Below are positions 1 to 64,000 of a stretch of 64,000 nt of DNA, one piece after another. Where the stretch lies: positions 1-64,000 of the forward strand of contig NZ_REFA01000011.1 in assembly GCF_003852705.1 (NCBI RefSeq), written 5' to 3'. Within the stretch, counting starts at the first letter, position 1, and the number at the start of each line of letters is the position of its first letter. A model generated the notes under the pieces. It made no database searches. It was not told the origin of the DNA and saw nothing but the letters and a program-made list of their open reading frames with translations. A program made the position numbers and the translations under genes. This DNA is from Amniculibacterium aquaticum (GTDB lineage: Bacteria > Bacteroidota > Bacteroidia > Flavobacteriales > Weeksellaceae).

Positions 1-43
1 TTTGTAGTGTAGTGACCACAAAATAAGGTGATTTTTTTTCGCC

Positions 44-90
44 AACCAAGGGAAGTGTTTTGCCCCAGGGGCAAAACACTTCCCTTGGTT
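44..90. repeat. Perfect 23-bp palindrome with 1-nt centre
   Basis: Two 23-nt arms (44-66 and 68-90) are exact reverse complements around a single A at 67; the centre reads CCCCAGGGG. It lies just upstream of the transporter gene. No U-tract follows on the plus strand and an A-tract follows on the minus strand, so it is not a textbook intrinsic terminator. It could be a terminator for a gene to the left, a protein binding site or a relic of a mobile element end. Confidence 0.8.
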
Positions 91-133
91 ATTTTAAATG
101 CTGTTGCATTTATTAGTTGAATCTAAGTATATA

Positions 134-1021
134 ATGAATTCAGAAAAAGAAAAATGGGTTTTGCTTTTGGTCCTTACACTCATTTGGGGGTCCTCATTTA
201 TCCTGATCAAAAAATCATTGATCTATTTCAATCCCTATCAAGTAGGTGCATTAAGGGTTTTGATCGCTTCCGTATTGTTGATGCCCTATGCCATTTTAAA
301 CATAAAAAATCTACCTAAAAAACAGTTTAAATGGATTGTTCTTTCGGCTCTGATAGGCAACTTCTTTCCCATGTTTCTCTTTCCCCTTGCCGAAACCCAG
401 ATTAGCAGCAGCATTGCAGGAATCATCAACTCTCTAATGCCGATTTTTATCATTGTTCTCACTTTAATTTTTTGGAGAAAAGAAACCACACAACGACAAG
501 TGACTGGGGTGAGCATTAGTTTTGCCGGTGCCGTTCTTTTAACCTTAGGAAGTGGAGAGTTGGGCGAAATAAAATGGCTTCCGATTGGGTTGTTGTTGTT
601 TGCCACTTTGCTTTATGCCATCAATTCGATTACTGTAAAAAAGAAATTAGCACACCTGGAGCCCAAAGCATTATCGGCATTTGTGTTTGGTTTTGCTTTG
701 TTTTTTCCATCGTTGATTGCGCTTGTATTTTCAGGTTTTTTCCAAGAATTCCAATGGAATCAGCAGATGGTGTACGGTTTGGGCTTTGTGTCCATGTTGG
801 CCGTTTTAGGAACCGGATTGGCCATGATGCTCAACTATCGTTTGCTTCATATTTCTAATGCCATTTTTGCCTCTACAGTTACTTTGCTAATGCCAATAGT
901 TGCTGTAGTTTGGGGAGTTTTGGATGGAGAGAGCCTTACACTGCTCCAATCCATAGGAGCTTTGATTATTTTGGCAGGTTTGGTATTTTTAAGATCAAAA
1001 TCCAATACTCAAAAAAGATAA
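134..1021 (+). CDS. EamA/DMT-family transporter
   Basis: This predicted 295-residue inner membrane protein belongs to the drug/metabolite transporter superfamily (EamA type), whose members export amino acids, metabolites or drugs; the substrate cannot be told. The sequence shows about ten hydrophobic segments in two homologous halves. The first half has the family signature LIWGSSFILIKKSL near the N-terminus and the second half begins near residue 150. The ATG at 134 is preferred to an in-frame ATG at 98, because the 12 extra residues are unlike family N-termini while MNSEKEKW leads straight into the first helix. It stands alone, followed by hairpins at 1023-1047 and 1090-1110, and converges on yqeY. 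Confidence 0.85.
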   Translation: MNSEKEKWVLLLVLTLIWGSSFILIKKSLIYFNPYQVGALRVLIASVLLMPYAILNIKNLPKKQFKWIVLSALIGNFFPMFLFPLAETQISSSIAGIINSLMPIFIIVLTLIFWRKETTQRQVTGVSISFAGAVLLTLGSGELGEIKWLPIGLLLFATLLYAINSITVKKKLAHLEPKALSAFVFGFALFFPSLIALVFSGFFQEFQWNQQMVYGLGFVSMLAVLGTGLAMMLNYRLLHISNAIFASTVTLLMPIVAVVWGVLDGESLTLLQSIGALIILAGLVFLRSKSNTQKR

Positions 1022-1022
1022 A

Positions 1023-1110
1023 AACCGAGAACATAAAATTCTCGGTTCAAAATCAAATTGATATACAAAGTTTGGATATCCTGTTTAGGATCCACAAAGG
1101 TGGATTTTTA
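1023..1110 (+). terminator. Tandem hairpins ending the transporter gene
   Basis: The first hairpin pairs AACCGAGAA (1023-1031) with TTCTCGGTT (1039-1047). The second pairs ATCCAC (1090-1095) with GTGGAT (1100-1105) and is followed by a T-run at 1106-1109, giving an intrinsic terminator for the plus strand. The T-run overlaps the stop codon of the convergent yqeY gene. Confidence 0.65.
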
Positions 1111-1554
1111 TGAAAGCAGTTTCTTTACCATTTCGGAAATGGCTTTTCCATCGGACTTTCCGGCGAGCGTTTTGGAAGCTTGTCCCATCACTTTCCCCAT
1201 GTCTTTCATGCTTTCTGCTTGCACATCGGCAATGATTTGCTCAATGGCCAATTTCAGTTCATCTTCTGAAAGCTGAGCCGGTAAAAACTGTTCAATGACT
1301 TTCATTTGAGCCAGTTCTACTTCAGCCAAATCGTTTCGATTTTGTGCAGAAAATTGTTCGTACGAGTCTTTTCTTTGCTTGATCATTCTCTGTACAATGG
1401 CTATTTCTTGTTCGGGAGATACTTCGACGCCTCTGGCTTCAGTTTTCAACAATAAAATTTGAGATTTAACCGCTCTTAAAGCATCAAGAGCCGTTCTGTC
1501 TTTTTCTCTCATCGCCGTTTTTATGGCATCGCTGATGGTATTTTCTAAACTCAT
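1108..1554 (-). CDS. yqeY: GatB/YqeY domain protein
   Basis: This 148-residue cytoplasmic protein matches the YqeY family, related to the tail domain of GatB in the Asp/Glu-tRNA amidotransferase and thought to touch tRNA; its exact role is not established. Family features visible are the start SLENTISDAIKTAMREKDRTALDALRAVKS, split here by residues 10-30, and the C-terminal DMGKVMGQASKTLAGKSDG-type stretch. The length is normal for the family. It starts one base after the ftsZ stop codon, so the two are almost certainly co-transcribed as the last genes of the dcw operon. Confidence 0.88.
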   Translation of the reverse strand: MSLENTISDAIKTAMREKDRTALDALRAVKSQILLLKTEARGVEVSPEQEIAIVQRMIKQRKDSYEQFSAQNRNDLAEVELAQMKVIEQFLPAQLSEDELKLAIEQIIADVQAESMKDMGKVMGQASKTLAGKSDGKAISEMVKKLLS

Positions 1555-1555
1555 C

Positions 1556-3406
1556 TTAATCTACATCTTTATTTAAAAAACGATTTTCTCTCACTTGGAT
1601 TTTTCCTCTTTCGTCCTCGGACATAAAAGAATTAACTTGCTGTTCGGAAGGAGTTATACCTTCTATCACAATATTTTTTCTCTTGAATGCAGGAACGGTT
1701 TCGAAATGATTTTCGTTTTCTGAGGACTGATATCTCGAATTGAATTCTTTCAGTTTATTTCTTCTTTCTTGAATTTTTTGATCCTGTTTTGCCGTTTTGT
1801 CGATGAATGTAAATTCTCCATAAGTTTGAACTTCTGGTGCTTTTTCTTCGATTTTTGGTTCTTCTTGCACTTCAGCCGCTGCCGTTGGGATCGCCTCAGA
1901 GGGACGGGTTTCTACAACAACGCTTTCTTCAGTTCTCAATTTAAATTCAGGGGCGGTTTCAAATTTTGGTTCTGTAGATTCAAAATTAAATTCGACCTTG
2001 TTGTCCTCTCTTGTTCTGAAAGCAGGGATATCATCTATTGAAGAATTGGTTTGGCTCTCCGTTTCGAAGCTGAAAGATTCTTTTTCCCAAGGGTCATTTT
2101 GGAAATCACCATAAGAAAAGAGATCAACTTCTTTGTCCGACTGATCAAAAGAGTCAAAACTACGATCTGCAGAATCCAATACGATTTCGTCGAGATGAAC
2201 CTGTTCTACCGCCAATTGTTGTTCGCTAGCCGAATTGTAAAAAGAAGGTGTTGGACTGTTGCTTGGGCTGTCGTCTTCCAATCTAAATACATTTTTTGTA
2301 TTCGTCGTGTCTGATGAACCTGCATTGTCGAATCTCTCCTCTCTTGATTTGAACGGAGACTCTCTTCTTTCCGTCGCATCGTTCAAGGTATATTTTATTT
2401 TTTCTGTTGGTCCGGCAACAATTTTATCGTCTTTGGAAAATCCGGTTGCAATAACCAATACAGAAATGGCATCGCCCAATTCTTCGTCAGATCCCACCCC
2501 AAAGATGATGTCGGCGGTATTTCCTGCCTCTCTCTGGATGTGGTCGTTGATGATACCGATTTCGTCCATGGTAGCCTCTTCGTTTCCGCTACGGATAAGG
2601 AGAAGTACATTTTTGGCACCGGTAATCTTGTTGTCGTTCAACAGTGGAGAGTCTAGCGCTTTTCTCACCGCTTCTTCAGCTTTGTTTTCGCCGGTTGCCG
2701 TACCGGTTGACATCAATGCCGTACCGGAATTTTGAAGAACCGATTTGGCATCTCTAAAGTCAATATTAACATCGAAATAACCGGTGATTACCTCGGCCAT
2801 ACCTTTTGCAGCGTTGGTCAACACTTCATCGGCCTTGGAGAAACCTTGTTTGAATCCCAAGTTACCGAATTGTTGTCTCAGTTTATCGTTGTTGATGACG
2901 ATTAGGGAATCGACAGAATTTCTTAGTTTTTCCAAACCGTTTTCGGCTTGATCCAATCTTCTTTTTCCTTCAAAACTAAACGGAATGGTTACGATACCCA
3001 CGGTAAGGATGCCCATTTCTTTTGCAATTTTTGCAATTACTGGAGCTGCTCCTGTTCCGGTACCACCACCCATTCCAGCGGTAATGAAGACCATTTTGGT
3101 ATTTTGTCCCAAAACGGATTTTATTTCTTCCATACTTTCTATGGCCGCTTTTTCTCCGATATCCGGATCGGCACCGGCGCCTAGTCCTTCGGTAATGGAA
3201 ATACCGAGCTGTACTTTGTTGCTTACAGGGTTGTTGTCTAGAGTTTGTGCATCGGTGTTACAGATTACGAAATCGACTCCGTAGATTCCTTTTTCGTACA
3301 TGTGTTTCAGGGCGTTGTTACCACCACCGCCTACGCCGATCACTTTTATTATGGATGAATTTCCTTTGTTCATGTCAAAAGTAAATCCTGTAGTATTTCC
3401 GTCCAT
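1556..3406 (-). CDS. ftsZ: Cell division GTPase FtsZ with long C-terminal linker
   Basis: FtsZ is the tubulin-like GTPase that forms the division ring. The protein has 616 residues against roughly 380-400 in E. coli. The GTP-binding domain carries GVGGGGNNA (24-32) and the tubulin signature GGGTGTGAAP (113-122). The core ends near residue 330. Residues 330-605 form an acidic low-complexity linker holding three similar patches, IPAFRTRED (460), APEFKLRTE (485) and VPAFKRKN (571). The protein ends in RENRFLNKDVD, resembling the conserved C-terminal peptide that binds FtsA in flavobacteria. It lies downstream of ftsA (42-nt gap) and directly upstream of yqeY. Identification is certain; the function of the linker patches is unknown. 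Confidence 0.98.
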   Translation of the reverse strand: MDGNTTGFTFDMNKGNSSIIKVIGVGGGGNNALKHMYEKGIYGVDFVICNTDAQTLDNNPVSNKVQLGISITEGLGAGADPDIGEKAAIESMEEIKSVLGQNTKMVFITAGMGGGTGTGAAPVIAKIAKEMGILTVGIVTIPFSFEGKRRLDQAENGLEKLRNSVDSLIVINNDKLRQQFGNLGFKQGFSKADEVLTNAAKGMAEVITGYFDVNIDFRDAKSVLQNSGTALMSTGTATGENKAEEAVRKALDSPLLNDNKITGAKNVLLLIRSGNEEATMDEIGIINDHIQREAGNTADIIFGVGSDEELGDAISVLVIATGFSKDDKIVAGPTEKIKYTLNDATERRESPFKSREERFDNAGSSDTTNTKNVFRLEDDSPSNSPTPSFYNSASEQQLAVEQVHLDEIVLDSADRSFDSFDQSDKEVDLFSYGDFQNDPWEKESFSFETESQTNSSIDDIPAFRTREDNKVEFNFESTEPKFETAPEFKLRTEESVVVETRPSEAIPTAAAEVQEEPKIEEKAPEVQTYGEFTFIDKTAKQDQKIQERRNKLKEFNSRYQSSENENHFETVPAFKRKNIVIEGITPSEQQVNSFMSEDERGKIQVRENRFLNKDVD

Positions 3407-3448
3407 AAGGTTATATATTTTTTTGTTTTACAATTTATAAAATTTCCT

Positions 3449-4828
3449 TTAATCTTCAACTTCTTCGAAGAATTTTTTCACTTTTGCTAGAATGATTTCA
3501 CCAATTGTTGGCTTTTTTACCTTTTCTTCTGGTTTTGGCAGAACATCGGTTTCTTCAATTTTTACAATTTCTGGGATTTCATTTGTAACAACGGTTTCAG
3601 GAATTGTTTGATTTGCTTGTGCCACATCTTCTGAAGGAGTTGGAGTCTTAGCAATCGATTTTTTTTCTCGAATTTTTAAACTCTCCATTAACAATCCTAT
3701 TGAAGTGGCAAATTCCGGTCCTTTTAGGCTTTGGTTTTTGTCGTTGGCAATGTACTCGTTTGCAAATCCCAATCGGCTATCGAAACCGGTGATGTAGTTG
3801 GCAAACTGACGAATGTGTTTCAGATTGGAGCCGCCTCCGGTTAATACAATCCCGGCGATTAATTTTTTCTTCTGTTCATACGCACCGTATGCTTTCAGTT
3901 CGGTATTTACCAATTCCAAAATTTCTTCTACTCGGGCATTGATGATTTGTGCTAAAGTTTTCAGAGAAATTTCTTTGTCCGGTCTGCTGTGCAATCCGGG
4001 GATGGTCACAAAAGTGCTGTCTTTTTCCATTTCTGGAAGTGCAGATCCAAAATTGACTTTTAATTTTTCAGCATGATCCACAATGATGGAACATCCTTCC
4101 TTAATGTCTTCTGTGATGATGCCTCCACCGTAAGGAATAACACATGTGTGACGGATGATGTTGTCCTTGAAGATGGCAATGTCCGTAGTCCCTCCACCGA
4201 TGTCCACAATGGCGACTCCGGCTTCTTTTTCTTCTTTGGTCAAGACCGATTCCGAAGATGCCAAAGGTTCTAAAGTTAGAGATTCCATGAACAAACCAGC
4301 TTCTTCAACACAGCGAACAATGTTTTTGATGCTTGCCATCTGACCGACCACCACATGGAATTTGGCTTCCAGTCGAGCTCCATGCATACCGATTGGATCG
4401 TGGATTTCGCCTTGAGAGTCAACCTTATACTCTTGTGGTAGTACATGGATAATCTCTTCTCCGGGAAGCATAACCAATTTTTTTACTTGTTCTTTCAGCT
4501 CGTCGATGTCTTCTTCCGTAATGTAAGTATCGGGTTTCTTACGCATGATATAATCCGAATGTTGCAACGATCGGATGTGCTTGCCGGCGATACCAACGGT
4601 AACATTTTTAATTGGCAGTCCAGAACTTTTTTCGGCTTTTTCTATAGCGCTTTTGATGGAAGAAATGGTTTGCGAAACATTGTTCACAATACCCTTGTTT
4701 ACGCCAAGACTTCTTGCTTTTCCTGCTCCCAAGACTTCAATATTACCCTGAGAATTTCTTTTACCGACAATGGCCACAATCTTGGTGGTGCCAATGTCTA
4801 ATCCTACTGAATACTCTTGATTTCCCAT
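3449..4828 (-). CDS. ftsA: Cell division protein FtsA
   Basis: FtsA is the actin-like ATPase that tethers FtsZ to the inner membrane. The 459-residue protein shows the actin-fold phosphate 1 motif DIGTTK (11-16) and phosphate 2 motif DIGGGTTD (209-216). The last 18 residues (IGEIILAKVKKFFEEVED) form the amphipathic membrane-targeting helix, placed after a Pro/Glu-rich spacer of about 50 residues (395-440). The length is slightly above E. coli FtsA (about 420) because of this spacer. It sits between ftsQ and ftsZ in the standard dcw order, 42 nt before ftsZ. Confidence 0.97.
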   Translation of the reverse strand: MGNQEYSVGLDIGTTKIVAIVGKRNSQGNIEVLGAGKARSLGVNKGIVNNVSQTISSIKSAIEKAEKSSGLPIKNVTVGIAGKHIRSLQHSDYIMRKKPDTYITEEDIDELKEQVKKLVMLPGEEIIHVLPQEYKVDSQGEIHDPIGMHGARLEAKFHVVVGQMASIKNIVRCVEEAGLFMESLTLEPLASSESVLTKEEKEAGVAIVDIGGGTTDIAIFKDNIIRHTCVIPYGGGIITEDIKEGCSIIVDHAEKLKVNFGSALPEMEKDSTFVTIPGLHSRPDKEISLKTLAQIINARVEEILELVNTELKAYGAYEQKKKLIAGIVLTGGGSNLKHIRQFANYITGFDSRLGFANEYIANDKNQSLKGPEFATSIGLLMESLKIREKKSIAKTPTPSEDVAQANQTIPETVVTNEIPEIVKIEETDVLPKPEEKVKKPTIGEIILAKVKKFFEEVED

Positions 4829-4879
4829 TTTTATATAACAATTTGATTTTATTAAACGAATTCTTTTTTTCTAGTGTTT

Positions 4880-5728
4880 TTAGATGTTTGTTTTTTTCTC
4901 TTCTTTTTTTTCCTTAACCACAGCGGGTTTTATGATATTTTTGTTGTTTTTATCCATTTGGATTTTGTCGAATTCTTTTTTACTGATTTGCAGTATGCTG
5001 TCGTTTTCTTCCAATCTTGGGTTGAGTGTGGTAACGATTTGGTTGCCGTACTTTACCGAAATTTTTGTGTATTTTGTTGGATCTTGATAGATCAGTATTT
5101 TTTCGGCAAATGTTTTAAACCCTTTCACTTTGAAATCAATGTTTTCTAAGTCCCCAATTTCTACTTTAAAATGACCTTCGCTGGTGAGCAAATTATAATT
5201 CTGACCTACTTTGGATATTCCGATAAAATATTTTTTACAAAAAGGATCTTCATCTATCTTATGGATCAGCTCGCTTAGTGCCGGATAATCTACAGGATCT
5301 ACATCGCCATCGACCAACATGCACGGATGGGTGTAGTTGAAAGTGGTTGGAAACTCTCTTCCTTTTTTATCCACATAGATTTCCTTGTCTCCACGATGCA
5401 AACGAAATACAGGAACTTTTTGTTTGATATCGATGTTCAGTTTTCCGTTGAGTCCCAAATAAACATTTGCACTGTCCACCGCAGCCAAAGAATTTAGTTT
5501 TTTCTCAAGATTTGGGATGTCAATATCTTTCAGTTTCTGTGTAGGGTTGTATTTTTTTACAATTCTTTTGATGTCTTTTTCGTCCAAAAAGTAAACAGGA
5601 CTTTGCTTTAGGTTAACAGCGATATTGTCCATGGGTTTTTGGGCAAATCGTTTCAACGAAAAGCTTAACAGAAATCCCAACACGATTACTGTAACCAAAA
5701 TTTTCAATATCCGCCATTTATTTTTCAT
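4880..5728 (-). CDS. ftsQ: FtsQ/DivIB-like cell division protein
   Basis: This 282-residue single-pass inner membrane protein is the FtsQ equivalent, which links cytoplasmic and periplasmic parts of the divisome. A short basic cytoplasmic N-terminus is followed by one membrane segment at about residues 8-26 and a periplasmic region. A POTRA-like stretch lies near 40-110, followed by the beta domain with VDKKGREFP. Sequence similarity to E. coli FtsQ is weak, so the call rests on topology, length and position between murC and ftsA. The C-terminus is highly charged (KEKKEEKK). The gap to murC is only 10 nt. Confidence 0.88.
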   Translation of the reverse strand: MKNKWRILKILVTVIVLGFLLSFSLKRFAQKPMDNIAVNLKQSPVYFLDEKDIKRIVKKYNPTQKLKDIDIPNLEKKLNSLAAVDSANVYLGLNGKLNIDIKQKVPVFRLHRGDKEIYVDKKGREFPTTFNYTHPCMLVDGDVDPVDYPALSELIHKIDEDPFCKKYFIGISKVGQNYNLLTSEGHFKVEIGDLENIDFKVKGFKTFAEKILIYQDPTKYTKISVKYGNQIVTTLNPRLEENDSILQISKKEFDKIQMDKNNKNIIKPAVVKEKKEEKKTNI

Positions 5729-5738
5729 GCTGTTTCCA

Positions 5739-7097
5739 CTAATTTTTTTCTAACCACTCAACAAGACCGTCGTACAAAGTGTCTATATTACCAGCACCCA
5801 CGGTAAGCAGTATGTCGAATTCTTTATTTTTAATCTTTTCAAATGCCTGATCCAATGCGCAAACTTCTTTCTCCTTCAAATTTACTTTCTCCAAAAGCCA
5901 AGTCGAAGTGATGCCTTCAAAATCCTGTTGCAATTCTCTTGCGGGGTAAATGTCCAACAACAAAAGCTCATCGGATTGCCCCAAGCTTTTAGCAAAATCA
6001 TGGGCGAAATCACGGGTTCTACTGAACAAATGCGGTTGAAAAACCACCAATAATTTTTTGTCCGGATAAAAGGTTTTGGTCGATCCGATTACGGCATCCA
6101 ACTCGGTTGGATGGTGCGCATAGTCGTCGATATAGATTTTTCCATTGTCAAAAATATGTTTGGTAAACCTTCTTTTGATGCCTTTAAAGTTGGCGATGGC
6201 TTTTTTCAAATTTTCCATATCGGCTCCCAGTCCCAACATGATGGCCAAGGCAGCAGTCGCATTTTCTACATTATGAATGCCGGGGATGTCCCATGTAAAC
6301 TCGGCAATATCGTGTCCCGGAGCATGAAAATCAAACGAAGTTCTGCTTCCATCCATCCTGAGATTGTCCGAATAAAAATCGGCCTCTTCGTTCACAGCAT
6401 AATTTTTACAAGGTCTTCCGAAGTCAATTCCTTTTCGCACAAAAAGTTGGTTGTCATTTTTAACCAAGTCGGCAAAAGCTTTGAACCCCTCTTCAATGTT
6501 TTTTTTGTCGCCATAAATATCCAAATGATCGGCATCGGTAGAAGTGATGACCGCCCAATTGGGGTGCAGGTTCAGGAAACTTCTGTCGTATTCATCGGCT
6601 TCGACCACAGAATAATCGTTTCCGTTGAAGAGGAAATTGGATTTGAAATTTTCTGAAATCCCGCCCAAGAAGCAGGAAAAAGGAAGGTTGACTTCCTTGC
6701 AAAGGTGTGCCAAAAGGGTTGATGTGGTCGTTTTACCGTGTGTTCCGGCAACTGCCAAACAGTTGGTGTTTTCGGTGATCATTCCCAAAACTTTGGCTCT
6801 TTTCAAAATTTCGAATTGTTCTTTTTTGAAATGATCCAAAATACTCAGAACTTTAATGGCCGGGGTGTAAATAACCAGTGTGTTTTCGGCCAATAAATTT
6901 TGAACTTCAGCATCAACCTTATCTTCAAAAGAGATTTTTATGCCCTCGTTCTCCAAAGCATGCGTCAGTTTGGTAGGTGTTTTGTCGTAGCCCAATACAT
7001 TTTTTCCGATAGAGTGAAAATATCTGGCCAGGGCCGACATGCCTATGCCGCCAATCCCAACAAAGTAAAAATTTTGATATGCATCTATGGTTTTCAT
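5739..7097 (-). CDS. murC: UDP-N-acetylmuramate-L-alanine ligase
   Basis: MurC adds L-Ala to UDP-MurNAc with ATP, the first peptide step of peptidoglycan precursor synthesis in the cytoplasm. The 452-residue protein has the Rossmann UDP-binding motif VGIGGIGM (13-20) and the ATP-binding loop GTHGKTTT (118-125). The central Mur ligase domain includes a YAHHP-type stretch (IDDYAHHPTELDA), and the C-terminal domain has FQPHLFSRTRDF. The length is typical. It lies 6 nt downstream of murG and 10 nt upstream of ftsQ. Confidence 0.97.
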   Translation of the reverse strand: MKTIDAYQNFYFVGIGGIGMSALARYFHSIGKNVLGYDKTPTKLTHALENEGIKISFEDKVDAEVQNLLAENTLVIYTPAIKVLSILDHFKKEQFEILKRAKVLGMITENTNCLAVAGTHGKTTTSTLLAHLCKEVNLPFSCFLGGISENFKSNFLFNGNDYSVVEADEYDRSFLNLHPNWAVITSTDADHLDIYGDKKNIEEGFKAFADLVKNDNQLFVRKGIDFGRPCKNYAVNEEADFYSDNLRMDGSRTSFDFHAPGHDIAEFTWDIPGIHNVENATAALAIMLGLGADMENLKKAIANFKGIKRRFTKHIFDNGKIYIDDYAHHPTELDAVIGSTKTFYPDKKLLVVFQPHLFSRTRDFAHDFAKSLGQSDELLLLDIYPARELQQDFEGITSTWLLEKVNLKEKEVCALDQAFEKIKNKEFDILLTVGAGNIDTLYDGLVEWLEKN

Positions 7098-7103
7098 GTA
7101 CTG

Positions 7104-8213
7104 TTATTTACGGTTTAATTTTTCTAAAATTTTGTTCACAATGTCTTCAGTTGCCTTTGGTTTGGCGAAAAAATTAATGGCTTCGGACATGGATTTTCTA
7201 AGGTTTTCATCGTCGCAAATGGAGGTCAGCGTGTTCCAAAAATCAGCATCCATTTCGGTATCTTTTACCATTTTTGCAGCATTTTTTCCGACCAAGGCTT
7301 GTGCATTTTTGGTTTGATGATCTTCTGCCGCAAAAGGGAAAGGCACCAAAACCACAGGTTTTCCGGCAATGGCCAATTCAGAAATGGCAATGGCTCCGGC
7401 TCTAGAAACAATGACATCGGCTGCCGAATAGGCTGTTGCCATGTCTTGAATAAATTCTCTCATCATCAATCGTTTGTCCGATAGCGGTAGGTTGTCTTTT
7501 TGTAACGATGGATAATCGGTAGATCCGGTTTGCCAGATAAGTTGAATGTCTTTGTTCAGCAATGTTGAACTATTTTTTTTCCAAGCTTGGTTCAGAGTTC
7601 TAGATCCTAAAGAACCACCAACGGATAAAACGCTGAGTTTATCCCTGTCCAAACCTAATTTTTCTTTCGCAGTTTGGGTGTCCACCATGTTGTTTAGAAT
7701 ATTCAGACGGATGGGATTGCCCAAAAAGAAAGTGGGAGTTTCTCCAAAAAAATGTTCCATATCCGGATAGGCGGTGAATACGGCTTTTGCTTTTTTAGAA
7801 AGAAAGATATTGGTCTTCCCCGGTAATGAGTTTTGCTCCTGAACAAAAATAGGAATGTTTTGTTGTGCAGCCATCATCAGAGCCGGACCACTGGCATATC
7901 CACCGGTGCCCACAGCAAAATCGGGTTGAAAGTTTTTAATAATTTTTCTCACTTTCCACAAGCTGGAGATGAGTTTGAACGGCAAATTGAGGTTGGAAAG
8001 TAAGTTACCACGGTCAAAACCTGCAATGTTGAGGCCTATAATTTTGAAACCGGCTTGTGGGACTTTTTCCATTTCCATTTTACCCAAAGCACCGACGAAT
8101 AAAAACTCGGCATCGGGAAATCTCTTTTGGATTTCCTGTGCTATGGCTACTGCCGGGAAAATGTGTCCTCCGGTTCCGCCACCACTCATCAATACTTTTA
8201 GTTTTTTATTCAT
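7104..8213 (-). CDS. murG: MurG glycosyltransferase (lipid II synthesis)
   Basis: MurG transfers GlcNAc from UDP-GlcNAc to lipid I on the cytoplasmic face of the membrane, giving lipid II. The protein has 369 residues. It shows the N-terminal glycine loop SGGGTGGHIFPA (10-21), the second glycine loop GGSLGSRTLN, and the C-terminal donor-site region SRAGAIAISELAIAGKP followed by PFPFAAEDHQTKNA. All are MurG hallmarks. It lies between ftsW (21-nt gap) and murC (6-nt gap) in the dcw operon. Confidence 0.97.
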   Translation of the reverse strand: MNKKLKVLMSGGGTGGHIFPAVAIAQEIQKRFPDAEFLFVGALGKMEMEKVPQAGFKIIGLNIAGFDRGNLLSNLNLPFKLISSLWKVRKIIKNFQPDFAVGTGGYASGPALMMAAQQNIPIFVQEQNSLPGKTNIFLSKKAKAVFTAYPDMEHFFGETPTFFLGNPIRLNILNNMVDTQTAKEKLGLDRDKLSVLSVGGSLGSRTLNQAWKKNSSTLLNKDIQLIWQTGSTDYPSLQKDNLPLSDKRLMMREFIQDMATAYSAADVIVSRAGAIAISELAIAGKPVVLVPFPFAAEDHQTKNAQALVGKNAAKMVKDTEMDADFWNTLTSICDDENLRKSMSEAINFFAKPKATEDIVNKILEKLNRK

Positions 8214-8234
8214 TTTTTAATTATTTATCTTTTA

Positions 8235-9476
8235 TCAAGCAATATCGTTAATCTCGTCCACAGATTGTTTTTTACCGATCCCTTCTTCATCATAAACCTG
8301 AATTCTGGAACTTACATTGAGTACCAATCCCAGTTGGATGTATGAAAGTAAAATGGAGGTACCACCATAACTAATAAGCGGTAGAGGCTGTCCTGTTACC
8401 GGAATCAGATTGACGGCGACGGCAATATTTACCGCCAATTGTACAAAAATCATAATCCCAATGGAGATGACGAGCAACGAGCCGAAAAACACAGGCATTT
8501 TGGTAGCGATAATCACAATTCTAAAAATGATGATCATGTATAGAGCAATCAGTCCAAAAGCTCCTATGAGTCCGTACTCTTCAACCACAATGGCAAAAAT
8601 AAAATCCGAAGCCGATTGAGGAAGCATCTGCTTCAACGCACTTTTTCCGGGTCCCATTCCGGTGATACCACCGTGGACAATGGCTGCCTTAGCTTGCATC
8701 ACCTGATAGTTTTTGGCCTTTTCAGCTTCGTCTTCAATGTTGTTTTTGGATTTGGAACTGGTAAAAGTTTCGATCCTACTCATCCAAGTATGCACCCTAT
8801 TGCTTTTGATCCAATCGGTGGATAAGGCAATGGTAAGAAACAATACAATAGCAAAAGCAGCGACTGAAACAAATCCTAAGATGTATCTCCAGTTGAGCTG
8901 ACCGATGATGAGGGTGATGATGGAAACCATCAGAATCATGAGTGCCGTGGATCCGTTGTCTTTGGCTACCAACAAGAAAATTCCTAAAATGGGTACGAAA
9001 ATGTAAAGGATATTTTCCCAAACCAATCTTTTTCTCTGTATTTTTTTGGTTAAATACCTGCAGAGGTAAACGATTAATGCTAAGAATGCAAAAGCCGATG
9101 GTTGAAAGGAGAGCGATGTGCCGGGAATGGTAATCCATCGTGAGGCTGAAGCTCCATCGATTTGTTGACCGGAAACCATCGTGAAGCCCAAGAGTATTGC
9201 CATAAAACCGAGAATGAAGGCGCTCAGTTTTCCAATAACTTCAAATTTAAAAGCTTGTACGCCTCTCATTAACGCCAACCCACCAATGACAAACAGTATG
9301 TGCTTCATGACATGTCCTGAAGTTGTACCGTTGTTGACAATATATTCTAAATTAGAACTTGCCGAATACACCGGGAATACAGAAAATGCAGAAATGAAAA
9401 TGACGGCCATCCAAAGTACTTTGTCGCCCTTTAATATTTCGTTTTTGTTAATTTTCAATACATTCTCCATTTCCAA
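8235..9476 (-). CDS. ftsW: FtsW/SEDS septal peptidoglycan polymerase
   Basis: FtsW is the SEDS-family glycosyltransferase of the divisome and works with the class B PBP FtsI. The 413-residue protein has about ten membrane segments. SEDS-family stretches visible are GPGKSALKQMLPQSASDFIFA in the large extracellular loop (quoted in part, near residues 275-295) and the C-terminal LIPVTGQPLPLISYGG. Its position between murD and murG decides ftsW over rodA; a second SEDS gene, rodA, lies at 29269. Five nt separate it from the murD stop. Confidence 0.95.
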   Translation of the reverse strand: MEMENVLKINKNEILKGDKVLWMAVIFISAFSVFPVYSASSNLEYIVNNGTTSGHVMKHILFVIGGLALMRGVQAFKFEVIGKLSAFILGFMAILLGFTMVSGQQIDGASASRWITIPGTSLSFQPSAFAFLALIVYLCRYLTKKIQRKRLVWENILYIFVPILGIFLLVAKDNGSTALMILMVSIITLIIGQLNWRYILGFVSVAAFAIVLFLTIALSTDWIKSNRVHTWMSRIETFTSSKSKNNIEDEAEKAKNYQVMQAKAAIVHGGITGMGPGKSALKQMLPQSASDFIFAIVVEEYGLIGAFGLIALYMIIIFRIVIIATKMPVFFGSLLVISIGIMIFVQLAVNIAVAVNLIPVTGQPLPLISYGGTSILLSYIQLGLVLNVSSRIQVYDEEGIGKKQSVDEINDIA

Positions 9477-9481
9477 TATTT

Positions 9482-10879
9482 TTATTGAATCGTTTTACCT
9501 TTTCTTACTTCAGCTTTAAATTGATTGCCTCGATCTTCATAACTTTTGAACAGATCAAAACTTGCACAACAAGGAGAAAGCAATACGGTGTCTCCGTCTT
9601 GAGCAAGGTTTCTGCAAACTTCCAAACAGTCTTGAAGATTGTGGGTGTCGTAGATCAGTTCTTTTTTATTTTTGAAATAATCAATGATTTTTTTATTGTC
9701 CAAACCAAGACAAACAATGGCTTTCACTTTTTGTCTTACCAACTCTTCGACCTCGCTATAGTCGTTGCCTTTGTCGGTGCCTCCCACAATCCATACGGTT
9801 GGGGTTTTCATGCTTTCAAGGGCATAATATGCGGCATTTACATTGGTCGCTTTGCTGTCGTTGATGTATTTTACTCCGTTTATTTCTTCAACAAATTCCA
9901 GACGATGTTCCACTGCCTGAAAGGTCATCAATGAATTTCTGATGCTCTCGTTGCTAATGTTCAGGATTTTCCCGGCAATAGATGCGGCTAGGCTATTGGC
10001 AACATTGTGACTGCCTACCAAGCTGAGTTCGTCAATTTTCATGGCAAAATCGTCGTGGTATTTTACTTTGATGTTTTCTTCTTCTACAAAGCCACCTTCG
10101 TTTAGTTTTTCTCTTAATGAAAAAGGAAGGAGTCTGGCTTTGATGTTTAGTTTACTCAAGAGTTTACGGCTCATTTCATCGTCTCGGTTGTAGATGAAAA
10201 AGCTGTCGTTTTCTTGGTTTTCTGCAATTCTGAATTTGGCCAAAGCATATTCTTCATAATTGTAGTTGTACTGATCCAAATGATCCGGACTCAGATTGAG
10301 CAGCAACGAGATATACGGTCTGAAGTTTTGGATGTCGTCCAATTGGAAAGAACTCACTTCCAGTACATAGAAATCGTAGTTTTCATCAGCAACTTGTTTG
10401 GCGAAACTTTTCCCAATGTTACCTCCCAATCCTACATTAAACCGGTCGTTGACCAAAGTATGATAGATCAGAGAAGTTGTGGTGGTTTTGCCGTTGCTTC
10501 CGGTGATGGCAATGATTTTTGCATTGGTAAATTCGGCAGCAAATTCGATTTCAGACGAAATGCGAATGCCTTTTTCCATAATTTTTTGGATCAAAGGTGC
10601 TTTTTTCGGAATACCTGGAGATTTGATGACCCAATCGGCATTCAGAATCAATTCTTCTGTATGCTGAAGCTCTTCGTACGGAATTTTGTTATCTTGCAAA
10701 AGCTGTTTGTACGGTTCTTTTATGCTGCCTTTGTCCGAAAGAAACACATCCAGTCCTTTCTTTTTAGCCAGATATGCCGCGCCAAAACCACTTTCGCCAC
10801 CTCCCAATACGACAACTCTTCCTTTTTTATCATCAAGAAAGGTTGGTCTTTTATCCGTATGTTTTACTGTATTTTCCAA
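9482..10879 (-). CDS. murD: UDP-MurNAc-L-alanine-D-glutamate ligase
   Basis: MurD adds D-Glu to UDP-MurNAc-L-Ala in the cytoplasm. The 465-residue protein shows the N-terminal UDP-binding fold VVVLGGGESGFGAA (22-35), the ATP loop GSNGKTTTT (127-135), NDSKATN in the central domain and the C-terminal LLSPCCASFD-type MurD signature. The first 19 residues precede the conserved fold, so a slightly later start cannot be excluded. It lies downstream of mraY (28-nt gap) and upstream of ftsW (5-nt gap). Confidence 0.96.
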   Translation of the reverse strand: MENTVKHTDKRPTFLDDKKGRVVVLGGGESGFGAAYLAKKKGLDVFLSDKGSIKEPYKQLLQDNKIPYEELQHTEELILNADWVIKSPGIPKKAPLIQKIMEKGIRISSEIEFAAEFTNAKIIAITGSNGKTTTTSLIYHTLVNDRFNVGLGGNIGKSFAKQVADENYDFYVLEVSSFQLDDIQNFRPYISLLLNLSPDHLDQYNYNYEEYALAKFRIAENQENDSFFIYNRDDEMSRKLLSKLNIKARLLPFSLREKLNEGGFVEEENIKVKYHDDFAMKIDELSLVGSHNVANSLAASIAGKILNISNESIRNSLMTFQAVEHRLEFVEEINGVKYINDSKATNVNAAYYALESMKTPTVWIVGGTDKGNDYSEVEELVRQKVKAIVCLGLDNKKIIDYFKNKKELIYDTHNLQDCLEVCRNLAQDGDTVLLSPCCASFDLFKSYEDRGNQFKAEVRKGKTIQ

Positions 10880-10907
10880 TTTTTCAGATTATTATATCCG
10901 TTAATTT

Positions 10908-12149
10908 TTATCGTATCTTCAAAGTAATTAGACAAATGATGGCCAACATCACCCCGATGATGATCATCCTGTTCACGATTTTACTTTCGTGAAAACCACT
11001 TTTTTGATAGTGATGGTGCAAAGGCGACATTTTGAATAGTCTATTGTTTTGAGCGTACTCTAATCCGTATTTTCTTTTTCTGTATTTGAAAACAACAACC
11101 TGAAGAACCACAGACAAATTTTCGATTAAAAATATCCCACAAAGTACTGGGATCAGCAATTCTTTTCTAAGGATGATGGCCAATACAGCAATCACCCCAC
11201 CCAGCATCAAAGATCCTGTATCGCCCATAAAAACTTGTGCAGGATAAGTGTTGTACCAGAAAAAACCAATGCAAGCACCCACCAATGCAATGGTGAAAAT
11301 GGTAGCCTCTCCGGTGTTGGGCAAGAACATGATGTTGAGATAATCAGCAAAGATGATGTTGCCCGAAAGGTAGGCCAACAAGGCCAATGTAAACAAAATG
11401 ACCACCGAGGTTCCTGTTGCCAAGCCGTCGATACCATCCGTAATGTTAGCACCGTTGGAAACGGCCGTTACGATAAAGATAACAATGGGTATGTACACCA
11501 ACCAAGCCCATTCGTGAGCTTTGTCTTCGTCCATCCAAAAAAGAATTCCGCTATAATCGAATTCGTTATTTTTTGCAAAAGGAACGGTAGAAACGGTAAT
11601 GTTTTCTGTAGGCATAAAATTGGTTTCCACATGATTTCTATTCACGATTTTGGCATCGGCATATTTTCTTTTTACGGTAATGTCCGGATGAAAGTACATG
11701 GTAATGCCCACAATGAGTCCTAAACCAATCTGCCCGATTACTTTGAACTTTCCGCTAAGTCCGTCCTTGTTTTTCTTTATTTTTTTTAGATAATCATCAA
11801 CAAAACCAATGGCACCCATCCATACGACAGATACAATGAGCAATACGATGTACACATTGGTAATTCGGGTAAATAATAAAACAGGTATTAGCGTTGCAAT
11901 GATGATGATGACCCCCCCCATGGTTGGAGTGCCTTCTTTTTGTTTTTGCCCTTCCAATCCCAAGTCACGCACCAATTCTCCCATTTGTTTTGTTCTAAGA
12001 AAATCGATTATTTTTTTTCCATAAACCAATGCGATGAATAAAGATAACAATACCGCCATACCCGCTCTGAACGAGATGTACTTCAAAAGGTTCATTCCTG
12101 GAATGTGAATGCCTTGTTGGTTGAGATATTCGTATAAATAGTACAGCAT
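10908..12149 (-). CDS. mraY: Phospho-MurNAc-pentapeptide transferase MraY
   Basis: MraY attaches phospho-MurNAc-pentapeptide to undecaprenyl phosphate to make lipid I in the inner membrane. The 413-residue polytopic protein shows the metal and catalytic motifs [20 protein letters not shown] and [10 protein letters not shown], and the His cluster [11 protein letters not shown]. It is about 50 residues longer than E. coli MraY; the extra length is a hydrophilic insertion around residues 160-215, rich in charged residues, between membrane segments. It lies between murE (70-nt gap) and murD. Confidence 0.97.
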
Positions 12150-12219
12150 AATTTTTTGTTTAAATGGATTGTTGTTGGTTTTCTTTTTTAGTTAATTCTT
12201 TATTTTTGAGTCAACTTTT

Positions 12220-13680
12220 TTACTTACCCATCAATTGTAACAATTGCTCTATGGTCTCCTTATCGTCAAAATGGTGTTTTACACCGTTAATTTCTTGATA
12301 AGTTTCATGTCCTTTGCCTGCCACCAAGACAATGTCTTTGGGTTCAGCAAATTTTATAGCCATTTTTATGGCTTCTTTTCTGTCCGGTATCGAAGTGTAT
12401 TTGCTAAAATACTGAGCTTCTACCCCGGCTTCAATTTCTTTGATAATGTCTTCTGGTTTCTCACTTCTCGGGTTGTCCGAAGTGATGATGGCTAAAGTAG
12501 ATTTTCGGGTTGCAATTTTTCCCATTTCAGGTCTTTTTGCATGATCCCTATCACCGCCACAGCCAAAAACACTTATCAGTCTTTCGTTTTTTGTTCTTAT
12601 TTCGTTGATGGAGTCCAAAACATTATCCAATGCATCCGGAGTGTGAGCATAATCGATGATAAAAATGATCCCTGATGGTGAAATAAGGGTCTCAAACCTA
12701 CCGTGAACTCTATGAAGTTGGGAAATAGCCTTCAGGATTTCTTCCGACTGAAAGCCCAATTCATGAGCAATTCCAAATGCCAATAAAAGATTGTACACAT
12801 TGAATTTTCCTGTTAGTGTTGTCCAAAACTCTTTTCCGTTGAAGTTGAGAAGCATTCCGTTGAAATCGACTTCCAAAATGCGTCCGTGATAATCGGCCAA
12901 AGTTTTCAACGCATACGAAACTTTTTTTGCTTTGGAATTTTGCAACATGATGTTGCCGTTTTTGTCATCGATATTGGTGATGGCTATTGTATCTGCAGGC
13001 AATTCATCAAAAAATCGCTTCTTGGTTTTTAGATATTCATCAAAAGTTTTATGATAATCCAAATGATCGTGAGTGATGTTGGTAAAACCCGCCACTCTAA
13101 AATGCAATCCTTGGGTTCGGTTTTGATGTATGCCGTGAGAAGAAACTTCCATAAAAGCATATTCGCAACCTTGATCTACCGCTTCTGCCAATATTTCGTT
13201 GATACGAACAATGTCCGGAGTGGTATGGGTCGAAGGCATGATCCGATCCGCAATTCTATATTCCACTGTAGAAATCAGTGCAGACGAATATCCCAAATGT
13301 TGAAAAACATCAAACAACAATGTTGATGAGGTTGTTTTCCCGTTGGTTCCGGTAATGCCGATGAGTTTTAATTTTTCGGATGGATTTCCATAAAAATTTG
13401 AAGCCAAATCTCCCAAGGCTTTAGCAGAATCTTTAACTTTAATATAACCGACTCCTTCAACCAATTTATTGGGCAAGTTTTCGCATACAATCAGCCTTGC
13501 TCCTTTTTCAATGGAAGGAGTGATGTAATCATGGCCGTCGGAAAAGTTTCCTTTTATGGCGACATAAGCAGCCTTTTCCACAACTTTTCGGCTGTCGAAA
13601 ACCAGACTTTCAATATCGATATTCAGAGATCCATACGATTCTAATATCGGTAATCTATTGATTAAATCTTTGATCTGCAT
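12220..13680 (-). CDS. murE: UDP-MurNAc-tripeptide ligase, meso-DAP type
   Basis: MurE adds the third residue of the stem peptide. The 486-residue protein has the ATP loop GTNGKTT (111-117), the central THTTPD (151-156) and the C-terminal substrate motif DNPR (402-405). In characterised MurE enzymes DNPR selects meso-diaminopimelate, whereas lysine-adding enzymes differ here, so the wall is inferred to be of the DAP type. It starts 4 nt after the ftsI stop and is followed by a 70-nt gap to mraY. No murF is present between murE and mraY, so murF must lie elsewhere. Confidence 0.96.
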   Translation of the reverse strand: MQIKDLINRLPILESYGSLNIDIESLVFDSRKVVEKAAYVAIKGNFSDGHDYITPSIEKGARLIVCENLPNKLVEGVGYIKVKDSAKALGDLASNFYGNPSEKLKLIGITGTNGKTTSSTLLFDVFQHLGYSSALISTVEYRIADRIMPSTHTTPDIVRINEILAEAVDQGCEYAFMEVSSHGIHQNRTQGLHFRVAGFTNITHDHLDYHKTFDEYLKTKKRFFDELPADTIAITNIDDKNGNIMLQNSKAKKVSYALKTLADYHGRILEVDFNGMLLNFNGKEFWTTLTGKFNVYNLLLAFGIAHELGFQSEEILKAISQLHRVHGRFETLISPSGIIFIIDYAHTPDALDNVLDSINEIRTKNERLISVFGCGGDRDHAKRPEMGKIATRKSTLAIITSDNPRSEKPEDIIKEIEAGVEAQYFSKYTSIPDRKEAIKMAIKFAEPKDIVLVAGKGHETYQEINGVKHHFDDKETIEQLLQLMGK

Positions 13681-13684
13681 GTTT

Positions 13685-15676
13685 TTAGTTTTGTAGTTTA
13701 AGATAGATTTTTTGGTCTTTATTGATCACCGTTCCCATACTTGGAAATTGTTCTAAAATTTTTCCGACACCTTTATAATCGACACGGTATCCTAAGTTTT
13801 CGAGCTGTGGGATAACATTCTTGCCGATCAAACCCACCACATTGGGCATTTGATTGTTGCTTACGGCAACTTTGGTATTGGGAGCCGTCAATTTATTTAA
13901 ATCCACTTTTCTATCGGCTAAAATTTCTTTTTCGATATTTTGAGGCGTTTTTAAGAATGTTTTTCCTGCAATTTCCTTGAAAACAGGAGCTGAAACCGAT
14001 CCTCCATAAAAACCTTTGGCAACATCGGGCTCACTTACCATGACATAGCATGTGTATTTGGGTTTATCCGCCGGGTAGAATCCTGCAAAAGAAGCGCGGT
14101 ATTTTCTAGGGCCGGGTTTCCAATATTCAAAACGGGCGGTTCCGGTTTTACCAGCCATTTTAAGGTTTGGGGTAAAGATGCTCTTTGCAGTACCTTTTTC
14201 CACGGCTTTGGTCAAAGCGCTGGTCATCATCTTAATGGCTTTTTCTGAAGCCATTTTTTTGACCATAACTTCAGGTTTGGCTTCGAAGGTAGTGACTCCG
14301 TCTTTCATCACTTTATCGATGAATAGAGGTTTTAGCATGGTTCCTCCGTTTGCTATACCGTTGTAAAATGTGGCCAATTGCAAAAGATTGAAATTGGTTG
14401 AATATCCGTAAGAAATGGAAGCTAGAGTTGCTGCATTCCATCGTTTGTGCTCCGGAGTGTAGATGAACGGTTTGGTCACACCGGGCAATTCCAACTGCAT
14501 TTTGTCAAACATTTTCCATCTTTTTAGATGATCGATGAAGACTTCTGGTTTTTCAGCATAATATTGGGTAATGAGTTTGGCTGTACCCACATTGCTGGAC
14601 TGAGCCAAGACATCGGAAATCTCGTAAGTTCCGCCGCCATGCCCATCGTTAATTCTCTGTCCTGCATAAACCCAAGAGCCGTTACCGACATTTACCGTTG
14701 TGTTTTCATCGATAAAACCATCATCCATTGCTGCCAAAAGCGAAATGGTTTTAAAAGTCGAACCGGGTTCGATGCCGTCTCTTAAAATATAATTGTAAGC
14801 ATCGGTGTATTTTCCAGGTTCTATTCTTTTCAAATTGACCATGGCTCTAACTTTGCCGGTGTTCACTTCCAAAACCACTACCGATCCGTGTTCGGCATTG
14901 TAATGGATGAGTTGTTTTTCTAAAGCCGAACTTGCGATGTCCTGTATTCTAAGATCTAGAGTGGTATAAACATCTTGTCCGTCAATCGGTTCTTGAACTT
15001 TCCAATAGTCTATGGGTTTCCAATCGGAAGAGTTGACTCTTTGTTCGTATCGTTTGCCATCGGTACCTGAAAGGTATTTGGAGAACGCTGCTTCCAGACC
15101 AGATTTGTATTCGCCTTCATCCATACCAATGGTTCCGGAACCAATTTCTAGGGTGGCCAATTCTCTTTTATGTCTTCTTTCTACGATGAAGCCTCCTTTG
15201 TGTTTTCCTTTTTTGAAGATGGGAAATTTTCGAATTCTGTCGTATTGATCAAAATCCAAACCTTTCACCAATCGATAGTATTGGTTTTTTTTGGCTTTTT
15301 GTTGATCGAGAATTTGTCGGTAATGACTTCTCGATTTGCCGAACATTTTAGAAAGAGAGTCGGTAAGTGCTCCGATATTGTTGGAGTACACGGTGTCTTT
15401 TATGGTTTTGAAATCCAAGAAAACATCATAACGCATCACCGTGGTAGCCAGAATGGTACCGTCGGCAGCATATAAATTTCCTCGTGCAGCTTTCAGTGTG
15501 GCTTCACGGTAATTTTTGTTGATGTAATCGTTTTTTATTTCTTCGACATTGGTATTCTGAAGTTGCACAATCCTCGCTAGAAACATAACAAAGGTGATAG
15601 CGGCCACCCCTGTAAAGAGATAGCCCCATTTTAGCGTTTTTTTGCGCTTCACTTCATATTCATTCTGCACTGCCAT
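13685..15676 (-). CDS. ftsI: Class B penicillin-binding protein (FtsI) with PASTA domain
   Basis: This septal DD-transpeptidase works with FtsW. The 663-residue protein has one membrane segment at about 16-35 and a pedestal/dimerisation domain. The transpeptidase domain carries SxxK at S306-K309 (STFK), the SxN motif S360-S-N362 and KTG at 510-512. One PASTA domain (about 609-663, beginning MPNVVGL) closes the protein. PASTA domains bind peptidoglycan fragments; their presence on FtsI is common in Bacteroidota and Firmicutes but not in E. coli. The gene overlaps the upstream ftsL-like gene by 17 nt. Confidence 0.95.
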   Translation of the reverse strand: MAVQNEYEVKRKKTLKWGYLFTGVAAITFVMFLARIVQLQNTNVEEIKNDYINKNYREATLKAARGNLYAADGTILATTVMRYDVFLDFKTIKDTVYSNNIGALTDSLSKMFGKSRSHYRQILDQQKAKKNQYYRLVKGLDFDQYDRIRKFPIFKKGKHKGGFIVERRHKRELATLEIGSGTIGMDEGEYKSGLEAAFSKYLSGTDGKRYEQRVNSSDWKPIDYWKVQEPIDGQDVYTTLDLRIQDIASSALEKQLIHYNAEHGSVVVLEVNTGKVRAMVNLKRIEPGKYTDAYNYILRDGIEPGSTFKTISLLAAMDDGFIDENTTVNVGNGSWVYAGQRINDGHGGGTYEISDVLAQSSNVGTAKLITQYYAEKPEVFIDHLKRWKMFDKMQLELPGVTKPFIYTPEHKRWNAATLASISYGYSTNFNLLQLATFYNGIANGGTMLKPLFIDKVMKDGVTTFEAKPEVMVKKMASEKAIKMMTSALTKAVEKGTAKSIFTPNLKMAGKTGTARFEYWKPGPRKYRASFAGFYPADKPKYTCYVMVSEPDVAKGFYGGSVSAPVFKEIAGKTFLKTPQNIEKEILADRKVDLNKLTAPNTKVAVSNNQMPNVVGLIGKNVIPQLENLGYRVDYKGVGKILEQFPSMGTVINKDQKIYLKLQN

Positions 15677-16031
15677 GGATTTCTGTACTGTCTAGTTTTA
15701 TTAAAAGCTTATGCGGATGCCTTTCTAGTGACATCAGTGAGTCGCTTACCATTTCTTTGCTCAGCTCCGACTCCATTCTTACTTTGATCAGATTGCTCTG
15801 CGCATACGCATTTCTGGATTTGTATTCTTCGGTTTTATCTTTTAAATCGTTTACCAATTCTATTTTTTGGCTCACCAAGTGATTGCTGTAAATCATGATG
15901 ATCATCAGCACAAATAACAACAGATAAAATTTGTAATGAATGGTTACTTCATCACGATTCAGGAAATTTCCTTTGATGATGTCTACAAAGGTTAGTTTCT
16001 TCTGTGGTTTATATGTATTCTTTTTAGCCAA
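15660..16031 (-). CDS. FtsL-like small membrane division protein
   Basis: This 123-residue protein has a basic cytoplasmic N-terminus and one membrane segment at about 36-54 (FYLLLFVLMIIMIYSNHLV). A predicted coiled coil follows (about 55-100, ELVNDLKDKTEEYKSRNAYA). Topology, size and position between rsmH and ftsI match FtsL, the FtsQLB subunit that activates FtsWI. Sequence identity to model FtsL proteins is low, as is usual, so the symbol is withheld. It starts 9 nt after the rsmH stop and overlaps ftsI by 17 nt, suggesting translational coupling. Confidence 0.75.
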   Translation of the reverse strand: MAKKNTYKPQKKLTFVDIIKGNFLNRDEVTIHYKFYLLLFVLMIIMIYSNHLVSQKIELVNDLKDKTEEYKSRNAYAQSNLIKVRMESELSKEMVSDSLMSLERHPHKLLIKLDSTEIHGSAE

Positions 16032-16040
16032 TATTTTTGG

Positions 16041-16943
16041 TTATAGTTTTATTCCTGTTCTTAGTTTTGCACTTCTCGCTCTGGAGTTGGTTTCGATTTC
16101 TTGGTTGTCCGGGATTACGGCTTTGGATTGTAACAATTCAAATGATTTTTCATAATTTCCATAAACATCTCGTGTAGGCTCGCCTTCGAACATGCCGTTT
16201 TTCAAAAATCGTTTTACCAATCGGTCTTCAAGCGAATGGTAGGAAATCACCACCAATCTGCCGTTTGGTTTTAGGATTTTATACGCTTGTTGTAGCATTT
16301 CTTTCAACACTTCCAATTCTTGGTTCACCTCAATTCTGATGGCTTGAAAGACTTGTGCAAAAAATTTATTTTGTTTGTGAGCAGGGATGTAACTGAATAC
16401 TTTTTTCAGATCGTCCGTGGTCTCAATACTTTTATTTTTTCTGTGATGAACGATTTCTCTAGCCAGTTTTCTCGCTTCTCTCAGTTCTCCATAATAGTAG
16501 AATAAGTCGGCCAGTTGCTCTTCTTCATAGTCGTTTACCACTCTTTTGGCATCCAATCCTTGCATGACATTCATCCTCATGTCCAGAGGGGCGTTATTTC
16601 GGATGGAAAAACCTCTTTCAGCTTCATCAAACTGATGGGACGAAACACCCAAATCGGCCAAAATACCATCAACCTGAACATGTCCATACATCAAAAGAGA
16701 ATTTTCTAAAAACCTGAAATTTTGATTCACCAGAGTAAATCTGGGATCGTCGATGGCGTTGTTCAAGGCATCCAAATCTTGGTCGAAAGAAAATAATTTT
16801 CCTTTGTCCGATAATCTTTTTAGGATCTCTCTAGAGTGACCACCACCACCAAAAGTACAATCCACATAGACGCCGTTTGGGTCGGTGACTAAATCATCGA
16901 CGCTTTTCATAAGCAAAACCGGGTTGTGATAGGTTGTGTCCAA
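16041..16943 (-). CDS. rsmH: 16S rRNA m4C1402 methyltransferase RsmH (MraW)
   Basis: RsmH methylates N4 of C1402 in 16S rRNA using SAM. The 300-residue protein begins YHNPVLLMKSVDDL, has the SAM-binding stretch VDCTFGGGGHSREIL (about 28-42) and later DGILADLGVSSHQFD and the C-terminal VVISYHSLEDRLVKRFLK. These are the family's diagnostic motifs. It follows mraZ in the conserved mraZ-rsmH-ftsL-ftsI order, with a 46-nt gap. Confidence 0.97.
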   Translation of the reverse strand: MDTTYHNPVLLMKSVDDLVTDPNGVYVDCTFGGGGHSREILKRLSDKGKLFSFDQDLDALNNAIDDPRFTLVNQNFRFLENSLLMYGHVQVDGILADLGVSSHQFDEAERGFSIRNNAPLDMRMNVMQGLDAKRVVNDYEEEQLADLFYYYGELREARKLAREIVHHRKNKSIETTDDLKKVFSYIPAHKQNKFFAQVFQAIRIEVNQELEVLKEMLQQAYKILKPNGRLVVISYHSLEDRLVKRFLKNGMFEGEPTRDVYGNYEKSFELLQSKAVIPDNQEIETNSRARSAKLRTGIKL

Positions 16944-16989
16944 AATGTATTGTTTTTAGTTAGGATTGTAAATTATGATAGTTCAAGGT

Positions 16990-17451
16990 TTAGTTTTCTC
17001 CAAAGTCAACTTTACCCATAACCTCCTCCGCCAAAGTGGCAAAATCGGCTTCCGATTCATTCATGAATGCTTCGTAGTATTCTTTATTCCAAATTTCAAA
17101 AATTTCACCAGCTCCACAGATCACTACTTCTTTGCTGAGTTCTGCAAAACCTTTCAGGTCTTTAGGAATTTGAATTCGATCCGAAGAATCCAAGTCTATG
17201 TTTTTCACTCCAGCCGTAAACTTGCGGATGAAGTCCGTGTTTGCCTTGACAAATCGATTGAGATGCGCTATTTTTGACATCATTTTTGTCCAAGGCTCAT
17301 TTGGATAAACTTCCAAACAATTTTGATGCAAAGAGCGCTTGATCACAAAAGACTTATCCTCTGTGATTTTCAGCAACTTCACCAACGACGAAGGGAGTTT
17401 TAACCTTCCTTTATCGTCTATTTTGCACTCATATGTCTCGTAGAAATTCAT
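16990..17451 (-). CDS. mraZ: Transcriptional regulator/division protein MraZ
   Basis: MraZ is the SpoVT/AbrB-like DNA-binding protein that opens dcw clusters and in E. coli represses its own operon. The 153-residue protein starts MNFYETYECKIDDKGRLKLP, the standard MraZ N-terminus, and contains two AbrB-like repeats (about 1-55 and 75-125). The second repeat contains DSSDRIQIPKDL. The open frame continues upstream to 17604, but that extension crosses the promoter and MraZ boxes, so it is rejected. A second ATG at 17454 is directly adjacent and equally possible. Two GTGGGA repeats upstream indicate autoregulation. Confidence 0.93.
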   Translation of the reverse strand: MNFYETYECKIDDKGRLKLPSSLVKLLKITEDKSFVIKRSLHQNCLEVYPNEPWTKMMSKIAHLNRFVKANTDFIRKFTAGVKNIDLDSSDRIQIPKDLKGFAELSKEVVICGAGEIFEIWNKEYYEAFMNESEADFATLAEEVMGKVDFGEN

Positions 17452-17460
17452 CATTTGTGA

Positions 17461-17504
17461 CAAAATTAGATATTTATTTCTATAAGTCTCCCACTTTGTC
17501 CCAC
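17461..17504 (-). promoter_or_regulatory. mraZ promoter with two MraZ boxes
   Basis: On the minus strand the Bacteroidota -7 element TAATTTTG lies at 17468-17461, only 6 nt before the ATG at 17454. Upstream are two direct repeats GTGGGA at 17504-17499 and 17494-17489, spaced exactly 10 bp, matching the repeated TGGGN boxes known to bind MraZ. They sit about 20 nt upstream of the -7 element, where the -33 region should be, so bound MraZ would block RNA polymerase. Box identity is by pattern; binding is inferred. Confidence 0.7.
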
Positions 17505-17692
17505 TTTTTGACTTAATGTTGATAAGTTTTCGAAATAATTTTAATCTCAAAATCGAGCTTACAGCTGTTCTGAGCCATAAATAGAGACTTTTAACACTTG
17601 TCAATTCATAAGAGGACAGACCGGGTTTTATGAGAAATAAATTGGATAATTTAATCTTGTTTTTGTAAAACCTACTTGGGTTTTGGTAGAAC

Positions 17693-17721
17693 GAATACTT
17701 GGTTTTAATTTTCTAATTTTG
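17693..17721 (+). promoter_or_regulatory. thiL promoter
   Basis: A TTG at 17693-17695 (-33 element) is followed after 18 nt by TAATTTTG at 17714-17721 (-7 element), 17 nt before the thiL ATG at 17739. This matches the Bacteroidota primary sigma consensus. No TPP riboswitch is visible in the leader. Confidence 0.55.
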
Positions 17722-17738
17722 CAAAAAATAAAATCTTT

Positions 17739-18794
17739 ATGCTTGAGGATAAAAACATGATAAAAACACCAATTTCTGCCTTGGGAGAATTTGGATTAAT
17801 AAAACATCTTACACAGAGTTTTGAAATAAAAAACCCAACAACAAAAACCTCTATAGGCGATGATTGTGCAGTTATAGATCCAGACAGAAAAAAAATGGTG
17901 GTAACTACCGATTGTTTGGCAGAGGGTGTACATTTTAATCTGGGTTATGTACCTCTGAAACATTTGGGTTATAAAGCGGTGGTGGTAAATTTAAGCGATG
18001 TCGCTGCAATGAATGTGAAACCTTCACAAATTTTGGTTTCTATCGCAGTTTCCAATCGTTTTCCGGTAGAAGCTTTGGACGAAATCTATGCCGGGATTAA
18101 ACTGGCTTGTGATCGATATCAAGTTGATTTGGTGGGCGGTGACACAACCAGCTCCAATGCGGGATTGGTGATCAACATCACTGCAATTGGTATGGAAGTA
18201 GAAGAGGAAATCGTAAGAAGATCCGGAGCCAAACCCAACGATCTTCTTGTAGTAACGGGTGATCTGGGTGGAGCCTATCTCGGACTTCAAATTTTGGAAA
18301 GAGAGCACGCCGTTTTCTTGGCCAATCCAAACATGCAACCCGAAATGGAAGGCTACGATTATATTTTAGAACGACAACTAAAGCCGGAAGCCAGAACGGA
18401 TGTGAAAAATATTTTGAAAGAATTGGGAATAACACCAACATCCATGATTGATGTCTCCGACGGGTTGGCTTCTGAAGTTCTGCATCTTTCGGATCAGTCC
18501 AAAGTGGGTTTCCGTTTGTACGAAGAAAAATTGCCCATGGATTCTCTAACTGTAACTACGGCAGAAGAGTTTAACCTTAATCCTGTGGTTTGTGCCATGA
18601 ACGGTGGAGAAGATTATGAATTGCTGATGACCATTGCACCATCGGATTTTGAAAAAATAAAAAACCATCCGGATTTCAGCATCATTGGACATGCCGTAGA
18701 TGCGGAGCAGGGCAACTTTTTGGTGCTTAGAGGAAGCAACGAACTGTCTCAGATTACCGCACAAGGATGGGATGCTTTCTTGAATAGATCATAG
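17739..18794 (+). CDS. thiL: Thiamine-monophosphate kinase
   Basis: ThiL phosphorylates thiamine monophosphate to the active cofactor thiamine diphosphate using ATP. The 351-residue cytoplasmic protein belongs to the PurM/ThiL fold. Motifs are GEFGLIKHLT near the N-terminus, IGDDCAVID, the substrate region TTDCLAEGVHF, VGGDTTSS, and the C-terminal MIDVSDGLASE and NGGEDYELL. The length is slightly above E. coli ThiL (about 325). An alternative ATG at 17757 would remove six residues. It stands alone, diverging from mraZ and ending in a strong terminator. Confidence 0.95.
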   Translation: MLEDKNMIKTPISALGEFGLIKHLTQSFEIKNPTTKTSIGDDCAVIDPDRKKMVVTTDCLAEGVHFNLGYVPLKHLGYKAVVVNLSDVAAMNVKPSQILVSIAVSNRFPVEALDEIYAGIKLACDRYQVDLVGGDTTSSNAGLVINITAIGMEVEEEIVRRSGAKPNDLLVVTGDLGGAYLGLQILEREHAVFLANPNMQPEMEGYDYILERQLKPEARTDVKNILKELGITPTSMIDVSDGLASEVLHLSDQSKVGFRLYEEKLPMDSLTVTTAEEFNLNPVVCAMNGGEDYELLMTIAPSDFEKIKNHPDFSIIGHAVDAEQGNFLVLRGSNELSQITAQGWDAFLNRS

Positions 18795-18814
18795 AAAAAA
18801 TTTCTACAATTAAT

Positions 18815-18848
18815 AAAATAGGCTACTCAAAAAAAGTAGCCTATTTTT
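18815..18848. terminator. Bidirectional terminator between thiL and the DUF6702-like gene
   Basis: A 13-bp perfect stem pairs 18815-18827 (AAAATAGGCTACT) with 18835-18847 around a 7-nt loop. An A-run leads and a T-run trails, so it can end transcription from both convergent genes. Confidence 0.88.
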
Positions 18849-18856
18849 ATGTTTAA

Positions 18857-19327
18857 TTAAAAATTAACTTCATGTACCTCTTTTCCTCTTTGGAAAGTCA
18901 TGGTTTTCTGATTGCCTTTGTAGGCGATGTTCACGATGTTAATCTGCTTTGGAAATGCATTTAGCAAAATGGAATTTTTTATCCTTAGCGTTGAAATATC
19001 ACTCACATCTTTGGCTTCATAGTACACCCAAACCGACTCTCCATTGACTTGACTGCCCGTAAAGGTTAGGTTTTTTGAGCTTCCGTTGATGCTCACTGCA
19101 ATATTGTTGTTTACATATTTTTTTACTTCGGCATCAAATGCTGCGGTATTCGGATTTATTTTTATGGTTTCAGCAATGTGACTCGTGTTCATCTTGGTTG
19201 TGAACTTTAGGGTTTTGCTCCCTTCTACAAAATCAACTTTGGTCATGGACGAGAAAAAGTCCAATGTTGCAAAGCTTAAAATGAGAACGAAAGAAAACAG
19301 TATTCCTAAAAATGTATATTTTTTCAT
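18857..19327 (-). CDS. DUF6702-like exported protein
   Basis: This 156-residue protein has an N-terminal membrane or signal segment (about 5-23) and a beta-rich exported domain. The C-terminal half, with SVWVYYEAKDVSD, LLNAFPKQINIVNI and TMTFQRGKE, resembles the DUF6702 family found in Bacteroidota. Its function is unknown. The family match is from memory of conserved patterns, so it is moderate. It lies 50 nt downstream of the LOG-family gene and may be the last gene of the amgK operon or separate. Convergent with thiL, sharing its terminator. Confidence 0.6.
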   Translation of the reverse strand: MKKYTFLGILFSFVLILSFATLDFFSSMTKVDFVEGSKTLKFTTKMNTSHIAETIKINPNTAAFDAEVKKYVNNNIAVSINGSSKNLTFTGSQVNGESVWVYYEAKDVSDISTLRIKNSILLNAFPKQINIVNIAYKGNQKTMTFQRGKEVHEVNF

Positions 19328-19377
19328 GATGGTATCGATGTATTATTTTTAATATTTTAGTCAAATAATATGCCAAT

Positions 19378-20124
19378 TTAGAAATTTACATTAATTGCAT
19401 ATTTATCATAAAAGGCTTTGATGTGCGCAACGGCTTCATCTGCAGTATCTACAATTCTAAAAAGATTAAGGTCTTCTTCGTTAATCATTTTTTCCTTGAG
19501 AAGCGAGGTTTTGAACCAGTCGATCAGCCCGTTCCAAAAGGATGAACCTACCAAAACAATTGGGAAACGGCCAATTTTTTTGGTCTGAATGAGGGTCAAT
19601 GCTTCTGAGAGCTCGTCCAAAGTCCCGAAACCACCGGGCATAACGATAAATCCCTGAGAATATTTTACAAACATTACTTTTCGCACGAAGAAATAATCAA
19701 AATCCATGGAATAGGCTTTGTCAATGTACGGGTTAAAGTGTTGTTCAAAAGGAAGTTCAATGTTCAGTCCTATGGATTTTCCATTGCCCAATTTGGCACC
19801 TTTATTTCCGGCTTCCATAATTCCAGGGCCACCACCGGTAATGACACCAAAACCGATTTGGGTTATTTTTTGTGCTATTTCTACCGCCATTTCATAGTAA
19901 GGATCTCCTTCTTTTAGTCGTGCCGATCCAAAAATGGACACACAAGGACCTATTTTTGCAAGTTTTTCGTATGCGTCAACAAATTCCGCCATCACTTTAA
20001 AAATCATCCAAGAGTCTTTGGTGATGGTTTCGTCCCAAGTTTTTTGTCTGAAACTTTCTTGTAATTTTTCGTCGATCTCTATGTGTTGAGCCGATTGTTT
20101 TTTAGTATTTCTAATTTTTGCCAT
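19378..20124 (-). CDS. LOG-family nucleotide phosphoribohydrolase (TIGR00730)
   Basis: This 248-residue cytoplasmic Rossmann-fold protein belongs to the LOG family, often misnamed lysine decarboxylases. Characterised members hydrolyse cytokinin riboside 5'-monophosphates or related nucleotides. The diagnostic motif PGGFGTLDE is present, with GGGPGIMEAGNKGA upstream of it for nucleotide binding. About 60 residues precede the core, as in the longer bacterial group. It starts 5 nt after the murU stop, so it belongs to that operon, though no link to wall sugar recycling is known. Confidence 0.87.
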   Translation of the reverse strand: MAKIRNTKKQSAQHIEIDEKLQESFRQKTWDETITKDSWMIFKVMAEFVDAYEKLAKIGPCVSIFGSARLKEGDPYYEMAVEIAQKITQIGFGVITGGGPGIMEAGNKGAKLGNGKSIGLNIELPFEQHFNPYIDKAYSMDFDYFFVRKVMFVKYSQGFIVMPGGFGTLDELSEALTLIQTKKIGRFPIVLVGSSFWNGLIDWFKTSLLKEKMINEEDLNLFRIVDTADEAVAHIKAFYDKYAINVNF

Positions 20125-20129
20125 GTTGT

Positions 20130-20840
20130 TTATTTAAAAATTTTTTCGGCCAACAGGACGGCCTCTGGTTTTCCAACATCGATCAGGTCGGCATCGTGCA
20201 AATAGCCGTGGATGTGTTCGGTAAGCATCAGATCCAGATATTCTTCCATGATGGAGAATTTTCCTGTGCGTCGGATTTTATTAAAAATTTCAGGATTCAC
20301 GCAATGCACTCCACTAAAAGCCAAAGCTCGGAATCCGATGTTGTGTTCTGCCAATCGTTGTTCTCCAGTGCCCACATTCAACCAACCACGGAGTATCATT
20401 TCATCATTGAACAAGAGTTTTCTGGAGCTGTTCCTGTCCGATACGGCAAGTGTGGCGTAATCTTGTTTTTGTTGATGGTACTTTGCCAAATCAGAAATGT
20501 CGAGATTGGTCAGGATGTCGGCATTCATAATAATAAAATCTTCTCCGTGATCTAAAAAAGATCGTGCAAAGACCAATCCGCCACCGGTTTCCAAAAGATC
20601 TTTTTCGTCTGAAATCTCAATCTGAGCATTAAAATTATTGTTCTTTTTCAAAAAATCGACGATTTGCTCGCCAAAATGATGAATGTTGATCACAAAATCC
20701 TGAATGCCATACGATTGAAGATAGCGAATATTTCTTTCCAAAAGCGAAACGCCATTCACCAAAGCCAGTGCTTTTGGGTGCGAATCGGTGAAGGGCTTGA
20801 GTCTGGTGCCTTTTCCGGCTGCAAAAATCATGGCTTTCAT
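20130..20840 (-). CDS. murU: Sugar-1-phosphate nucleotidyltransferase, MurU-like
   Basis: This 236-residue cytoplasmic enzyme shows the nucleotidyltransferase signature AAGKGTRLKPFT (7-18) followed by PKAL, and MNADILT for the metal site. Size and sequence fit MurU, which makes UDP-MurNAc from MurNAc-1-phosphate in the fosfomycin-insensitive recycling route described in Pseudomonas and Tannerella. The neighbour amgK, which makes MurNAc-1-P, supports this over other sugar nucleotidyltransferases. It overlaps the RapZ-C gene by 4 nt (ATGA). The substrate is inferred from context. Confidence 0.82.
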   Translation of the reverse strand: MKAMIFAAGKGTRLKPFTDSHPKALALVNGVSLLERNIRYLQSYGIQDFVINIHHFGEQIVDFLKKNNNFNAQIEISDEKDLLETGGGLVFARSFLDHGEDFIIMNADILTNLDISDLAKYHQQKQDYATLAVSDRNSSRKLLFNDEMILRGWLNVGTGEQRLAEHNIGFRALAFSGVHCVNPEIFNKIRRTGKFSIMEEYLDLMLTEHIHGYLHDADLIDVGKPEAVLLAEKIFK

Positions 20841-21259
20841 GATGCGGACTCGTTCAGTTGAGGTTGTTCGTCGTGAGTAACGGAGATGCGGGTTTGCGGA
20901 TATTTTTCCGCTACAAATCGGGCAATGCTTTCCGCTGCATATACCGAACGGTGTTGCCCACCGGTACAGCCAAAATTAATTTGCAAATTCTCAAATCCTC
21001 TGCTCAGATAATCCTCTATGTTGATGCTGACCAATTGCTGGACAAGAGCAATAAATTCCGGCATTTTGGTTTGGTTTTCCAAATAATTTTGCACCCCAAT
21101 GTCTTTTCCGGTTTGCGTTTTGTATTCTTCAATTCTCCCCGGATTCAGAATACCACGACAGTCGAAGCAAAAGCCACCTCCATTACCACTTTGGTCTTGG
21201 GGATATCCCTTTTTTTTGTAGGAAAAACTGTGGATGTCGATATGCAATGTTGAGCTCAT
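20837..21259 (-). CDS. Stand-alone RapZ C-terminal domain protein
   Basis: This 140-residue protein matches only the C-terminal domain of RapZ, the RNase E adaptor that controls glucosamine-6-phosphate synthase through the sRNA GlmZ in E. coli. Diagnostic stretches are DCRGILNPGR (about 33-42), TGKDIGVQNYL and GCTGGQHRSVY (about 95-105). The N-terminal P-loop ATPase domain of RapZ is absent. In E. coli the C-terminal domain binds RNA and senses glucosamine-6-phosphate. It sits between amgK (8-nt gap) and murU (4-nt overlap), so a role tied to amino sugar levels is inferred. Single-domain RapZ-C proteins occur in other Bacteroidota. Confidence 0.85.
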   Translation of the reverse strand: MSSTLHIDIHSFSYKKKGYPQDQSGNGGGFCFDCRGILNPGRIEEYKTQTGKDIGVQNYLENQTKMPEFIALVQQLVSINIEDYLSRGFENLQINFGCTGGQHRSVYAAESIARFVAEKYPQTRISVTHDEQPQLNESAS

Positions 21260-21267
21260 ATAATTTT

Positions 21268-22281
21268 TTATTTAGTTAAATCTTTTATTTTGGAGGGTAA
21301 ATCCAAATTTTTCAGTTGTTGTTGTATTTTTACCAGTTCTGGAAAAAAATCGGCATCCTTCCAAGTTTCCATAAAATGCACCCAGTTGATAACGCCTTGT
21401 GGAATGCTTTCTATAAAATGATTTTTTCGCTGTACCAATCCTCGAAATCCGTAAGCACCCAAAACTTGTGTAAAGCGCATGAATTGGATGCAAGGAAAGG
21501 ACGCGATTAGTAATTCTTGATTTTCTTGACTGAATTTTGAACAATAATACTTGAACATTTTTTGTTTGAAATCGTCATCGAAATTGGCTTTTGCCTGATG
21601 GAGAAATGAGACTACATCATAGATCAAAGGTCCTTTCATCGCACTTTGATAGTCGATAAAATGGACTTGGTCTTTATCGTCCACCATAATATTTCTTGAT
21701 TGAAAATCCCGAATCATGATTCCTGTGGGTTGCAAATTTTCAATTTTAGATGCTATTTTTTGGAATTCCATTAAAAGTTTCGACTTGTGGTACTTCAATT
21801 CCAAAACATCCACAAACATAAATTTGAAATAATTCAGATCGTGCAATATAGGGAGGCTATCGTAAGCTTGGTATTCAAAAGTTTTATGATAATCGATGTT
21901 GAATTTAGTTTTTTCTTGAAGTGTGAATAGTCGATCCAAAGTTTGTTGTACCAAGAGTTCTACCCGATCCGACTGACCTTCTTCAGCGATAATATCGGAT
22001 AAGGTTTTTTTTCCCAAAAAAGTCTGAATATATGTCAACCGGTCATCAGAAATCTTGTAAACATCGGGTGTGTTGAGATTTTGTTCAGAGAATTTTTCAG
22101 TAAAATAAAAGAAAGCCTCGTTCTCTTCCCTATTTTCATTGTAGGTAATTACAAAGTTTTTTTGTCCGGTTTGGATAATAAAATTTTTCCTGGCCGATCC
22201 GCTGGCAGGCAGTTCGGTGCAATTCAGGACTTTTTGATCAATTGATTTTTCGAAAAAACGAATGATGTCTTCTTTTTGCAT
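21268..22281 (-). CDS. amgK: Sugar kinase of the aminoglycoside phosphotransferase family, AmgK-like
   Basis: This 337-residue cytoplasmic kinase has the APH fold. The catalytic loop reads IRDFQSRNIM (family HxDxxxxN; His replaced by Arg), and the metal site reads FIDYQSAMKGPLIYDVVSFL. The latter is the AmgK pattern, where AmgK phosphorylates the anomeric carbon of MurNAc and GlcNAc. With murU two genes downstream, this gives a route from recovered MurNAc to UDP-MurNAc. The ATG at 22281 is chosen because the 32 upstream residues of the open frame are unlike the family. First gene of the operon. Confidence 0.82.
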   Translation of the reverse strand: MQKEDIIRFFEKSIDQKVLNCTELPASGSARKNFIIQTGQKNFVITYNENREENEAFFYFTEKFSEQNLNTPDVYKISDDRLTYIQTFLGKKTLSDIIAEEGQSDRVELLVQQTLDRLFTLQEKTKFNIDYHKTFEYQAYDSLPILHDLNYFKFMFVDVLELKYHKSKLLMEFQKIASKIENLQPTGIMIRDFQSRNIMVDDKDQVHFIDYQSAMKGPLIYDVVSFLHQAKANFDDDFKQKMFKYYCSKFSQENQELLIASFPCIQFMRFTQVLGAYGFRGLVQRKNHFIESIPQGVINWVHFMETWKDADFFPELVKIQQQLKNLDLPSKIKDLTK

Positions 22282-22383
22282 GGAAATAAATAAATCTAAC
22301 TTTGGAAGAATGTTGGTTTTGCAACAAAAATACCACTTTGATCTTGCTAAAATACTAAAATATCGTTCATCAATCAAATTTGT

Positions 22384-22391
22384 TATATTTG
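22384..22391 (+). promoter_or_regulatory. xrtF promoter -7 element
   Basis: TATATTTG, a perfect match to the Bacteroidota -7 consensus, ends 6 nt before the xrtF ATG at 22398. No clear TTG -33 element is seen. Transcription would start within a few nt of the ATG, so the mRNA is expected to be leaderless. Confidence 0.6.
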
Positions 22392-22397
22392 CAGGGT

Positions 22398-22928
22398 ATG
22401 TTCAAAGATTTCAAACCTGTACTTGTAATTCTGATTCGCTTTCTCGTCATTTATTTGGTGATGATTTTTTTGTATCAGTTGTATCTCAACCGTTACCAAT
22501 TTCAACTGGTAGATCCGTTTACGGGATTCACTGCAAATGCTGTACATGGAGTTCAACAATTGTTGGGGTACAAGTCGGTTTTGCAAGATCTTCCAGGTTG
22601 GCATTCGATATTATTTGTCCTAAATGACGAGAATACCACAAGAATTGTCGAAGGCTGCAACGCCATTTCGGTGATGATCCTTTTTGTTGCTTTTATATTG
22701 GCGTTTTACAAAGGACTGAAAACTTTTGGCTTTATCGCAGTCAGTTTGCTTTTTCTAATCGCCATCAATGTTTTAAGAATTGCGGGTCTCAACATCTTGT
22801 ATTTGCGTTGGCCACAATATATTAAGATTGGTCACGACTATGTTTTCCCTGCCATCATCTACGGAAGTATTGTGGTATTGTGGTTGGTTTGGATAAAATT
22901 ATTTGTTCAACGAGATGAAAATTCTTAA
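22398..22928 (+). CDS. xrtF: Exosortase family protein XrtF
   Basis: This 176-residue inner membrane protein has five to six hydrophobic segments and the exosortase/archaeosortase triad: Cys87 in EGCNAI, Arg127 in NVLRIAG and His146 in GHDYVF. Exosortases are putative transpeptidases that recognise a C-terminal sorting tripartite signal on exported proteins. XrtF is the small flavobacterial subgroup and its substrates are not established. The ATG at 22398 is used; a TTG at 22380 overlaps the promoter and is rejected. It overlaps the next gene by 14 nt, which encodes the usual partner. Confidence 0.87.
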   Translation: MFKDFKPVLVILIRFLVIYLVMIFLYQLYLNRYQFQLVDPFTGFTANAVHGVQQLLGYKSVLQDLPGWHSILFVLNDENTTRIVEGCNAISVMILFVAFILAFYKGLKTFGFIAVSLLFLIAINVLRIAGLNILYLRWPQYIKIGHDYVFPAIIYGSIVVLWLVWIKLFVQRDENS

Positions 22929-23346
22929 TTATTTCTTTGTCTTCATTGGACTCGCAGGGTTGGTAGGAGTGCGGATTTTGGAAGAAAATCTGTTTTACGA
23001 TCCTTTTCTGGCGTATTTTCACGATGCCAATGAAAACGCTTCTTTTCCTAATTTTGAATGGGGAAGTTTAGCGCTTAATTATCTTTTTCGTTTCGGATTG
23101 AATGTGATATTCTCGCTGCTTATCGTTCATTTTTTGTTCAGAAAAATACAATGGACCGTCCAAGCCTTAGTCATGATGGGACTGGTTTTTGTCGTCACTT
23201 TTCCGGCGTACCTTTTGTGTATAAACGATCGGTTTGAGGTAGGGTATTTGTTTTCTTTCTACATGAGAAGGTTTGTTATACAACCTCTTATCGTGTTGCT
23301 GATAGTCCCGTTGTTTTACTACAGAAAATCTCAGTTAAAAAATTAG
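22915..23346 (+). CDS. Exosortase F system-associated membrane protein
   Basis: This 143-residue protein has about four membrane segments (about 4-20, 47-68, 72-92 and 120-138) and matches the family named for always lying next to xrtF in flavobacteria. Its role is unknown. The ATG at 22915 lies inside the last codons of xrtF, so the pair is translationally coupled. Its stop codon overlaps that of the convergent hemA gene, leaving no room for a terminator between them. Confidence 0.82.
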   Translation: MKILNYFFVFIGLAGLVGVRILEENLFYDPFLAYFHDANENASFPNFEWGSLALNYLFRFGLNVIFSLLIVHFLFRKIQWTVQALVMMGLVFVVTFPAYLLCINDRFEVGYLFSFYMRRFVIQPLIVLLIVPLFYYRKSQLKN

Positions 23347-24617
23347 TGTTTGTCCTTAAACTCCTGATTGGGTTGTTCTACAAACATTTCGTGCATCAAT
23401 TTACTAACTTCTTCGGCTTTTAAAGGATTGTCGATGATGTATTTAGCAAATCGGTTTGTAATTTTTTGAATGATTTTATCAGAAAGAGCCATGTCGTCCA
23501 CTTCTATATATTTGTGTTTTTTGTGGATGTTGTGCATTTCGTGTTGCTCCATTTTTTTCAAAACCGATTTGAAACGGTTGATTTTTGGTGCCATTTTTCT
23601 CTTTTTTTCCCAATCCGAAAAATCTTTAGTCATCTCTTTGATGATGGCTATTGCCTTTGGAACCTCTTTCTGTCTTTGTTGCATGGTCTCGTTGATTTTG
23701 TTGGAAAGGATATCCACATCCACCAATTCGACCAATTCTTTGTCGCCAATCATTTTATCCACATTATTCGGAATGGACAAATCGATGACCAACATCTCTT
23801 TGCCTTCTGGGATGTGGTTGTTCTTTACAATGGCTTTGCTGGCTCCGGTTGCAACAATTAGGATGTCGGTTTTCAGCAATTCTTCTTGGAAAAACTCGTA
23901 CGGGACATGAGGGATGCAATATTTTTCAGCAATTTTTTCAGCAAATTCCAAAGTTCGGTTCATCACTTTTACTTTGGGTTTGTGGACATGCTTTACCAAA
24001 TTTTCCACCGTATTTTGTCCAATCTCACCAACTCCCAACAAAAGAATGTTTTTGTCGGACAATTGTTTTTTAGAATTCAAGATGTAGTGCACCGCAGCAT
24101 ACGATACCGAAGCGGCTCCGTTGGAAATTCCGGTTTCGGTTTTCACTTTTTTAGAAATCTGTATCGCCGAGTTGATCACCCTTTCCATATAAGGATTTGG
24201 GTAAAGTCGTTCTTTTTTGAAACGAGCGTAGGCTTTTTTGATCTGACCAATAATTTCGAAATCGCCTAAAATTTGACTTTCAAGACCTGCGGAAACTCGG
24301 AAAAGATGGTTTAGGGCATCTTCTCTTTGGTAAATGTTGACATACTGTATAAATTCCGAAAGCTGAACGCCAATGATGTTGCAATACTCTTCGGCAATCA
24401 ACAAATAATTATTGGTAGTTGTGTAGATTTCTGTACGGTTGCAAGTCGATACCACAAAAGCATCGCCCAACGATTTTTCATGAAGGTTTTGCACAAAATT
24501 TTTAACATTCTCATCAAAAAATGCAAACTTACCACGAATGGCTGCATCGGCTTTTTCGTAGCTGATGGAAAGTACTGCAAATTTTGAGGTTTGATGTATA
24601 AAATTATCTTGTGGCAT
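23343..24617 (-). CDS. hemA: Glutamyl-tRNA reductase
   Basis: HemA reduces glutamyl-tRNA(Glu) to glutamate-1-semialdehyde, the first step of tetrapyrrole synthesis. The 424-residue cytoplasmic protein has the catalytic Cys in STCNRTEIY, the SQILGDFEIIGQIKKAY region and the NADPH fold LLLGVGEIGQNTVENL. The start at 24617 (MPQDNF) is preferred to 24629 because the longer start codon lies inside a -7 promoter element (24634-24627). It diverges from mreB and converges on the xrtF pair. Confidence 0.95.
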   Translation of the reverse strand: MPQDNFIHQTSKFAVLSISYEKADAAIRGKFAFFDENVKNFVQNLHEKSLGDAFVVSTCNRTEIYTTTNNYLLIAEEYCNIIGVQLSEFIQYVNIYQREDALNHLFRVSAGLESQILGDFEIIGQIKKAYARFKKERLYPNPYMERVINSAIQISKKVKTETGISNGAASVSYAAVHYILNSKKQLSDKNILLLGVGEIGQNTVENLVKHVHKPKVKVMNRTLEFAEKIAEKYCIPHVPYEFFQEELLKTDILIVATGASKAIVKNNHIPEGKEMLVIDLSIPNNVDKMIGDKELVELVDVDILSNKINETMQQRQKEVPKAIAIIKEMTKDFSDWEKKRKMAPKINRFKSVLKKMEQHEMHNIHKKHKYIEVDDMALSDKIIQKITNRFAKYIIDNPLKAEEVSKLMHEMFVEQPNQEFKDKH

Positions 24618-24626
24618 AAACGGTTG

Positions 24627-24634
24627 CAAATTTA
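24627..24634 (-). promoter_or_regulatory. hemA promoter -7 element
   Basis: TAAATTTG on the minus strand, 9 nt before the ATG at 24617. This places the expected transcript start within a few nt of the start codon and decides between the two candidate starts. Confidence 0.5.
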
Positions 24635-24811
24635 CAACATTAAAACGAGAATACAGATATTCGACAGCTGATGGATATCAGACAAAACAATCGTAAAAAG
24701 AAAGTGAGATAGAAGAATTTACATCATAAAAAAGGGGATTATTGATATAAATTTAATAAAATTTTAACCAAATATTTTGTTTTTCAAATTTTTAGAATGA
24801 TTCTAAATTTA

Positions 24812-24819
24812 TATCTTTG
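24812..24819 (+). promoter_or_regulatory. mreB operon promoter -7 element
   Basis: TATCTTTG lies 23 nt before the mreB ATG at 24843, in the 225-nt gap between the divergent hemA and mreB genes. It should drive the whole mre-rodA operon, because the later genes are overlapping or closely spaced. Confidence 0.55.
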
Positions 24820-24842
24820 TAAATTCAAAACTAAGAAAGAAA

Positions 24843-25868
24843 ATGGGTTTATTTGATATGTTTACGCAAGAAATTGCAATAGATTTAGGGACTGCCAATA
24901 CATTAATTATACATAATAACAAGATTGTTGTCGACCAACCTTCCATCGTAGCCATCGAAAGAATGTCTGGGAAACCCATTGCAGTGGGAGAGCAGGCAAA
25001 ACACATGCAAGGAAAAACGCACGAAGACATCCGTACCATTCGTCCGTTGAAAGACGGTGTGATTGCCGACTTCCAAGCTTCTGAGCACATGATTAAGGAG
25101 TTCATCAAGAAGATACCGGGCATCAAAGGAAAGCTCATTCAGCCGGCTCTTAGAATTGTGATTTGTATCCCTTCTGGAATTACAGAAGTGGAGAAAAGAG
25201 CGGTAAGAGATTCTGCACAAAAAGTAAATGCAAAAGAAGTTCGTTTGATCTACGAACCAATGGCAGCTGCAATCGGTGTGGGTATCGATGTACAAAAGCC
25301 CGAAGGTAACATGATTATCGACATAGGTGGTGGTACTACCGAAATTGCCGTAATCGCTTTAGGAGGTATCGTTTGTGATAAATCTGTGAAAATTGCAGGT
25401 GATGTTTTCACGGGAGATATTGCATATTATCTAAGAACTCATCATAATCTATACATAGGAGAAAGAACCGCCGAGAGAATTAAAATTGAAATCGGTTCTG
25501 CCGTTGAAGAATTGGATATGCCAATCGATGACATCCCGGTTCAGGGTAGAGATTTGATTACCGGTAAGCCAAAAGAAATTATGGTGAACTATAAAGAAGT
25601 TGCAAAAGCTTTGGACAAATCCATCATTCGAATAGAAGATGCGGTTATGGAGACCCTATCATTGACTCCACCAGAATTAGCAGCAGATATTTATAAAACA
25701 GGAATCTATCTTGCAGGTGGCGGTGCTTTACTTAGAGGTTTGGCAGACAGAATTCATCGTAAAACAGGACTTCCGGTATTTGTCGCTGAAGATCCATTGA
25801 GAGCCGTGGTAAGAGGTACCGGTATTGCTCTAAAAAACATGGATAAATTCAACTTTTTGATTAAATAA
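24843..25868 (+). CDS. mreB: Rod-shape actin homologue MreB
   Basis: MreB forms membrane-bound filaments that guide the elongation machinery. The 341-residue protein has the N-terminal membrane-binding segment MGLFDMFTQ, phosphate 1 motif DLGTANTLI (about 15-23) and phosphate 2 motif IDIGGGTTEIAVI (about 158-170). The adenosine motif AGGGALLRGL lies near the C-terminus. Its length and sequence are standard. First gene of mreB-mreC-mreD-PBP2-rodA. Confidence 0.97.
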   Translation: MGLFDMFTQEIAIDLGTANTLIIHNNKIVVDQPSIVAIERMSGKPIAVGEQAKHMQGKTHEDIRTIRPLKDGVIADFQASEHMIKEFIKKIPGIKGKLIQPALRIVICIPSGITEVEKRAVRDSAQKVNAKEVRLIYEPMAAAIGVGIDVQKPEGNMIIDIGGGTTEIAVIALGGIVCDKSVKIAGDVFTGDIAYYLRTHHNLYIGERTAERIKIEIGSAVEELDMPIDDIPVQGRDLITGKPKEIMVNYKEVAKALDKSIIRIEDAVMETLSLTPPELAADIYKTGIYLAGGGALLRGLADRIHRKTGLPVFVAEDPLRAVVRGTGIALKNMDKFNFLIK

Positions 25869-25899
25869 TTTTTTTTCGAACTTAAAATAAGTATTTACT

Positions 25900-26760
25900 T
25901 TGGGCTTTTTGTTGAGGGTGTTTTCCAAGAACAGTTTCTTCATGTTCTTCTTATTGTTACAATTGCTCGCTATAGTACTTATCTTTAGCCGCAACAGCAT
26001 GCAGCAATCTTGGATGGCTGCACAAACGGCTGCATTCAATTCTTGGGTTTCCGGTTATATTGATGAAGGTGCTTCGTATTTGAAGCTGAAACAAGTCAAT
26101 GAAGAATTGGTAGCACAAAACAAACAGTTGATGCAAGAATTGTACGGAAAGCAGACGGCAAAAACACCCGTTTTTAAAAAAGTTCACGACACCATTGGAG
26201 GCGGACAAATTTATACTTTTGTTGATGGAGATGTCATCTTTAACAGCATCAACAGAAAAGACAATTATTTTACCATCAACCGAGGTAAAGTTCAAGGAGT
26301 ATTTCCAAAAATGGGCGTTATCGCACCTAACGGAATTGCCGGAATTGTGGTGAACACTACCGATCATTATGCCCTTGTACAATCGGTGCTCAGTGTCCAT
26401 AAAATCAGGATTTCTGCAGCACTAAAAAATTCAGGATATTTCGGAACCCTCACTTGGGACGGCGAAGATTCCAGAACCATGCACTTGGCAGATGTGCCCA
26501 AATATGTCTCACTGAAAGTGGGAGATACGGTAGTTACGGCTGGTAAATCGGCCATTTTCCCAATGGGAGTTATGGTTGGAAAAGTTGCCGGTTATCAAGT
26601 GGATAGCAAAACCGGGTTTTGGAACATCAGTGTTGAATTGAACGAAAAAATGGGTAAATTGTCAAAAGTTTTTGTAGTTAAAAATCTGAAAAAAGCAGAA
26701 GTACAAAAAATTCAAGATACGCTGAGTGTACAAATTAAAAAAGACAAAGATTTACAATGA
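25900..26760 (+). CDS. mreC: Rod-shape protein MreC
   Basis: MreC is a bitopic inner membrane protein that activates the elongation PBP2-RodA pair. The 286-residue protein has one membrane segment (about 12-30), a coiled coil (about 60-85, LKLKQVNEELVAQNKQLMQEL in part) and two beta-barrel domains. The best start is a TTG at 25900, since MGFLLRVFSKNSFFMF is the usual flavobacterial MreC N-terminus and no in-frame ATG precedes the helix; a GTG at 25918 is the alternative. It overlaps mreD by 4 nt. Confidence 0.93.
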   Translation: MGFLLRVFSKNSFFMFFLLLQLLAIVLIFSRNSMQQSWMAAQTAAFNSWVSGYIDEGASYLKLKQVNEELVAQNKQLMQELYGKQTAKTPVFKKVHDTIGGGQIYTFVDGDVIFNSINRKDNYFTINRGKVQGVFPKMGVIAPNGIAGIVVNTTDHYALVQSVLSVHKIRISAALKNSGYFGTLTWDGEDSRTMHLADVPKYVSLKVGDTVVTAGKSAIFPMGVMVGKVAGYQVDSKTGFWNISVELNEKMGKLSKVFVVKNLKKAEVQKIQDTLSVQIKKDKDLQ

Positions 26761-27266
26761 TAACAAAAAGTCTATTCACCGATATTCTGATGATTGCTTT
26801 GCTGATTGCTCTGCAGATTTTTGTGCTGAATAGAATTGTTATTATGGGGAAATACACTCCTGTGTTGTATCCCATTTTTGTGATGTTTTATCCTTTTTTT
26901 AGGAACAAATTTCAATTTCTAGGGCTTAGTTTTTTATTGGGTTTGGGGGTTGATGCTTTTTTGGGAACTTGGGGAATCAATGCGTTTTCAACCTGTGTAA
27001 TTGCCTATTTTAGGACGATGATTTTCCGTTCTTCAACCGATACATCGACCGATTTTTTCTCTTTTGATTCCCTCATGTGGTCTCAGTTTTTAGGTTATAT
27101 TTTTTCTAGCATTTGGTTGCATCAATTTTTTGTTCAATACCTAGAATTTTTTAAATTTAACTTCAAAATTTTAGAAATTCTTCTTAACATTAGCGTTACT
27201 GCCGTTATTTCATTTATATTTATACTGCTGTATGCATTAATGTTTAGAGTTAAACAAAAAGTGTGA
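26757..27266 (+). CDS. mreD: Rod-shape protein MreD
   Basis: This 169-residue inner membrane protein has about five membrane segments and sits in the mreD position. MreD binds MreC and tunes its action on PBP2. Family sequence conservation is low, so the call leans on topology, size and location. It overlaps mreC by 4 nt at its start and the PBP2 gene by 4 nt at its end. Confidence 0.88.
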   Translation: MITKSLFTDILMIALLIALQIFVLNRIVIMGKYTPVLYPIFVMFYPFFRNKFQFLGLSFLLGLGVDAFLGTWGINAFSTCVIAYFRTMIFRSSTDTSTDFFSFDSLMWSQFLGYIFSSIWLHQFFVQYLEFFKFNFKILEILLNISVTAVISFIFILLYALMFRVKQKV

Positions 27267-29272
27267 AACCTCAATTTTATAAAATATCCATCGTTCTTAT
27301 TGTACTTGCCGCAATATTTGTCGCAAGGCTTTCGTATCTTCAACTGTTTACCGATCGTTATGCGCTGAATGCAGCCAATACCTCCATCAAAACCGAATAC
27401 ATCATCCCACAACGAGGTGTAATTTTCGATCGTAATGGTAAAATTTTGGTGGGCAACCAGCCTTCTTTTGAGATTTCCTACACCGATGCTTTGATGAAAC
27501 CCGACTTCGACACTTTGGATTTCTGTAATTTGCTCAGAATTTCTAAAAGCGATTTCATCAACACCATTGATAAAATTAAGAAGGAAAAATACTATTCCAA
27601 GCTAACCCCGATGACTTTTATGAAGAACATCAGTAGGGAAGAAATCGCCAGGATTCAGGAAATTATTTTCAAATATCCCGCATTTAGTATTATTTCCAGA
27701 CCTCAAAGGCAGTACAATGTGAGTACATCCGGTAATCTTTTGGGATACACCAACGAGGTGAACGAAAGGGACATCAAGAAAGACTCGCTTTATTATTTAC
27801 CCGGAGATAACATCGGAAAATCGGGGGTTGAAAAATCCTATGAAAAGCAACTTCGAGGAATTAAAGGCATACAATATATTCAGAAGGATATTAAGCTAAG
27901 AAGCGTAGGTCCGTACAAAGAAGGGCGCTTGGATAAAGATGTGGTTACCGGTCAGGATCTTACCCTTACCATCGACTACGATCTGCAAAAAATGGCCGAA
28001 GAAATGTTGGTCAACAAACACGGTGCAATTGTAGCTTTGGATCCCAATACCGGAGAGATTTTGGTTTTAGCAACCGGTCCAGATATTGATCCGGCTTTGT
28101 TTACAGGACCAGAAAAATCAAGAAATTTGTACAAATTGGCGAAAGATACTTTGTACGAAAACCAACCGACTTTTGACAGATCCATACAAGCCGCTTACCC
28201 TCCAGGATCTACTTTTAAATTATTAACAGCGCTTGCAGCATTGCAAATGGGGGTTATGGACGAAAAAACCATTTTCCCTTGTGGCCGAGGATTTTTCTAT
28301 CGAGGATTGACCATCAAAGGACATGGAGGTGCCGATCCTTTGGTGCCTTCTATTCAGGTTTCTAGTAATTGTTATTTTTCTCATGCATTCATCAATATCA
28401 TGAACAAATATCCTGGAAATCCGACCAAGGGTGTTAATGAATGGAAAGACATCATGGAAAGTTTTGGCTTGAACAAATACTTAGACAACGACTTGGCAAC
28501 CGGTGCCAAAGGCAAAATCCCAAGCGGCGAATTTTACGAGAAAAGAAGCCGCGGGAAAAAAAATTGGACTTCGGATTATACCATGAACGGGTCTATTTTT
28601 AACGGGATGGGACAAGGAGATGTGCTTTTAACACCTCTTCAGATTGCAAATTTTACGGCAGCCATAGCCAATAACGGATGGTACTATACCCCGCATATTG
28701 TGAAGTATGTGGACGGAAAACCCAATCCGGATCCTCGTTTCAAAAATAAACACTATACCAAAGTTCAAAATAAACATTTTTATGATCTTGTAAAACAAGG
28801 GATGGAAGCCGTAATGCTTCGTGGTACGGGTGCTAGCCTTAGAAGCACTGAGTTTACCCAAATGGCAAAAACCGGAACGGCACAGGTACCTCAAGGTAAG
28901 GACAATTCCATTTTCACATTAATTGCTCCAGCCGATAAACCTAAAATTGTTGTCGCTGCAGTTATGGAACATGCTGGCTTTGGTGCGACTTGGGCTGGAC
29001 CGGCTTGTACGACGATTGCTGAGAAGTACATCACCGGAACGCTGAAAAGAGAAAACCTTTATAAAAAAATGACCAATGCCAGTTTCATGGGCGAGTACAA
29101 AAGGCAGTGGTATAAAAAACACGGTAAACCGGCACCAGATTCTGCAACTTTAAAACGAATTAAAGACAGTATTCGACTGGCCAATCAGGTAAAAGCCGAA
29201 CTAAAAAATAAGAAAAAGAAAGACAGCTTACAGAATAAGAAAACCAACACCCCAAAAAGCAACAAACCATGA
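27263..29272 (+). CDS. mrdA: Elongation penicillin-binding protein PBP2
   Basis: PBP2 is the class B DD-transpeptidase of the elongation machinery, paired with RodA. The 669-residue protein has one membrane segment (about 7-27), a pedestal domain and a transpeptidase domain with STFK at S316-K319, S367-S-N369 and KTG at 536-538. The last 30 residues are very Lys-rich. The start is a GTG at 27263 that overlaps the mreD stop as GTGA; the protein starts MKPQFYK. It overlaps rodA by 4 nt. Confidence 0.95.
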   Translation: MKPQFYKISIVLIVLAAIFVARLSYLQLFTDRYALNAANTSIKTEYIIPQRGVIFDRNGKILVGNQPSFEISYTDALMKPDFDTLDFCNLLRISKSDFINTIDKIKKEKYYSKLTPMTFMKNISREEIARIQEIIFKYPAFSIISRPQRQYNVSTSGNLLGYTNEVNERDIKKDSLYYLPGDNIGKSGVEKSYEKQLRGIKGIQYIQKDIKLRSVGPYKEGRLDKDVVTGQDLTLTIDYDLQKMAEEMLVNKHGAIVALDPNTGEILVLATGPDIDPALFTGPEKSRNLYKLAKDTLYENQPTFDRSIQAAYPPGSTFKLLTALAALQMGVMDEKTIFPCGRGFFYRGLTIKGHGGADPLVPSIQVSSNCYFSHAFINIMNKYPGNPTKGVNEWKDIMESFGLNKYLDNDLATGAKGKIPSGEFYEKRSRGKKNWTSDYTMNGSIFNGMGQGDVLLTPLQIANFTAAIANNGWYYTPHIVKYVDGKPNPDPRFKNKHYTKVQNKHFYDLVKQGMEAVMLRGTGASLRSTEFTQMAKTGTAQVPQGKDNSIFTLIAPADKPKIVVAAVMEHAGFGATWAGPACTTIAEKYITGTLKRENLYKKMTNASFMGEYKRQWYKKHGKPAPDSATLKRIKDSIRLANQVKAELKNKKKKDSLQNKKTNTPKSNKP

Positions 29273-30498
29273 ATTGGACCGAAGGAATAGATAAACTGGG
29301 ACTTTCTCTCTATGCAATCCTCTGTCTTTTTGCAGTGGCGAACATTTATAGTGTTGAGCCTTCTGCCGGAATTAAACAGCTCACTTTCTTTGGAATTTCT
29401 GTCTTTATCGGTATCGTAATTTTCTTTACAAGAGCCAAATTTTTCGAAAATATGGCCGGATTGTTTTACATAGGAAGTGTCTTGCTGCTCATAGGACTTT
29501 TCCCTTTTGGCACCGAGGTTTTAGGACAAAAAAATTGGTACCGAGTTGGTGGCTTCAGTTTTCAACCGGTAGAGTTTGCCAAATTGGGGACTGCACTCAT
29601 GTTGGCCAATTATGTAGCCGGACCGGATTTTAACATAAAAATTAACAAATCACTTTGGACGGCACTCATCATTATTGGAGTTCCCGCTATCGTGGTTTTG
29701 GCCATACCCGATGTGGGATCGTTGTTGGTGTTTATGGCATTTATGATCGCGCTTTATCGCGAGGGATTGAGCGGATGGTTTTTTGGTGTTATTTTTATAT
29801 TTGGATTGGTCTTTCTGATAGCCTTGGGCATAGATCCCGTTTATGTCATTATCACCATTATCGGTATAGCTTTACTCTATGTGTTCATCAACCAAAATAG
29901 AATTTCTTGGAATGTCATTTCCATTTCCAGTATATTGGGTGTGGTGGTTGTGTTGTGTGGTTTGGCTTTTGCAGCGCCAAAAATTTTAGAAAAACTTCCA
30001 AAACACCAAAGAGAAAGGATAGAAGTCTTGTACAAAGGCGAGAAAATGTTCAGGGATACTTCCGGGTACAATTTGCTTTACTCCAAAACGGCAATTGGTT
30101 CTGGTGGTTTATTGGGCAAAGGTTATCGCGAAGGCTCTGTAACTCAAGGAAAATTTGTCCCAGAACAAAGCACGGATTATATTTTTTGTACCGTAGGCGA
30201 AGAGTGGGGTTTTGTAGGAAGCACCACTTTGATCTTGCTTTACGCCTTATACATCGGTAGAATCTATTATCTCTCAGAAAGACAGAAGAACATCTACAAT
30301 CGTGTTTTTGGGTATTGTTTCGCCTCTATTTTACTCATGCACTTTTCCATTAATATTGGAATGGTGATGGGCCTTTTCCCAACCGTAGGGATTCCGCTCC
30401 CGTTTTTTAGTTCTGGAGGAACCTCGTTGGTGACTTTTTCTATAATGAATTTTATCTTTTTTAAATTGAATTATGCGGATAAAAACTCTTTGGTCTAG
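29269..30498 (+). CDS. rodA: RodA SEDS peptidoglycan polymerase
   Basis: RodA polymerises glycan strands during elongation. The 409-residue polytopic protein has the SEDS stretches GQKNWYRVGGFSFQPVEFAK near residues 85-104 and FVPEQSTDYIFCTVGEEWG, then the C-terminal FPTVGIPLPFFSSGGTS. Position after PBP2 distinguishes it from ftsW at 8235. The ATG overlaps the PBP2 stop codon. Its last 26 nt overlap the following small gene. Confidence 0.95.
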   Translation: MNWTEGIDKLGLSLYAILCLFAVANIYSVEPSAGIKQLTFFGISVFIGIVIFFTRAKFFENMAGLFYIGSVLLLIGLFPFGTEVLGQKNWYRVGGFSFQPVEFAKLGTALMLANYVAGPDFNIKINKSLWTALIIIGVPAIVVLAIPDVGSLLVFMAFMIALYREGLSGWFFGVIFIFGLVFLIALGIDPVYVIITIIGIALLYVFINQNRISWNVISISSILGVVVVLCGLAFAAPKILEKLPKHQRERIEVLYKGEKMFRDTSGYNLLYSKTAIGSGGLLGKGYREGSVTQGKFVPEQSTDYIFCTVGEEWGFVGSTTLILLYALYIGRIYYLSERQKNIYNRVFGYCFASILLMHFSINIGMVMGLFPTVGIPLPFFSSGGTSLVTFSIMNFIFFKLNYADKNSLV

Positions 30499-30895
30499 CC
30501 TGATTTTCGTTTTGATGTCTGTATCAACATTTGCTCAAAAATCCGATATTTTGAAGGTGATGAGCAATCAAAAAACCGCGTGGAATCGTGGAGATATCGA
30601 GGGCTACATGCAAGGCTATTGGAAAAACGATTCCTTGGTGTTTATTGGATCGCGAGGTACAACTTACGGGTGGAAAAATACTTTGAACAATTACAAAAAA
30701 GGATATCCCAACAAAGAAAGAATGGGCGAGCTGGATTTTACGGATATTCGCATAAAAATGCTGGGTAAAAAACATGCTTTGGTCATTGGAAAATGGAAAT
30801 TGATCCGAGAAAAAGACAGCCCCAGCGGGATATTCACTTTAATTTTTGAACGCTTTCACAAAGACTGGAGAATCATTTCCGATCATACCGAATAA
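30473..30895 (+). CDS. Secreted NTF2-like (DUF4440-type) protein
   Basis: This 140-residue protein has a signal peptide (about 1-21, ending STFAQ) and an NTF2/SnoaL-like domain. Pattern features are QKTAWNRGDIEGYMQGYW, SRGTTYGWKNTLNNY and the terminal ERFHKDWRIISDHTE. Proteins of this type occur widely in Bacteroidota and their ligand is unknown. The ATG lies within rodA (26-nt overlap), so it is probably coupled to the rod-shape operon, whose last gene it is. A bidirectional terminator follows. Confidence 0.75.
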   Translation: MRIKTLWSSLIFVLMSVSTFAQKSDILKVMSNQKTAWNRGDIEGYMQGYWKNDSLVFIGSRGTTYGWKNTLNNYKKGYPNKERMGELDFTDIRIKMLGKKHALVIGKWKLIREKDSPSGIFTLIFERFHKDWRIISDHTE

Positions 30896-30897
30896 AA

Positions 30898-30923
30898 AAT
30901 CCGCCTCAGTTAAAAGGCGGATT
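30898..30923. terminator. Bidirectional terminator between rodA operon and Hc1-like gene
   Basis: AATCCGCCT (30898-30906) pairs with AGGCGGATT (30915-30923) around an 8-nt loop. A-rich and T-rich flanks let it serve both converging transcripts. Confidence 0.85.
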
Positions 30924-30943
30924 TTATTTCTATTTCAGTAGGC

Positions 30944-31123
30944 TTAGTTTGCTTTAGAAGCTTCTACAGATTCTTTTCTGAAATCTTTGAAAAGTTTGCT
31001 AAGTTCCAATGCTGCTTTTCTAGCTCTTGTTCCTGCAGCTTTGTTTCCTTTTTCTACTTGTTGAGACGCTTCTTTAGTGAAAGTTTCGTACTCGGCAGTA
31101 ATCTTTTCGATTAGTTCTTTCAT
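30944..31123 (-). CDS. Hc1-like mini histone
   Basis: A 59-residue open frame starts MKELIEKITAEYETF and ends ESVEASKAN. The central EKGNKAAGTRARKAALEL and KLFKDFRKES strongly resemble chlamydial histone H1-like protein Hc1 (KGNKAAAQRVR...YRKESIKAEK). It has 11 Lys and 3 Arg residues and no signal peptide. The predicted role is nucleoid binding, by family analogy. It is just below common length cut-offs. A -7 element lies at 31162-31155 and a shared terminator follows its stop. Confidence 0.87.
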   Translation of the reverse strand: MKELIEKITAEYETFTKEASQQVEKGNKAAGTRARKAALELSKLFKDFRKESVEASKAN

Positions 31124-31154
31124 AGTTTTTTGTATTTATTATTTGAATAGGATG

Positions 31155-31162
31155 CAAATATA
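31155..31162 (-). promoter_or_regulatory. Hc1-like gene promoter -7 element
   Basis: TATATTTG on the minus strand, 31 nt before the ATG at 31123; consensus Bacteroidota -7 element. Confidence 0.5.
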
Positions 31163-31299
31163 ATATTTTCAACGAATGAACACCATAAAATTATCAGAAA
31201 ATGCAGTGAGAATCATGGTTTTCACTACATTTTTGGTCAGAAATACTTAATTTTTTTCATTCATCAACCTAAAATTGAATTCTAAGTTGAAATCTTAAG

Positions 31300-31307
31300 T
31301 ATCTTTG
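31300..31307 (+). promoter_or_regulatory. tsaB promoter -7 element
   Basis: TATCTTTG lies 34 nt before the ATG at 31342. It would drive tsaB and the adjoining methyltransferase. Confidence 0.5.
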
Positions 31308-31341
31308 CAAACAATTGTTCAATGCAAATCCGACTAGATTC

Positions 31342-32010
31342 ATGAGAATTTTACACCTAGAAACCTCATCTAAAAATTGTTCTGTAGCCATTTCTGAAGA
31401 TCAAAAAATCCTGTGTTCTTGCGATGAAGTTTCAGAAAATTACAAACAATCCGAAAGCTTGCACACCTTTGTTCAATGGGCATTGGAAGGCGCAGAGATC
31501 GACCTTAGCAGCATTGATGCAATTGCATTAGGAATGGGACCCGGATCTTACACCGGACTCCGAATTGGGGCTTCTGCAGCCAAAGGTTTTTGTTTTGGCC
31601 TGAATGTACCACTCATCGCCATCAACTCTTTGGATTCTATGGTTGAGCCTTTTATAGGTGAAGATTTTGACCTCATCATTCCCATGGTCGATGCCCGAAG
31701 AATGGAGGTGTATTGCGGGATTTATGATGCGAAAACAGGAGCTGTTCTTGGCGCTACAGAAGCAAAAATTTTGGAAAACTCCTCATTTGATAATTTTAAA
31801 GATAAAAAAATTCTTTTTGTTGGAGATGGTGCCAAAAAAGCAGAAACCCTACTTCAATTGCCCTTTGCCAAATACAATTCAGAGGTCTATCCTTCTGCAA
31901 AATATTTGGTGAATAAAGCCACAGAAAAATTTAAAAATAAAGATTTTGAAGATGTGGCCTACTTTGAACCCTTCTATTTGAAAGATTTTCATGGACTAAA
32001 GAAAAATTAA
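31342..32010 (+). CDS. tsaB: tRNA threonylcarbamoyladenosine protein TsaB
   Basis: TsaB is the scaffold partner of TsaD and TsaE in making the t6A modification at position 37 of ANN-decoding tRNAs. The 222-residue ASKHA-fold protein begins MRILHLETSSKNCSVAI and holds ALGMGPGSYTGLRIGASAAKG (around 68-88), the TsaB signature. The ATG at 31342 is chosen over a TTG nine codons upstream. Its stop codon abuts the start of the methyltransferase gene. Confidence 0.94.
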   Translation: MRILHLETSSKNCSVAISEDQKILCSCDEVSENYKQSESLHTFVQWALEGAEIDLSSIDAIALGMGPGSYTGLRIGASAAKGFCFGLNVPLIAINSLDSMVEPFIGEDFDLIIPMVDARRMEVYCGIYDAKTGAVLGATEAKILENSSFDNFKDKKILFVGDGAKKAETLLQLPFAKYNSEVYPSAKYLVNKATEKFKNKDFEDVAYFEPFYLKDFHGLKKN

Positions 32011-32823
32011 ATGAAACGCAATAGATCAGAAGAGAGCAAATACATCGACATCAACCGACAATCTTGGAACAATCGTGTTGATGCACATCTGAAGTCGGAT
32101 TTTTATGACCTGGATAATTTTTTAAAAGGGAAAAATTCACTTAACGACATAGAGCTTGACTTGCTGGGCGATGTCCAAGGAAAGTCAATTTTGCATTTAC
32201 AATGCCATTTCGGTCAAGATTCTATTTCGTTAGAGCGTTTGGGAGCTAGGGTTACTGGGGTCGATTTATCCGACAAAGCCATTGAAAAAGCAAAGGAGAT
32301 TGCGCAAAAAGCCAATTGCAATACAAAATTTATTTGTTGTGACATTTACGATTTACCCAAGCATTTGGACGAAAAATTTGACTTCGTTTTCACAAGTTAC
32401 GGGACCATAGGTTGGCTGCCCGATATGGATCGATGGGCAGAAATAGTTTCAACATTTCTAAAACCCAATGGGAAATTTGTTTTTGTTGAATTTCATCCTG
32501 TTGTGTGGATGTTTGATGATAATTTTGAGAAAGTTGGGTACAACTATTTCAATTCTGGTGCAATTGTAGAAACAGAAAATGGAACTTATGCCGATAAAAA
32601 TGCCGAAATTACACAAACTTCCGTGATGTGGAACCACGGCTTAGGTGAGGTTGTAAGTGCACTAATTAAAAACGGTCTGGAAATTAACTCTTTGGAAGAG
32701 TACGACTACTCACCCTACAACTGCTTCAACAAAACAATAGAATTTGAACCCAATCGTTACAGAATTAAACATTTGGAAGACAACATTCCCCTGGTGTATT
32801 CAATAACCGCAAGTCGAAAATAA
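32011..32823 (+). CDS. Class I SAM-dependent methyltransferase
   Basis: This 270-residue cytoplasmic protein has the SAM-binding motif SILHLQCHFGQD (around 55-66), the acidic GVDLSD loop and a FTSYGTIGWLPD post-motif region. The substrate cannot be told from sequence. It starts with no gap after tsaB, so the two are co-transcribed, although no functional link is known. A strong terminator follows. Confidence 0.85.
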   Translation: MKRNRSEESKYIDINRQSWNNRVDAHLKSDFYDLDNFLKGKNSLNDIELDLLGDVQGKSILHLQCHFGQDSISLERLGARVTGVDLSDKAIEKAKEIAQKANCNTKFICCDIYDLPKHLDEKFDFVFTSYGTIGWLPDMDRWAEIVSTFLKPNGKFVFVEFHPVVWMFDDNFEKVGYNYFNSGAIVETENGTYADKNAEITQTSVMWNHGLGEVVSALIKNGLEINSLEEYDYSPYNCFNKTIEFEPNRYRIKHLEDNIPLVYSITASRK

Positions 32824-32850
32824 TAAAAAACAATTTGATTTTTTAGAATA

Positions 32851-32888
32851 AAAAGTGGCTGTCAGAAAAAATTGACAGCCACTTTTTT
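32851..32888. terminator. Terminator after the methyltransferase gene
   Basis: A 14-bp perfect stem pairs 32851-32864 with 32873-32886 around an 8-nt loop, followed by T residues; A residues precede it, so it may also end the convergent porW/sprE transcript. Confidence 0.88.
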
Positions 32889-32936
32889 ATGTTGATTTTA
32901 TTCGCATCTCTATTCTGAAAAGGTTCAGATGCACAC

Positions 32937-35432
32937 TTATTTTTTGGTTTTCACTTGGGCATCAATTGTTTCCAAGTTTTGTGATGTGTTTATTTTTTTA
33001 TTCAGATCTGCATTCTTTTTCACAGGCGGTGCCCCAGAATTTCCTGAGTTAAACAATCCTCCCGATGTTGCTGGTGGTGCGGCCTTTGGCAGGTTGTTAT
33101 TCGGCTGCTGTATCGGATTGCCTTTGTTGTCCATCATTTGCAATTTGATATCGCTTTTTAGATAGTTCAGCATTTCTTTGGCTTTTTTGCCCTCATCCGT
33201 TTTGGCATAGTTCAAAACAATTTGCTCCAACTGAAGGATCATGATTTCTTTTCCGGATAATTTCCCGGTCAAAAAGGCGTTCAACAAAGAAAGTTTTGGC
33301 ACCAAAGCGTCTTTAGGATGGTCTTTCAAAGTTTTTTCAACCAAGAGCTTACCTTCTGCATATTTCTCGTCTTTGTAAAGCTGGTAAGCTTCGAGATAGG
33401 CACTTTCTACCGCTTCAGCAGATTTTAAGAAGTTACTGCCTCTTGGGTTTCTGGCAAACTCAGCATAGGAACTGTACGGATAATCGTTGATCAGGATGTT
33501 TTTTGCTCGTTCAGCAATTTCGGGATTCTTTTCATAATTCATCCAAAAGATTTGGTACAAGGCTTTTAACATAACATCTTCCACGGGTTTGTTGTCCACC
33601 AATTTGTACAAGGTTTTGGTTGCCAACGGTCGGTTGCTAAACAGATTGTCGTACATGATACCCAAACCAAGAGATGCAGTGTCCCGATCTTTTTTTAACT
33701 GATCCAACTGTGCCAAATCTGTTGGGATTTTTTCGATGTAAAAAGCAGGTTCGTATCTTCGTGGGTCGGGTGCGGAAGAGGTACCCATAACGGAGTTTTT
33801 TGTATCGACAAGGGTTGCCATTTTAGCGGAAAATCGCCAATTGTCCGACAAAGCACGATCGCCCCAAATTTGTTTAAAACTGCTTGTTCCTTTTGCAACG
33901 GTATTCTGATTGTTAAAGTAAAAACCTTTGGTTCCTGTTCCAAAATCCTGAAAATTATTCCCGGAATTTCCAAAAATCGAATTTTTGCTAAAATCAGAAT
34001 TGTCAAAACCGGCATTTCTTTCTTTTAGTTTTCTTTCTCTTTCAGCAAGCTCTTCTTTGGCTTTTAGCGTGTTGATGTATTTTTGGAAAAAAGCCGTTCT
34101 ATCCGCCTCTGGCATGGCTGCTAATGCCAGAATACTGTCATTCTTTTTGATGAGGTAATAGTTTTTTGAGAGCTTTTTTATGTTATCGCTCTGCTCTTTC
34201 AAAAGGATTTTTGTCGGAGCGTGCGTCATGGCTACCAATGCCGAATCATAATAGGCTCCAGCCGTGATGTAATCGTCTTTCTCCAGATAATGTTTACCAA
34301 TTTCATAATAATCTAAACCTCGAATTTGAGAATCTGAAACTTTTTCCTTAAGCGATTTTCTAAAATAGTCTAGCGCCTCTTGTTTCTTTCCTACTTTGTT
34401 AGCCATCAGTCCTAAAGCGTAGTAAAATTCGTTTTTTCTGGAGGCGTAAGTTCCTTTTTTCGAGATGTTTTCTAAATATTTTCTAGCTCCTTCATAATCG
34501 TCTTTGGAGTTGTAGGTTTTTGCGATTTCTATTTGTGATTTTACTTCAAATTCAAAATCATTGGCGTATTTGTACGCGTTTAAAAAAGCAGTTCTGGCTT
34601 CTACATTTTTCCCTTTTTCCGAAAGGAGTTGCCCTTTTAGAAAGGAAATTCTACTTTTTAATGGGCGATCCGAGTTCAGAGCAAATGCCCGATCCAACTC
34701 TGCAATGGCTTGATCTTTTTTGTCAAATAAAATTAAATTTTCTGCATTAAAAACAGATAAAACTTTATCGTATTTCTTGGAAATATTTTGTTTCTTAAGC
34801 TCAGTAAAAATAGAATTGGCTTTGTGATAATCTTTTAGTTTTGTGTAGGCAAGTCCTTCGTACACGATGGCCAGAGGCATTCTTTTGTCTCTCGGCATAA
34901 TCTGTTTCAAGCTGCCGAATGCATCAAGAGCTTCGATGGGTTTGTTTTGGTAAATTCTGGATTTTATTAAAACCATATACGCATCAAAAATTTGATCGTT
35001 TTTTTCCAATCCTTTTCTCATAACGGAATAGTTGTGTATGGTTTTCAGTGCTTTACCTTCTGCAATTTCCAAAATACTTGCTCCTTTCACTCCGGTAGTA
35101 TTCGTTCCTGGAGAGGCAGGTGGTACGCCTCCAGTATTGGGAATGGACGGGACATTTGCATTTGAACCCCCAGAAAATGACGAACTTGACGAAACCAAAC
35201 CTTCCGAAGGATCGTTGTATTTGACCAAAGAAATGTACCCCGAATAAAAATTATCTTTATAGGCTTTCTCACGGCTTTCCAATTCCGTATTCAAGGCTTC
35301 TTTGGCATTGAACAAGGTATTGTTTTGTGCTGTAAAACCTTTTAGGAATCGGCCACGAGTCTCAGGACTTTTGTTGGATCCACAAGAAAATAAGACTGCG
35401 CCTAAAAATAGATATAAAAAATTTCTTTTCAT
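32937..35432 (-). CDS. TPR lipoprotein, PorW/SprE-like (type IX secretion/gliding)
   Basis: This 831-residue protein has a lipoprotein signal with lipobox LFSC (Cys17) and many tetratricopeptide-like helical repeats between about 130 and 420 and again near 650-760. The N-terminal region GFTAQNNTLFNAKEAL and the first repeat AEGKALKTIHNYSVMRKG resemble SprE/PorW, a lipoprotein that links the outer and inner membrane parts of the type IX secretion system. An unusual Ser/Gly/Pro-rich stretch lies at about 80-118. The call is from pattern memory; a generic TPR lipoprotein is the alternative. Long upstream gap suggests its own promoter. Confidence 0.7.
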   Translation of the reverse strand: MKRNFLYLFLGAVLFSCGSNKSPETRGRFLKGFTAQNNTLFNAKEALNTELESREKAYKDNFYSGYISLVKYNDPSEGLVSSSSSFSGGSNANVPSIPNTGGVPPASPGTNTTGVKGASILEIAEGKALKTIHNYSVMRKGLEKNDQIFDAYMVLIKSRIYQNKPIEALDAFGSLKQIMPRDKRMPLAIVYEGLAYTKLKDYHKANSIFTELKKQNISKKYDKVLSVFNAENLILFDKKDQAIAELDRAFALNSDRPLKSRISFLKGQLLSEKGKNVEARTAFLNAYKYANDFEFEVKSQIEIAKTYNSKDDYEGARKYLENISKKGTYASRKNEFYYALGLMANKVGKKQEALDYFRKSLKEKVSDSQIRGLDYYEIGKHYLEKDDYITAGAYYDSALVAMTHAPTKILLKEQSDNIKKLSKNYYLIKKNDSILALAAMPEADRTAFFQKYINTLKAKEELAERERKLKERNAGFDNSDFSKNSIFGNSGNNFQDFGTGTKGFYFNNQNTVAKGTSSFKQIWGDRALSDNWRFSAKMATLVDTKNSVMGTSSAPDPRRYEPAFYIEKIPTDLAQLDQLKKDRDTASLGLGIMYDNLFSNRPLATKTLYKLVDNKPVEDVMLKALYQIFWMNYEKNPEIAERAKNILINDYPYSSYAEFARNPRGSNFLKSAEAVESAYLEAYQLYKDEKYAEGKLLVEKTLKDHPKDALVPKLSLLNAFLTGKLSGKEIMILQLEQIVLNYAKTDEGKKAKEMLNYLKSDIKLQMMDNKGNPIQQPNNNLPKAAPPATSGGLFNSGNSGAPPVKKNADLNKKINTSQNLETIDAQVKTKK

Positions 35433-35510
35433 TATTGTATAATAACTGCAAACACTTCGAATTATTTTGTTGATTTGCCAAATGTTTGCGTAAATTTAAT
35501 GAAATTTTGA

Positions 35511-36080
35511 TTAATGCTGAATCTTTTGAAAATCAAATATCAAAGGATAGATTTCGTGGGTAGGCAATCCCATAATGGTATAGTAGCTGCCTTCAATCTT
35601 AGAAATCTTAGCCATACCCAACCATTCTTGTACACCATAACTGCCGGCTTTGTCGTAGGGTTGGTATTTTTCCAAATAAAATTCAATTTCTTGATCGCTT
35701 ATTTCTAAAAACGAAACTTGGGCAACATCGGTTTTTGTGATGGATTTGTCGTTGTTTTTTAGGGTAAATGCCGTGTACACCTGATGGGTTTTCCCTGAAA
35801 GTTGTTGCAACATTTTTTTAGCATCTTCCTTGTCTTTTGGTTTGCCCAAAATCGTTCCTTCCAACGCAACAACGGTATCCGCGGTAATCAAAATTTCGTC
35901 ATTATCGAGATTTGAATAGGCGTTGGACTTTAACAAAGATACAAAAGCGGCTACTTCTTCTGAGGGCAAGTTTTCCGGAAAAGACTCGTCGCAATCGATG
36001 TTTACCACTTGGTATTCAAATCCCAATTCTTGTAAAAGTTCTTTTCGTCTTGGCGAATTGGAGGCTAATAATAATTTCAT
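35511..36080 (-). CDS. maf: Maf-family nucleotide pyrophosphatase
   Basis: This 189-residue cytoplasmic enzyme belongs to the Maf family, which hydrolyses non-canonical or pyrimidine nucleoside triphosphates and can arrest division. Motifs are LASNSPRRKELLQELG (4-19), ITADTVVALEGTILGKPKD and GKTHQVYTAF, matching the dTTP/UTP-type group. The ATG at 36080 gives the standard MKLLLASNSPRR start; 13 extra upstream residues of the open frame are rejected. It lies 8 nt after the KdsC-like gene. Confidence 0.92.
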   Translation of the reverse strand: MKLLLASNSPRRKELLQELGFEYQVVNIDCDESFPENLPSEEVAAFVSLLKSNAYSNLDNDEILITADTVVALEGTILGKPKDKEDAKKMLQQLSGKTHQVYTAFTLKNNDKSITKTDVAQVSFLEISDQEIEFYLEKYQPYDKAGSYGVQEWLGMAKISKIEGSYYTIMGLPTHEIYPLIFDFQKIQH

Positions 36081-36088
36081 TTTTAGAA

Positions 36089-36607
36089 TTAAATGCTTTG
36101 AGTATTGTCTTCTGTCCACTTTCCGTGTACCTTCATCACCTGTTCTATCACATCACGGACAGCACCTTTGCCGCCGGCAATGGGCGAGATGTAATCGGCT
36201 ATGGCTTTCACTTCTGGGACTGCATTTTCCGGACAAGTAGCCAGACCTGCGTTTTTCATCATCGCAATGTCTGGGATGTCGTCGCCCATCACCAAAATTT
36301 CTTCGCTTTTCAGTTGGTATTTTTCTTTAAATTTTTCAAAATCTTCTCGTTTGTCTTGGGATTTTGGGTAATAATCTTGGATGCCCAGATAGTGAACTCT
36401 GTGTTTGACCATGTCGTCATTTCCACCGGTAATCACTCCGATTGGATATTTGTTTTTTATGGCTTTCACCACGGCATAACCGTCCAGGACATTCATCACT
36501 CGGGACATGTGTCCACCAGGAAGCAGATATACGCTACCGTCTGTAAATACGCCATCGACATCAAAAACAAAAGCTTTTATATTTTTAAGTTTAAATTTAT
36601 AACTCAT
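36089..36607 (-). CDS. KdsC-like HAD phosphatase (KDO 8-phosphate phosphatase)
   Basis: This 172-residue HAD-superfamily protein has the C0-type features of KdsC: motif I DVDGVFTDGSVY (16-27), motif II TGGNDD and motif III/IV GDDIPDIAMM with GGKGAVRDVIEQVM at the C-terminus. KdsC releases phosphate from KDO-8-P for lipopolysaccharide core synthesis. Other sugar phosphates are possible substrates. It overlaps the DUF2520 gene by 11 nt. Confidence 0.85.
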   Translation of the reverse strand: MSYKFKLKNIKAFVFDVDGVFTDGSVYLLPGGHMSRVMNVLDGYAVVKAIKNKYPIGVITGGNDDMVKHRVHYLGIQDYYPKSQDKREDFEKFKEKYQLKSEEILVMGDDIPDIAMMKNAGLATCPENAVPEVKAIADYISPIAGGKGAVRDVIEQVMKVHGKWTEDNTQSI

Positions 36608-37349
36608 ACATTTTCTTTATGGATTCGTTCAGGGTTTTATAAAGTTTGATTTTTTCGGGATCGGCCAACAGCTCTTCGTGTGCCTTCAGTACGGCTTTGT
36701 CGTTTCTAACGGCCGGACCTGTTTGTGCCATTTTGGGATCCATTTCATGAATTTTTCTTGTCGTTTCGTCGATGAGTGGAAGAAAAAACTGAAACGGAAT
36801 GTTTTGGCTGTCTGCAATTTCTTTGGCTCTGGCAAAAAGATGGTTGGTGAAGTTGCATGCAAAAACCGCCGTCAGGTGGATGTATTTTCTTTTTTCTCCA
36901 TCGGCAAAAGCCACTCGAGTGGATATTTTTTCGGCTAAATTTCTTAAGAGATTTTCATCTTCAGCATTTTCAGCATCGATAAAAAACGGAATTTCGGAAT
37001 AGTTCAACGCTTTGTTTTTGGAAAAAGTTTGGAGCGGGTAGAGCACTGCTTTTCTGTAATTTCCCACCAAGGTTTCACGGGAAACGGCACCAGAACTGTG
37101 CGCTACAAGACAGTCTTGACTAGGAATTGCCTTGGAAACTTCTGCAATGGCGTCGTCTTTTACACAAATCAAATAAAAATCGGCCTGTTGAATTTTTTGA
37201 GAAGAATAAGGAATATCCAATTCTTCAGAGATTTTTTTTAGTTCCGATTCGTTTCTGCCGTAAATTTGAGATACCGAAATGCCTTTTTGTAAAAAAGCTT
37301 TTGCCAAATGATAAGCAACATTTCCGGAACCGATGATGACCGTTTTCAT
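36597..37349 (-). CDS. Rossmann-like, DUF2520-domain protein
   Basis: This 250-residue protein starts with a dinucleotide-binding motif VIIGSGNVAYHLAKAF (4-19) and has an N-terminal Rossmann fold like F420/NADP oxidoreductases. A helical DUF2520 C-terminal domain begins near residue 125. The HSSGAVSRE stretch is typical. The substrate is unknown. It is the first gene of the DUF2520-kdsC-maf operon, and its ATG lies only 5 nt after a -7 element. Confidence 0.83.
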   Translation of the reverse strand: MKTVIIGSGNVAYHLAKAFLQKGISVSQIYGRNESELKKISEELDIPYSSQKIQQADFYLICVKDDAIAEVSKAIPSQDCLVAHSSGAVSRETLVGNYRKAVLYPLQTFSKNKALNYSEIPFFIDAENAEDENLLRNLAEKISTRVAFADGEKRKYIHLTAVFACNFTNHLFARAKEIADSQNIPFQFFLPLIDETTRKIHEMDPKMAQTGPAVRNDKAVLKAHEELLADPEKIKLYKTLNESIKKMYEL

Positions 37350-37354
37350 AACAA

Positions 37355-37362
37355 CAAAAGTA
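37355..37362 (-). promoter_or_regulatory. DUF2520 operon promoter -7 element
   Basis: TACTTTTG on the minus strand ends 5 nt before the ATG at 37349, implying a leaderless transcript. No TTG -33 element is apparent. Confidence 0.5.
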
Positions 37363-37434
37363 AAAAATAATAATTGTTTGAAAGGCGATTTAACTTTTAG
37401 AATAGAAAAACATCCAAATAATGGAAATTAATTT

Positions 37435-37983
37435 ATGAAAAGCAACGAATCCGAAATCATACGCTGTATGCAAGATGCAAAAGCCCAAGAAAAAGGGTTG
37501 AGGATGCTGATGGACGCCTATCAGACTCGTTTGTATTGGCACATACGAAGGTTGGTTGTGGATCATTGTGTTGCACAGGATGTTTTGCAAGATACTTTCG
37601 TGAAGGTCTATCAGAATTTTCATCAATTTAAACAAGAAAGCAAGTTGTACACTTGGCTGTACCGAATATCGACCAATGAAGCCTTGCAACATCTGAACAA
37701 ACAAAATAAAATGAAAATGATGGATGAAGATGCCGATTATCACCTGAAAAACAGCATTGCACCCTTGGAAAATGAAGAAGATAAAATACACCTCTTGTTG
37801 AATGAGGCCATTGACAAGCTGCCGGAGAAACAAAAATTGGTATTCAACATGAGGTATTTTGACGATTTGCCTTACGAAGAAATTTCACAAATAGTGGACA
37901 TGTCGGTTGGGACGCTGAAAACCAATTACCACTATGCCAAACAAAAAATTGAAGAGTATATTATAGAAAACGCAAACCATTGA
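37435..37983 (+). CDS. ECF-type RNA polymerase sigma factor
   Basis: This 182-residue sigma-70 family protein lacks region 1 and 3, as ECF factors do. Region 2 spans about 15-90, with AQDVLQDTFVKVYQN and the -10 binding KLYTWLYRISTNEALQHLN. Region 4 spans about 125-175, with LPEKQKLVFNMRYF and a helix-turn-helix YEEISQIVDMSVGTLK. It is followed after 4 nt by a likely anti-sigma factor and then a periplasmic sensor-like gene, a cassette common in flavobacteria. The signal sensed is unknown. Confidence 0.92.
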   Translation: MKSNESEIIRCMQDAKAQEKGLRMLMDAYQTRLYWHIRRLVVDHCVAQDVLQDTFVKVYQNFHQFKQESKLYTWLYRISTNEALQHLNKQNKMKMMDEDADYHLKNSIAPLENEEDKIHLLLNEAIDKLPEKQKLVFNMRYFDDLPYEEISQIVDMSVGTLKTNYHYAKQKIEEYIIENANH

Positions 37984-37987
37984 TATC

Positions 37988-38533
37988 ATGAAAAATATAG
38001 ATATAGAAAAATTAGAAAGAAAAAATCGAGGACAGGTTCCTGAAAATTTCTTTGAAGAAATTCAAAACAATGTCCTTTCTAGAACGGTACTCGCTTCTGA
38101 AAACAAAGCAGAAACCGAGAGAGAAACCGAGAGAAATTCTCGTTTCTCGATTAAATGGATTGGACTGTCAATGGCTGCTGCTGTAGCATTAATTTTCGGA
38201 ATAAGCCAATTTATCCCAAATCTGAACGATACGGTTGAAGACAAGCCTATCCCTGTTGTGGTTAATAATCCGACCAATGAAAGAAAAGAAAATCATAAAA
38301 TTGCCGTTGATCACTCCATTGCCACAAATCAAGCACCAGAAATAACAGGTACTGCTCAATCGGATCAAATTGAGAATGTAAAAAATGAAAAACCAAACGC
38401 TACGATTAAACCCGTATCACAAACGGTTTATAAAGAACAAATGGATGCTGTGCTTTCCGAAATGAGCGAAAAAGACTTGGCCGATTTGGGCAGCGGCGGC
38501 GACCAAGATATTTATCTGGATTTATATTACTAA
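37988..38533 (+). CDS. Putative anti-sigma factor, single-pass membrane protein
   Basis: This 181-residue protein has a cytoplasmic part of about 50 residues (MKNIDIEKLERKNRGQVP), one membrane segment at about 55-75 (GLSMAAAVALIFGISQF) and a periplasmic tail rich in Asn, Thr and charged residues. The layout and position directly after an ECF sigma gene suggest an anti-sigma factor. No zinc-binding HxxxCxxC motif is present, so the usual ZAS domain is not supported. Confidence 0.65.
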   Translation: MKNIDIEKLERKNRGQVPENFFEEIQNNVLSRTVLASENKAETERETERNSRFSIKWIGLSMAAAVALIFGISQFIPNLNDTVEDKPIPVVVNNPTNERKENHKIAVDHSIATNQAPEITGTAQSDQIENVKNEKPNATIKPVSQTVYKEQMDAVLSEMSEKDLADLGSGGDQDIYLDLYY

Positions 38534-38551
38534 ACTAAAAAACATAATGCA

Positions 38552-39046
38552 ATGAAAGCAAGGAGAATAGTTACCGTATTGTGCCTATTTTGTGCATCGT
38601 TGGCTTTTGCACAACAACTGACGACAGATGCCTATAGAAGCATGAGCAAAGAACAAAGAAAAGAAGCCTTTGACAAACTGTCGATGTCCGAGAAAAAGAT
38701 GTTTATACGACAAATGAGAGAAGATCATTTGGTAAAAGAACTTCAAGTTTCGCCAAGCAATGACAAACAGTTCCGACAACTTTTTCATGAATATATGGAA
38801 AGCCAAAGAGTGATAAAAGACCGTTTCAAACATCCTGAAGATTCCGATAAAATGACAGAGCAGGAAGCGAAGTTGGAATTGGAAAACAGTTTTGTGGTAG
38901 GACAAAAGTTGATGGACAACAGAAAAAAATACACTCAAGAATTTTTAAAAATCCTAAGCCCCAAACAAGTGTTGAAACTTTTTCATAACGAAATGAAAAT
39001 GCGAGAAAAAATTGATCAACACAGGAAGAGAACAGAAGATCGATAA
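38552..39046 (+). CDS. Periplasmic sensor-like protein of the ECF cassette
   Basis: This 164-residue protein has a cleavable signal peptide (about 1-20, ending LAFAQQ) and an all-helical, highly charged mature part. The repeated pattern of SKEQRKEAFDKLSMSEKKMF and a later LSPKQVLKLF resembles Spy/CpxP-like periplasmic proteins, and such genes sit third in many flavobacterial ECF cassettes. A stress-sensing or chaperone role is inferred from that similarity and context. Confidence 0.65.
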   Translation: MKARRIVTVLCLFCASLAFAQQLTTDAYRSMSKEQRKEAFDKLSMSEKKMFIRQMREDHLVKELQVSPSNDKQFRQLFHEYMESQRVIKDRFKHPEDSDKMTEQEAKLELENSFVVGQKLMDNRKKYTQEFLKILSPKQVLKLFHNEMKMREKIDQHRKRTEDR

Positions 39047-39109
39047 TCCTTAGTCTTTTTGAAAAATTGTAAGAATTCTTACAAAAAATGAAAATAAATA
39101 CTAAAAAAT

Positions 39110-39397
39110 TTGCATAGTTTTAGTTTTAGTTTTACGCCATTAAACACTTTAAAAATTTTATTTATTCTGAAAAAGAAACTTGTACTCATGGCGTTAACAT
39201 GCTTTTCAGTTTTTGCTTACGCAGAAAAAATTGTAACATGGACTTCCACTTGTGGTGTAAAACATTCCACGACCTATCCGGATAGTTGGACAGAAACACA
39301 AATAAAGAATGATATTAAAAATATCAACGAAACCCAATGTGGGGTAAGACCTAATGTTATAAACATGAAAGTAACGAAAGTATTAACATTAAATTAA
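39110..39397 (+). CDS. Small secreted protein with two cysteines
   Basis: The open frame gives a 95-residue protein from a TTG at 39110, but the start is uncertain. A credible signal peptide runs KKKLVLMALTCFSVFAYA, followed by a mature part of about 55 residues with TSTCGVKH and ETQCGVRP, two cysteines that could form a disulfide. No family is recognised. The gene ends 4 nt before a GLPGLI gene and is probably co-transcribed with it. The TTG lies in a TTGCATAGTTTT stretch that may itself be promoter, so a start closer to the KKK is likely. Confidence 0.6.
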   Translation: MHSFSFSFTPLNTLKILFILKKKLVLMALTCFSVFAYAEKIVTWTSTCGVKHSTTYPDSWTETQIKNDIKNINETQCGVRPNVINMKVTKVLTLN

Positions 39398-39401
39398 ATT
39401 T

Positions 39402-40163
39402 ATGAAGAAAATCATCTCTCTTTTGCTTATCGCAATTTCATCATGTATCTTTTCGCAAGAGATTTCCAAATCTTCAAATTATATGGTGATGTACGATGGT
39501 TTTTTTCAACCAGGAAAAGCCAAAGTGGTACATAAGGTGAACTACATTTTGCTCTTGGGAGATGATTTTTCTTTCTCTGCTCCAGAATCTTTGTTAGAAG
39601 ATTTTGCGACCAATTATACAGTAGATCGTTCTAAAATAGAATCGAATACATCGTATATAGAAGAATTAATTTTTAATAACCATCAAGAAATTTTTGCTTT
39701 TGGGACTTTTATGGACGACAAATTAGGATATAAAGAAAAGGTGGATTTGAAATGGAAAATTGAAAACGAAACCAAAGAAATTGATGGGATTGTTTGTAGT
39801 AAAGCAACCACTGAAAAATACGGAAGAAAGTGGGTGGCATATTTTTCTACACGATATCCTTTTCCAATAGGGCCTTATAAATTCAATGGACTTCCAGGAT
39901 TGGTGGTAGAAGTCTTTGATGAAAATAGAGAATATGTTTTTATTATGAAATCGGTCGAGAGAAAGAAAGTGGATCTAAAAATAAACTTTTCCGACATCAA
40001 ATTTGTAACAAAAAACAAATACAAAGAAACAGTTTATAATATCATGTTCACACTTGCTCCTTACCCCGTGTTTGAAGATCCAGAATTAAAAAAAAGAATT
40101 ATGGTTAATTTAAAAAATACAGAAGAAAGAAGAAACAATCCCATTGAACTTGAAATAAATTAA
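39402..40163 (+). CDS. GLPGLI family protein (copy A, divergent)
   Basis: This 253-residue protein has a signal peptide (about 1-19, ending IFSQ). The family core is GRKWVAYFSTRYPFPIGPYKF followed by GLPGLV (163-168), quoted in parts, and the C-terminus ends RRNNPIELEIN. The GLPGLI family (TIGR01200/PF09697, Porph_ging) is Bacteroidota-specific, secreted and of unknown function. It is the most divergent copy here: GLPGLV rather than GLPGLI, PFPIGPYKF rather than DGPYKF and a Cys at about 132. It lies 4 nt after the small two-cysteine protein. Confidence 0.85.
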   Translation: MKKIISLLLIAISSCIFSQEISKSSNYMVMYDGFFQPGKAKVVHKVNYILLLGDDFSFSAPESLLEDFATNYTVDRSKIESNTSYIEELIFNNHQEIFAFGTFMDDKLGYKEKVDLKWKIENETKEIDGIVCSKATTEKYGRKWVAYFSTRYPFPIGPYKFNGLPGLVVEVFDENREYVFIMKSVERKKVDLKINFSDIKFVTKNKYKETVYNIMFTLAPYPVFEDPELKKRIMVNLKNTEERRNNPIELEIN

Positions 40164-40217
40164 AAAGATTTTAACTTTAACAAAGAATCTTCATCCTACT
40201 TAACAGTGGTTTTTTAT

Positions 40218-40257
40218 AAAACCGTTTGAATTGCAATTCAAATGGTTTTGTTTTTTT
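40218..40257 (+). terminator. Terminator after GLPGLI copy A
   Basis: A 15-bp stem with one G-U pair joins 40218-40232 to 40235-40249, followed by a run of T from 40251. The rest of the 245-nt gap to the TonB receptor gene holds no coding region that I can see. Confidence 0.85.
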
Positions 40258-40408
40258 AATAATTATTGAATACTTTGTAACATTTTCAGGAAATTTACTA
40301 CCAATAAAATGTTAAATCACAGTTAACAACAAAAAGTAAACACAAAAAACACCTCCTTTTTTGCAATGAAAAGGTAGATTGAGATAAGAATAGAAAATAG
40401 ACTAAAAT

Positions 40409-43060
40409 ATGAAAAAATCGTTATCACTTTTCTTGCTTTTGGTATTTGCCATAGCATTTTCCCAGAAAAACATTTCTGGAGTAGTAAAAAACTCCGAAGG
40501 AGAGACGGTGTCCTCTGCCAGCATCACCATCGAAGAAAAAGGAAAAGACGCCATCGTAGCGTATGCCATTTCCAATGCCAAAGGAGAGTATAAAATTTCT
40601 TTTAACTCGGCAGATCCCAATTTGGACATCAAAGTAAAAGCTTTCAATCACAAAACTTTGGTGAAGGAAATCAGCAATAACGATCAGCAACTTAATTTTA
40701 CCCTGCAAACCGAGGCTACAGAGATTAAAGAAGTAAAACTGAAGGCGAAAATGATCACCGCTAAAGGCGATACCATTTCCTACGACCTGAAAGCTTTTGA
40801 AAACAAATCGGACAGAACCCTTGCGGATGTTCTAAAAAAAATGCCGGGAATAGAAGTGGGGAAAGACGGTGGTATTTTGTACCAAGGAAAACCACTTATC
40901 AAATTTTATGTCAATGGAAAAGATCTTATGGAAGGCGGCTACGGAACGATCAACAACTCTTTGCCCAAAGATGCTGTGGCAAAGGTAGAGATCATGGAAA
41001 ACCACCAACCAATAAAAATTCTTCAAGATAAAGTCCCTTCCGATCAAGCAGCAATGAACATAAAACTGAAATCCAAAGTCACCATGACCGGTCGTGGCGA
41101 GGTAGGCACAGGTTTTATCGATCCTTGGTTGTGGAATGTAAAACTTACCCCCATGTTTTTTGGTCAGAAAAACCAATGGATTGTTAATTACAAAACCAAC
41201 AATGTTGGAGAAGATGTGGAGAGAGAAGGCATGATGCTTTCTTTTGGATCCCATTGGGAAGGAGTGAGAAGAAATGCTTCCCAAAACGATTGGCTGAATG
41301 TAGAAAACGCATCCGTACCCAACCTGCCTCAAAAAAGATATTTGATGAACAATGTTCATTTCCTTTCTGCAAATTTATTGACCAATCCATTCAAAAATAA
41401 AGAATGGGAGCTGAAGGCCAATGCCAACTACACCAACAATGTGGTGAGCCGTGAGTCGTACAGCCAGATCAACTATTTTGCTCCCATCAACTCTACGGTA
41501 GTAACCAATCTTCAGAATAAATTTTACACCAACAAAGCCAAAGGAGAATTGATCTTTACAAAAAATGCCAAGAAAGGCTTTTTTAAAAACACAACAACCT
41601 TTAACCAATTTTGGAATGCCGATAGAGCCGATGTACAAAGAGGTGCAGCAACCGGTGCAGAGTCCATCGAGTCGCCTACTTCTTCTTTCCAAAACTCGTT
41701 GAGCGCGATATTGCCGTGGAAGGAAAAAATGATCAACCTGAAATCGTACATCAACTACCAAAACGACAGACAAACTTTGGATATTGCACCGGCTTCTTAT
41801 GTCAACCTGAACTTGCCGTTCCCGAGTACTTCGGAAATGCTAAGACAAGATTTCAAAATGAAAACCATAGAGGCCAATCATTCTGCCAATCTTAGTTTGA
41901 GCTACAAATATTGGACTTTCACCCCAGAAATTGGTTTGAATTTTTCCAACAATACGATCAACTCGGATTTGATGTTCAGAAACGGTGGCACGCTTCAGAC
42001 CATGGGACAAGCCTTCCAAAACGATTTGGAGTTTACCGATCTGAAACCGTATGCGTCTTTGGGCATTAATTACAAATCCGATAACTGGATGATGTTTGCG
42101 GGATTGCCGTTTAATTTTAAAAACATAAAAGCAGTTGATCCGCTCAGAGGTTTGGATCGTTCGGCACACAAAATAACCTTCGAGCCCAATGCTTTTGTTC
42201 AGTACAAATTTCTATCGTTCTGGACGGCGAATGTTTTTGCCAATATGAACCATAGTTTTGCAGATATTTCGGATGTTTATGCCGGTTTACTTCTTGGTTC
42301 GCCGTCGTCACTTTCCGCCATGAACCCGAACAATCCGTTCAGAGAAAATCAATCGAAATCTACAGGAATCCGAATTCAATACAGAAATCCTTTGAACAAT
42401 TTGTTCTTTAATGTAGGCACGAACATAAGCGGTAACAAAAGCAACTTGACATCGTCACCATTTGTGAACTCTTTGGGATATGTGGTAACCAATTATATCG
42501 AAAGAGACAACAGTTCTAACTCTTTTGCTGCCAATGCTGAGGTGGGAAAATACTTCCCGGCCATCAAGTCGAATGCATCGGTAACTTTCAGCTACAACGA
42601 GTCCAAATCTGAAATGATCCAAAACAATATTTTGTTCGACAACAAATCCGAAAGCCAAAGTTTAGGTTTCAAGTTCAACAATTCTTATTTTTCTTGGATG
42701 AGTGTCGATTATAACATGAACTACAATTGGAGCAAACAGATCAGTACACTTACCAACAGATCCTTAGGGTATCAGCATAATTTGAGCACCTACTTCTATC
42801 CGATAGAAAACCATACCGTAGGATTTGCTTGGGATCAGCTGAACTCCGGTACTCCGGACAATATGTACCACAATGCATTTTACGATTTGACCTATCAGTA
42901 CACTTGGTCCAAAAAGAAAATTGATTTTGAATTGAAGTGGAATAACATCGCGAACAAAAAAGTATTCGAAAGGTATTCCGTAGGTGCAACATCGGAAAGC
43001 TATACCAAAATCCAACTTAGACCGAGTCAGGTCATGTTTGCTGTTAAGTTTAACTTTTAA
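40409..43060 (+). CDS. TonB-dependent receptor with carboxypeptidase-like N-terminal domain
   Basis: This 883-residue outer membrane protein has a signal peptide (1-18, ending AFSQ), a carboxypeptidase regulatory-like beta domain (about 20-105, beginning ISGVVKNSEGETVSSASI) and a plug-like domain (about 115-225, with TLADVLKKMPGIEV). A large beta barrel follows, ending in the terminal Phe (MFAVKFNF) typical of outer membrane barrels. No SusD partner lies next to it; instead GLPGLI genes lie on both sides. The substrate is unknown. It has its own leader and a strong terminator. Confidence 0.87.
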   Translation: MKKSLSLFLLLVFAIAFSQKNISGVVKNSEGETVSSASITIEEKGKDAIVAYAISNAKGEYKISFNSADPNLDIKVKAFNHKTLVKEISNNDQQLNFTLQTEATEIKEVKLKAKMITAKGDTISYDLKAFENKSDRTLADVLKKMPGIEVGKDGGILYQGKPLIKFYVNGKDLMEGGYGTINNSLPKDAVAKVEIMENHQPIKILQDKVPSDQAAMNIKLKSKVTMTGRGEVGTGFIDPWLWNVKLTPMFFGQKNQWIVNYKTNNVGEDVEREGMMLSFGSHWEGVRRNASQNDWLNVENASVPNLPQKRYLMNNVHFLSANLLTNPFKNKEWELKANANYTNNVVSRESYSQINYFAPINSTVVTNLQNKFYTNKAKGELIFTKNAKKGFFKNTTTFNQFWNADRADVQRGAATGAESIESPTSSFQNSLSAILPWKEKMINLKSYINYQNDRQTLDIAPASYVNLNLPFPSTSEMLRQDFKMKTIEANHSANLSLSYKYWTFTPEIGLNFSNNTINSDLMFRNGGTLQTMGQAFQNDLEFTDLKPYASLGINYKSDNWMMFAGLPFNFKNIKAVDPLRGLDRSAHKITFEPNAFVQYKFLSFWTANVFANMNHSFADISDVYAGLLLGSPSSLSAMNPNNPFRENQSKSTGIRIQYRNPLNNLFFNVGTNISGNKSNLTSSPFVNSLGYVVTNYIERDNSSNSFAANAEVGKYFPAIKSNASVTFSYNESKSEMIQNNILFDNKSESQSLGFKFNNSYFSWMSVDYNMNYNWSKQISTLTNRSLGYQHNLSTYFYPIENHTVGFAWDQLNSGTPDNMYHNAFYDLTYQYTWSKKKIDFELKWNNIANKKVFERYSVGATSESYTKIQLRPSQVMFAVKFNF

Positions 43061-43076
43061 CAAAATAGAATTGATT

Positions 43077-43112
43077 AAAAGCCCTTTCAAATCCAACTGA
43101 AAGGGCTTTTTT
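43077..43112 (+). terminator. Terminator after the TonB-dependent receptor
   Basis: A 13-bp perfect stem pairs 43077-43089 (AAAAGCCCTTTCA) with 43098-43110 around an 8-nt loop, followed by T residues. Confidence 0.9.
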
Positions 43113-43155
43113 GTTAAAAAAATATTAAATTTTATTGAGATTTATCAATAAGTCA

Positions 43156-43163
43156 TATCTTTA
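43156..43163 (+). promoter_or_regulatory. Candidate promoter -7 element for GLPGLI copies B and C
   Basis: TATCTTTA (one mismatch to TAnnTTTG) lies 21 nt before the ATG at 43185, after the terminator of the receptor gene. It would drive the two tandem GLPGLI genes. Confidence 0.4.
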
Positions 43164-43184
43164 AACGATTAATTAAAAAAATAC

Positions 43185-44105
43185 ATGAAAAAATTATTTG
43201 CAGCATTGGTCCTCTGTTCAACCATGGCTACGGCACAGGTACATCGTTTTGTTTACGAATACAAGTACATCCCGAACATCAACGAGAAAGAAAAAGTCAT
43301 GGACGATCTTATGGTGTTGGACATCGATGAAAAAGGATCCAGCTACGAAAGTCTAAGTAAATTGGAAAGAGATTCCGCATTTAGAGCACGATTGTTCAGT
43401 GCACAAAAAAGCATGGGAAGTGGTGGATCTCTCAGCTTTTCTGGATTATCTCGTAAGCAAGGTACGGTAGAACAGAAGGTTGTAAAAGAATATCCGGAGT
43501 ACAAAACCTATCTTTTTGAAAAAGTAGATTCTGATTTGTACAAAATAGCAGAAGAAGGAAAACAAGACTGGAAAATCCTTTCCGAAACTCAAAAAATAGG
43601 AAATTATACCGCTCAGAAAGCAACGACATCCTTTGGTGGAAGAGATTGGGTGGCGTGGTTCACCACAGATTTGCCATTTCCAGACGGCCCGTATAAATTC
43701 CACGGTTTACCCGGTTTAATTGTAAAATTAGAAGATACAACGGGATCTCACATCATGACCATGGTGGCCAATAAAAAAATGCCCAACAAAGAAGAAATTG
43801 TAAACACCAAAAAAGTTGGAGAAGCAACCATTACATTTGGGACTAAAGAAATTCCGGTAACCGTAGATCAGTTTAAAAAAGCATGGAAAAATTATATAAA
43901 AGATCCCGCAAAAAACCTTAGAGAAATGTCATCAAGAAGTGTATCTGGTGGTGGCGGTTACTATACGACCAATACATACATCATGAAAGACCAAAATGGA
44001 AAAGAATTGGACATGAAAGAAATGATGAAGCGAAAAGAAGAAAGTGCCAAAACGATGCTTAAAAACAACAACAACCGAATAGAGCCTAATCTATTTAAAC
44101 TTTAA
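43185..44105 (+). CDS. GLPGLI family protein (copy B)
   Basis: This 306-residue secreted protein has a signal peptide (1-18, ending ATAQ) and starts the mature part VHRFVYEYKY. The core is IGNYTAQKATTSFGGRDWVAWF followed by DGPYKF and GLPGLI (174-179), quoted in parts. The C-terminus is rich in Asn and ends NNNRIEPNLFKL. Copy C follows after 7 nt and is its closest relative in the window: their first 28 residues differ at only two positions. The function is unknown. Confidence 0.92.
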   Translation: MKKLFAALVLCSTMATAQVHRFVYEYKYIPNINEKEKVMDDLMVLDIDEKGSSYESLSKLERDSAFRARLFSAQKSMGSGGSLSFSGLSRKQGTVEQKVVKEYPEYKTYLFEKVDSDLYKIAEEGKQDWKILSETQKIGNYTAQKATTSFGGRDWVAWFTTDLPFPDGPYKFHGLPGLIVKLEDTTGSHIMTMVANKKMPNKEEIVNTKKVGEATITFGTKEIPVTVDQFKKAWKNYIKDPAKNLREMSSRSVSGGGGYYTTNTYIMKDQNGKELDMKEMMKRKEESAKTMLKNNNNRIEPNLFKL

Positions 44106-44112
44106 TACAAAC

Positions 44113-45000
44113 ATGAAAAAATTATTCGCACTATTGGTGCTGTGCACCACCATGGCAACCGCTCAGGTACATCGTTTTGTGTACGAGTACAAATACCAAC
44201 CCAACTCCAAACTTAAAGACACCATCTATCAAGACCTAATGGCGCTGGATATAGATGCCAAAGGCTCGGTGTACAAATCCTTACACAAAATACAAACCGA
44301 CTCGATAAAAGCAGAAATCTGGAAAAATTTTAAACCAGGTGTTACTACCAATATTGATCTTTCCGGAACCGGATCTAAAAAAGGAACCGTCAGCACTTCT
44401 GTAATAAAGGATTATGCAAAAAATGAGGTCTTTTTATTGAAAGATTTGGACGGGCAGAATTATAAAATTAAAGAAGAAGAAAAACAGCTGTGGAAAATTT
44501 CACCTGAAAAAAAGAAAATAGGAAACTACACTGCCCAAAAAGCAACAACTTCTTGGGGTGGAAGGGATTGGACGGCATGGTTTGTAGAAGAACTTCCTTT
44601 CCCTGATGGACCCTACAAATTCCAAGGATTACCGGGGCTTATTGTAAGCATTGAAGACGCAACAGGCGGTTTTAAAATGAACATGATCGCCAACAAAAAA
44701 CTACAACCAAAAGTTGAAGTAAAAGAAAAATCACAACCCAATGGGTTGGTTTTCGATGGCGACAAAGCGATAGAAATATCCGAAGAGAAGTATAAAAAAG
44801 TAGTGAAAAACTACATTGCCGATCCTGCAAAAAGTATAAGAGAAATGGCATCCCCGAGCAGTGAAAACAGGGTGGTCGTTACTTCTTCGGTTGGCGGGAA
44901 ACCATTGGACTTCAAGGAAATGATAAAAAATAAAGAAGAAAGGGTCAGAAAATCCTTAGAGTTTTTCGACAACAGCATAGAGCCTACACTTATCAAATAA
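44113..45000 (+). CDS. GLPGLI family protein (copy C)
   Basis: This 295-residue secreted protein is the tandem partner of copy B, with signal peptide 1-18 (ATAQ) and VHRFVYEYKY. The core has IGNYTAQKATTSWGGRDW, DGPYKF and GLPGLI (172-177), and the C-terminus ends FDNSIEPTLIK. B and C are co-transcribed and end in a strong terminator. Silent sites have diverged between them although the N-termini are nearly identical in protein. Confidence 0.92.
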   Translation: MKKLFALLVLCTTMATAQVHRFVYEYKYQPNSKLKDTIYQDLMALDIDAKGSVYKSLHKIQTDSIKAEIWKNFKPGVTTNIDLSGTGSKKGTVSTSVIKDYAKNEVFLLKDLDGQNYKIKEEEKQLWKISPEKKKIGNYTAQKATTSWGGRDWTAWFVEELPFPDGPYKFQGLPGLIVSIEDATGGFKMNMIANKKLQPKVEVKEKSQPNGLVFDGDKAIEISEEKYKKVVKNYIADPAKSIREMASPSSENRVVVTSSVGGKPLDFKEMIKNKEERVRKSLEFFDNSIEPTLIK

Positions 45001-45004
45001 ATAG

Positions 45005-45030
45005 AAAAGCCCGAAATATTCGGGCTTTTT
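45005..45030. terminator. Bidirectional terminator after GLPGLI copy C
   Basis: An 11-bp perfect stem pairs 45005-45015 (AAAAGCCCGAA) with 45019-45029 around a 3-nt loop, then T residues. It lies 3 nt from the stop of the convergent DinB gene. Confidence 0.9.
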
Positions 45031-45032
45031 TG

Positions 45033-45530
45033 TTAAAAATTATTTTCATCTGCAGACGGACCGTATGCACCGGGTACCGGGATGTTGTTCAGTCTGTAAT
45101 AGACCCCCAATTGTGCTCGGTGGTGGGTTATTTGATTGAGAGAATGCCTTAGAGCTTCGTACTTGGACCAATCTTGTAGAATTTGTCCGTTCATTTTCAT
45201 GGCCCATCTTCCGTCCAACTTTTCTTCGGAAATCGCATTCAAAGCCTTTATTCCGGTTTCATAATCTTGTGCAAGTTTGTCTGTCAATTCTTGTTTGGTG
45301 TTGAGGTGGGTAGGTTGGTAATCGCCTTTTCCAAAATCCAATTCGGTGGTGTTGATGATGGTTTCCGGCCAAGCAAATATCTCGACAATGTGCGTGGCAA
45401 GCGGCATCAGCTTCATGGATTTTTCGTGTGGACTGTATTCGTTTTGTCCTTCTGGGAATTGCTCAATGAATTTTTTTGTGGTTTCGAATTCGTGCTGAAA
45501 TTCTTGTTTTAACAAATTTAAAGTATTCAT
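45033..45530 (-). CDS. DinB family protein
   Basis: This 165-residue cytoplasmic four-helix protein matches the DinB/YfiT-like superfamily: NLLKQEFQHEFETTKKFIEQFPEGQNEYSPHEKSM pattern (given in part) and a metal-ligand set of His in LATHIVEI and in ITHHRAQLGVYYR near residue 137. Members are metal-dependent and some act as thiol-dependent transferases; the function here is unknown. It is a single gene on the minus strand inside the plus-strand GLPGLI group. Confidence 0.85.
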   Translation of the reverse strand: MNTLNLLKQEFQHEFETTKKFIEQFPEGQNEYSPHEKSMKLMPLATHIVEIFAWPETIINTTELDFGKGDYQPTHLNTKQELTDKLAQDYETGIKALNAISEEKLDGRWAMKMNGQILQDWSKYEALRHSLNQITHHRAQLGVYYRLNNIPVPGAYGPSADENNF

Positions 45531-45711
45531 AATATTTTGAAATTTAGAAGATTAAAATTAAAATAAATCTTTCATAAGTTTTGGATAAATAATGATAAAC
45601 TTTTATTAAAATTTGTAACATTCCATAAATTTTGAACACTAATTGTGTACCATGAGGAAAAGAAGTTTTGTTGAAAACGCTATTCTTCATTCATCAAAAA
45701 TCAAAAATAAC

Positions 45712-46617
45712 ATGAAAAAATTAGTATTCTTAGCCCTGATGTCTGTTGGCTTTAGCTCTTATGCACAAAGCAATACAGAGACAAAAATCCCTGCCAATCG
45801 TTTTTTTTATCAATTGACCATCAAGCCTAAAAAAGATTCTGCAAAATTGGAAAAAGTGATGACCGTATTGGATATTACGGATAAAAAATCGCTTTATCAG
45901 GATTATACAATGCTAGCACAAGATTCAATCATCAAAGTGAAAGTCGAAGAAATGCAGAAAACCAATGTTTTCAAGGATATGTCCAAAGATATTGTGATGC
46001 CTAAATTCGCCTATAAAGTAGCCAAAAGCTATCCAGAAATGAACATTCAATATTCCGAAGGGATGATGAACGGGATGTCTCCGGTACAATTGGCATACAA
46101 AGAAAATCCGCAATTCAATTGGAAAATTACAGGCGAAAAACAGAAAATAGGCGAGTACAATACCCAAAAAGCTACCGCAACATTTGGAGGTAGAAATTGG
46201 ACGGCGTGGTTCTCCAATGATATCACTTTGCAAGACGGACCTTACAAATTCCACGGATTACCGGGATTGATTGTAAAAGTAGAAGATACCGACAAAAATT
46301 ATTCTTGGGAACTAAAAGGAAACAAAAAAATAGACGATTTCCAGGAAGAATCCTATGCTGAAAAAGTAAGACCTGGTGGTGCCGGAAGAGTGGTTGAGGT
46401 AAGCCGTGACAAATTTGAGAAAACATTTTCCGACTATAGAAAAGACCCTTTTGCTTCGGTAAGGCAACACATCCCAGCGAACATGATGTCGCAAAAAATG
46501 CCAGGCATGGACAAGACCATCGGAGAAATGGTAAAAGATCAAGAGAAAATGATGAAGGATTTTTACAATTCCAACGACAATCCTATAGAATTTTGGACTC
46601 CTGAGAAAAAGAAATAA
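45712..46617 (+). CDS. GLPGLI family protein (copy D)
   Basis: This 301-residue secreted protein has a signal peptide (1-19, ending SYAQ). The core is IGEYNTQKATATFGGRNW, DGPYKF and GLPGLI (182-187), and the C-terminus ends DNPIEFWTPEKKK. It is paired with copy E: both have PxKDSAK after the signal peptide and FNWKIT before the core. The ATG at 45712 begins a normal signal peptide; an open frame from 45643 adds 23 residues without one and is rejected. Confidence 0.92.
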   Translation: MKKLVFLALMSVGFSSYAQSNTETKIPANRFFYQLTIKPKKDSAKLEKVMTVLDITDKKSLYQDYTMLAQDSIIKVKVEEMQKTNVFKDMSKDIVMPKFAYKVAKSYPEMNIQYSEGMMNGMSPVQLAYKENPQFNWKITGEKQKIGEYNTQKATATFGGRNWTAWFSNDITLQDGPYKFHGLPGLIVKVEDTDKNYSWELKGNKKIDDFQEESYAEKVRPGGAGRVVEVSRDKFEKTFSDYRKDPFASVRQHIPANMMSQKMPGMDKTIGEMVKDQEKMMKDFYNSNDNPIEFWTPEKKK

Positions 46618-46636
46618 ACATCAAAACCATTTTGTT

Positions 46637-47524
46637 ATGAAAAGAATTCTTGGATTTTTTACCATTTTAGTGAGCTGTTTGACTTTAGCTCAAAGCCATC
46701 GTTTTTATTATGAATTGACCTTCAAGCCGCATAAAGATTCTGCCAAAGTACAGAAAGAAGTTATGAGTTTGGACATCGATAAAAACAAATCCATCTACCA
46801 AGCCTATCAAATGGTGCAGATGGACTCTCTGTTAGAAGTTTCTATAGAAAACATGAAAAAAACAGGAGTCATGATGGATACCAAACAATTTGAAAATCAA
46901 AAAAAGGGATCTTTTGCCCATCGTATTTCGAAAAACAATCCGATCAAAGAAATCCTGTATTCCGATTTTTTAGGAACCGATTCGTATTCGTACAAAGAAC
47001 AGCCCAATTTCAATTGGAAAATTACTTCTGACAAATCAAAAATAGGTGAATACAACGCCCAAAAAGCAAGCACCGAATACGGCGGTAGAAAGTGGACGGC
47101 TTGGTTCTCTACCGATCTTCCATTTCAGGATGGACCTTACAAATTTTACGGTTTGCCTGGCCTCATTGTGAAAATAGAAGACGAGGGTAAAAATTATTCC
47201 TGGGAGCTAAAAGGAAACAAGCAAATCAAAAAAATAGCTGATGAATTGTACTTCCAAAGCATGATGAAACAGTCCCCAATTGGGAATAAAACCATGGAGG
47301 TGAGCAAGGAGAAGTTTAACGAAAAATACGAAGCCTATAAAAAAGATCCGTTAGCAAGTGTGAGACAAATGCTTACCCAACTCCCTCCGGAAGCTCAGGT
47401 ACAGATCTCCGGAGCAGGTGGACAATCGGTTTCGCAAATGATGAGAGATGCCGAAAAACAGATGAAAGAAGAGCTGGCTCGTGTGAACAACAGCATCGAA
47501 ATTCCTGTTGTTAAGACCAAATAA
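46637..47524 (+). CDS. GLPGLI family protein (copy E)
   Basis: This 295-residue secreted protein has a signal peptide (1-19, ending TLAQ) and PHKDSAKVQKEVMSLDID early in the mature part. The core is IGEYNAQKASTEYGGRKW, DGPYKF and GLPGLI (172-177), with the C-terminus NNSIEIPVVKTK. It lies 19 nt after copy D, so both are co-transcribed, and a terminator follows. Confidence 0.92.
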   Translation: MKRILGFFTILVSCLTLAQSHRFYYELTFKPHKDSAKVQKEVMSLDIDKNKSIYQAYQMVQMDSLLEVSIENMKKTGVMMDTKQFENQKKGSFAHRISKNNPIKEILYSDFLGTDSYSYKEQPNFNWKITSDKSKIGEYNAQKASTEYGGRKWTAWFSTDLPFQDGPYKFYGLPGLIVKIEDEGKNYSWELKGNKQIKKIADELYFQSMMKQSPIGNKTMEVSKEKFNEKYEAYKKDPLASVRQMLTQLPPEAQVQISGAGGQSVSQMMRDAEKQMKEELARVNNSIEIPVVKTK

Positions 47525-47555
47525 TAGACCTTCATTTTAACTATTTATATTGTAG

Positions 47556-47589
47556 AGAAGCCCGAGAACAGTATTGTTTTCGGGCTTCT
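47556..47589 (+). terminator. Terminator after GLPGLI copy E
   Basis: A 15-bp stem with one G-U pair joins 47556-47570 to 47575-47589 around a 4-nt loop. Confidence 0.82.
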
Positions 47590-47644
47590 TAATGAGTTTT
47601 GTCAAGCTTTTGGTTTTTCTTATTTAGATTAAGTTTAAATAGCG

Positions 47645-47652
47645 TATCTTTG
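47645..47652 (+). promoter_or_regulatory. feoAB promoter -7 element
   Basis: TATCTTTG lies 18 nt before the feoA GTG at 47671. No Fur box was recognised with confidence. Confidence 0.5.
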
Positions 47653-47670
47653 CGTAGAAATTTTTCAGCC

Positions 47671-47928
47671 GTGAAGAGAGATCATTCCAATAAGTTAAGT
47701 TGTTTTCCACAGAATATCGATGGAAGAATTTGTGGGTACGATAACGACAATCTTAAAATGCCCAACAAAATTATCGAAATGGGATTGTTGCCGGACACCC
47801 TTTTCAAAATCCTGTATCAAGCCCCTTTTAATGGACCTTTGTATATAGAATTTGGTGAAGAGAAAAGTCGAATTGCCTTGCGTGTAGAAGAGGCTCAATT
47901 CATTATTGTAGAATCGACCACAGCCTAA
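47671..47928 (+). CDS. feoA: Ferrous iron transport protein FeoA
   Basis: FeoA is a small SH3-like cytoplasmic protein that helps FeoB take up Fe(II). The 85-residue protein has the pattern IIEMGLLPDTLFKILYQAP, FNGPLYIEFGEEKSRIALR and a terminal EAQFIIVE, as in the family. The start is taken as the GTG at 47671 (MKRDHSNKL), just after a promoter; the upstream open frame to 47599 lies across the promoter and is rejected. feoB follows after 51 nt. Confidence 0.85.
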   Translation: MKRDHSNKLSCFPQNIDGRICGYDNDNLKMPNKIIEMGLLPDTLFKILYQAPFNGPLYIEFGEEKSRIALRVEEAQFIIVESTTA

Positions 47929-47979
47929 GCTTCTTGGCTTTTGAAGTTTTGTCTTTCGTATTAATTTTTAACACGACCC

Positions 47980-50016
47980 ATGCAGACCGATCAAAAAAAA
48001 CAAATACTTTTAGTAGGAAATCCCAATGTTGGCAAATCTACCGTTTTCAACCAATTGTGTAACCGAAAACAAAAAACCGGAAACTATGCCGGAGTTACTG
48101 TTGCTGCCCACTCTGGAGACTATATCTATCAAGACCAAAAGGTAGAAATTGTTGACCTTCCTGGTTCGTACAGCATCTATCCAAGCTCTGAAGACGAAGC
48201 CATTTTTTCTAAATATCTGATAGACGAAGCCCATAAGTACAGCGGCGTCATCTATGTTTTGGAAGCACTAAGCATCAAAAGAGGACTTCTTTTGTTCCGA
48301 CAAATTCAGGATTTGGGAATTCCGGTTCTTATATTATTGAACCAAATAGATCAAGCTGAAAAAAGAGGCATACACATCGATATTCCTCTTTTAGAAGAAG
48401 AATTAGGAACTAAAGTTATCCCGACCAATGCCAAAGAAGGGATCGGCATTGATGAGCTTAGAAATTCCATTTACAACAACAAGTTCAGGACTTCCAACCA
48501 CATATCGTTCCAAATTCCTACCGAACACAGAGGCTTGGTTTTCAAAATATTATCCGATTCTAAAGAAGAAAATCAATATAAAATCTGGACGCTTTTGGCA
48601 TCCGAAACCTATATTGCAAAATTGGAAACCGTAAGCGAACAATTGAGGGATAACGAAGAGCTAAAGTGCTTGGTTCCCAAAAGATTGCAAACGCAAGAAA
48701 CCATAAGGAGGTACTTGTCCATCGACAAAACCATCGCCAAAGTCATCAATAAAAAACCTCAGTTCAAGGAATTGCTCACGGAAAAACTGGACAAAGTTTT
48801 GGTTCATAAATTTTGGGGCTATTTATTTTTCATCTTCGTCATGCTGATGATTTTCCAAATGGTCTATTATTTGGCAGCCTATCCTATGGATTGGATTTCT
48901 AATTTTTTCCTTTGGTTTTCCGAGTTTTCAGCAGAGACACTTCCTGCTGGGCCTATCAATTCTCTAATATCTAACGGAATTATTCCTGGGATTGGTGGGA
49001 TTGTCGTTTTCGCCCCACAAATTGGGATACTTTTGTATATGCTCTATCTTTTGGAAGATTCCGGCTATATGGCGAGGGTGGTTTTCCTTATGGACCGATT
49101 GCTCAGGCCTTTCGGGTTGAGTGGTAAAAGCATTGTTCCGCTTATTTCAGGTACGGCTTGTGCCATTCCGGCCATCATGTCCACCAGAAATATTGAGAAT
49201 GTTAAAGAACGGTTGATCACCATCTTGGTAACTCCTTTTATGACTTGTTCTGCTCGATTGCCGGTGTACAGCATCATTATAGAATTGGTGATACCGGACA
49301 AAACTTTTATCGGTATTTCTTACAAAGCCATCGCTCTTTTGGCGATGTATTTGGTCGGATTTTTCATGGCGTTGCTGTCGTCCTTTGTTTTGAAAAAAAT
49401 TATTAAAAATGTTGGTAAATCCTTTTTGGTAATGGATTTGCCGACTTATAAAAAGCCTCTTTTTGGTTACGATTTCAAGATTGTATTGCAGAAAGTTTGG
49501 GAATTTATCACAGGTGCTGGGAAAATTATTTTCCTTGTTAGCATCATCATTTGGGTTTTAAGCTATTTTGGACCCGCTCAAAAATCCGGTTCGTTTATGG
49601 ATGCCGATGTCAAGCTGAAACAATCCTATTTGGCAAAAATGGGACATCAGATAGAGCCCGTCATTGCACCGTTGGGATACGATTGGAAAATGGGAGTGGG
49701 GATCATCACCAGTTTTGCAGCTCGAGAAGTTTTTGTAGGAACAATGGCAACGCTTTATAGTTTGGACGATGAAGCTCCGGAAGGCACCATCATCGAAAAA
49801 ATGAGAAACGATGTGAATGAAAATGGCGAGAAGGTCTTTTCTTTTGCAACGGGTATTTCTATATTGATGTATTATGCTTTTGCCATGCAATGCATCTCTA
49901 CCATTGCCGTGGTGTACAGAGAGACAAAATCTCTGAAGTGGACTTTGATACAGTTGGTGTCCATGTCCGGTTTGGCCTATATCGTTTCGCTGGTGGTTTA
50001 TCAGCTGTTTAAATAA
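47980..50016 (+). CDS. feoB: Ferrous iron transporter FeoB
   Basis: FeoB is the Fe(II) transporter of the inner membrane with an N-terminal G domain. The 678-residue protein has G1 GNPNVGKST (13-21), G3 DLPGSYS and G4 NQID, then a helical linker. The membrane domain carries the gate motif SGTACAIPAI and later TCSARLPVY, both with the cysteines conserved in FeoB. The length is near the short end for the family (E. coli about 770). It lies between feoA and a Cys-rich companion. Confidence 0.96.
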   Translation: MQTDQKKQILLVGNPNVGKSTVFNQLCNRKQKTGNYAGVTVAAHSGDYIYQDQKVEIVDLPGSYSIYPSSEDEAIFSKYLIDEAHKYSGVIYVLEALSIKRGLLLFRQIQDLGIPVLILLNQIDQAEKRGIHIDIPLLEEELGTKVIPTNAKEGIGIDELRNSIYNNKFRTSNHISFQIPTEHRGLVFKILSDSKEENQYKIWTLLASETYIAKLETVSEQLRDNEELKCLVPKRLQTQETIRRYLSIDKTIAKVINKKPQFKELLTEKLDKVLVHKFWGYLFFIFVMLMIFQMVYYLAAYPMDWISNFFLWFSEFSAETLPAGPINSLISNGIIPGIGGIVVFAPQIGILLYMLYLLEDSGYMARVVFLMDRLLRPFGLSGKSIVPLISGTACAIPAIMSTRNIENVKERLITILVTPFMTCSARLPVYSIIIELVIPDKTFIGISYKAIALLAMYLVGFFMALLSSFVLKKIIKNVGKSFLVMDLPTYKKPLFGYDFKIVLQKVWEFITGAGKIIFLVSIIIWVLSYFGPAQKSGSFMDADVKLKQSYLAKMGHQIEPVIAPLGYDWKMGVGIITSFAAREVFVGTMATLYSLDDEAPEGTIIEKMRNDVNENGEKVFSFATGISILMYYAFAMQCISTIAVVYRETKSLKWTLIQLVSMSGLAYIVSLVVYQLFK

Positions 50017-50036
50017 GTCATTAAAAATCAATAATA

Positions 50037-50180
50037 ATGGATTCTCTAACCGTTCAGTACATCGTATTAGCCGTAGTATTTGTCTTGGCGTGTTATTATT
50101 TTTACAGATACATTAGAAAAAGTTTTGTGAAAAAAGATGGTGGAAAAGATAAAGATTGTGGCAGAGGCTGCTGCTCTTGA
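50037..50180 (+). CDS. FeoB-associated Cys-rich membrane protein
   Basis: A 47-residue protein begins MDSLTVQYIVLAVVFVLACY, with one membrane segment (about 6-24), a basic region and the tail DCGRGCCS. It matches the small FeoB-associated Cys-rich family that in many Bacteroidota and Firmicutes replaces FeoC. The cysteines may bind iron or a cluster; this is inferred. It lies 20 nt after feoB and is followed by a terminator. It is too short for common gene-finding cut-offs. Confidence 0.85.
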   Translation: MDSLTVQYIVLAVVFVLACYYFYRYIRKSFVKKDGGKDKDCGRGCCS

Positions 50181-50198
50181 GTTTATGATATAAATTTA

Positions 50199-50241
50199 AA
50201 AAAAAACTTCCAATGCAAGAGCATTTGGGAGTTTTTTTTTG
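50199..50241 (+). terminator. Terminator after the feo operon
   Basis: The sequence AAAAAACTTCC-AATGC pairs with GCATTTGGGAGTTTTTT with one bulge and one G-U pair, and a T-run ends it. Confidence 0.8.
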
Positions 50242-50541
50242 AATACTAATTGTAAATTTTTTAACATGAATCTGTTCCTTAAAGGACACAACCTCCTGAA
50301 TGTAAAAAGCATTCAGACCTACGGCATTAACAATATTTCCGAAAGTTTGTATGAGCAAAGGCTGATGACCATGTCCATGTTGATTGGAGCTACAAAGAAT
50401 TTTTAAATAAAAAGGCCGTCTCACAACTCGTGAAAACGGCCTTTACTTTATGAAATTTCCCGTATCTTTATTTGAGAAAGGTATTCGATTAAACGATGTT
50501 CAATCCTCGTTATTTGGCAACGATACGCCTTTCGTTCAGTA
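50242..50541. other. Gene-poor gap with a possible small ORF and hairpin
   Basis: This 300-nt stretch separates the feo terminator from the sufD stop. A 46-codon plus-strand frame (50266-50406, starting MNLFLKGHNLLNVK) is followed at once by a hairpin with AAAGGCCGT (50411-50419) paired to ACGGCCTTT (50436-50444). A second short frame (50450-50545) starts MKFPVSLFEKG. Neither resembles a known protein. The hairpin could terminate sufD on the minus strand. A gene remnant or a small RNA is possible. Confidence 0.35.
50411..50444. terminator. Hairpin terminator near the suf operon end
   Basis: A 9-bp GC-rich stem pairs 50411-50419 with 50436-50444, with an inner TCAC/GTGA pairing. A runs precede it and T residues follow, so it may end sufD transcription from the minus strand. 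Confidence 0.6.
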
Positions 50542-51822
50542 TTAAAAGCTTAAATCTACTTCTAATTTTTCCGCCAAAAGACTGGAAACTTTATCTTTTA
50601 ATTGTTCGATGTCTATATTTTGCATGGTATCGTTAGCAAAAGCATACAGCAACAACGCTTGTGCTTCATTTTTAGAGATACCTCTGGCTCTAAGGTAGAA
50701 CATGGCATCTTCATTCAACTGGCCTACCGTACAACCGTGTGAGCATTTTACATCATCTGCAAAAATTTCCAGCTGAGGTTTGGTGTCTATGGTTGCCCCT
50801 TCGTTCAGCAAGATGTTGTTGTTTTGTTGATAAGCATTGGTTTTCTGAGCAATTTTATCCACAAAAACTTTTCCGTTGAATACGCCTTTTGCTTGGTCTT
50901 TAAAGATGCCTTTATAGTTTTGGTACGACTCGCAGTTAGGTTGTTTGTGGTGCACGGCAGTATGATGGTCCACCAATTGATTGTCACCAATAATGGTAAT
51001 TCCGTTCATAAAAGAGTTGATGTTCTCTCCTGCATGGATGAAGTCCAAATTATTTCTCACCAATTTACCACCAAAACTGAAGGTGTTCACAGTAGCCAAG
51101 CTGTCTCGGTCTTGTTTGGCAAATGTATGATCGATAAGGTAAGTGGTTTGGCTGTCGTTTTGCAATTTGTGCCAATCGGCTTTGGCATTTTTTCCGACAA
51201 AAATTTCGGTAACCGAATTGGTCAATACAAAAGAATTGTCGTAGTTGTGATGGCTTTCAATAATCTCTACGGCTGCACCGTCTTCTACCACCAATAAGTT
51301 GTGTGGGTTGTAGAAGGTGTTTTCTTCTTGGTTTTGTGACAGGTAGAATACATGAATTGGTCTTTCTATTCTTGTATTTTTTGGTACATGAAGTACGAAA
51401 CCGTTCTTGGTTAGGGCCTCATTCAGTTGGCAAAAAGCATTTTCCGAAGAGGTTAAGGTATGAAGATACCCTTTTAAAAAATCAGAATATTCTTTATTTT
51501 CCAAAGCATTCTTCAAGGTTAGGACTTTAGCACTTTCAATAGAAATTTTGGAAAGTTCTGGGTGCATTATTCCGTTTACAAATACCAAGAAATCAAAATG
51601 CTCCTCGCCCAAATGCAAATCATCCAATTGTCTTTTGGTAATGTTGTGCGCTTGGTTTGGGGCGAAATTATAGTCTTTCTCCGTAATTTCTTTTAGGTGG
51701 GTATATTTGTATTCTTCGTCTTTTTTGGTAGGAAATCCTAAAGCTAAAAAATTCTCTAAAGCCTTAAGTTTTTCTCCTGAAAGTGAAGGTTTTATTCGTT
51801 CAATTTGTTCGTATAGACTCAT
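50542..51822 (-). CDS. sufD: Fe-S cluster assembly protein SufD
   Basis: SufD is part of the SufBC2D scaffold that builds Fe-S clusters. The 426-residue protein has the beta-helix core shared with SufB, including HHTAVHHKQPNCESYQNYKG and the C-terminal DVKCSHGCTVGQLNEDAMFYLRARG, quoted in part; the CSHG region with His matches the SufD family. It is the last gene of sufB-sufC-sufD, starting 62 nt after sufC. Confidence 0.95.
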   Translation of the reverse strand: MSLYEQIERIKPSLSGEKLKALENFLALGFPTKKDEEYKYTHLKEITEKDYNFAPNQAHNITKRQLDDLHLGEEHFDFLVFVNGIMHPELSKISIESAKVLTLKNALENKEYSDFLKGYLHTLTSSENAFCQLNEALTKNGFVLHVPKNTRIERPIHVFYLSQNQEENTFYNPHNLLVVEDGAAVEIIESHHNYDNSFVLTNSVTEIFVGKNAKADWHKLQNDSQTTYLIDHTFAKQDRDSLATVNTFSFGGKLVRNNLDFIHAGENINSFMNGITIIGDNQLVDHHTAVHHKQPNCESYQNYKGIFKDQAKGVFNGKVFVDKIAQKTNAYQQNNNILLNEGATIDTKPQLEIFADDVKCSHGCTVGQLNEDAMFYLRARGISKNEAQALLLYAFANDTMQNIDIEQLKDKVSSLLAEKLEVDLSF

Positions 51823-51884
51823 AATAGCTAGATTGTGTGAGTTTTATTGTTGAATTTGGAATGGGAGTATGAAAGAATCTAAGA

Positions 51885-52628
51885 TTAGTTTACCAACCAA
51901 TCGTATCCTTTTTCTTCTAGTTCCAAAGCCAAGTTTTTGTCACCGGTTTTGATGATTTTACCATCGGCCAAAACATGCACAAAATCCGGTTGTATATAGT
52001 CCAACAATCTTTGGTAGTGAGTGATAAGCAACACCGCATTTCCTTCGTTTTTAAAAGAATTGACACCGTCTGCGACAATTCTTAGGGCATCGATATCCAA
52101 TCCAGAATCGGTTTCGTCCAAGATGGCCAACTTAGGATCCAACATCAACATTTGGAAAATTTCGTTTCTTTTCTTTTCACCTCCAGAGAAGCCTTCGTTC
52201 AGAGATCTACCTAAAAATTCTTTTTTTATGCCTAATTTCTCAGAATTTTTACGCACCAATGCCAACATGTCTTTAGCAGACATTTCAGGCTCTCCTTTTG
52301 ATTTTCTGGTTTCGTTGATGGCCGCTTTGATAAAGTTGGTTACCGTAACTCCCGGTATTTCTACAGGATATTGGAAGGATAGGAAAATCCCTTTGTGAGC
52401 TCTTTCTTCCGGAGCATCTTCTACGATGTTTTCGCCTTCAAAAAGGATTTCGCCACCGGTAACTTCATAATCTTCTTTTCCTGCAATAACAGAAGAGAGT
52501 GTGGATTTTCCAGCACCATTTGGTCCCATAATCGCGTGTACCTCTCCCGGTTTTATTTCTAAATTAATTCCTTTTAATATTTGTTTGCCCTCTTCAATCT
52601 GAGCTTGTAGATTATTTATTTTTAACAT
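51885..52628 (-). CDS. sufC: Fe-S assembly ATPase SufC
   Basis: SufC is the ABC-type ATPase of the SUF scaffold, acting in the cytoplasm. The 247-residue protein has Walker A GPNGAGKST (about 35-43), the signature LNEGFSGGEKKRNEI and Walker B LAILDETDSGLD. The Asp-Glu-Thr stretch and the GFSGGEKKR signature are typical of SufC. It lies 99 nt after sufB and 62 nt before sufD. Confidence 0.97.
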   Translation of the reverse strand: MLKINNLQAQIEEGKQILKGINLEIKPGEVHAIMGPNGAGKSTLSSVIAGKEDYEVTGGEILFEGENIVEDAPEERAHKGIFLSFQYPVEIPGVTVTNFIKAAINETRKSKGEPEMSAKDMLALVRKNSEKLGIKKEFLGRSLNEGFSGGEKKRNEIFQMLMLDPKLAILDETDSGLDIDALRIVADGVNSFKNEGNAVLLITHYQRLLDYIQPDFVHVLADGKIIKTGDKNLALELEEKGYDWLVN

Positions 52629-52727
52629 TTTATTTTTTCTTTTGAATTGTGTTGAATTGATTATCCTGCATGGTGATGCAATACAATAGCAACGGTTATA
52701 TACTACTTTATTTGAAAGGTAAATTTG

Positions 52728-54176
52728 TTATCCTACACTTCCTTCCAACGAAATTTCTAATAATTTTTGTGCTTCGATGGCAAATTCCATTGGGAGCTTG
52801 TTCAGGACTTCTTTTCCAAATCCGTTTACGATTAGGGCAATGGCCTTCTCCGTGTTGATACCTCTTTGGTTGCAGTAGAAAATTTGATCTTCTCCAATTT
52901 TAGAAGTCGTAGCTTCGTGTTCCAATTGTGCCGTAGGATCTTTAATTTCGATATACGGGAAAGTATGTGCACCACAATCATTCCCCATTAATAAGGAGTC
53001 GCATTGCGAGAAGTTTCTAGCCCCTTTTGCTGTTGGCATTACTTTTACCAAACCTCTGTACGAGTTGTTGGATTTACCAGCAGATATTCCTTTGGAAATA
53101 ATTGTAGATCTCGTGTTTTTCCCAATATGGATCATCTTGGTACCGGTATCGGCATATTGATGGTTGTTGGTTACAGCAATCGAATAAAATTCTCCAATGG
53201 AATTGTCTCCTTTTAGGATGCACGATGGATATTTCCAAGTAACGGCAGAACCTGTCTCTACCTGTGTCCAAGATATTTTTGCATTGCGTTCTGCCAAACC
53301 TCTTTTGGTTACAAAGTTGAACACCCCACCTTTACCATCGGCATCACCGGGATACCAGTTTTGTACGGTAGAATATTTTATTTCGGCTCCGTCCATGGCG
53401 ATAAGTTCGACCACAGCGGCGTGCAATTGGTTTTCGTCTCTCGAAGGTGCTGTACAACCTTCCAAATAAGAAACATACGACCCTTCATCGGCCACCAAAA
53501 GTGTTCTTTCAAACTGACCGGTACCTTCTTTATTGATACGGAAATAGGTCGAAAGTTCCATAGGACATTTGATGCCTTTTGGAATGTAGCAGAAGCTGCC
53601 GTCAGAAAATACAGCCGAGTTGAGTGCTGCATAAAAATTATCTCCTCTTGGTACAACTTTGCCAATGTATTTTTTCACCAAATCCGGATATTCTTTGATC
53701 GCTTCGGACATGGAGCAGAAAATAATACCTTTTTCTTTTAGCGTTTCCTGAAAAGTTGTTTTTACGGAAACCGAGTCAATGACAAGATCTACCGCCACAT
53801 TGGTCAGTCTTTTTTGCTCTTCGATATTGATGCCCAATTTCTCAAAGGTTTTCAACAATTCCGGATCCACCTCGTCCAAGCTGTTCAGTTGAGGTTTCTT
53901 TTTCGGAGCTGCATAGTATTTTATAGCCTGAAAATCAGGTTTTTCGTATTTGACATTGGCCCAGTTGGGTTCTTCCATTTTTTGCCAAATTCTAAAGGAT
54001 TCCAAGCGCCACTCGGTCATCCATTCCGGTTCTTCTTTTTTCTCAGAAATCATTCTAACGATATCTTCAGAAAGTCCTGTTGGGAAATCCTCGTATTCGA
54101 TATCGGTATAAAATCCGGCTTCGTATTGTTTATTTTCCAGATCAATCCTTAGATCGTCTTCTGTGTATTTTGCCAT
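52728..54176 (-). CDS. sufB: Fe-S cluster assembly protein SufB
   Basis: SufB is the cluster-holding scaffold subunit. The 482-residue protein has the usual N-terminal helical region and a beta-helix with [32 protein letters not shown] and [18 protein letters not shown], each with conserved cysteines or acidic residues. The C-terminus has [21 protein letters not shown]. It is the first of the sufBCD set, 109 nt after sufA. No sufS or sufE gene lies here. Confidence 0.97.
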
Positions 54177-54285
54177 AAATGAATTATGAAATTAATAAGT
54201 AAGGTTTTTGTAAAAATGAAATACTGTATTATGATTTCACGATGTATGTAAAAGGAAAGATTTTGTCTATCCTTAATTTTTTTTT

Positions 54286-54615
54286 CTAAAGCGAAAAGCT
54301 CTCGCCACAGCCACAAGTTCTGGACGCATTCGGATTTTGGAAGACAAAACCTTTCCCGTTTAGTCCTCCGGAGAACTCCAAAACCGTACCTGCGAGGTAC
54401 AAAATGGATTTTTTATCAATGATGATTTTTATTCCGTTGTCTTCAAAAACTTGGTCGGCATCGCTTTTTTGATTGTCGAATTTTAAGACATATTCCAAAC
54501 CGCTGCAACCGCCACTTTTTACACCAACCCTGATAAAATCTAGGCTGGGATCGAATCCGTCTTCTGTCATCAATTGTACTGCTTTAAGTTTTGCAGTATC
54601 AGATACTTTGATCAT
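54286..54615 (-). CDS. sufA: A-type Fe-S carrier (SufA/IscA family)
   Basis: This 109-residue protein is an A-type carrier that hands Fe-S clusters to targets. The three family cysteines are present in GGCSGLEY (near 37-44) and in the terminal CGCGESF. Location upstream of sufB favours the SUF-linked member, though A-type carriers (sufA, iscA, erpA) are not clearly separable from sequence. Its promoter is at 54654-54647. Confidence 0.88.
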   Translation of the reverse strand: MIKVSDTAKLKAVQLMTEDGFDPSLDFIRVGVKSGGCSGLEYVLKFDNQKSDADQVFEDNGIKIIIDKKSILYLAGTVLEFSGGLNGKGFVFQNPNASRTCGCGESFSL

Positions 54616-54646
54616 CTCAATTTTTATTTAGAATGATTTTAGATTG

Positions 54647-54654
54647 CAAAAGTA
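54647..54654 (-). promoter_or_regulatory. suf operon promoter -7 element
   Basis: TACTTTTG on the minus strand, 31 nt before the sufA ATG at 54615. No -33 TTG is clear. Confidence 0.45.
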
Positions 54655-54730
54655 CAAACAATATAACAGATTAAAAAATTTGAAGTTTTGTTTTAACTAT
54701 TTTTATCATTGATGAGATTTAACTTATTCC

Positions 54731-54738
54731 TACTTTTG
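54731..54738 (+). promoter_or_regulatory. Promoter -7 element for GLPGLI copy F
   Basis: TACTTTTG lies 25 nt before the ATG at 54764, in the divergent gap between sufA and this gene. Confidence 0.5.
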
Positions 54739-54763
54739 TTATCCAACGATTAAATAATTATTT

Positions 54764-55591
54764 ATGAAAAATGTTTTTCTAACCCTCGCTATGGGATTTT
54801 TTTCTTTGAACTTTGCACAAAACTCCCGATTTGTGTACGAAGTGCATATGAAAACCGATTCCATCAATAGAAACAACACCAAAACCGAGTTGGCTTATTT
54901 GGACAATGATGGAAAAAAATCGTTGTTCTATGCAGAGAAAAGAATAAAAAGAGATTCTATTATGCGGGTGGCTTTCCAATCCCAAGGAACCATAAGACCG
55001 GACAGAAATGCCATGGAAAACCTAAGATCGGAGATTAATTATACCATAGAAAAGGATCTTGCAAACCAAAAAGTGGACTACAAAGACCGTATTGCCAGAG
55101 ACATTTATACCTACACGGAAGACCGACCAATGAACTGGAAAATACAATCTGAAACGGCTGTTATTGGTGATTATAAAGCCCAAAAAGCCGAGTTGGATTT
55201 TGGCGGAAGGCATTGGACGGCTTGGTTTACACAAGACATACCTTTTATGGACGGACCGTATAAATTTCATGGACTTCCGGGTTTAATTATTAAAATGGAA
55301 GACAGCAAAGGCGATTATGCTTTTCTTTTGAAGGAAACCAAGAAAATTGGAGAACTTCCGAATCTGAGCAATATGGGTAACATCATAAAGGTTAACAGAA
55401 AAGAGTATCTGAAACAGCAAGAAAAATTTAAAAAAGATCCTGCGTCATTCTTTACCCAATCCGGAGGTAGAGGTCCTGGTATGCACACAGGCCCAATGAG
55501 AGGTGGTAACTCTGGAGATATGAGAAAAAGAATGGAAGAAAGAGCTAAAGAAGAACAGAAAAACAACAATAACCCGTTGGAATTGCAGTAA
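54764..55591 (+). CDS. GLPGLI family protein (copy F)
   Basis: This 275-residue secreted protein has a signal peptide (1-19, ending NFAQ). The core has IGDYKAQKAELDFGGRHW, DGPYKF and GLPGLI (170-175), followed by IIKMED. Its C-terminal part is unusual, with a Gly/Met/Arg-rich patch (about 240-255, GGRGPGMHTGPMRGGNSG) before the NNNNPLELQ end. It diverges from sufA, outside the main GLPGLI cluster, and shares the family's unknown function. Confidence 0.92.
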   Translation: MKNVFLTLAMGFFSLNFAQNSRFVYEVHMKTDSINRNNTKTELAYLDNDGKKSLFYAEKRIKRDSIMRVAFQSQGTIRPDRNAMENLRSEINYTIEKDLANQKVDYKDRIARDIYTYTEDRPMNWKIQSETAVIGDYKAQKAELDFGGRHWTAWFTQDIPFMDGPYKFHGLPGLIIKMEDSKGDYAFLLKETKKIGELPNLSNMGNIIKVNRKEYLKQQEKFKKDPASFFTQSGGRGPGMHTGPMRGGNSGDMRKRMEERAKEEQKNNNNPLELQ

Positions 55592-55665
55592 TTGCAAATG
55601 CGCTAACTCTTTATAAAATTGTATTTTTTTTCGACATTAAACCGCATTTCTTCTTTACCATTTGG

Positions 55666-55760
55666 ATGAAGTTGTTGAAAGTAAATTATATTAATGAACG
55701 ACCCAAACCAAACATTATGAGTCTTTTAGAGCATCAGTATTTTACTTTTAACAACTTCAT
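55666..55760. repeat. 20-bp inverted repeat spanning a 55-nt spacer
   Basis: ATGAAGTTGTTGAAAGTAAA (55666-55685) is the reverse complement of 55741-55760 apart from one G-U pair. It lies in the 197-nt gap between the convergent GLPGLI copy F and the SDR gene, which otherwise shows no coding region. It could be a long hairpin ending transcription or a remnant of a small mobile element. Confidence 0.7.
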
Positions 55761-55788
55761 AAATTTTATACGGCCTCTTAAAAAATCT

Positions 55789-56538
55789 TTATTTTTTATG
55801 GATCATTCTTGGTTCGGCCTGAGCTTTAGGATAGATGCAGATCTCGGCAATAGACACACGATCCGGAGCATTAACACAATAAGAGATGGCATCGGCAATA
55901 TCTTCGGCTTTTAAGGCTTCATATCCTGCATAGACCGAAGCTGCTCGGCTTTCGTTGCCCTTGAAACGAACTTTAGAAAAGTCGGTTTCTACGGCTCCGG
56001 GTTGTATGTTGCTTACTTTTATTCCAAATTCTGTCAATTCTATACGCATTCCTTCAGAAATAACATCTACGGCTTTTTTAGATGCACAATAGACCACGCC
56101 ACCAGCATAAGTTTGTCTCGCTGCGACCGAAGAAATATTGATGATATGTCCTGACTTTTGGGTTTTCATCAAATTGATAATCGGTTTAGAAACATAGAGC
56201 AATCCTTTTACATTTCCGTCCATCATGGCATCCCAGTCGGAGATATCCCCGTCAGAAATAGCTTCGAGTCCGTGAGCATTTCCTGCATTGTTGACCAAAA
56301 CATCAATATTTTTCCAGCTTTCATCCAATTCATCCATCGCTTTTCGAATTTCGTCTTGGTTTCTAACATCAAAAACTAAGGTTTTTACTTCGGTTATTTT
56401 ACCCAATTCATTGGCCAAATTGTCTAAAATGGATTTTCTTCGTCCACAAATAATCAGGCGATTTCCTTGTTTTGCGAACAATTTTGCGGTTGCTTTTCCT
56501 ATACCAGAAGTTGCTCCTGTAATGAAGATGGTTTTCAT
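55789..56538 (-). CDS. SDR family oxidoreductase
   Basis: This 249-residue cytoplasmic protein is a classical short-chain dehydrogenase. The NADP-binding TGATSGIGKATAKLF lies at about 7-21 with a basic residue pair after it (GRRKS). The active site has NISSVAARQTYAGGVVYCASKKAV, with the Ser, Tyr and Lys of the catalytic set, quoted in part around residues 135-160. It resembles the YdfG/serine 3-dehydrogenase type; the substrate is not certain. The start at 56538 (MKTIFITG) replaces a longer open frame. Confidence 0.88.
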   Translation of the reverse strand: MKTIFITGATSGIGKATAKLFAKQGNRLIICGRRKSILDNLANELGKITEVKTLVFDVRNQDEIRKAMDELDESWKNIDVLVNNAGNAHGLEAISDGDISDWDAMMDGNVKGLLYVSKPIINLMKTQKSGHIINISSVAARQTYAGGVVYCASKKAVDVISEGMRIELTEFGIKVSNIQPGAVETDFSKVRFKGNESRAASVYAGYEALKAEDIADAISYCVNAPDRVSIAEICIYPKAQAEPRMIHKK

Positions 56539-56747
56539 AATTTTATAAAATTGATGGTTTTTTGGGGTTACTGTCAAAGATTGTTTTTAATTTCAATCAA
56601 AAGTATTATTTTTTATCCGAAACCATCTTTTTATCAGTCATACTTTTGATATTCTTTTATTTTTTTTCATTTTGCTTAAAAGCAAGGAGTATCGTTTTGT
56701 ATTTTTATGTTTTAAAAAAGCTACTTTCAAAATTTTCCTTTTTTTAG

Positions 56748-56777
56748 TTGTATTTTAAGAAAAAATAAATATATTTG
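56748..56777 (+). promoter_or_regulatory. tRNA-Asp promoter
   Basis: TTG at 56748-56750 and TATATTTG at 56770-56777 are separated by 19 nt, the best match in the window to the full Bacteroidota promoter consensus, 64 nt upstream of the mature tRNA. Confidence 0.7.
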
Positions 56778-56841
56778 CACCACAATTTTTCACCCAAAAA
56801 AAATATTTATATTTTTATTCGGGAGGTAAATAAAAAATATT

Positions 56842-56915
56842 GATCCGGTAGTTCAGTTGGTTAGAATGCCGCCCTGTCACGGCGGAGGTCGCGGGTTCGA
56901 GTCCCGTCCGGATCG
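56842..56915 (+). tRNA. tRNA-Asp (GTC)
   Basis: The 74-nt sequence folds as a cloverleaf with acceptor stem GATCCGG/CCGGATC (56842-56848 and 56908-56914), D loop AGTTCAGTTGGTTAGA, anticodon GTC at 56876-56878 in CTGTCAC, and T loop GGTTCGAGTCC. The discriminator base is G, as for Asp. The 3' CCA is not encoded. A single tRNA gene with its own promoter and a terminator-like hairpin after it. Confidence 0.97.
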
Positions 56916-56947
56916 CAAGTAAAAAGGTAATTTTTACAAAAAAAACG

Positions 56948-56979
56948 GAAGCTGTACTTTAAAGTCAGCTTCTTTTTTT
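56948..56979 (+). terminator. Terminator after tRNA-Asp
   Basis: GAAGCTG (56948-56954) pairs with CAGCTTC (56966-56972), with an inner ACTTT/AAAGT pairing, followed by a run of T. Confidence 0.8.
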
Positions 56980-57003
56980 ATTCTTGTATTTCAAAATAAA
57001 ACC

Positions 57004-57375
57004 TCAATTTGCATCAAAAGGCTCAAAAGCATTTTCGATGTGGGTCAAATCCAAATGACCTCTATCCGTTTTTAGTACAGAAATAATATCAAAACGGACT
57101 TCTTCCGTTCTATTTCCTGCATTCATAAAAGCATCGGTAGCCATAACGACCAATTTTATTTTCTTTTTATTTACCGCTTCATACGGCTCTTGAAATAGGT
57201 TCCTTGTTCTGGCTTTTACCTCTACTACTACCAAAAAATCTTTATACAACGCTACAATATCCAGCTCGCCTTTTTGGTAATAAAAATTTCTAGCTATTAC
57301 TGTATAGCCTTTGTTTTCTAAGTAAGAAACAGCAAATTCTTCGGCTTCTTTACCAAAATCATTGTGTTCTGCCAT
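57004..57375 (-). CDS. YraN family protein (UPF0102)
   Basis: This 123-residue cytoplasmic protein is of the UPF0102/YraN family, which has a nuclease-like (PD-(D/E)XK) fold but no settled function. The family pattern GKEAEEFAVSYLENKGYTVIARN, KGELDIVALYKDFLVVVEVKAR is present in parts, including the E-D-E-K set. It lies 12 nt after the LD-carboxypeptidase gene. Confidence 0.9.
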   Translation of the reverse strand: MAEHNDFGKEAEEFAVSYLENKGYTVIARNFYYQKGELDIVALYKDFLVVVEVKARTRNLFQEPYEAVNKKKIKLVVMATDAFMNAGNRTEEVRFDIISVLKTDRGHLDLTHIENAFEPFDAN

Positions 57376-57387
57376 GGATACTTTTTT

Positions 57388-58311
57388 TTAAAATAAAATA
57401 CTCGACAAGTTTTTATCGACCTCCAAATGGACTTTGCCTCCAATTATCAGAGGGCGGTTGTCAAAAATATGGCCGTTAGGAAATCCAAATAGGGTAGGGA
57501 AGTGATATTTTTTTATTCGGTGTTGGATAATTTCGTAGGCTTTTTCATCAAAACTATTTTCATAATTCGGATTGTCGGTCTCGCTACCCATGTTGATCAT
57601 TCCACCAACTATTAGACCTTTAATCTTCCTGAAAACGCCAGCCAAATCCATGCTCATCAGCATTCTGTCCAAAGCATAAAAATTTTCACCAATGTCTTCA
57701 ATAAACAAAATATTGTCCTTAAAATTGAACGAATACGGAGTTCCTAAAAGTGCATAGACCAATGCCAAATTGCCACCCACCAACTGTCCTTCTGCATTCC
57801 CAGGCTTATTGAAGCCATGAGATTCTAACACATATTTTGGATTTTTTCCTTTGAGAATATCAAAAATACCTTGATAGGCTTCTTCAGAAACACCAAAGCT
57901 GGATGTTTTTATGGTTTGTCCGTGTATGGAAGCAAAGCCTTTTTTCAACAAAAAACTTTGTACCACCGTGTTATCAGAATATCCGATGTACCATTTTGGA
58001 TTTTCTTTGAAATTAGAGAGTCTTATATGTCTAAGAAGGTGCTGGCATCCGTAGCCACCTCTACTGGCCCAAATCGCCTTTATTTCGGTGTTGTTCAACG
58101 CCCAATTCAGATCCTGTATCCTTTGTTTTTCCGTTCCTGAATAAGAGTATCCGTCCTCATACTTACCTAAAGCATTTGGACCAAAAACGACCTCATAACC
58201 TTGGCTTTGGATCAGGTTAATGGTCTTTTCCAATTGAGATACCTCAACCGCTCCTGCTGGAGAAATTAGGGCAATTTTTTCATTCTTTTTTAGTGCTTTT
58301 GGAAAAATCAT
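57388..58311 (-). CDS. ldcA: LD-carboxypeptidase (peptidase family S66)
   Basis: LdcA removes the terminal D-Ala from tetrapeptides so that wall peptides can be reused. The 307-residue cytoplasmic enzyme has the S66 triad: Ser112 in IGYSDNT, Glu205 in FIEDIGEN and His281 in PNGHIFDN. The SRGGYGCQHLLRHI stretch at 83-96 is also typical. With amgK and murU at 20-22 kb it adds to wall recycling. It sits between the lysE gene (14-nt gap) and yraN. Symbol by family; microcin-immunity MccF members share the fold. Confidence 0.85.
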   Translation of the reverse strand: MIFPKALKKNEKIALISPAGAVEVSQLEKTINLIQSQGYEVVFGPNALGKYEDGYSYSGTEKQRIQDLNWALNNTEIKAIWASRGGYGCQHLLRHIRLSNFKENPKWYIGYSDNTVVQSFLLKKGFASIHGQTIKTSSFGVSEEAYQGIFDILKGKNPKYVLESHGFNKPGNAEGQLVGGNLALVYALLGTPYSFNFKDNILFIEDIGENFYALDRMLMSMDLAGVFRKIKGLIVGGMINMGSETDNPNYENSFDEKAYEIIQHRIKKYHFPTLFGFPNGHIFDNRPLIIGGKVHLEVDKNLSSILF

Positions 58312-58325
58312 GGTAAAGATTAAAA

Positions 58326-59012
58326 TTAATCGTTGTTTTTCAAGATGACTTCTTTTTTTTCGGCTTCCTCTAATTTTTTATCAAACTGATTGAATTTTTT
58401 AAAACTTTGTAGAAATATGAAAAGGGAAAAAATCATTAAAATTATACCTACCGTTTTACGGATTTTATGGGCTAATTTTGGAGTCAGTTTGTAATGAAAT
58501 TGCTTTGCCAAAAATATTTTGAGTAGATCGATGCTAAGATAGGTAGCGATAACCAAAGCAATGTACAAGAAAAAATTCTGAAAATCCGGATACTGATTTC
58601 TCACAGAAATCACCGTAACCAACCAAAAAAGAATTACTCCCACATTGAGAAGGTTGAATAAAAATCCGTTTAAAAAAGTTTTAATGTAATTTTGATTGAT
58701 GAATTGCTCTTCGTTGGGCAAATGCATTTTGGTTTTGGTTACCATCATCACAATTCCATAGATGAAGATGATGAAAGCAGTAATCCTATAAAACTCAGGA
58801 TGTTTATCAATGAGGGTTACCAAATCTCCACTGGCATAATATGCAACAACAATGCATAAAATATCAGCAAAGACCACACCCAAATCCAAAGCCAATGCGT
58901 GTTTTGGACCTCGGGTAAAGCTGGTTTCTATCAACAAGAAAAAAATAGGTCCTATAAAAACCAAACTGAGCATAAGCCCCAAAACTATTGCAGAAAATAT
59001 AAGTCCAAGCAT
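58326..59012 (-). CDS. LysE-type translocator family protein
   Basis: This 228-residue inner membrane protein has about six membrane segments and belongs to the LysE/RhtB amino acid exporter superfamily: VFIGPIFFLLIETSFTRGPKHALALDLGV, quoted in part near residues 18-46, is the family's first-helix region. The substrate is unknown. The last residues are charged (KKEVILKNND). Its ATG is 4 nt after a -7 promoter element. It is the first gene before ldcA and yraN. Confidence 0.82.
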   Translation of the reverse strand: MLGLIFSAIVLGLMLSLVFIGPIFFLLIETSFTRGPKHALALDLGVVFADILCIVVAYYASGDLVTLIDKHPEFYRITAFIIFIYGIVMMVTKTKMHLPNEEQFINQNYIKTFLNGFLFNLLNVGVILFWLVTVISVRNQYPDFQNFFLYIALVIATYLSIDLLKIFLAKQFHYKLTPKLAHKIRKTVGIILMIFSLFIFLQSFKKFNQFDKKLEEAEKKEVILKNND

Positions 59013-59016
59013 TAGA

Positions 59017-59024
59017 CAAAGATA
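59017..59024 (-). promoter_or_regulatory. lysE-ldcA-yraN promoter -7 element
   Basis: TATCTTTG on the minus strand ends 4 nt before the ATG at 59012, so the mRNA should start at or very near the start codon. Confidence 0.55.
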
Positions 59025-59104
59025 ATGATTTTTTAAAATTAAGATAAAGGACTTCTATTCAGTAAAACTATTTTAAATCCGGCAGTATTCTTTCATAAAA
59101 ATTA

Positions 59105-59141
59105 AAAGTGATGCTGAGAGAAACATCATCAACATCACTTT
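59105..59141 (-). terminator. Candidate terminator after rnr
   Basis: AAAGTGATG (59105-59113) pairs with CATCACTTT (59133-59141) around a 19-nt loop. On the minus strand T-rich sequence follows, so it can end rnr transcription. Confidence 0.6.
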
Positions 59142-59177
59142 GAACTATTATTTTATAAAAATTTGATTATCAGAAAT

Positions 59178-61331
59178 TTATTCAACCACTTTAAAATCCA
59201 ATTGTTTTTGGATCAGGTTGGCTTTCATGACTTTTATTTTTATTTTGTCACCCAGTTGGTATTGTTTTCCGTGTCGTATCCCGTATACAGCATGGGTCTT
59301 GGCATCGTACATATAACTATCGTCTATCAAATCACGGAGTTTTATAAGTCCTTCGGCTCCATTTTCTGGAATTTCAACCCAAAAACCAAAGTCTGCAACA
59401 CCAGAAATCATACCTTCGAATGTTTCACCCAGGTGTTTTTCCATAAATTTAACTTGCATAAATTTAATGGAATCCCTTTCGGCATCGGAAGCCAATCTTT
59501 CCATGGCCGAACAATGTTTGGCTTGTTCTTCGTAATCGTGTTTGTTGGGCGATTTTCCACCATCCAAATAATGCTGTAACAATCGATGGGCAATAAGATC
59601 CGGATACCTTCTGATGGGCGATGTAAAGTGCGAATAGTATCTAAATCCTAAACCGTAATGCCCAATAGGATCTGTAGAATAGATGGCTTTACTCATGGAT
59701 CGCATTGCCAAAGTTTCTATCATATTTTCTTCTCCTTTGCCTTTTACATCTTGCAAAAGTTTGTTAAGAGATTCTGTAGTTTGCTTGGCGTTAGTGATGT
59801 TCATTTTATACCCAAAAGTAGATACAAATTCCTTTAGGGAAAGAATTTTTGCAGGATCTGGATCTTCATGAACCCTATAGATGAAGGTATTGTTGGTCAC
59901 TTCATTTTTACGGCTGAGAGAGATGAATTCTGATACTTTTTTATTGGCCAAAAGCATGAATTCTTCAATCAAATGATTGGCATCTTTTGACATTTTAAAA
60001 TAGACACCAATGGGTTCGTTATTTTCATCTAAATTAAATCGAACTTCGCTTCTGTCAAAAGTTATGGCACCATTTTTTATCCTATCTTTTCTAAGGATTT
60101 TTGCCAAACGATCTAAAGTATTGATTTCTTCGGTATAATCGCCTTCGTTATTTTCAATTCTTTCCTGAGCTTCTTCGTAAGAAAATCGTCTGTCAGAATG
60201 TATAATGGTTCGACCAAACCATTGGTTTTTAACTTCTGCTGCATCATTTAACTCAAAAACGGCTGAAAAAGTATATTTATCTTCATGGGGGCGAAGTGAG
60301 CAAACATCGTTACTCAATACTTCAGGAAGCATTGGAACCACACGATCTACGAGATAGACAGAAGTGGCTCTTTGGTAGGCTTCATCATCCAAAATAGTAC
60401 CTGGAACTACGAAATGCGAGACATCGGCAATGTGTACACCAATTTCCCAATTTCCATTCTCCAATTTTTGTATGGATAGGGCATCGTCAAAATCTTTTGC
60501 ATCCTTAGGATCGATAGTAAAAGTGGTAATATTACGCATATCTCGGCGTTTTTTTACTTCCATTTCACTGATCGATCGATCGATTTTATCCGCTTCTTGT
60601 TCCACTTCTTCAGGAAATGCATAGGGAAGATTGTATTCTGCTAAAATGGCGTGAATTTCGGTTTCATGTTCACCCGGCATACCCAAAATACTCACAATTT
60701 CACCTTCTGGATTTTTAGAATTCGGTTTCCATTCCAAAATCTTTACAATAACTTTTTCCCCGTCTTTAGCGCCATTGATGTTGGCTTTGGTAACAAAAAT
60801 ATCGGTGTTAATTTGCTTTTTATCGGCCACAACAAAGCCAAAATCTTTATGCGGAATGTACTGAAAAGTCCCAACAAAATTGGTTCTGTTTCTTTCTAAA
60901 ACTTCGATTACAGATCCCTCTAACTTTTTCCCTTTGTAGTGGTAAGTTATGATGTGGACTTTGTCCCCTTGTATGGCGTCCTTACAATTTTTGGCATGGA
61001 TAAATACATCGTCTTCCATACCTTCCACTTTAACATAGGCATTTCCACTTTGATTAAAGTCGATTATTCCGGCTAAAGTTCCTTCAATTTTAAGATTCAG
61101 AATGTATTTTCCTTTTTCGACCTCTTTAATTCTTTGGTCTGCCAAAAGCTTGTGTAGAGCCTGTATAACTTGCTCTCTTTGTCTGGGATTTTTATAATCT
61201 ATACCCTCTGCAATCTGTTTGTAATTGTAGATTTTGGAAGTTTTAGCATGCATAAACTTCAGAATTTTTTTCCCAATTTCCTGAAGTTTGTGATTGTTTT
61301 TATGACTTATAAATTTTGATTTTCTTGCCAT
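59178..61331 (-). CDS. rnr: Ribonuclease R
   Basis: RNase R is a 3'-5' exoribonuclease of the RNB family that degrades structured RNA. The 717-residue protein has N-terminal cold-shock-like domains (about 85-220), the RNB catalytic motif DPKDAKDFDDA (274-284) and later HFTSPIRRYPDL, and a C-terminal S1 domain (about 635-715, with FEGMISGVADFGFWVEI). The order of domains and length fit RNase R. It lies alone between lysE and rpiB. Confidence 0.95.
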   Translation of the reverse strand: MARKSKFISHKNNHKLQEIGKKILKFMHAKTSKIYNYKQIAEGIDYKNPRQREQVIQALHKLLADQRIKEVEKGKYILNLKIEGTLAGIIDFNQSGNAYVKVEGMEDDVFIHAKNCKDAIQGDKVHIITYHYKGKKLEGSVIEVLERNRTNFVGTFQYIPHKDFGFVVADKKQINTDIFVTKANINGAKDGEKVIVKILEWKPNSKNPEGEIVSILGMPGEHETEIHAILAEYNLPYAFPEEVEQEADKIDRSISEMEVKKRRDMRNITTFTIDPKDAKDFDDALSIQKLENGNWEIGVHIADVSHFVVPGTILDDEAYQRATSVYLVDRVVPMLPEVLSNDVCSLRPHEDKYTFSAVFELNDAAEVKNQWFGRTIIHSDRRFSYEEAQERIENNEGDYTEEINTLDRLAKILRKDRIKNGAITFDRSEVRFNLDENNEPIGVYFKMSKDANHLIEEFMLLANKKVSEFISLSRKNEVTNNTFIYRVHEDPDPAKILSLKEFVSTFGYKMNITNAKQTTESLNKLLQDVKGKGEENMIETLAMRSMSKAIYSTDPIGHYGLGFRYYSHFTSPIRRYPDLIAHRLLQHYLDGGKSPNKHDYEEQAKHCSAMERLASDAERDSIKFMQVKFMEKHLGETFEGMISGVADFGFWVEIPENGAEGLIKLRDLIDDSYMYDAKTHAVYGIRHGKQYQLGDKIKIKVMKANLIQKQLDFKVVE

Positions 61332-61386
61332 TCAAAATGGGTTGTATTGTTTTAATTTAATGGTTTGCATTAAATCAAATGATGAA

Positions 61387-61818
61387 TTATGAGCACGCAA
61401 TTTTTGCCACTCTATTTTGATGTCTACCACCTTCAAAATCGGTATTTAAAAAGGTTTGAACAATTTCTAATGCCAATTCTTTAGCAATAAATCGTGCTGG
61501 AAGAGCTATCATATTGCAATTGTTATGTTGTCTGGAAAGTGTTGCCAAATCGGGCATCCAGCAAAGTGCACATCTGATTTTTTCGTGTTTATTGGCCGTA
61601 AGTTGTACGCCTTGTCCGCTTCCACAAATAAGAATTCCGAACTCGTTATCACCATTTTCTACTGAGCTTGCAGCAGGATGTACAAAGTCTGGATAATCTA
61701 CAGAATCCAATGATTTTGTTCCAAAATCTTGAATTTCATAATGATTTTTTAATTGGCTTATTAAATATTCTTTGTATTCAAAACCTGCATGATCACAAGC
61801 GATGGCTATTTTTTTCAT
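61387..61818 (-). CDS. rpiB: Ribose-5-phosphate isomerase B
   Basis: RpiB interconverts ribose-5-phosphate and ribulose-5-phosphate in the pentose phosphate pathway. The 143-residue protein starts MKKIAIACDHAGFEYK and has GTKSLDSVDYPDF and the anion-binding ICGSGQGVQLTANK, all of the RpiB/LacAB family. The ATG at 61818 gives the standard N-terminus; seven extra residues from an upstream ATG are rejected. A -7 element is at 61844-61837. Confidence 0.94.
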   Translation of the reverse strand: MKKIAIACDHAGFEYKEYLISQLKNHYEIQDFGTKSLDSVDYPDFVHPAASSVENGDNEFGILICGSGQGVQLTANKHEKIRCALCWMPDLATLSRQHNNCNMIALPARFIAKELALEIVQTFLNTDFEGGRHQNRVAKIACS

Positions 61819-61836
61819 TTTTACTTTATTTATGTA

Positions 61837-61844
61837 CAAATTTA
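61837..61844 (-). promoter_or_regulatory. rpiB promoter -7 element
   Basis: TAAATTTG on the minus strand, 16 nt before the ATG at 61818. Confidence 0.45.
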
Positions 61845-61860
61845 GTCTAAAATTTACAAA

Positions 61861-62551
61861 TCATAATTTATGCGGATATGAAACTTATGTTAAATTCAAT
61901 ATCCAAGCATCCTATATTATATTAATCATGCTAATTTCTAAGTGTCCATCGTGCTAAATACTCACATTTTAATACTAAATAACTGATTATCAACTTAATC
62001 AAATTTTATCCACAAAATATTAATTTATCATTAAAAATTAAAGCATTGAATATTAAATCATTAAACATAATACTAAAATTACAAGTAATTGATAAATAGT
62101 AAATTAACAAAATACTCATAATCGTATGGAAAACGCGGGAAATATTTGTGGAAAAGAATTAAAAAAATGTTCTTTTAAATCTAAATTAAAAAGTGTAATG
62201 AAAAAATTTTATCGAATATTAATTCACATTTTCTAAATTTTTACTTTCAACAAATCACCATCTTTTCCATGAAAACTTAATTAAGAAAAGTAAAAAATAA
62301 AATTTATTAACAATTGTTAAAAAGTACTATATTTCATTGTTATTCAATATTTTACAATGTGAATAAGAAAGTGAATAAGACTCTAAAAGATGGGTATAAT
62401 AAAATAAAAAAACTTATCCTCATAATTCACAATACTCAACATATAACAACAGTATATATTTTTATAAAAGAAAAAAAATGATGATAATATGAGTAAATGA
62501 ATCTTGTGGAAATTTATGCTCAGCAATTTCTTTTTTCAATTTTTGAAATTG
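61861..62551. other. Candidate replication origin (oriC) with DnaA-box cluster
   Basis: This gene-free AT-rich stretch between divergent rpiB and pgk holds three exact TTWTNCACA DnaA boxes: TTATCCACA at 62006-62014 (+), TTTTCCACA at 62155-62147 (-) and TTATTCACA at 62366-62358 (-). One-mismatch sites lie at 62220-62228, 62370-62378, 62414-62422, 62423-62431 and 62505-62513. No coding region is seen. Genes run leftward on the left for about 7 kb and rightward on the right, as expected for replication forks leaving this point. dnaA is not in the window, which does not exclude an origin in Bacteroidota. Confidence 0.6.
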
Positions 62552-62559
62552 TAAATTTG
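62552..62559 (+). promoter_or_regulatory. pgk promoter -7 element
   Basis: TAAATTTG lies 38 nt before the pgk ATG at 62598. Confidence 0.4.
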
Positions 62560-62597
62560 TAGAACAAAAAATACGAAAAACTTTCTAATTAATATAA

Positions 62598-63788
62598 ATG
62601 AAAACAATTAACGATTTCAATTTCAAAGACAAAAAAACTCTTGTCAGAGTTGATTTTAATGTACCTCAAGATTCTAATCTTAATGTTACGGACAATACCC
62701 GAATTGTAGCTGCTAAGCCAACCATCGAGAAAATTTTAAATGATGGTGGTTCTGTCATATTATTGTCGCACCTGGGACGCCCAAAAGGAAAAGAAAGTAA
62801 TGAATTGTCTTTGGTGCATATTGTTCCTGAAATTGAGAAAGTTTTAGGAAGGAAAATAATCTTTTCTAACGACTGTATTCAAGAAGATGCTCATGAAAAA
62901 GCATCAAAATTGAATCCTGGAGAAGTATTGCTTCTGGAAAATTTAAGATTTCATAATGAAGAAGAACAAGGCGATTCCAAATTTGCCGAGTCCCTTTCAA
63001 AACTTGGAGATGCGTATGTAAATGATGCGTTTGGTACGGCACATAGAGCTCATGCCTCTACCTCGGTTATTGCAAATTATTTTCCTCAAACTAAATTTTT
63101 CGGTTTATTAATGGCTAAAGAATTACAAGCCATAGATAAAGTCTTAAATACGGGTGAGAAACCTGTAACTGCAATAATTGGTGGATCTAAAGTTTCTTCA
63201 AAAATTACCATCATAGAGAATATCTTACCTGCTGTTGACAATCTGATTATCGGAGGTGGTATGGCTTTTACATTCGTTAAAGCTCTTGGTGGACATATTG
63301 GAAATTCTCTTGTTGAAGAAGATAAAATGCAATTGGCAATAGATATTCTAGAGAAAGCAAAACAACATCATGTACAGGTATGTTTACCTGTGGATGCTGT
63401 AATTGCTGATGCATTCTCTAACGATGCCAACATCAAAGTATGTGATATATACGAAATTCCTGAAGGGTGGATGGGATTGGATGTCGGTCCAAAATCCAAT
63501 GTTATTTTCCATGATGTATTGTTAAATTCTAAAACCATACTTTGGAATGGACCTGCTGGAGTTTTTGAATTATCTAATTTTGCTGCTGGAACTGTTGCAT
63601 TAGGAGATGGTATTGCAGAAGCAACTAAGTTGGGAGCATTTTCTTTAGTTGGTGGAGGAGACAGTGTTGCTTTTGTAAAACAACATGGGTATGAAAATAA
63701 AGTTTCTTATGTTTCGACCGGTGGAGGTGCAATGTTGGAAAGTTTAGAAGGTTTAGAACTTCCAGGTGTTGCAGCGATCAACAAATAA
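62598..63788 (+). CDS. pgk: Phosphoglycerate kinase
   Basis: PGK transfers phosphate from 1,3-bisphosphoglycerate to ADP in glycolysis. The 396-residue protein shows RVDFNVPQD near the N-terminus, [25 protein letters not shown], the hinge-region [24 protein letters not shown] and the nucleotide site [10 protein letters not shown]. The length is standard. It is a single gene with its own leader and terminator, facing away from the candidate origin. Confidence 0.97.
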
Positions 63789-63812
63789 TTCTTAATAACT
63801 TAATATAAATAT

Positions 63813-63850
63813 AAAGTGGAATCCATTATTTGGGTTCCACTTTTAATTTT
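63813..63850 (+). terminator. Terminator after pgk
   Basis: A 12-bp stem with one G-U pair joins 63813-63824 to 63832-63843 around a 7-nt loop, followed by T-rich sequence. Confidence 0.85.
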
Positions 63851-63902
63851 TAGAGAATTTCTGGTAAAATTGACCTTTGTAAATAGGTTAAAAATCGATT
63901 TT

Positions 63903-63998
63903 CTATTTTTTTTTGATAATATATATCAAACTAGAAAATTCTCCAGTTTTTGATGCTTTAAAATTAGAAATTGCTCCTCTAATTCCTCCAAGAATCCA
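63903..63998 (-). CDS. Partial CDS at the window edge (C-terminal end)
   Basis: On the minus strand an open frame enters from beyond the right edge and ends at a TAG at 63903-63905. The 31 visible residues include GGIRGAISNFKASKTGEF and a Lys-rich end. No family is recognised. The frame is consistent with a real C-terminus converging on pgk but too short to be sure. Confidence 0.3.
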   Translation of the reverse strand, partial: WILGGIRGAISNFKASKTGEFSSLIYIIKKK

Positions 63999-64000
63999 AA

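Follow-up and report, generated by a model that had tools for sequence, protein, structure and literature searches.

GLPGLI proteins form a widespread bacterial family for which we know of no assigned function. Many of their genes stand in tandem pairs with those of small secreted peptides that have common leaders and hypervariable cores, and a class of TonB-dependent-receptor-like outer-membrane proteins co-occurs with GLPGLI genes far above chance. We tentatively propose that the GLPGLI proteins are periplasmic carriers, some of which are dedicated to such a peptide and would hand it to an Oar-like receptor, a reading that we consider quite possible without counting it as probable.

The window, i.e., the whole stretch of 64,000 nucleotides from Amniculibacterium aquaticum that was analysed, contains six GLPGLI ORFs on the plus strand, all where the earlier note had placed them: 39402..40163 (TIGR01200 E-value 7.5e-35), 43185..44105 (1.6e-47), 44113..45000 (1.4e-44), 45712..46617 (4.2e-53), 46637..47524 (1.1e-51; upstream of feoAB) and 54764..55591 (4.9e-52; divergent from sufA/sufB). 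All six passed the TIGR01200 cut-off of 50 bits (120.7–180.5 bits) as well as the curated cut-off of PF09697 (Porph_ging), and the GLPGLI codon pattern was found six times in the window versus 0.77 expected. The core GGRxWxAWF-DGPYKF, previously ascribed to all copies, is present in five of them but not in 39402, which carries GRKWVAYF and IGPYKFNGLPGLV and belongs to another GLPGLI subgroup than the remaining five. Five copies are indeed close to the receptor gene (40409..43060, plus strand), with one located upstream and four located downstream. The array is divided by three terminator-like hairpins, one between the first GLPGLI gene and the receptor gene (40216..40251, plus strand, with a 16-pair stem and a T run), one at 45005-45029 and one between the fifth GLPGLI gene and feoA (47555..47590, plus strand), although the hairpin search, with 13 sites versus 7.3 expected, is weak by itself. 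The resulting units comprise the peptide gene with 39402, the receptor gene with 43185 and 44113, and 45712 with 46637, with feoAB beyond the last hairpin. The GLPGLI array is also interrupted by a minus-strand DinB gene (45033-45530).

The gene for a small secreted peptide immediately before 39402 had been overlooked in the earlier note. It is located at 39167..39397 on the plus strand, with a CTG start at 39167 assigned by homology and an ATG at 39188 as the alternative. The mature part of about 57 amino acids (TSTCG...C) is modelled by AF2 as a ββαβ structure with pLDDT values mostly over 90. The peptide is 49% identical to its Chryseobacterium orthologue (L133) and matches profile A5, which contains it, with 1.1e-19. 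The members of the peptide family are predicted to adopt a ββαβ fold, carry a signal peptide and in most cases contain two or four cysteines with fixed spacing. No model for the family exists in Pfam or NCBIfam, and the comparison of the predicted fold with the PDB gave no match below E 0.34 (best Z 4.7), which does not in itself prove a new fold. The NVEALA peptides of Bacteroidota are short and possess a signal peptide and a variable core. These and the DUF6520 peptides, both of the leader-conserved cysteine type, resemble the peptide of the window, which differs in being tied to GLPGLI; among 18 peptides scanned, none matched NVEALA and a single one matched DUF6520, with an E-value of only 0.13. 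This tiny, fast-changing family upstream of GLPGLI genes seems to be undescribed so far. An identity as EndoU nuclease was rejected, as the PF14436 matches (0.004 and 0.0024) stayed below the cut-off and the orthologue reached merely 0.068. No match was returned by PADLOC for two peptides, a GLPGLI protein and a receptor submitted. The peptide gene is preceded by the 5' leader motif TTGCAYAGTTTTAG(TTTTAG)n (39110..39139, plus strand), which recurs at two further peptide genes in this genome (L035). Its exact 20-mer occurs at six places in the genome, three of which precede peptide genes (C11:39110, C9:45336 and C9:46708), and a seventh place shows two mismatches. A search for a Bacteroidota-type promoter pattern was uninformative (5 matches versus 5.4 expected).

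The pairing of such peptides with GLPGLI genes extends beyond the window. In 80 named Bacteroidota loci, a peptide gene was present directly upstream of 50 of 139 GLPGLI genes versus 14 of 452 control genes, a share that does not equal a family-wide rate because the loci were selected for likeness to 39402. The relatives set, made up of fetched regions of the window's and other genomes rather than all GLPGLI genes of 26 genomes, yielded 39 of 133 versus 24 of 420 controls. One GLPGLI gene of the relatives (L031) and 4 of 143 of the named set were excluded for missing upstream sequence, and signal peptides were recognized by a simple script rule, not by a trained predictor. The ATG-based scan misses the peptide of the window, which was added by hand to the order count of the relatives, the peptide comparison and the Mantel tests. 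Of 59 small secreted ORFs that precede GLPGLI genes in the named loci, 49 showed the cysteine patterns, which had been derived from these very peptides, versus none of 280 at other places in these loci; the relatives gave 8 of 38 versus 1 of 342. A whole-genome search of eight genomes (E<=1e-3) returned 16 peptide matches, all of them 51–279 bp upstream of a GLPGLI gene and 7 of them absent from the search profile. The phylum-wide scan, in which the first 15 candidates were scored in the genomes listed and which gauges specificity rather than spread, gave matches in at least 7 of 395 genomes. Six of the eight matches besides the window were directly upstream of GLPGLI genes, two of these (L214 and L215) apparently being records that the profile or the named set included beforehand; the other two, in a secreted ubiquitin-like protein (L216) and in a 237-aa protein taken for a cyclophilin (L218), are probably signal-peptide matches. 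The majority of GLPGLI genes have no detectable peptide (94 of 133 in the relatives, 89 of 139 in the named loci).

Within the tandem pairs, the leaders are 45–100% identical, the cores 13–52% and the GLPGLI proteins 23–78%. Mantel tests, from which L025 and L027 were left out, gave a weak pairing signal within one genome (r 0.23, p 0.03, 15 pairs) and none in G002 (r −0.32, 6 pairs); other small sets gave r 0.66 with p 0.07 (L209) and r 0.49 with p 0.06 (G008), while the value for all 88 pairs (r 0.82) is confounded by kinship.

The receptor of 883 amino acids has an Oar-like layout with a putative CarboxypepD_reg extension and a weak plug. The carboxypeptidase-like N-terminal domain claimed for it is matched by PF13715 (CarbopepD_reg-like), although with 30.8 bits below the Pfam cut-off of 32.2, while the orthologue in L133 exceeds the cut-off of PF13620 (34.5 over 32.3 bits). 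As to SusD, which the earlier note gave as lacking, no SusD-like lipoprotein was seen by eye among the ORFs at 36–48 kb. The Plug match (17.1 bits) is below the cut-off of 23.9, and TonB_dep_Rec (PF00593) is not matched, as is likewise the case for four paralogues or orthologues; profile methods may miss the barrel or plug. The neighbourhood statistics proposed earlier revealed a clear enrichment, since 20 of 26 full-length receptors of this class in ten genomes had a GLPGLI gene within 1.5 kb on the same strand versus 0.73 expected. As profile A1 for the receptors had been built on GLPGLI-adjacent members in the window's genome, we also give the count without this genome, which is 14 of 19. 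None of 23 other TBDR matches was near a GLPGLI gene. Because of this co-occurrence, the envelope system on a shared ligand suggested in the earlier note is plausible, and the peptide before 39402 is a candidate for the ligand or cargo. The GLPGLI genes upstream of receptors carried a peptide in the order peptide-GLPGLI-receptor in 15 of 20 cases in the relatives and 18 of 44 in the named loci, while most GLPGLI genes have no such receptor nearby (104 of 133 and 90 of 139, respectively).

The AF2 model of 39402 (pLDDT 91.7) confidently predicts a LolA/RseB half-barrel fold with an antiparallel sheet, which the earlier reading had missed, together with the peptide and the separate subgroup of 39402. 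The closest solved fold is the bowl-like N-terminal domain of PNGase F-II (PF22252; Z 15.8 and 15.2 for 4r4x and 7zgn), followed by LolA (9.1), P. gingivalis LolA (8.7), RseB (8.0) and MucB (7.5). The relation to the PNGase F-II domain also appears by sequence (E 1.8e-4; phmmer with the 43185 protein, 8.1e-5), although no GLPGLI protein of the window reaches the PF22252 cut-off of 27.6 bits (best 24.0, 43185), and a PNGase encoded in the window's genome exceeds the TIGR01200 cut-off in its N-terminal domain (57.2 over 50). In contrast to PNGase F-II, the GLPGLI proteins are stand-alone, without glycanase domains, and carry the GLPGLI motif. According to PMC9522356, the PNGase does not need its N-terminal domain of this fold for activity, and the fold match therefore gives GLPGLI no function. 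The LolA/RseB carriers are likewise exported and similar in fold (Z 8–9 over about 125–140 residues), whereas the GLPGLI proteins differ from them in sequence (about 3–12% identity), show no lipoprotein link and are encoded with a peptide. The family entries TIGR01200 and PF09697 give neither a function nor a peptide partner or receptor link.

In the proposed model, GLPGLI proteins would be secreted into the periplasm and act there as LolA/RseB-type carriers, as predicted from their well-supported fold, and the genes of one subgroup, 39402 among them, come paired with the gene of a small disulfide-type peptide. Judging from its signal peptide, the peptide would leave the cytoplasm via Sec, and the half-barrel of the carrier would hold the folded peptide and bring it to the outer membrane; by analogy to Oar and PopC, the adjacent Oar-like receptor may then pass it across. 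Oar of Myxococcus, a CarboxypepD_reg and plug TBDT, is required for PopC secretion in the account given in PMC6434023. The receptor of the window resembles it in its putative CarboxypepD_reg extension, plug-like region and barrel-sized remainder, with no SusD seen alongside by eye, but its plug is below the Pfam cut-off; the cargo of Oar is a protease, and the relevant part of PMC6434023 mentions no GLPGLI-like partner. The paired copies with their common leader and variable cores would provide a changing repertoire, while the second, peptide-less subgroup (43185 to 54764), which is conserved by the receptor, feoAB and suf genes, would carry another cargo.

The main rival to the carrier model, which we judge unlikely, regards the peptide as a sibling toxin, the GLPGLI protein as its periplasmic immunity protein and the receptor as the port for exit or entry of the toxin. 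This would fit the one-to-one arrangement of the tandem pairs, in which the leaders are conserved and the cores hypervariable, the GLPGLI arrays without peptides, which look like orphan immunity genes, and the XRE-type regulator genes adjoining 18 loci. However, no dedicated peptide exporter or protease stood out among the top 25 neighbour clusters inspected by eye, where the one ABC-transporter-like cluster occurs near GLPGLI genes of both kinds, the feo- and suf-adjacent GLPGLI genes are conserved across genera, unlike immunity genes, and the LolA type is a carrier fold.

A sensory role, in which GLPGLI binds a peptide or envelope ligand in the fashion of RseB and signals via an anti-sigma factor, an XRE regulator or the receptor, appears less likely still. 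The similarity to RseB and MucB, the same XRE genes and the genes for an ECF sigma factor, an anti-sigma-like and an LTXXQ-like protein directly upstream of the locus (37435-39046) would fit such a role, but members of the ECF gene family were present in only four fetched loci, the Pfam scan detected no partner domain in the GLPGLI proteins, and the receptor gave no match to an STN signalling domain.

Equally improbable is that GLPGLI and the receptor import a ligand from the surroundings, for instance iron or haem, with the peptide as a secreted ligand scavenger. TBDRs usually import, and gene order lends this reading some support: as read by hand from the gene lists, in 7 of 10 genomes a GLPGLI gene precedes feoB at a distance of 0.55–0.77 kb (in the window, 46637..47524), and one diverging from sufB is present in 7 of 10 as well (54764..55591). 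The proximity seen in the earlier note is thus a conserved gene order, but its guess of metal or haem handling fares less well, because a terminator-like hairpin precedes feoAB, the feo-linked GLPGLI gene is far from the receptor in three genomes (G010, G013 and G015), the peptides match no metal-binding family in profile searches, and shared ancestry may account for the conserved order. With separate units and no feature pointing to metal, an iron or haem system was retained only among the rivals, and an iron role for the GLPGLI system is unproven.

The widest version of the carrier model is a phylum-wide TonB-powered export route of Bacteroidota, in which diversified, leader-sharing disulfide-type peptides have their own LolA-fold GLPGLI carriers and a shared Oar-like receptor; we regard this version as doubtful, and the route, if true, is not known to have been described before. 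With up to 28 GLPGLI matches per genome in the bacterial family of the window's organism, the combination of fold, partner peptide and receptor offers a concrete, testable handle on these proteins. Export of the peptides along this route would add a second example of TonB-powered secretion and a new source of natural secreted peptides; if the pairs instead consist of toxins and immunity proteins, a large system for competition would have been overlooked until now.

The six GLPGLI genes (starting at 39402, 43185, 44113, 45712, 46637 and 54764) and the TonB-dependent receptor-like gene (40409-43060) described in an earlier note were borne out by the positions of the open reading frames and by family profile matches. 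Directly before 39402, there is an additional small gene missed in that note, which ends at 39397, with the GLPGLI start codon 4 bases on, and codes for a small secreted peptide. By homology, its start seems to be a CTG codon at 39167 where relatives use ATG, either a rare start or a sign of a decaying gene. A (TTTTAG)n repeat of variable copy number is present 5' of peptide genes (39110-39139 in the window, 8337 and 9709 in locus L035), and its copy number could cause variation in expression. The stretch directly upstream of the peptide gene (37435-39046) codes for an ECF sigma factor, an anti-sigma-like protein and, by a weak match, an LTXXQ/Spy-like periplasmic protein. Terminator-like hairpins divide the region into the peptide gene with 39402, the receptor gene with 43185 and 44113, the pair 45712 and 46637, and feoAB, any single hairpin being weak evidence at 13 sites detected vs. 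7.3 expected.

ORFs for small secreted proteins that carry at least two cysteines directly precede GLPGLI genes in 39 of 133 cases among relatives (24 of 420 controls) and in 50 of 139 cases among 80 named loci (14 of 452 controls). The hosts comprise Chryseobacterium, Flavobacterium, Psychroflexus, Salinimicrobium, Ancylomarina, Bacteroidales and a Sphingobacteriia MAG. A peptide profile searched in eight whole genomes (E<=1e-3) gave 16 matches, all 51-279 bp upstream of a same-strand GLPGLI gene; nine were already in the profile and seven were new, three of the latter belonging to one array. The pairing, gene order, signal peptides and cysteine pattern are read from sequence. Among 83 peptides, the mature part contains two cysteines in 39 and four in 31, most commonly spaced as C-x6-C-x(6-14)-C-x(12-24)-C or [ST]CG-x(about 28)-C, and the cysteines of the latter align with the second and fourth of the four-cysteine pattern. 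None of 18 peptides scanned reached the cut-off of any Pfam or NCBIfam family, and literature searches yielded no description of the peptide or its pairing with GLPGLI, and nothing for NVEALA. The AF2 model predicts a β-β-α-β fold with pLDDT over 90 across most of the mature part. The profile also matched two tandem secreted ubiquitin-like proteins in a genome of the same taxonomic order (L216, 852-1157 and 1474-1791).

For the receptor, we searched 26 genomes with a profile built from six receptors, all of the window genome, and set the matches against complete GLPGLI lists for ten of them. In these ten, GLPGLI genes lay within 1.5 kb of 20 of the 26 matches >100 bits, always on the same strand (0.73 expected), vs. 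0 of 23 weaker TonB-dependent receptor matches; leaving out the window genome, the source of the profile, 14 of 19 receptors remained near GLPGLI. There are two layouts, either peptide-GLPGLI-receptor or a receptor followed by GLPGLI genes of the 43185 kind, and both occur at one receptor in the window, as they do in the related Chryseobacterium loci L132-L134, although the scan showed no peptide in L132. Marine Flavobacteriaceae (L139, L158, L160, L188) contain arrays of 3 to 6 GLPGLI genes with a receptor at the end, in which peptides were undetected. A Cupin_8/JmjC-like protein adjoins the window-type receptor in eight fetched loci (L133, 5298-6182, and seven others), and an XRE-type helix-turn-helix gene lies on the opposite strand 69-666 bp from a GLPGLI gene in 18 loci, including L132-L134, L136, L138, L148, L151, L167 and L036 (6874-7188).

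The AF2 model of 39402, built from 68 sequences (mean pLDDT 91.7), is nearest to the N-terminal domain of PNGF-II among solved folds (Z 15.8, rmsd 3.1-3.2 over 167-168 residues), followed by the N-terminal domain of 7zgn (Z 15.2), LolA (9.1), EPDR1 (9.1), P. gingivalis LolA (8.7) and RseB (8.0). In this model comparison, the PNGase domain resembles both GLPGLI and LolA; its published description terms the structure unique and the function unknown, and reports enzyme activity without it (PMC9522356). The window genome (2.55 Mb, 74 contigs) has 28 TIGR01200 matches, consisting of 27 GLPGLI genes and a PNGase F-II-type enzyme of 553 aa (contig 10, L131, 1269-2930), whose N-terminal domain scores 57.2 vs. 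a cut-off of 50; in this enzyme, a GLPGLI-like domain is naturally fused to a glycanase. The invariant residues of the GLPGLI alignment (Y31, A135, P158, F161, G166) include no evident catalytic set.

The earlier note had guessed at metal or haem handling. The adjacency stood: a GLPGLI gene precedes feoB by 552-767 bp in 7 of 10 genomes, and one is divergent from sufB at 580-1020 bp in 7 of 10 (distances between profile matches). Three genomes (G010, G013, G015) keep the feo link with the receptor elsewhere. The conserved order may reflect shared ancestry, and an iron function does not follow from it. Two regulon studies list GLPGLI genes, one under Riemerella PhoP (PMC9603813) and the other under P. 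gingivalis PG0720, where the GLPGLI gene PG1492 appears together with PG1493, the next gene by number (PMC8757827). The name GLPGLI also occurs in PMC5771137.

We favour a model in which the peptide would leave the cytoplasm by Sec, be bound by GLPGLI and be delivered to the receptor, which would export it in analogy to Oar. PopC secretion by Oar requires its plug and TonB box, while the CarboxypepD_reg extension is dispensable (PMC6434023). In a tree without support values, with groups read off the leaf order, peptide-linked and receptor-upstream GLPGLI copies mostly group with 39402, and those from 43185 to 54764, with longer N-rich C-termini, fall in another part. The peptide-free subgroup must have other cargo or act differently.

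Cognate peptides and GLPGLI proteins tracked each other weakly in one genome (r 0.23, p 0.03). Tandem peptide pairs show core identities of 13-52% vs. leader identities of 45-100%, and the 5' region plus leader is repeated at the DNA level (84-97%) in L033, L128 and L035. With shared leaders and diverged cores and partners, this looks like a repertoire changing by duplication and exchange.

What the first reader, a model, noticed from the sequence alone, without database searches (positions are those of the whole stretch)
61861..62551. Candidate chromosomal replication origin between rpiB and pgk, away from dnaA
Seen: a gene-free, roughly 80% AT, 0.7-kb stretch with three exact TTWTNCACA DnaA boxes (62006, 62147, 62358) and five further one-mismatch boxes. 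At about 20% GC I would expect about 0.1 exact boxes by chance in this length on both strands (rough estimate). Genes point away on both sides. Hand counts also fit: plus-strand coding in pgk 63541-63660 has 36 G and 13 C, whereas plus-strand feoB 49141-49260 has 24 G and 27 C. That pgk stretch is glycine-rich, so the count is only suggestive. Known: origins in Bacteroidota are not always next to dnaA.
Basis: partly seen in the sequence, partly recalled or inferred. Interest (0 to 1): 0.75.

Follow-up and report, generated by a model that had tools for sequence, protein, structure and literature searches.

The report
Chromosome replication origin between rpiB and pgk
The AT-rich gap between two sugar-metabolism genes is very probably where this bacterium starts copying its chromosome, at a site far from the dnaA gene and kept in the same place across its bacterial family; origins of this kind are already known and predicted.

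Summary
The 758-bp rpiB-pgk spacer (61840-62597) is 20% GC, contains the most AT-rich 700 bp of its 87-kb contig, and holds three exact DnaA boxes (0.19 expected) and ten one-mismatch boxes. (1) In 79 of 80 related loci rpiB lies upstream of pgk and diverges from it, and the 700 bp before pgk hold on average 2.15 exact boxes against 0.20 in shuffles. Box 62147-62155 is exact in 59 of 81 aligned sequences. (2) In 43 complete genomes of the family, all 165 16S genes point away from an origin placed at pgk; only 43 of 165 do so for dnaA. (3) GC skew sampled in two complete genomes puts the origin 8-12 kb from pgk and rejects dnaA, which lies 21-49% of the chromosome away. No replication experiment could be run, skew cannot separate sites within about 10 kb, and some Kaistella-group spacers hold no exact box. 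An oriC away from dnaA has already been predicted in Elizabethkingia, probably at the same spacer. This is a new member of a known kind, useful mainly because genomes here are often rotated to dnaA.

The parts
61840..62597 (.). Intergenic spacer between rpiB and pgk: proposed oriC, 758 bp, 20% GC
   Evidence: gene-free, contains the most AT-rich 700 bp of the contig
62006..62014 (+). DnaA box TTATCCACA (exact)
   Evidence: also exact in the two nearest relatives L003 and L007
62147..62155 (-). DnaA box TTTTCCACA (exact), the most conserved box; in most Chryseobacterium a second box TTATTCACA lies 10 bp away on the same strand
   Evidence: exact in 59 of 81 and within one mismatch in 71 of 81 aligned sequences
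62304..62312 (+). Degenerate DnaA box TTATTAACA (one mismatch); the family consensus at these columns is TTATCCACA
   Evidence: at most one mismatch in 60 of 81
62358..62366 (-). DnaA box TTATTCACA (exact), with TTATTCACT at 62370-62378 forming a tandem pair 12 bp apart
   Evidence: at most one mismatch in 51 of 81
62411..62441 (+). Conserved block with weak box-like words (TTATCCTCA); role unknown
   Evidence: among the most conserved stretches of the spacer
62014..62140 (.). Candidate unwinding stretch (very low duplex stability, between boxes 62006 and 62147)
   Evidence: 60-bp window at 62017 is among the least stable of the contig; assignment is inference
62550..62557 (+). Conserved TAAATTTG, fits the Bacteroidota promoter element TAnnTTTG; probable pgk promoter
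   Evidence: most conserved stretch of the spacer; promoter consensus from own knowledge
61387..61839 (-). rpiB, ribose-5-phosphate isomerase B (flanking gene)
62598..63788 (+). pgk, phosphoglycerate kinase (flanking gene)

Best explanation
The rpiB-pgk spacer is the chromosomal replication origin (oriC). DnaA, made from a gene a fifth to a half of the chromosome away, would bind the conserved box at 62147 and its neighbours, open the very AT-rich DNA beside the boxes, and load the helicase; two forks then leave in opposite directions, toward rnr and toward pgk and mnmG. Shown here: the box cluster, its conservation, the AT-rich low-stability DNA, and that strand composition and rRNA gene direction across the family switch at this locus. 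Inferred: DnaA binding, the exact unwinding site and the initiation event itself.
For: Cluster beyond chance. It is the only cluster of 3 or more exact boxes within 500 bp in the 87-kb contig, and the matching spacer is the only one in 220 kb around pgk of complete genome G145; none in about 0.8 Mb of samples elsewhere in two complete genomes, and no box in 3.5 kb at the window genome's own dnaA. rpiB-pgk divergence and boxes conserved in relatives: mean 2.15 exact boxes against 0.20 in shuffles and 0.36 in reversed sequence. Box 62147 conserved in 71 of 81. 165 of 165 16S genes in 43 complete genomes of 13 genera are co-oriented with forks leaving pgk; an origin at dnaA gives 43 of 165, random origins average 83 with a maximum of 113 in 2000 trials. 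Skew fit: origin at 1,695,000 in G023 (pgk 1,703,109) and 3,395,000 in G145 (pgk 3,382,639), dnaA scores below zero. mnmG (gidA), a usual origin neighbour (own knowledge), ends about 1.6 kb beyond pgk.
Against: Skew and rRNA direction resolve only to about 10-40 kb, and local skew minima in G145 and G022 lie about 10-11 kb downstream of pgk, although no box cluster is there in G145 or in the window's contig. Five of 80 relatives have no exact box in the 700 bp and only a weak excess of one-mismatch boxes; complete genomes G022 and G144 have none, and G023 has a single exact box. No DnaA-trio run was found in the window's spacer. The window's own genome is in 74 contigs, so its own global skew was not tested. 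No replication data.
Confidence: 0.9

Rival explanations
1. The origin lies in this neighbourhood but at another spacer, for example about 10 kb past pgk where the minus-strand gene block containing mnmG ends; the rpiB-pgk boxes would be a secondary DnaA site.
For: Local skew minima in G145 (3,394,016) and G022 (1,449,094) lie 10-11 kb downstream of pgk, and the best fit in G023 is also shifted 8 kb that way. The own contig has almost equal local minima near 62.5 and 72.5 kb.
Against: No other cluster of exact boxes exists in the 87-kb contig or in 220 kb around G145 pgk. The shift fits the 9-kb block of minus-strand genes beyond pgk, which biases local skew. The spacer at the end of that block is only about 60 bp long.
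Confidence: 0.07
2. The boxes are DnaA-dependent regulatory or titration sites (like datA or DARS of E. coli, or DnaA control of pgk or rpiB), not the origin.
For: Other DnaA-box pairs exist in the genome, some intergenic (C2:126265/126287 and C5:48547/48618).
Against: Those are pairs, not clusters, in the sequence read. Strand bias and rRNA direction of 43 genomes switch at pgk, which a titration site would not explain.
Confidence: 0.02
3. Chance: an AT-rich promoter spacer with a few box-like words.
For: TTWTNCACA is only mildly enriched over the whole window (18 against 12.1).
Against: P about 0.0005 for the cluster, conservation of boxes over 80 relatives, and coincidence with the skew and rRNA switch.
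Confidence: 0.01

Closest known systems
Ori-Finder-predicted oriC of Elizabethkingia meningoseptica G4076 (PMC8994065)
   Same: A spacer of 649 bp with three DnaA boxes and AT-rich unwinding elements, about 1.87 Mb from dnaA, in a genus I place in the same family from own knowledge.
   Different: The passages read give coordinates, not flanking genes, so identity with the rpiB-pgk spacer is an inference. It is consistent with G052, an unnamed 4.4-Mb complete genome of the family whose rpiB-pgk spacer is about 670 bp with three exact boxes and whose dnaA is 49% of the chromosome away.
E. coli oriC (gidA/mnmG-mioC)
   Same: DnaA boxes plus AT-rich DNA, not at dnaA, with mnmG close by.
   Different: mnmG is separated from the spacer by pgk and two other genes here; Dam, SeqA, IHF and Fis sites were not tested.
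Bacillus subtilis type oriC beside dnaA (with DnaA-trios)
   Same: DnaA boxes and AT-rich unwinding DNA.
   Different: Here dnaA is a fifth to half of the chromosome away, and no DnaA-trio run was found.

Membership tests
Bacterial chromosomal oriC (DnaA-dependent) | Cluster of DnaA boxes beyond chance in a non-coding stretch | tested here: met
Bacterial chromosomal oriC (DnaA-dependent) | AT-rich, easily unwound DNA next to the boxes | tested here: met
   lowest-GC 700-bp window of the contig; low-stability 60-bp windows at 62017, 62152, 62278 and 62442
Bacterial chromosomal oriC (DnaA-dependent) | Located at the switch of GC skew | tested here: met
   in two complete relatives, to about 10 kb; not testable in the window's own fragmented assembly
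Bacterial chromosomal oriC (DnaA-dependent) | Highly expressed genes (rRNA) oriented away from it on both arms | tested here: met
   165 of 165 16S genes in 43 complete genomes
Bacterial chromosomal oriC (DnaA-dependent) | Boxes conserved in relatives at the same junction | tested here: met
   weak in some Kaistella-group genomes
oriC with the basal unwinding system of B. subtilis type | DnaA-trio element | tested here: not met
   no run of three or more TA[GA] in the spacer; a feature of some origins, not required for oriC in general
Bacterial chromosomal oriC (DnaA-dependent) | DnaA binding, unwinding and initiation in cells | not testable with these tools
   needs experiment
oriC adjacent to dnaA | dnaA within a few kb | tested here: not met
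   dnaA on another contig here; 21-49% of the chromosome away in 43 complete genomes

The most novel reading that the evidence does not exclude
The rpiB-pgk spacer is a family-wide fixed origin with its own box layout (a conserved, often tandem pair of boxes in the same orientation, 10 bp apart, next to a low-stability stretch without DnaA-trios), while dnaA has drifted freely; in some Kaistella-group genomes the standard boxes have nearly vanished at the same locus, which would mean a changed initiator specificity or a short-range origin move.
Probability: 0.2. Interest if true: 0.5.

Novelty: new member of a known kind. Interest (0 to 1): 0.4.

Why it matters
Many complete genomes of this family are rotated so that dnaA is base 1, a point that is not the origin and can lie nearer the terminus. 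Origin-based work (growth-rate estimates from peak-to-trough coverage, replichore comparison, shuttle-vector design) should use the rpiB-pgk spacer. The conservation of the locus while dnaA moves also offers a clean system to ask what holds an origin in place.

Tried and rejected
Local skew of the window's 87-kb contig alone is not decisive: its minimum is at 17.6 kb, with local minima near 62.5 and 72.5 kb. Other box pairs in the listed part of the genome were examined: two overlap ORFs and two are intergenic but only pairs. dnaA as origin was rejected by rRNA direction, skew and lack of boxes. An RNA gene in the spacer: one sub-threshold Rfam match (E 0.26, below the gathering score), taken as chance. 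DnaA-trios: none. Extension to the whole order: rRNA direction still fits an origin in the same broad region as pgk (31 of 32), but two complete genomes of another family show no box cluster within 50 kb of pgk, so the exact site does not carry over.

Full report
The window holds a divergent arrangement, rnr-rpiB on the minus strand and pgk on the plus strand, with a 758-bp spacer (61840-62597) of 20% GC between them. In dinucleotide shuffles of the 700 bp before pgk, three or more exact boxes occur with a frequency of 0.0005, and 13 boxes with at most one mismatch never occur in 2000 shuffles (mean 3.9). The spacer contains the lowest-GC 700 bp of the 87-kb contig and several of its least stable 60-bp windows. 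It holds no Rfam family above threshold.

Conservation. A scan with Pgk brought 80 related loci, mostly Chryseobacterium and Kaistella. rpiB lies upstream and divergent in 79 (the other ends at a contig edge); in eight of them about 2.2 kb separate the two genes and the boxes stay on the pgk side. The 700 bp before pgk hold 2.15 exact boxes on average against 0.20 in shuffles and 0.36 when the sequence is reversed; 60 of 80 relatives have two or more and five have none. In an alignment of 81 spacers, box 62147 is exact in 59 and within one mismatch in 71; it is among the most conserved stretches, beside the TAAATTTG element before pgk, which fits a Bacteroidota promoter. In many Chryseobacterium it forms a same-strand pair of boxes 10 bp apart.

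Position on the chromosome. The window's own assembly is in 74 contigs, so position was tested in 43 complete genomes of the family (13 genera). dnaA lies 21-49% of the chromosome from pgk in all of them. All 165 16S genes point away from an origin at pgk with a terminus opposite; an origin at dnaA fits only 43, and random origins fit 83 on average and at most 113 in 2000 trials. Moving the origin 50 kb to either side of pgk already costs one to four genes. Genome lengths were partly rounded values, which affects only the far side of each circle. In two complete genomes sampled at 20 stretches each, a two-arm fit of GC skew puts the origin at 1,695,000 (pgk 1,703,109; G023) and 3,395,000 (pgk 3,382,639; G145), and scores dnaA below zero.

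Uniqueness. In the 87-kb contig, in 220 kb around G145 pgk, and in about 0.8 Mb of samples across G023 and G145, the only cluster of three or more exact boxes within 500 bp is the rpiB-pgk spacer; the 3.5 kb at the window genome's dnaA has none. Four other box pairs in the listed part of the genome were read; two overlap ORFs and two are intergenic pairs without further boxes. About a quarter of the genome-wide TTWTCCACA places were not listed, so a second cluster elsewhere is not formally excluded.

Mechanism. Most likely DnaA binds the box cluster, with 62147 as the anchor, opens the neighbouring AT-rich DNA and loads the helicase for two forks. Binding and unwinding are inference; the candidate unwinding stretch 62014-62140 rests on composition only. 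No DnaA-trio run was found.

Doubts. Local skew minima in G145 and G022 lie 10-11 kb past pgk; a 9-kb block of minus-strand genes there (with mnmG) can explain this, and no box cluster sits there in G145 or the window's contig. Some Kaistella-group genomes keep the locus and the rRNA switch but have few or no exact boxes. In two complete genomes of another family of the order, no box cluster lies within 50 kb of pgk although rRNA direction still fits its broad neighbourhood.

Known work. An oriC of 649 bp with three DnaA boxes, about 1.87 Mb from dnaA, was predicted in Elizabethkingia meningoseptica with Ori-Finder (PMC8994065). That is probably the same spacer, but I could not check its flanking genes. 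Origins away from dnaA are acknowledged in general (PMC10225481). I found no paper in the held library naming the rpiB-pgk junction, which does not exclude entries in DoriC or in subscription papers. The finding is therefore a well-supported new member of a known kind.

Noticed in passing
complete genomes of the family, e.g. G023, G145, G154: Many assemblies are rotated so that dnaA is near base 1, although the origin inferred here is 21-49% of the chromosome away.
   Followed up: yes
L195:1766-1796 (G000:C2:126265-126295): Two perfect TTATCCACA boxes as an inverted pair 22 bp apart in an AT-rich intergenic stretch; possible DnaA titration or regulatory site.
   Followed up: partly
L198:1548-1627 (G000:C5:48547-48626): A second intergenic inverted pair of perfect TTATCCACA boxes, 71 bp apart.
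   Followed up: partly
14 complete genomes of outer families in the order: 31 of 32 16S genes still fit an origin on the pgk side of the chromosome, but no DnaA-box cluster lies within 50 kb of pgk in G221 or G256: neighbourhood shared, exact site not.
   Followed up: partly
G022, G144, L014, L025, L043, L045, L066: Kaistella-group spacers at the same locus with no exact DnaA box; the initiator's binding sequence or the exact site may have changed.
   Followed up: partly
L113:5381-7243 (window contig about 65.4-67.2 kb): mnmG (gidA), a frequent origin neighbour in other bacteria, ends about 1.6 kb past pgk.
   Followed up: yes
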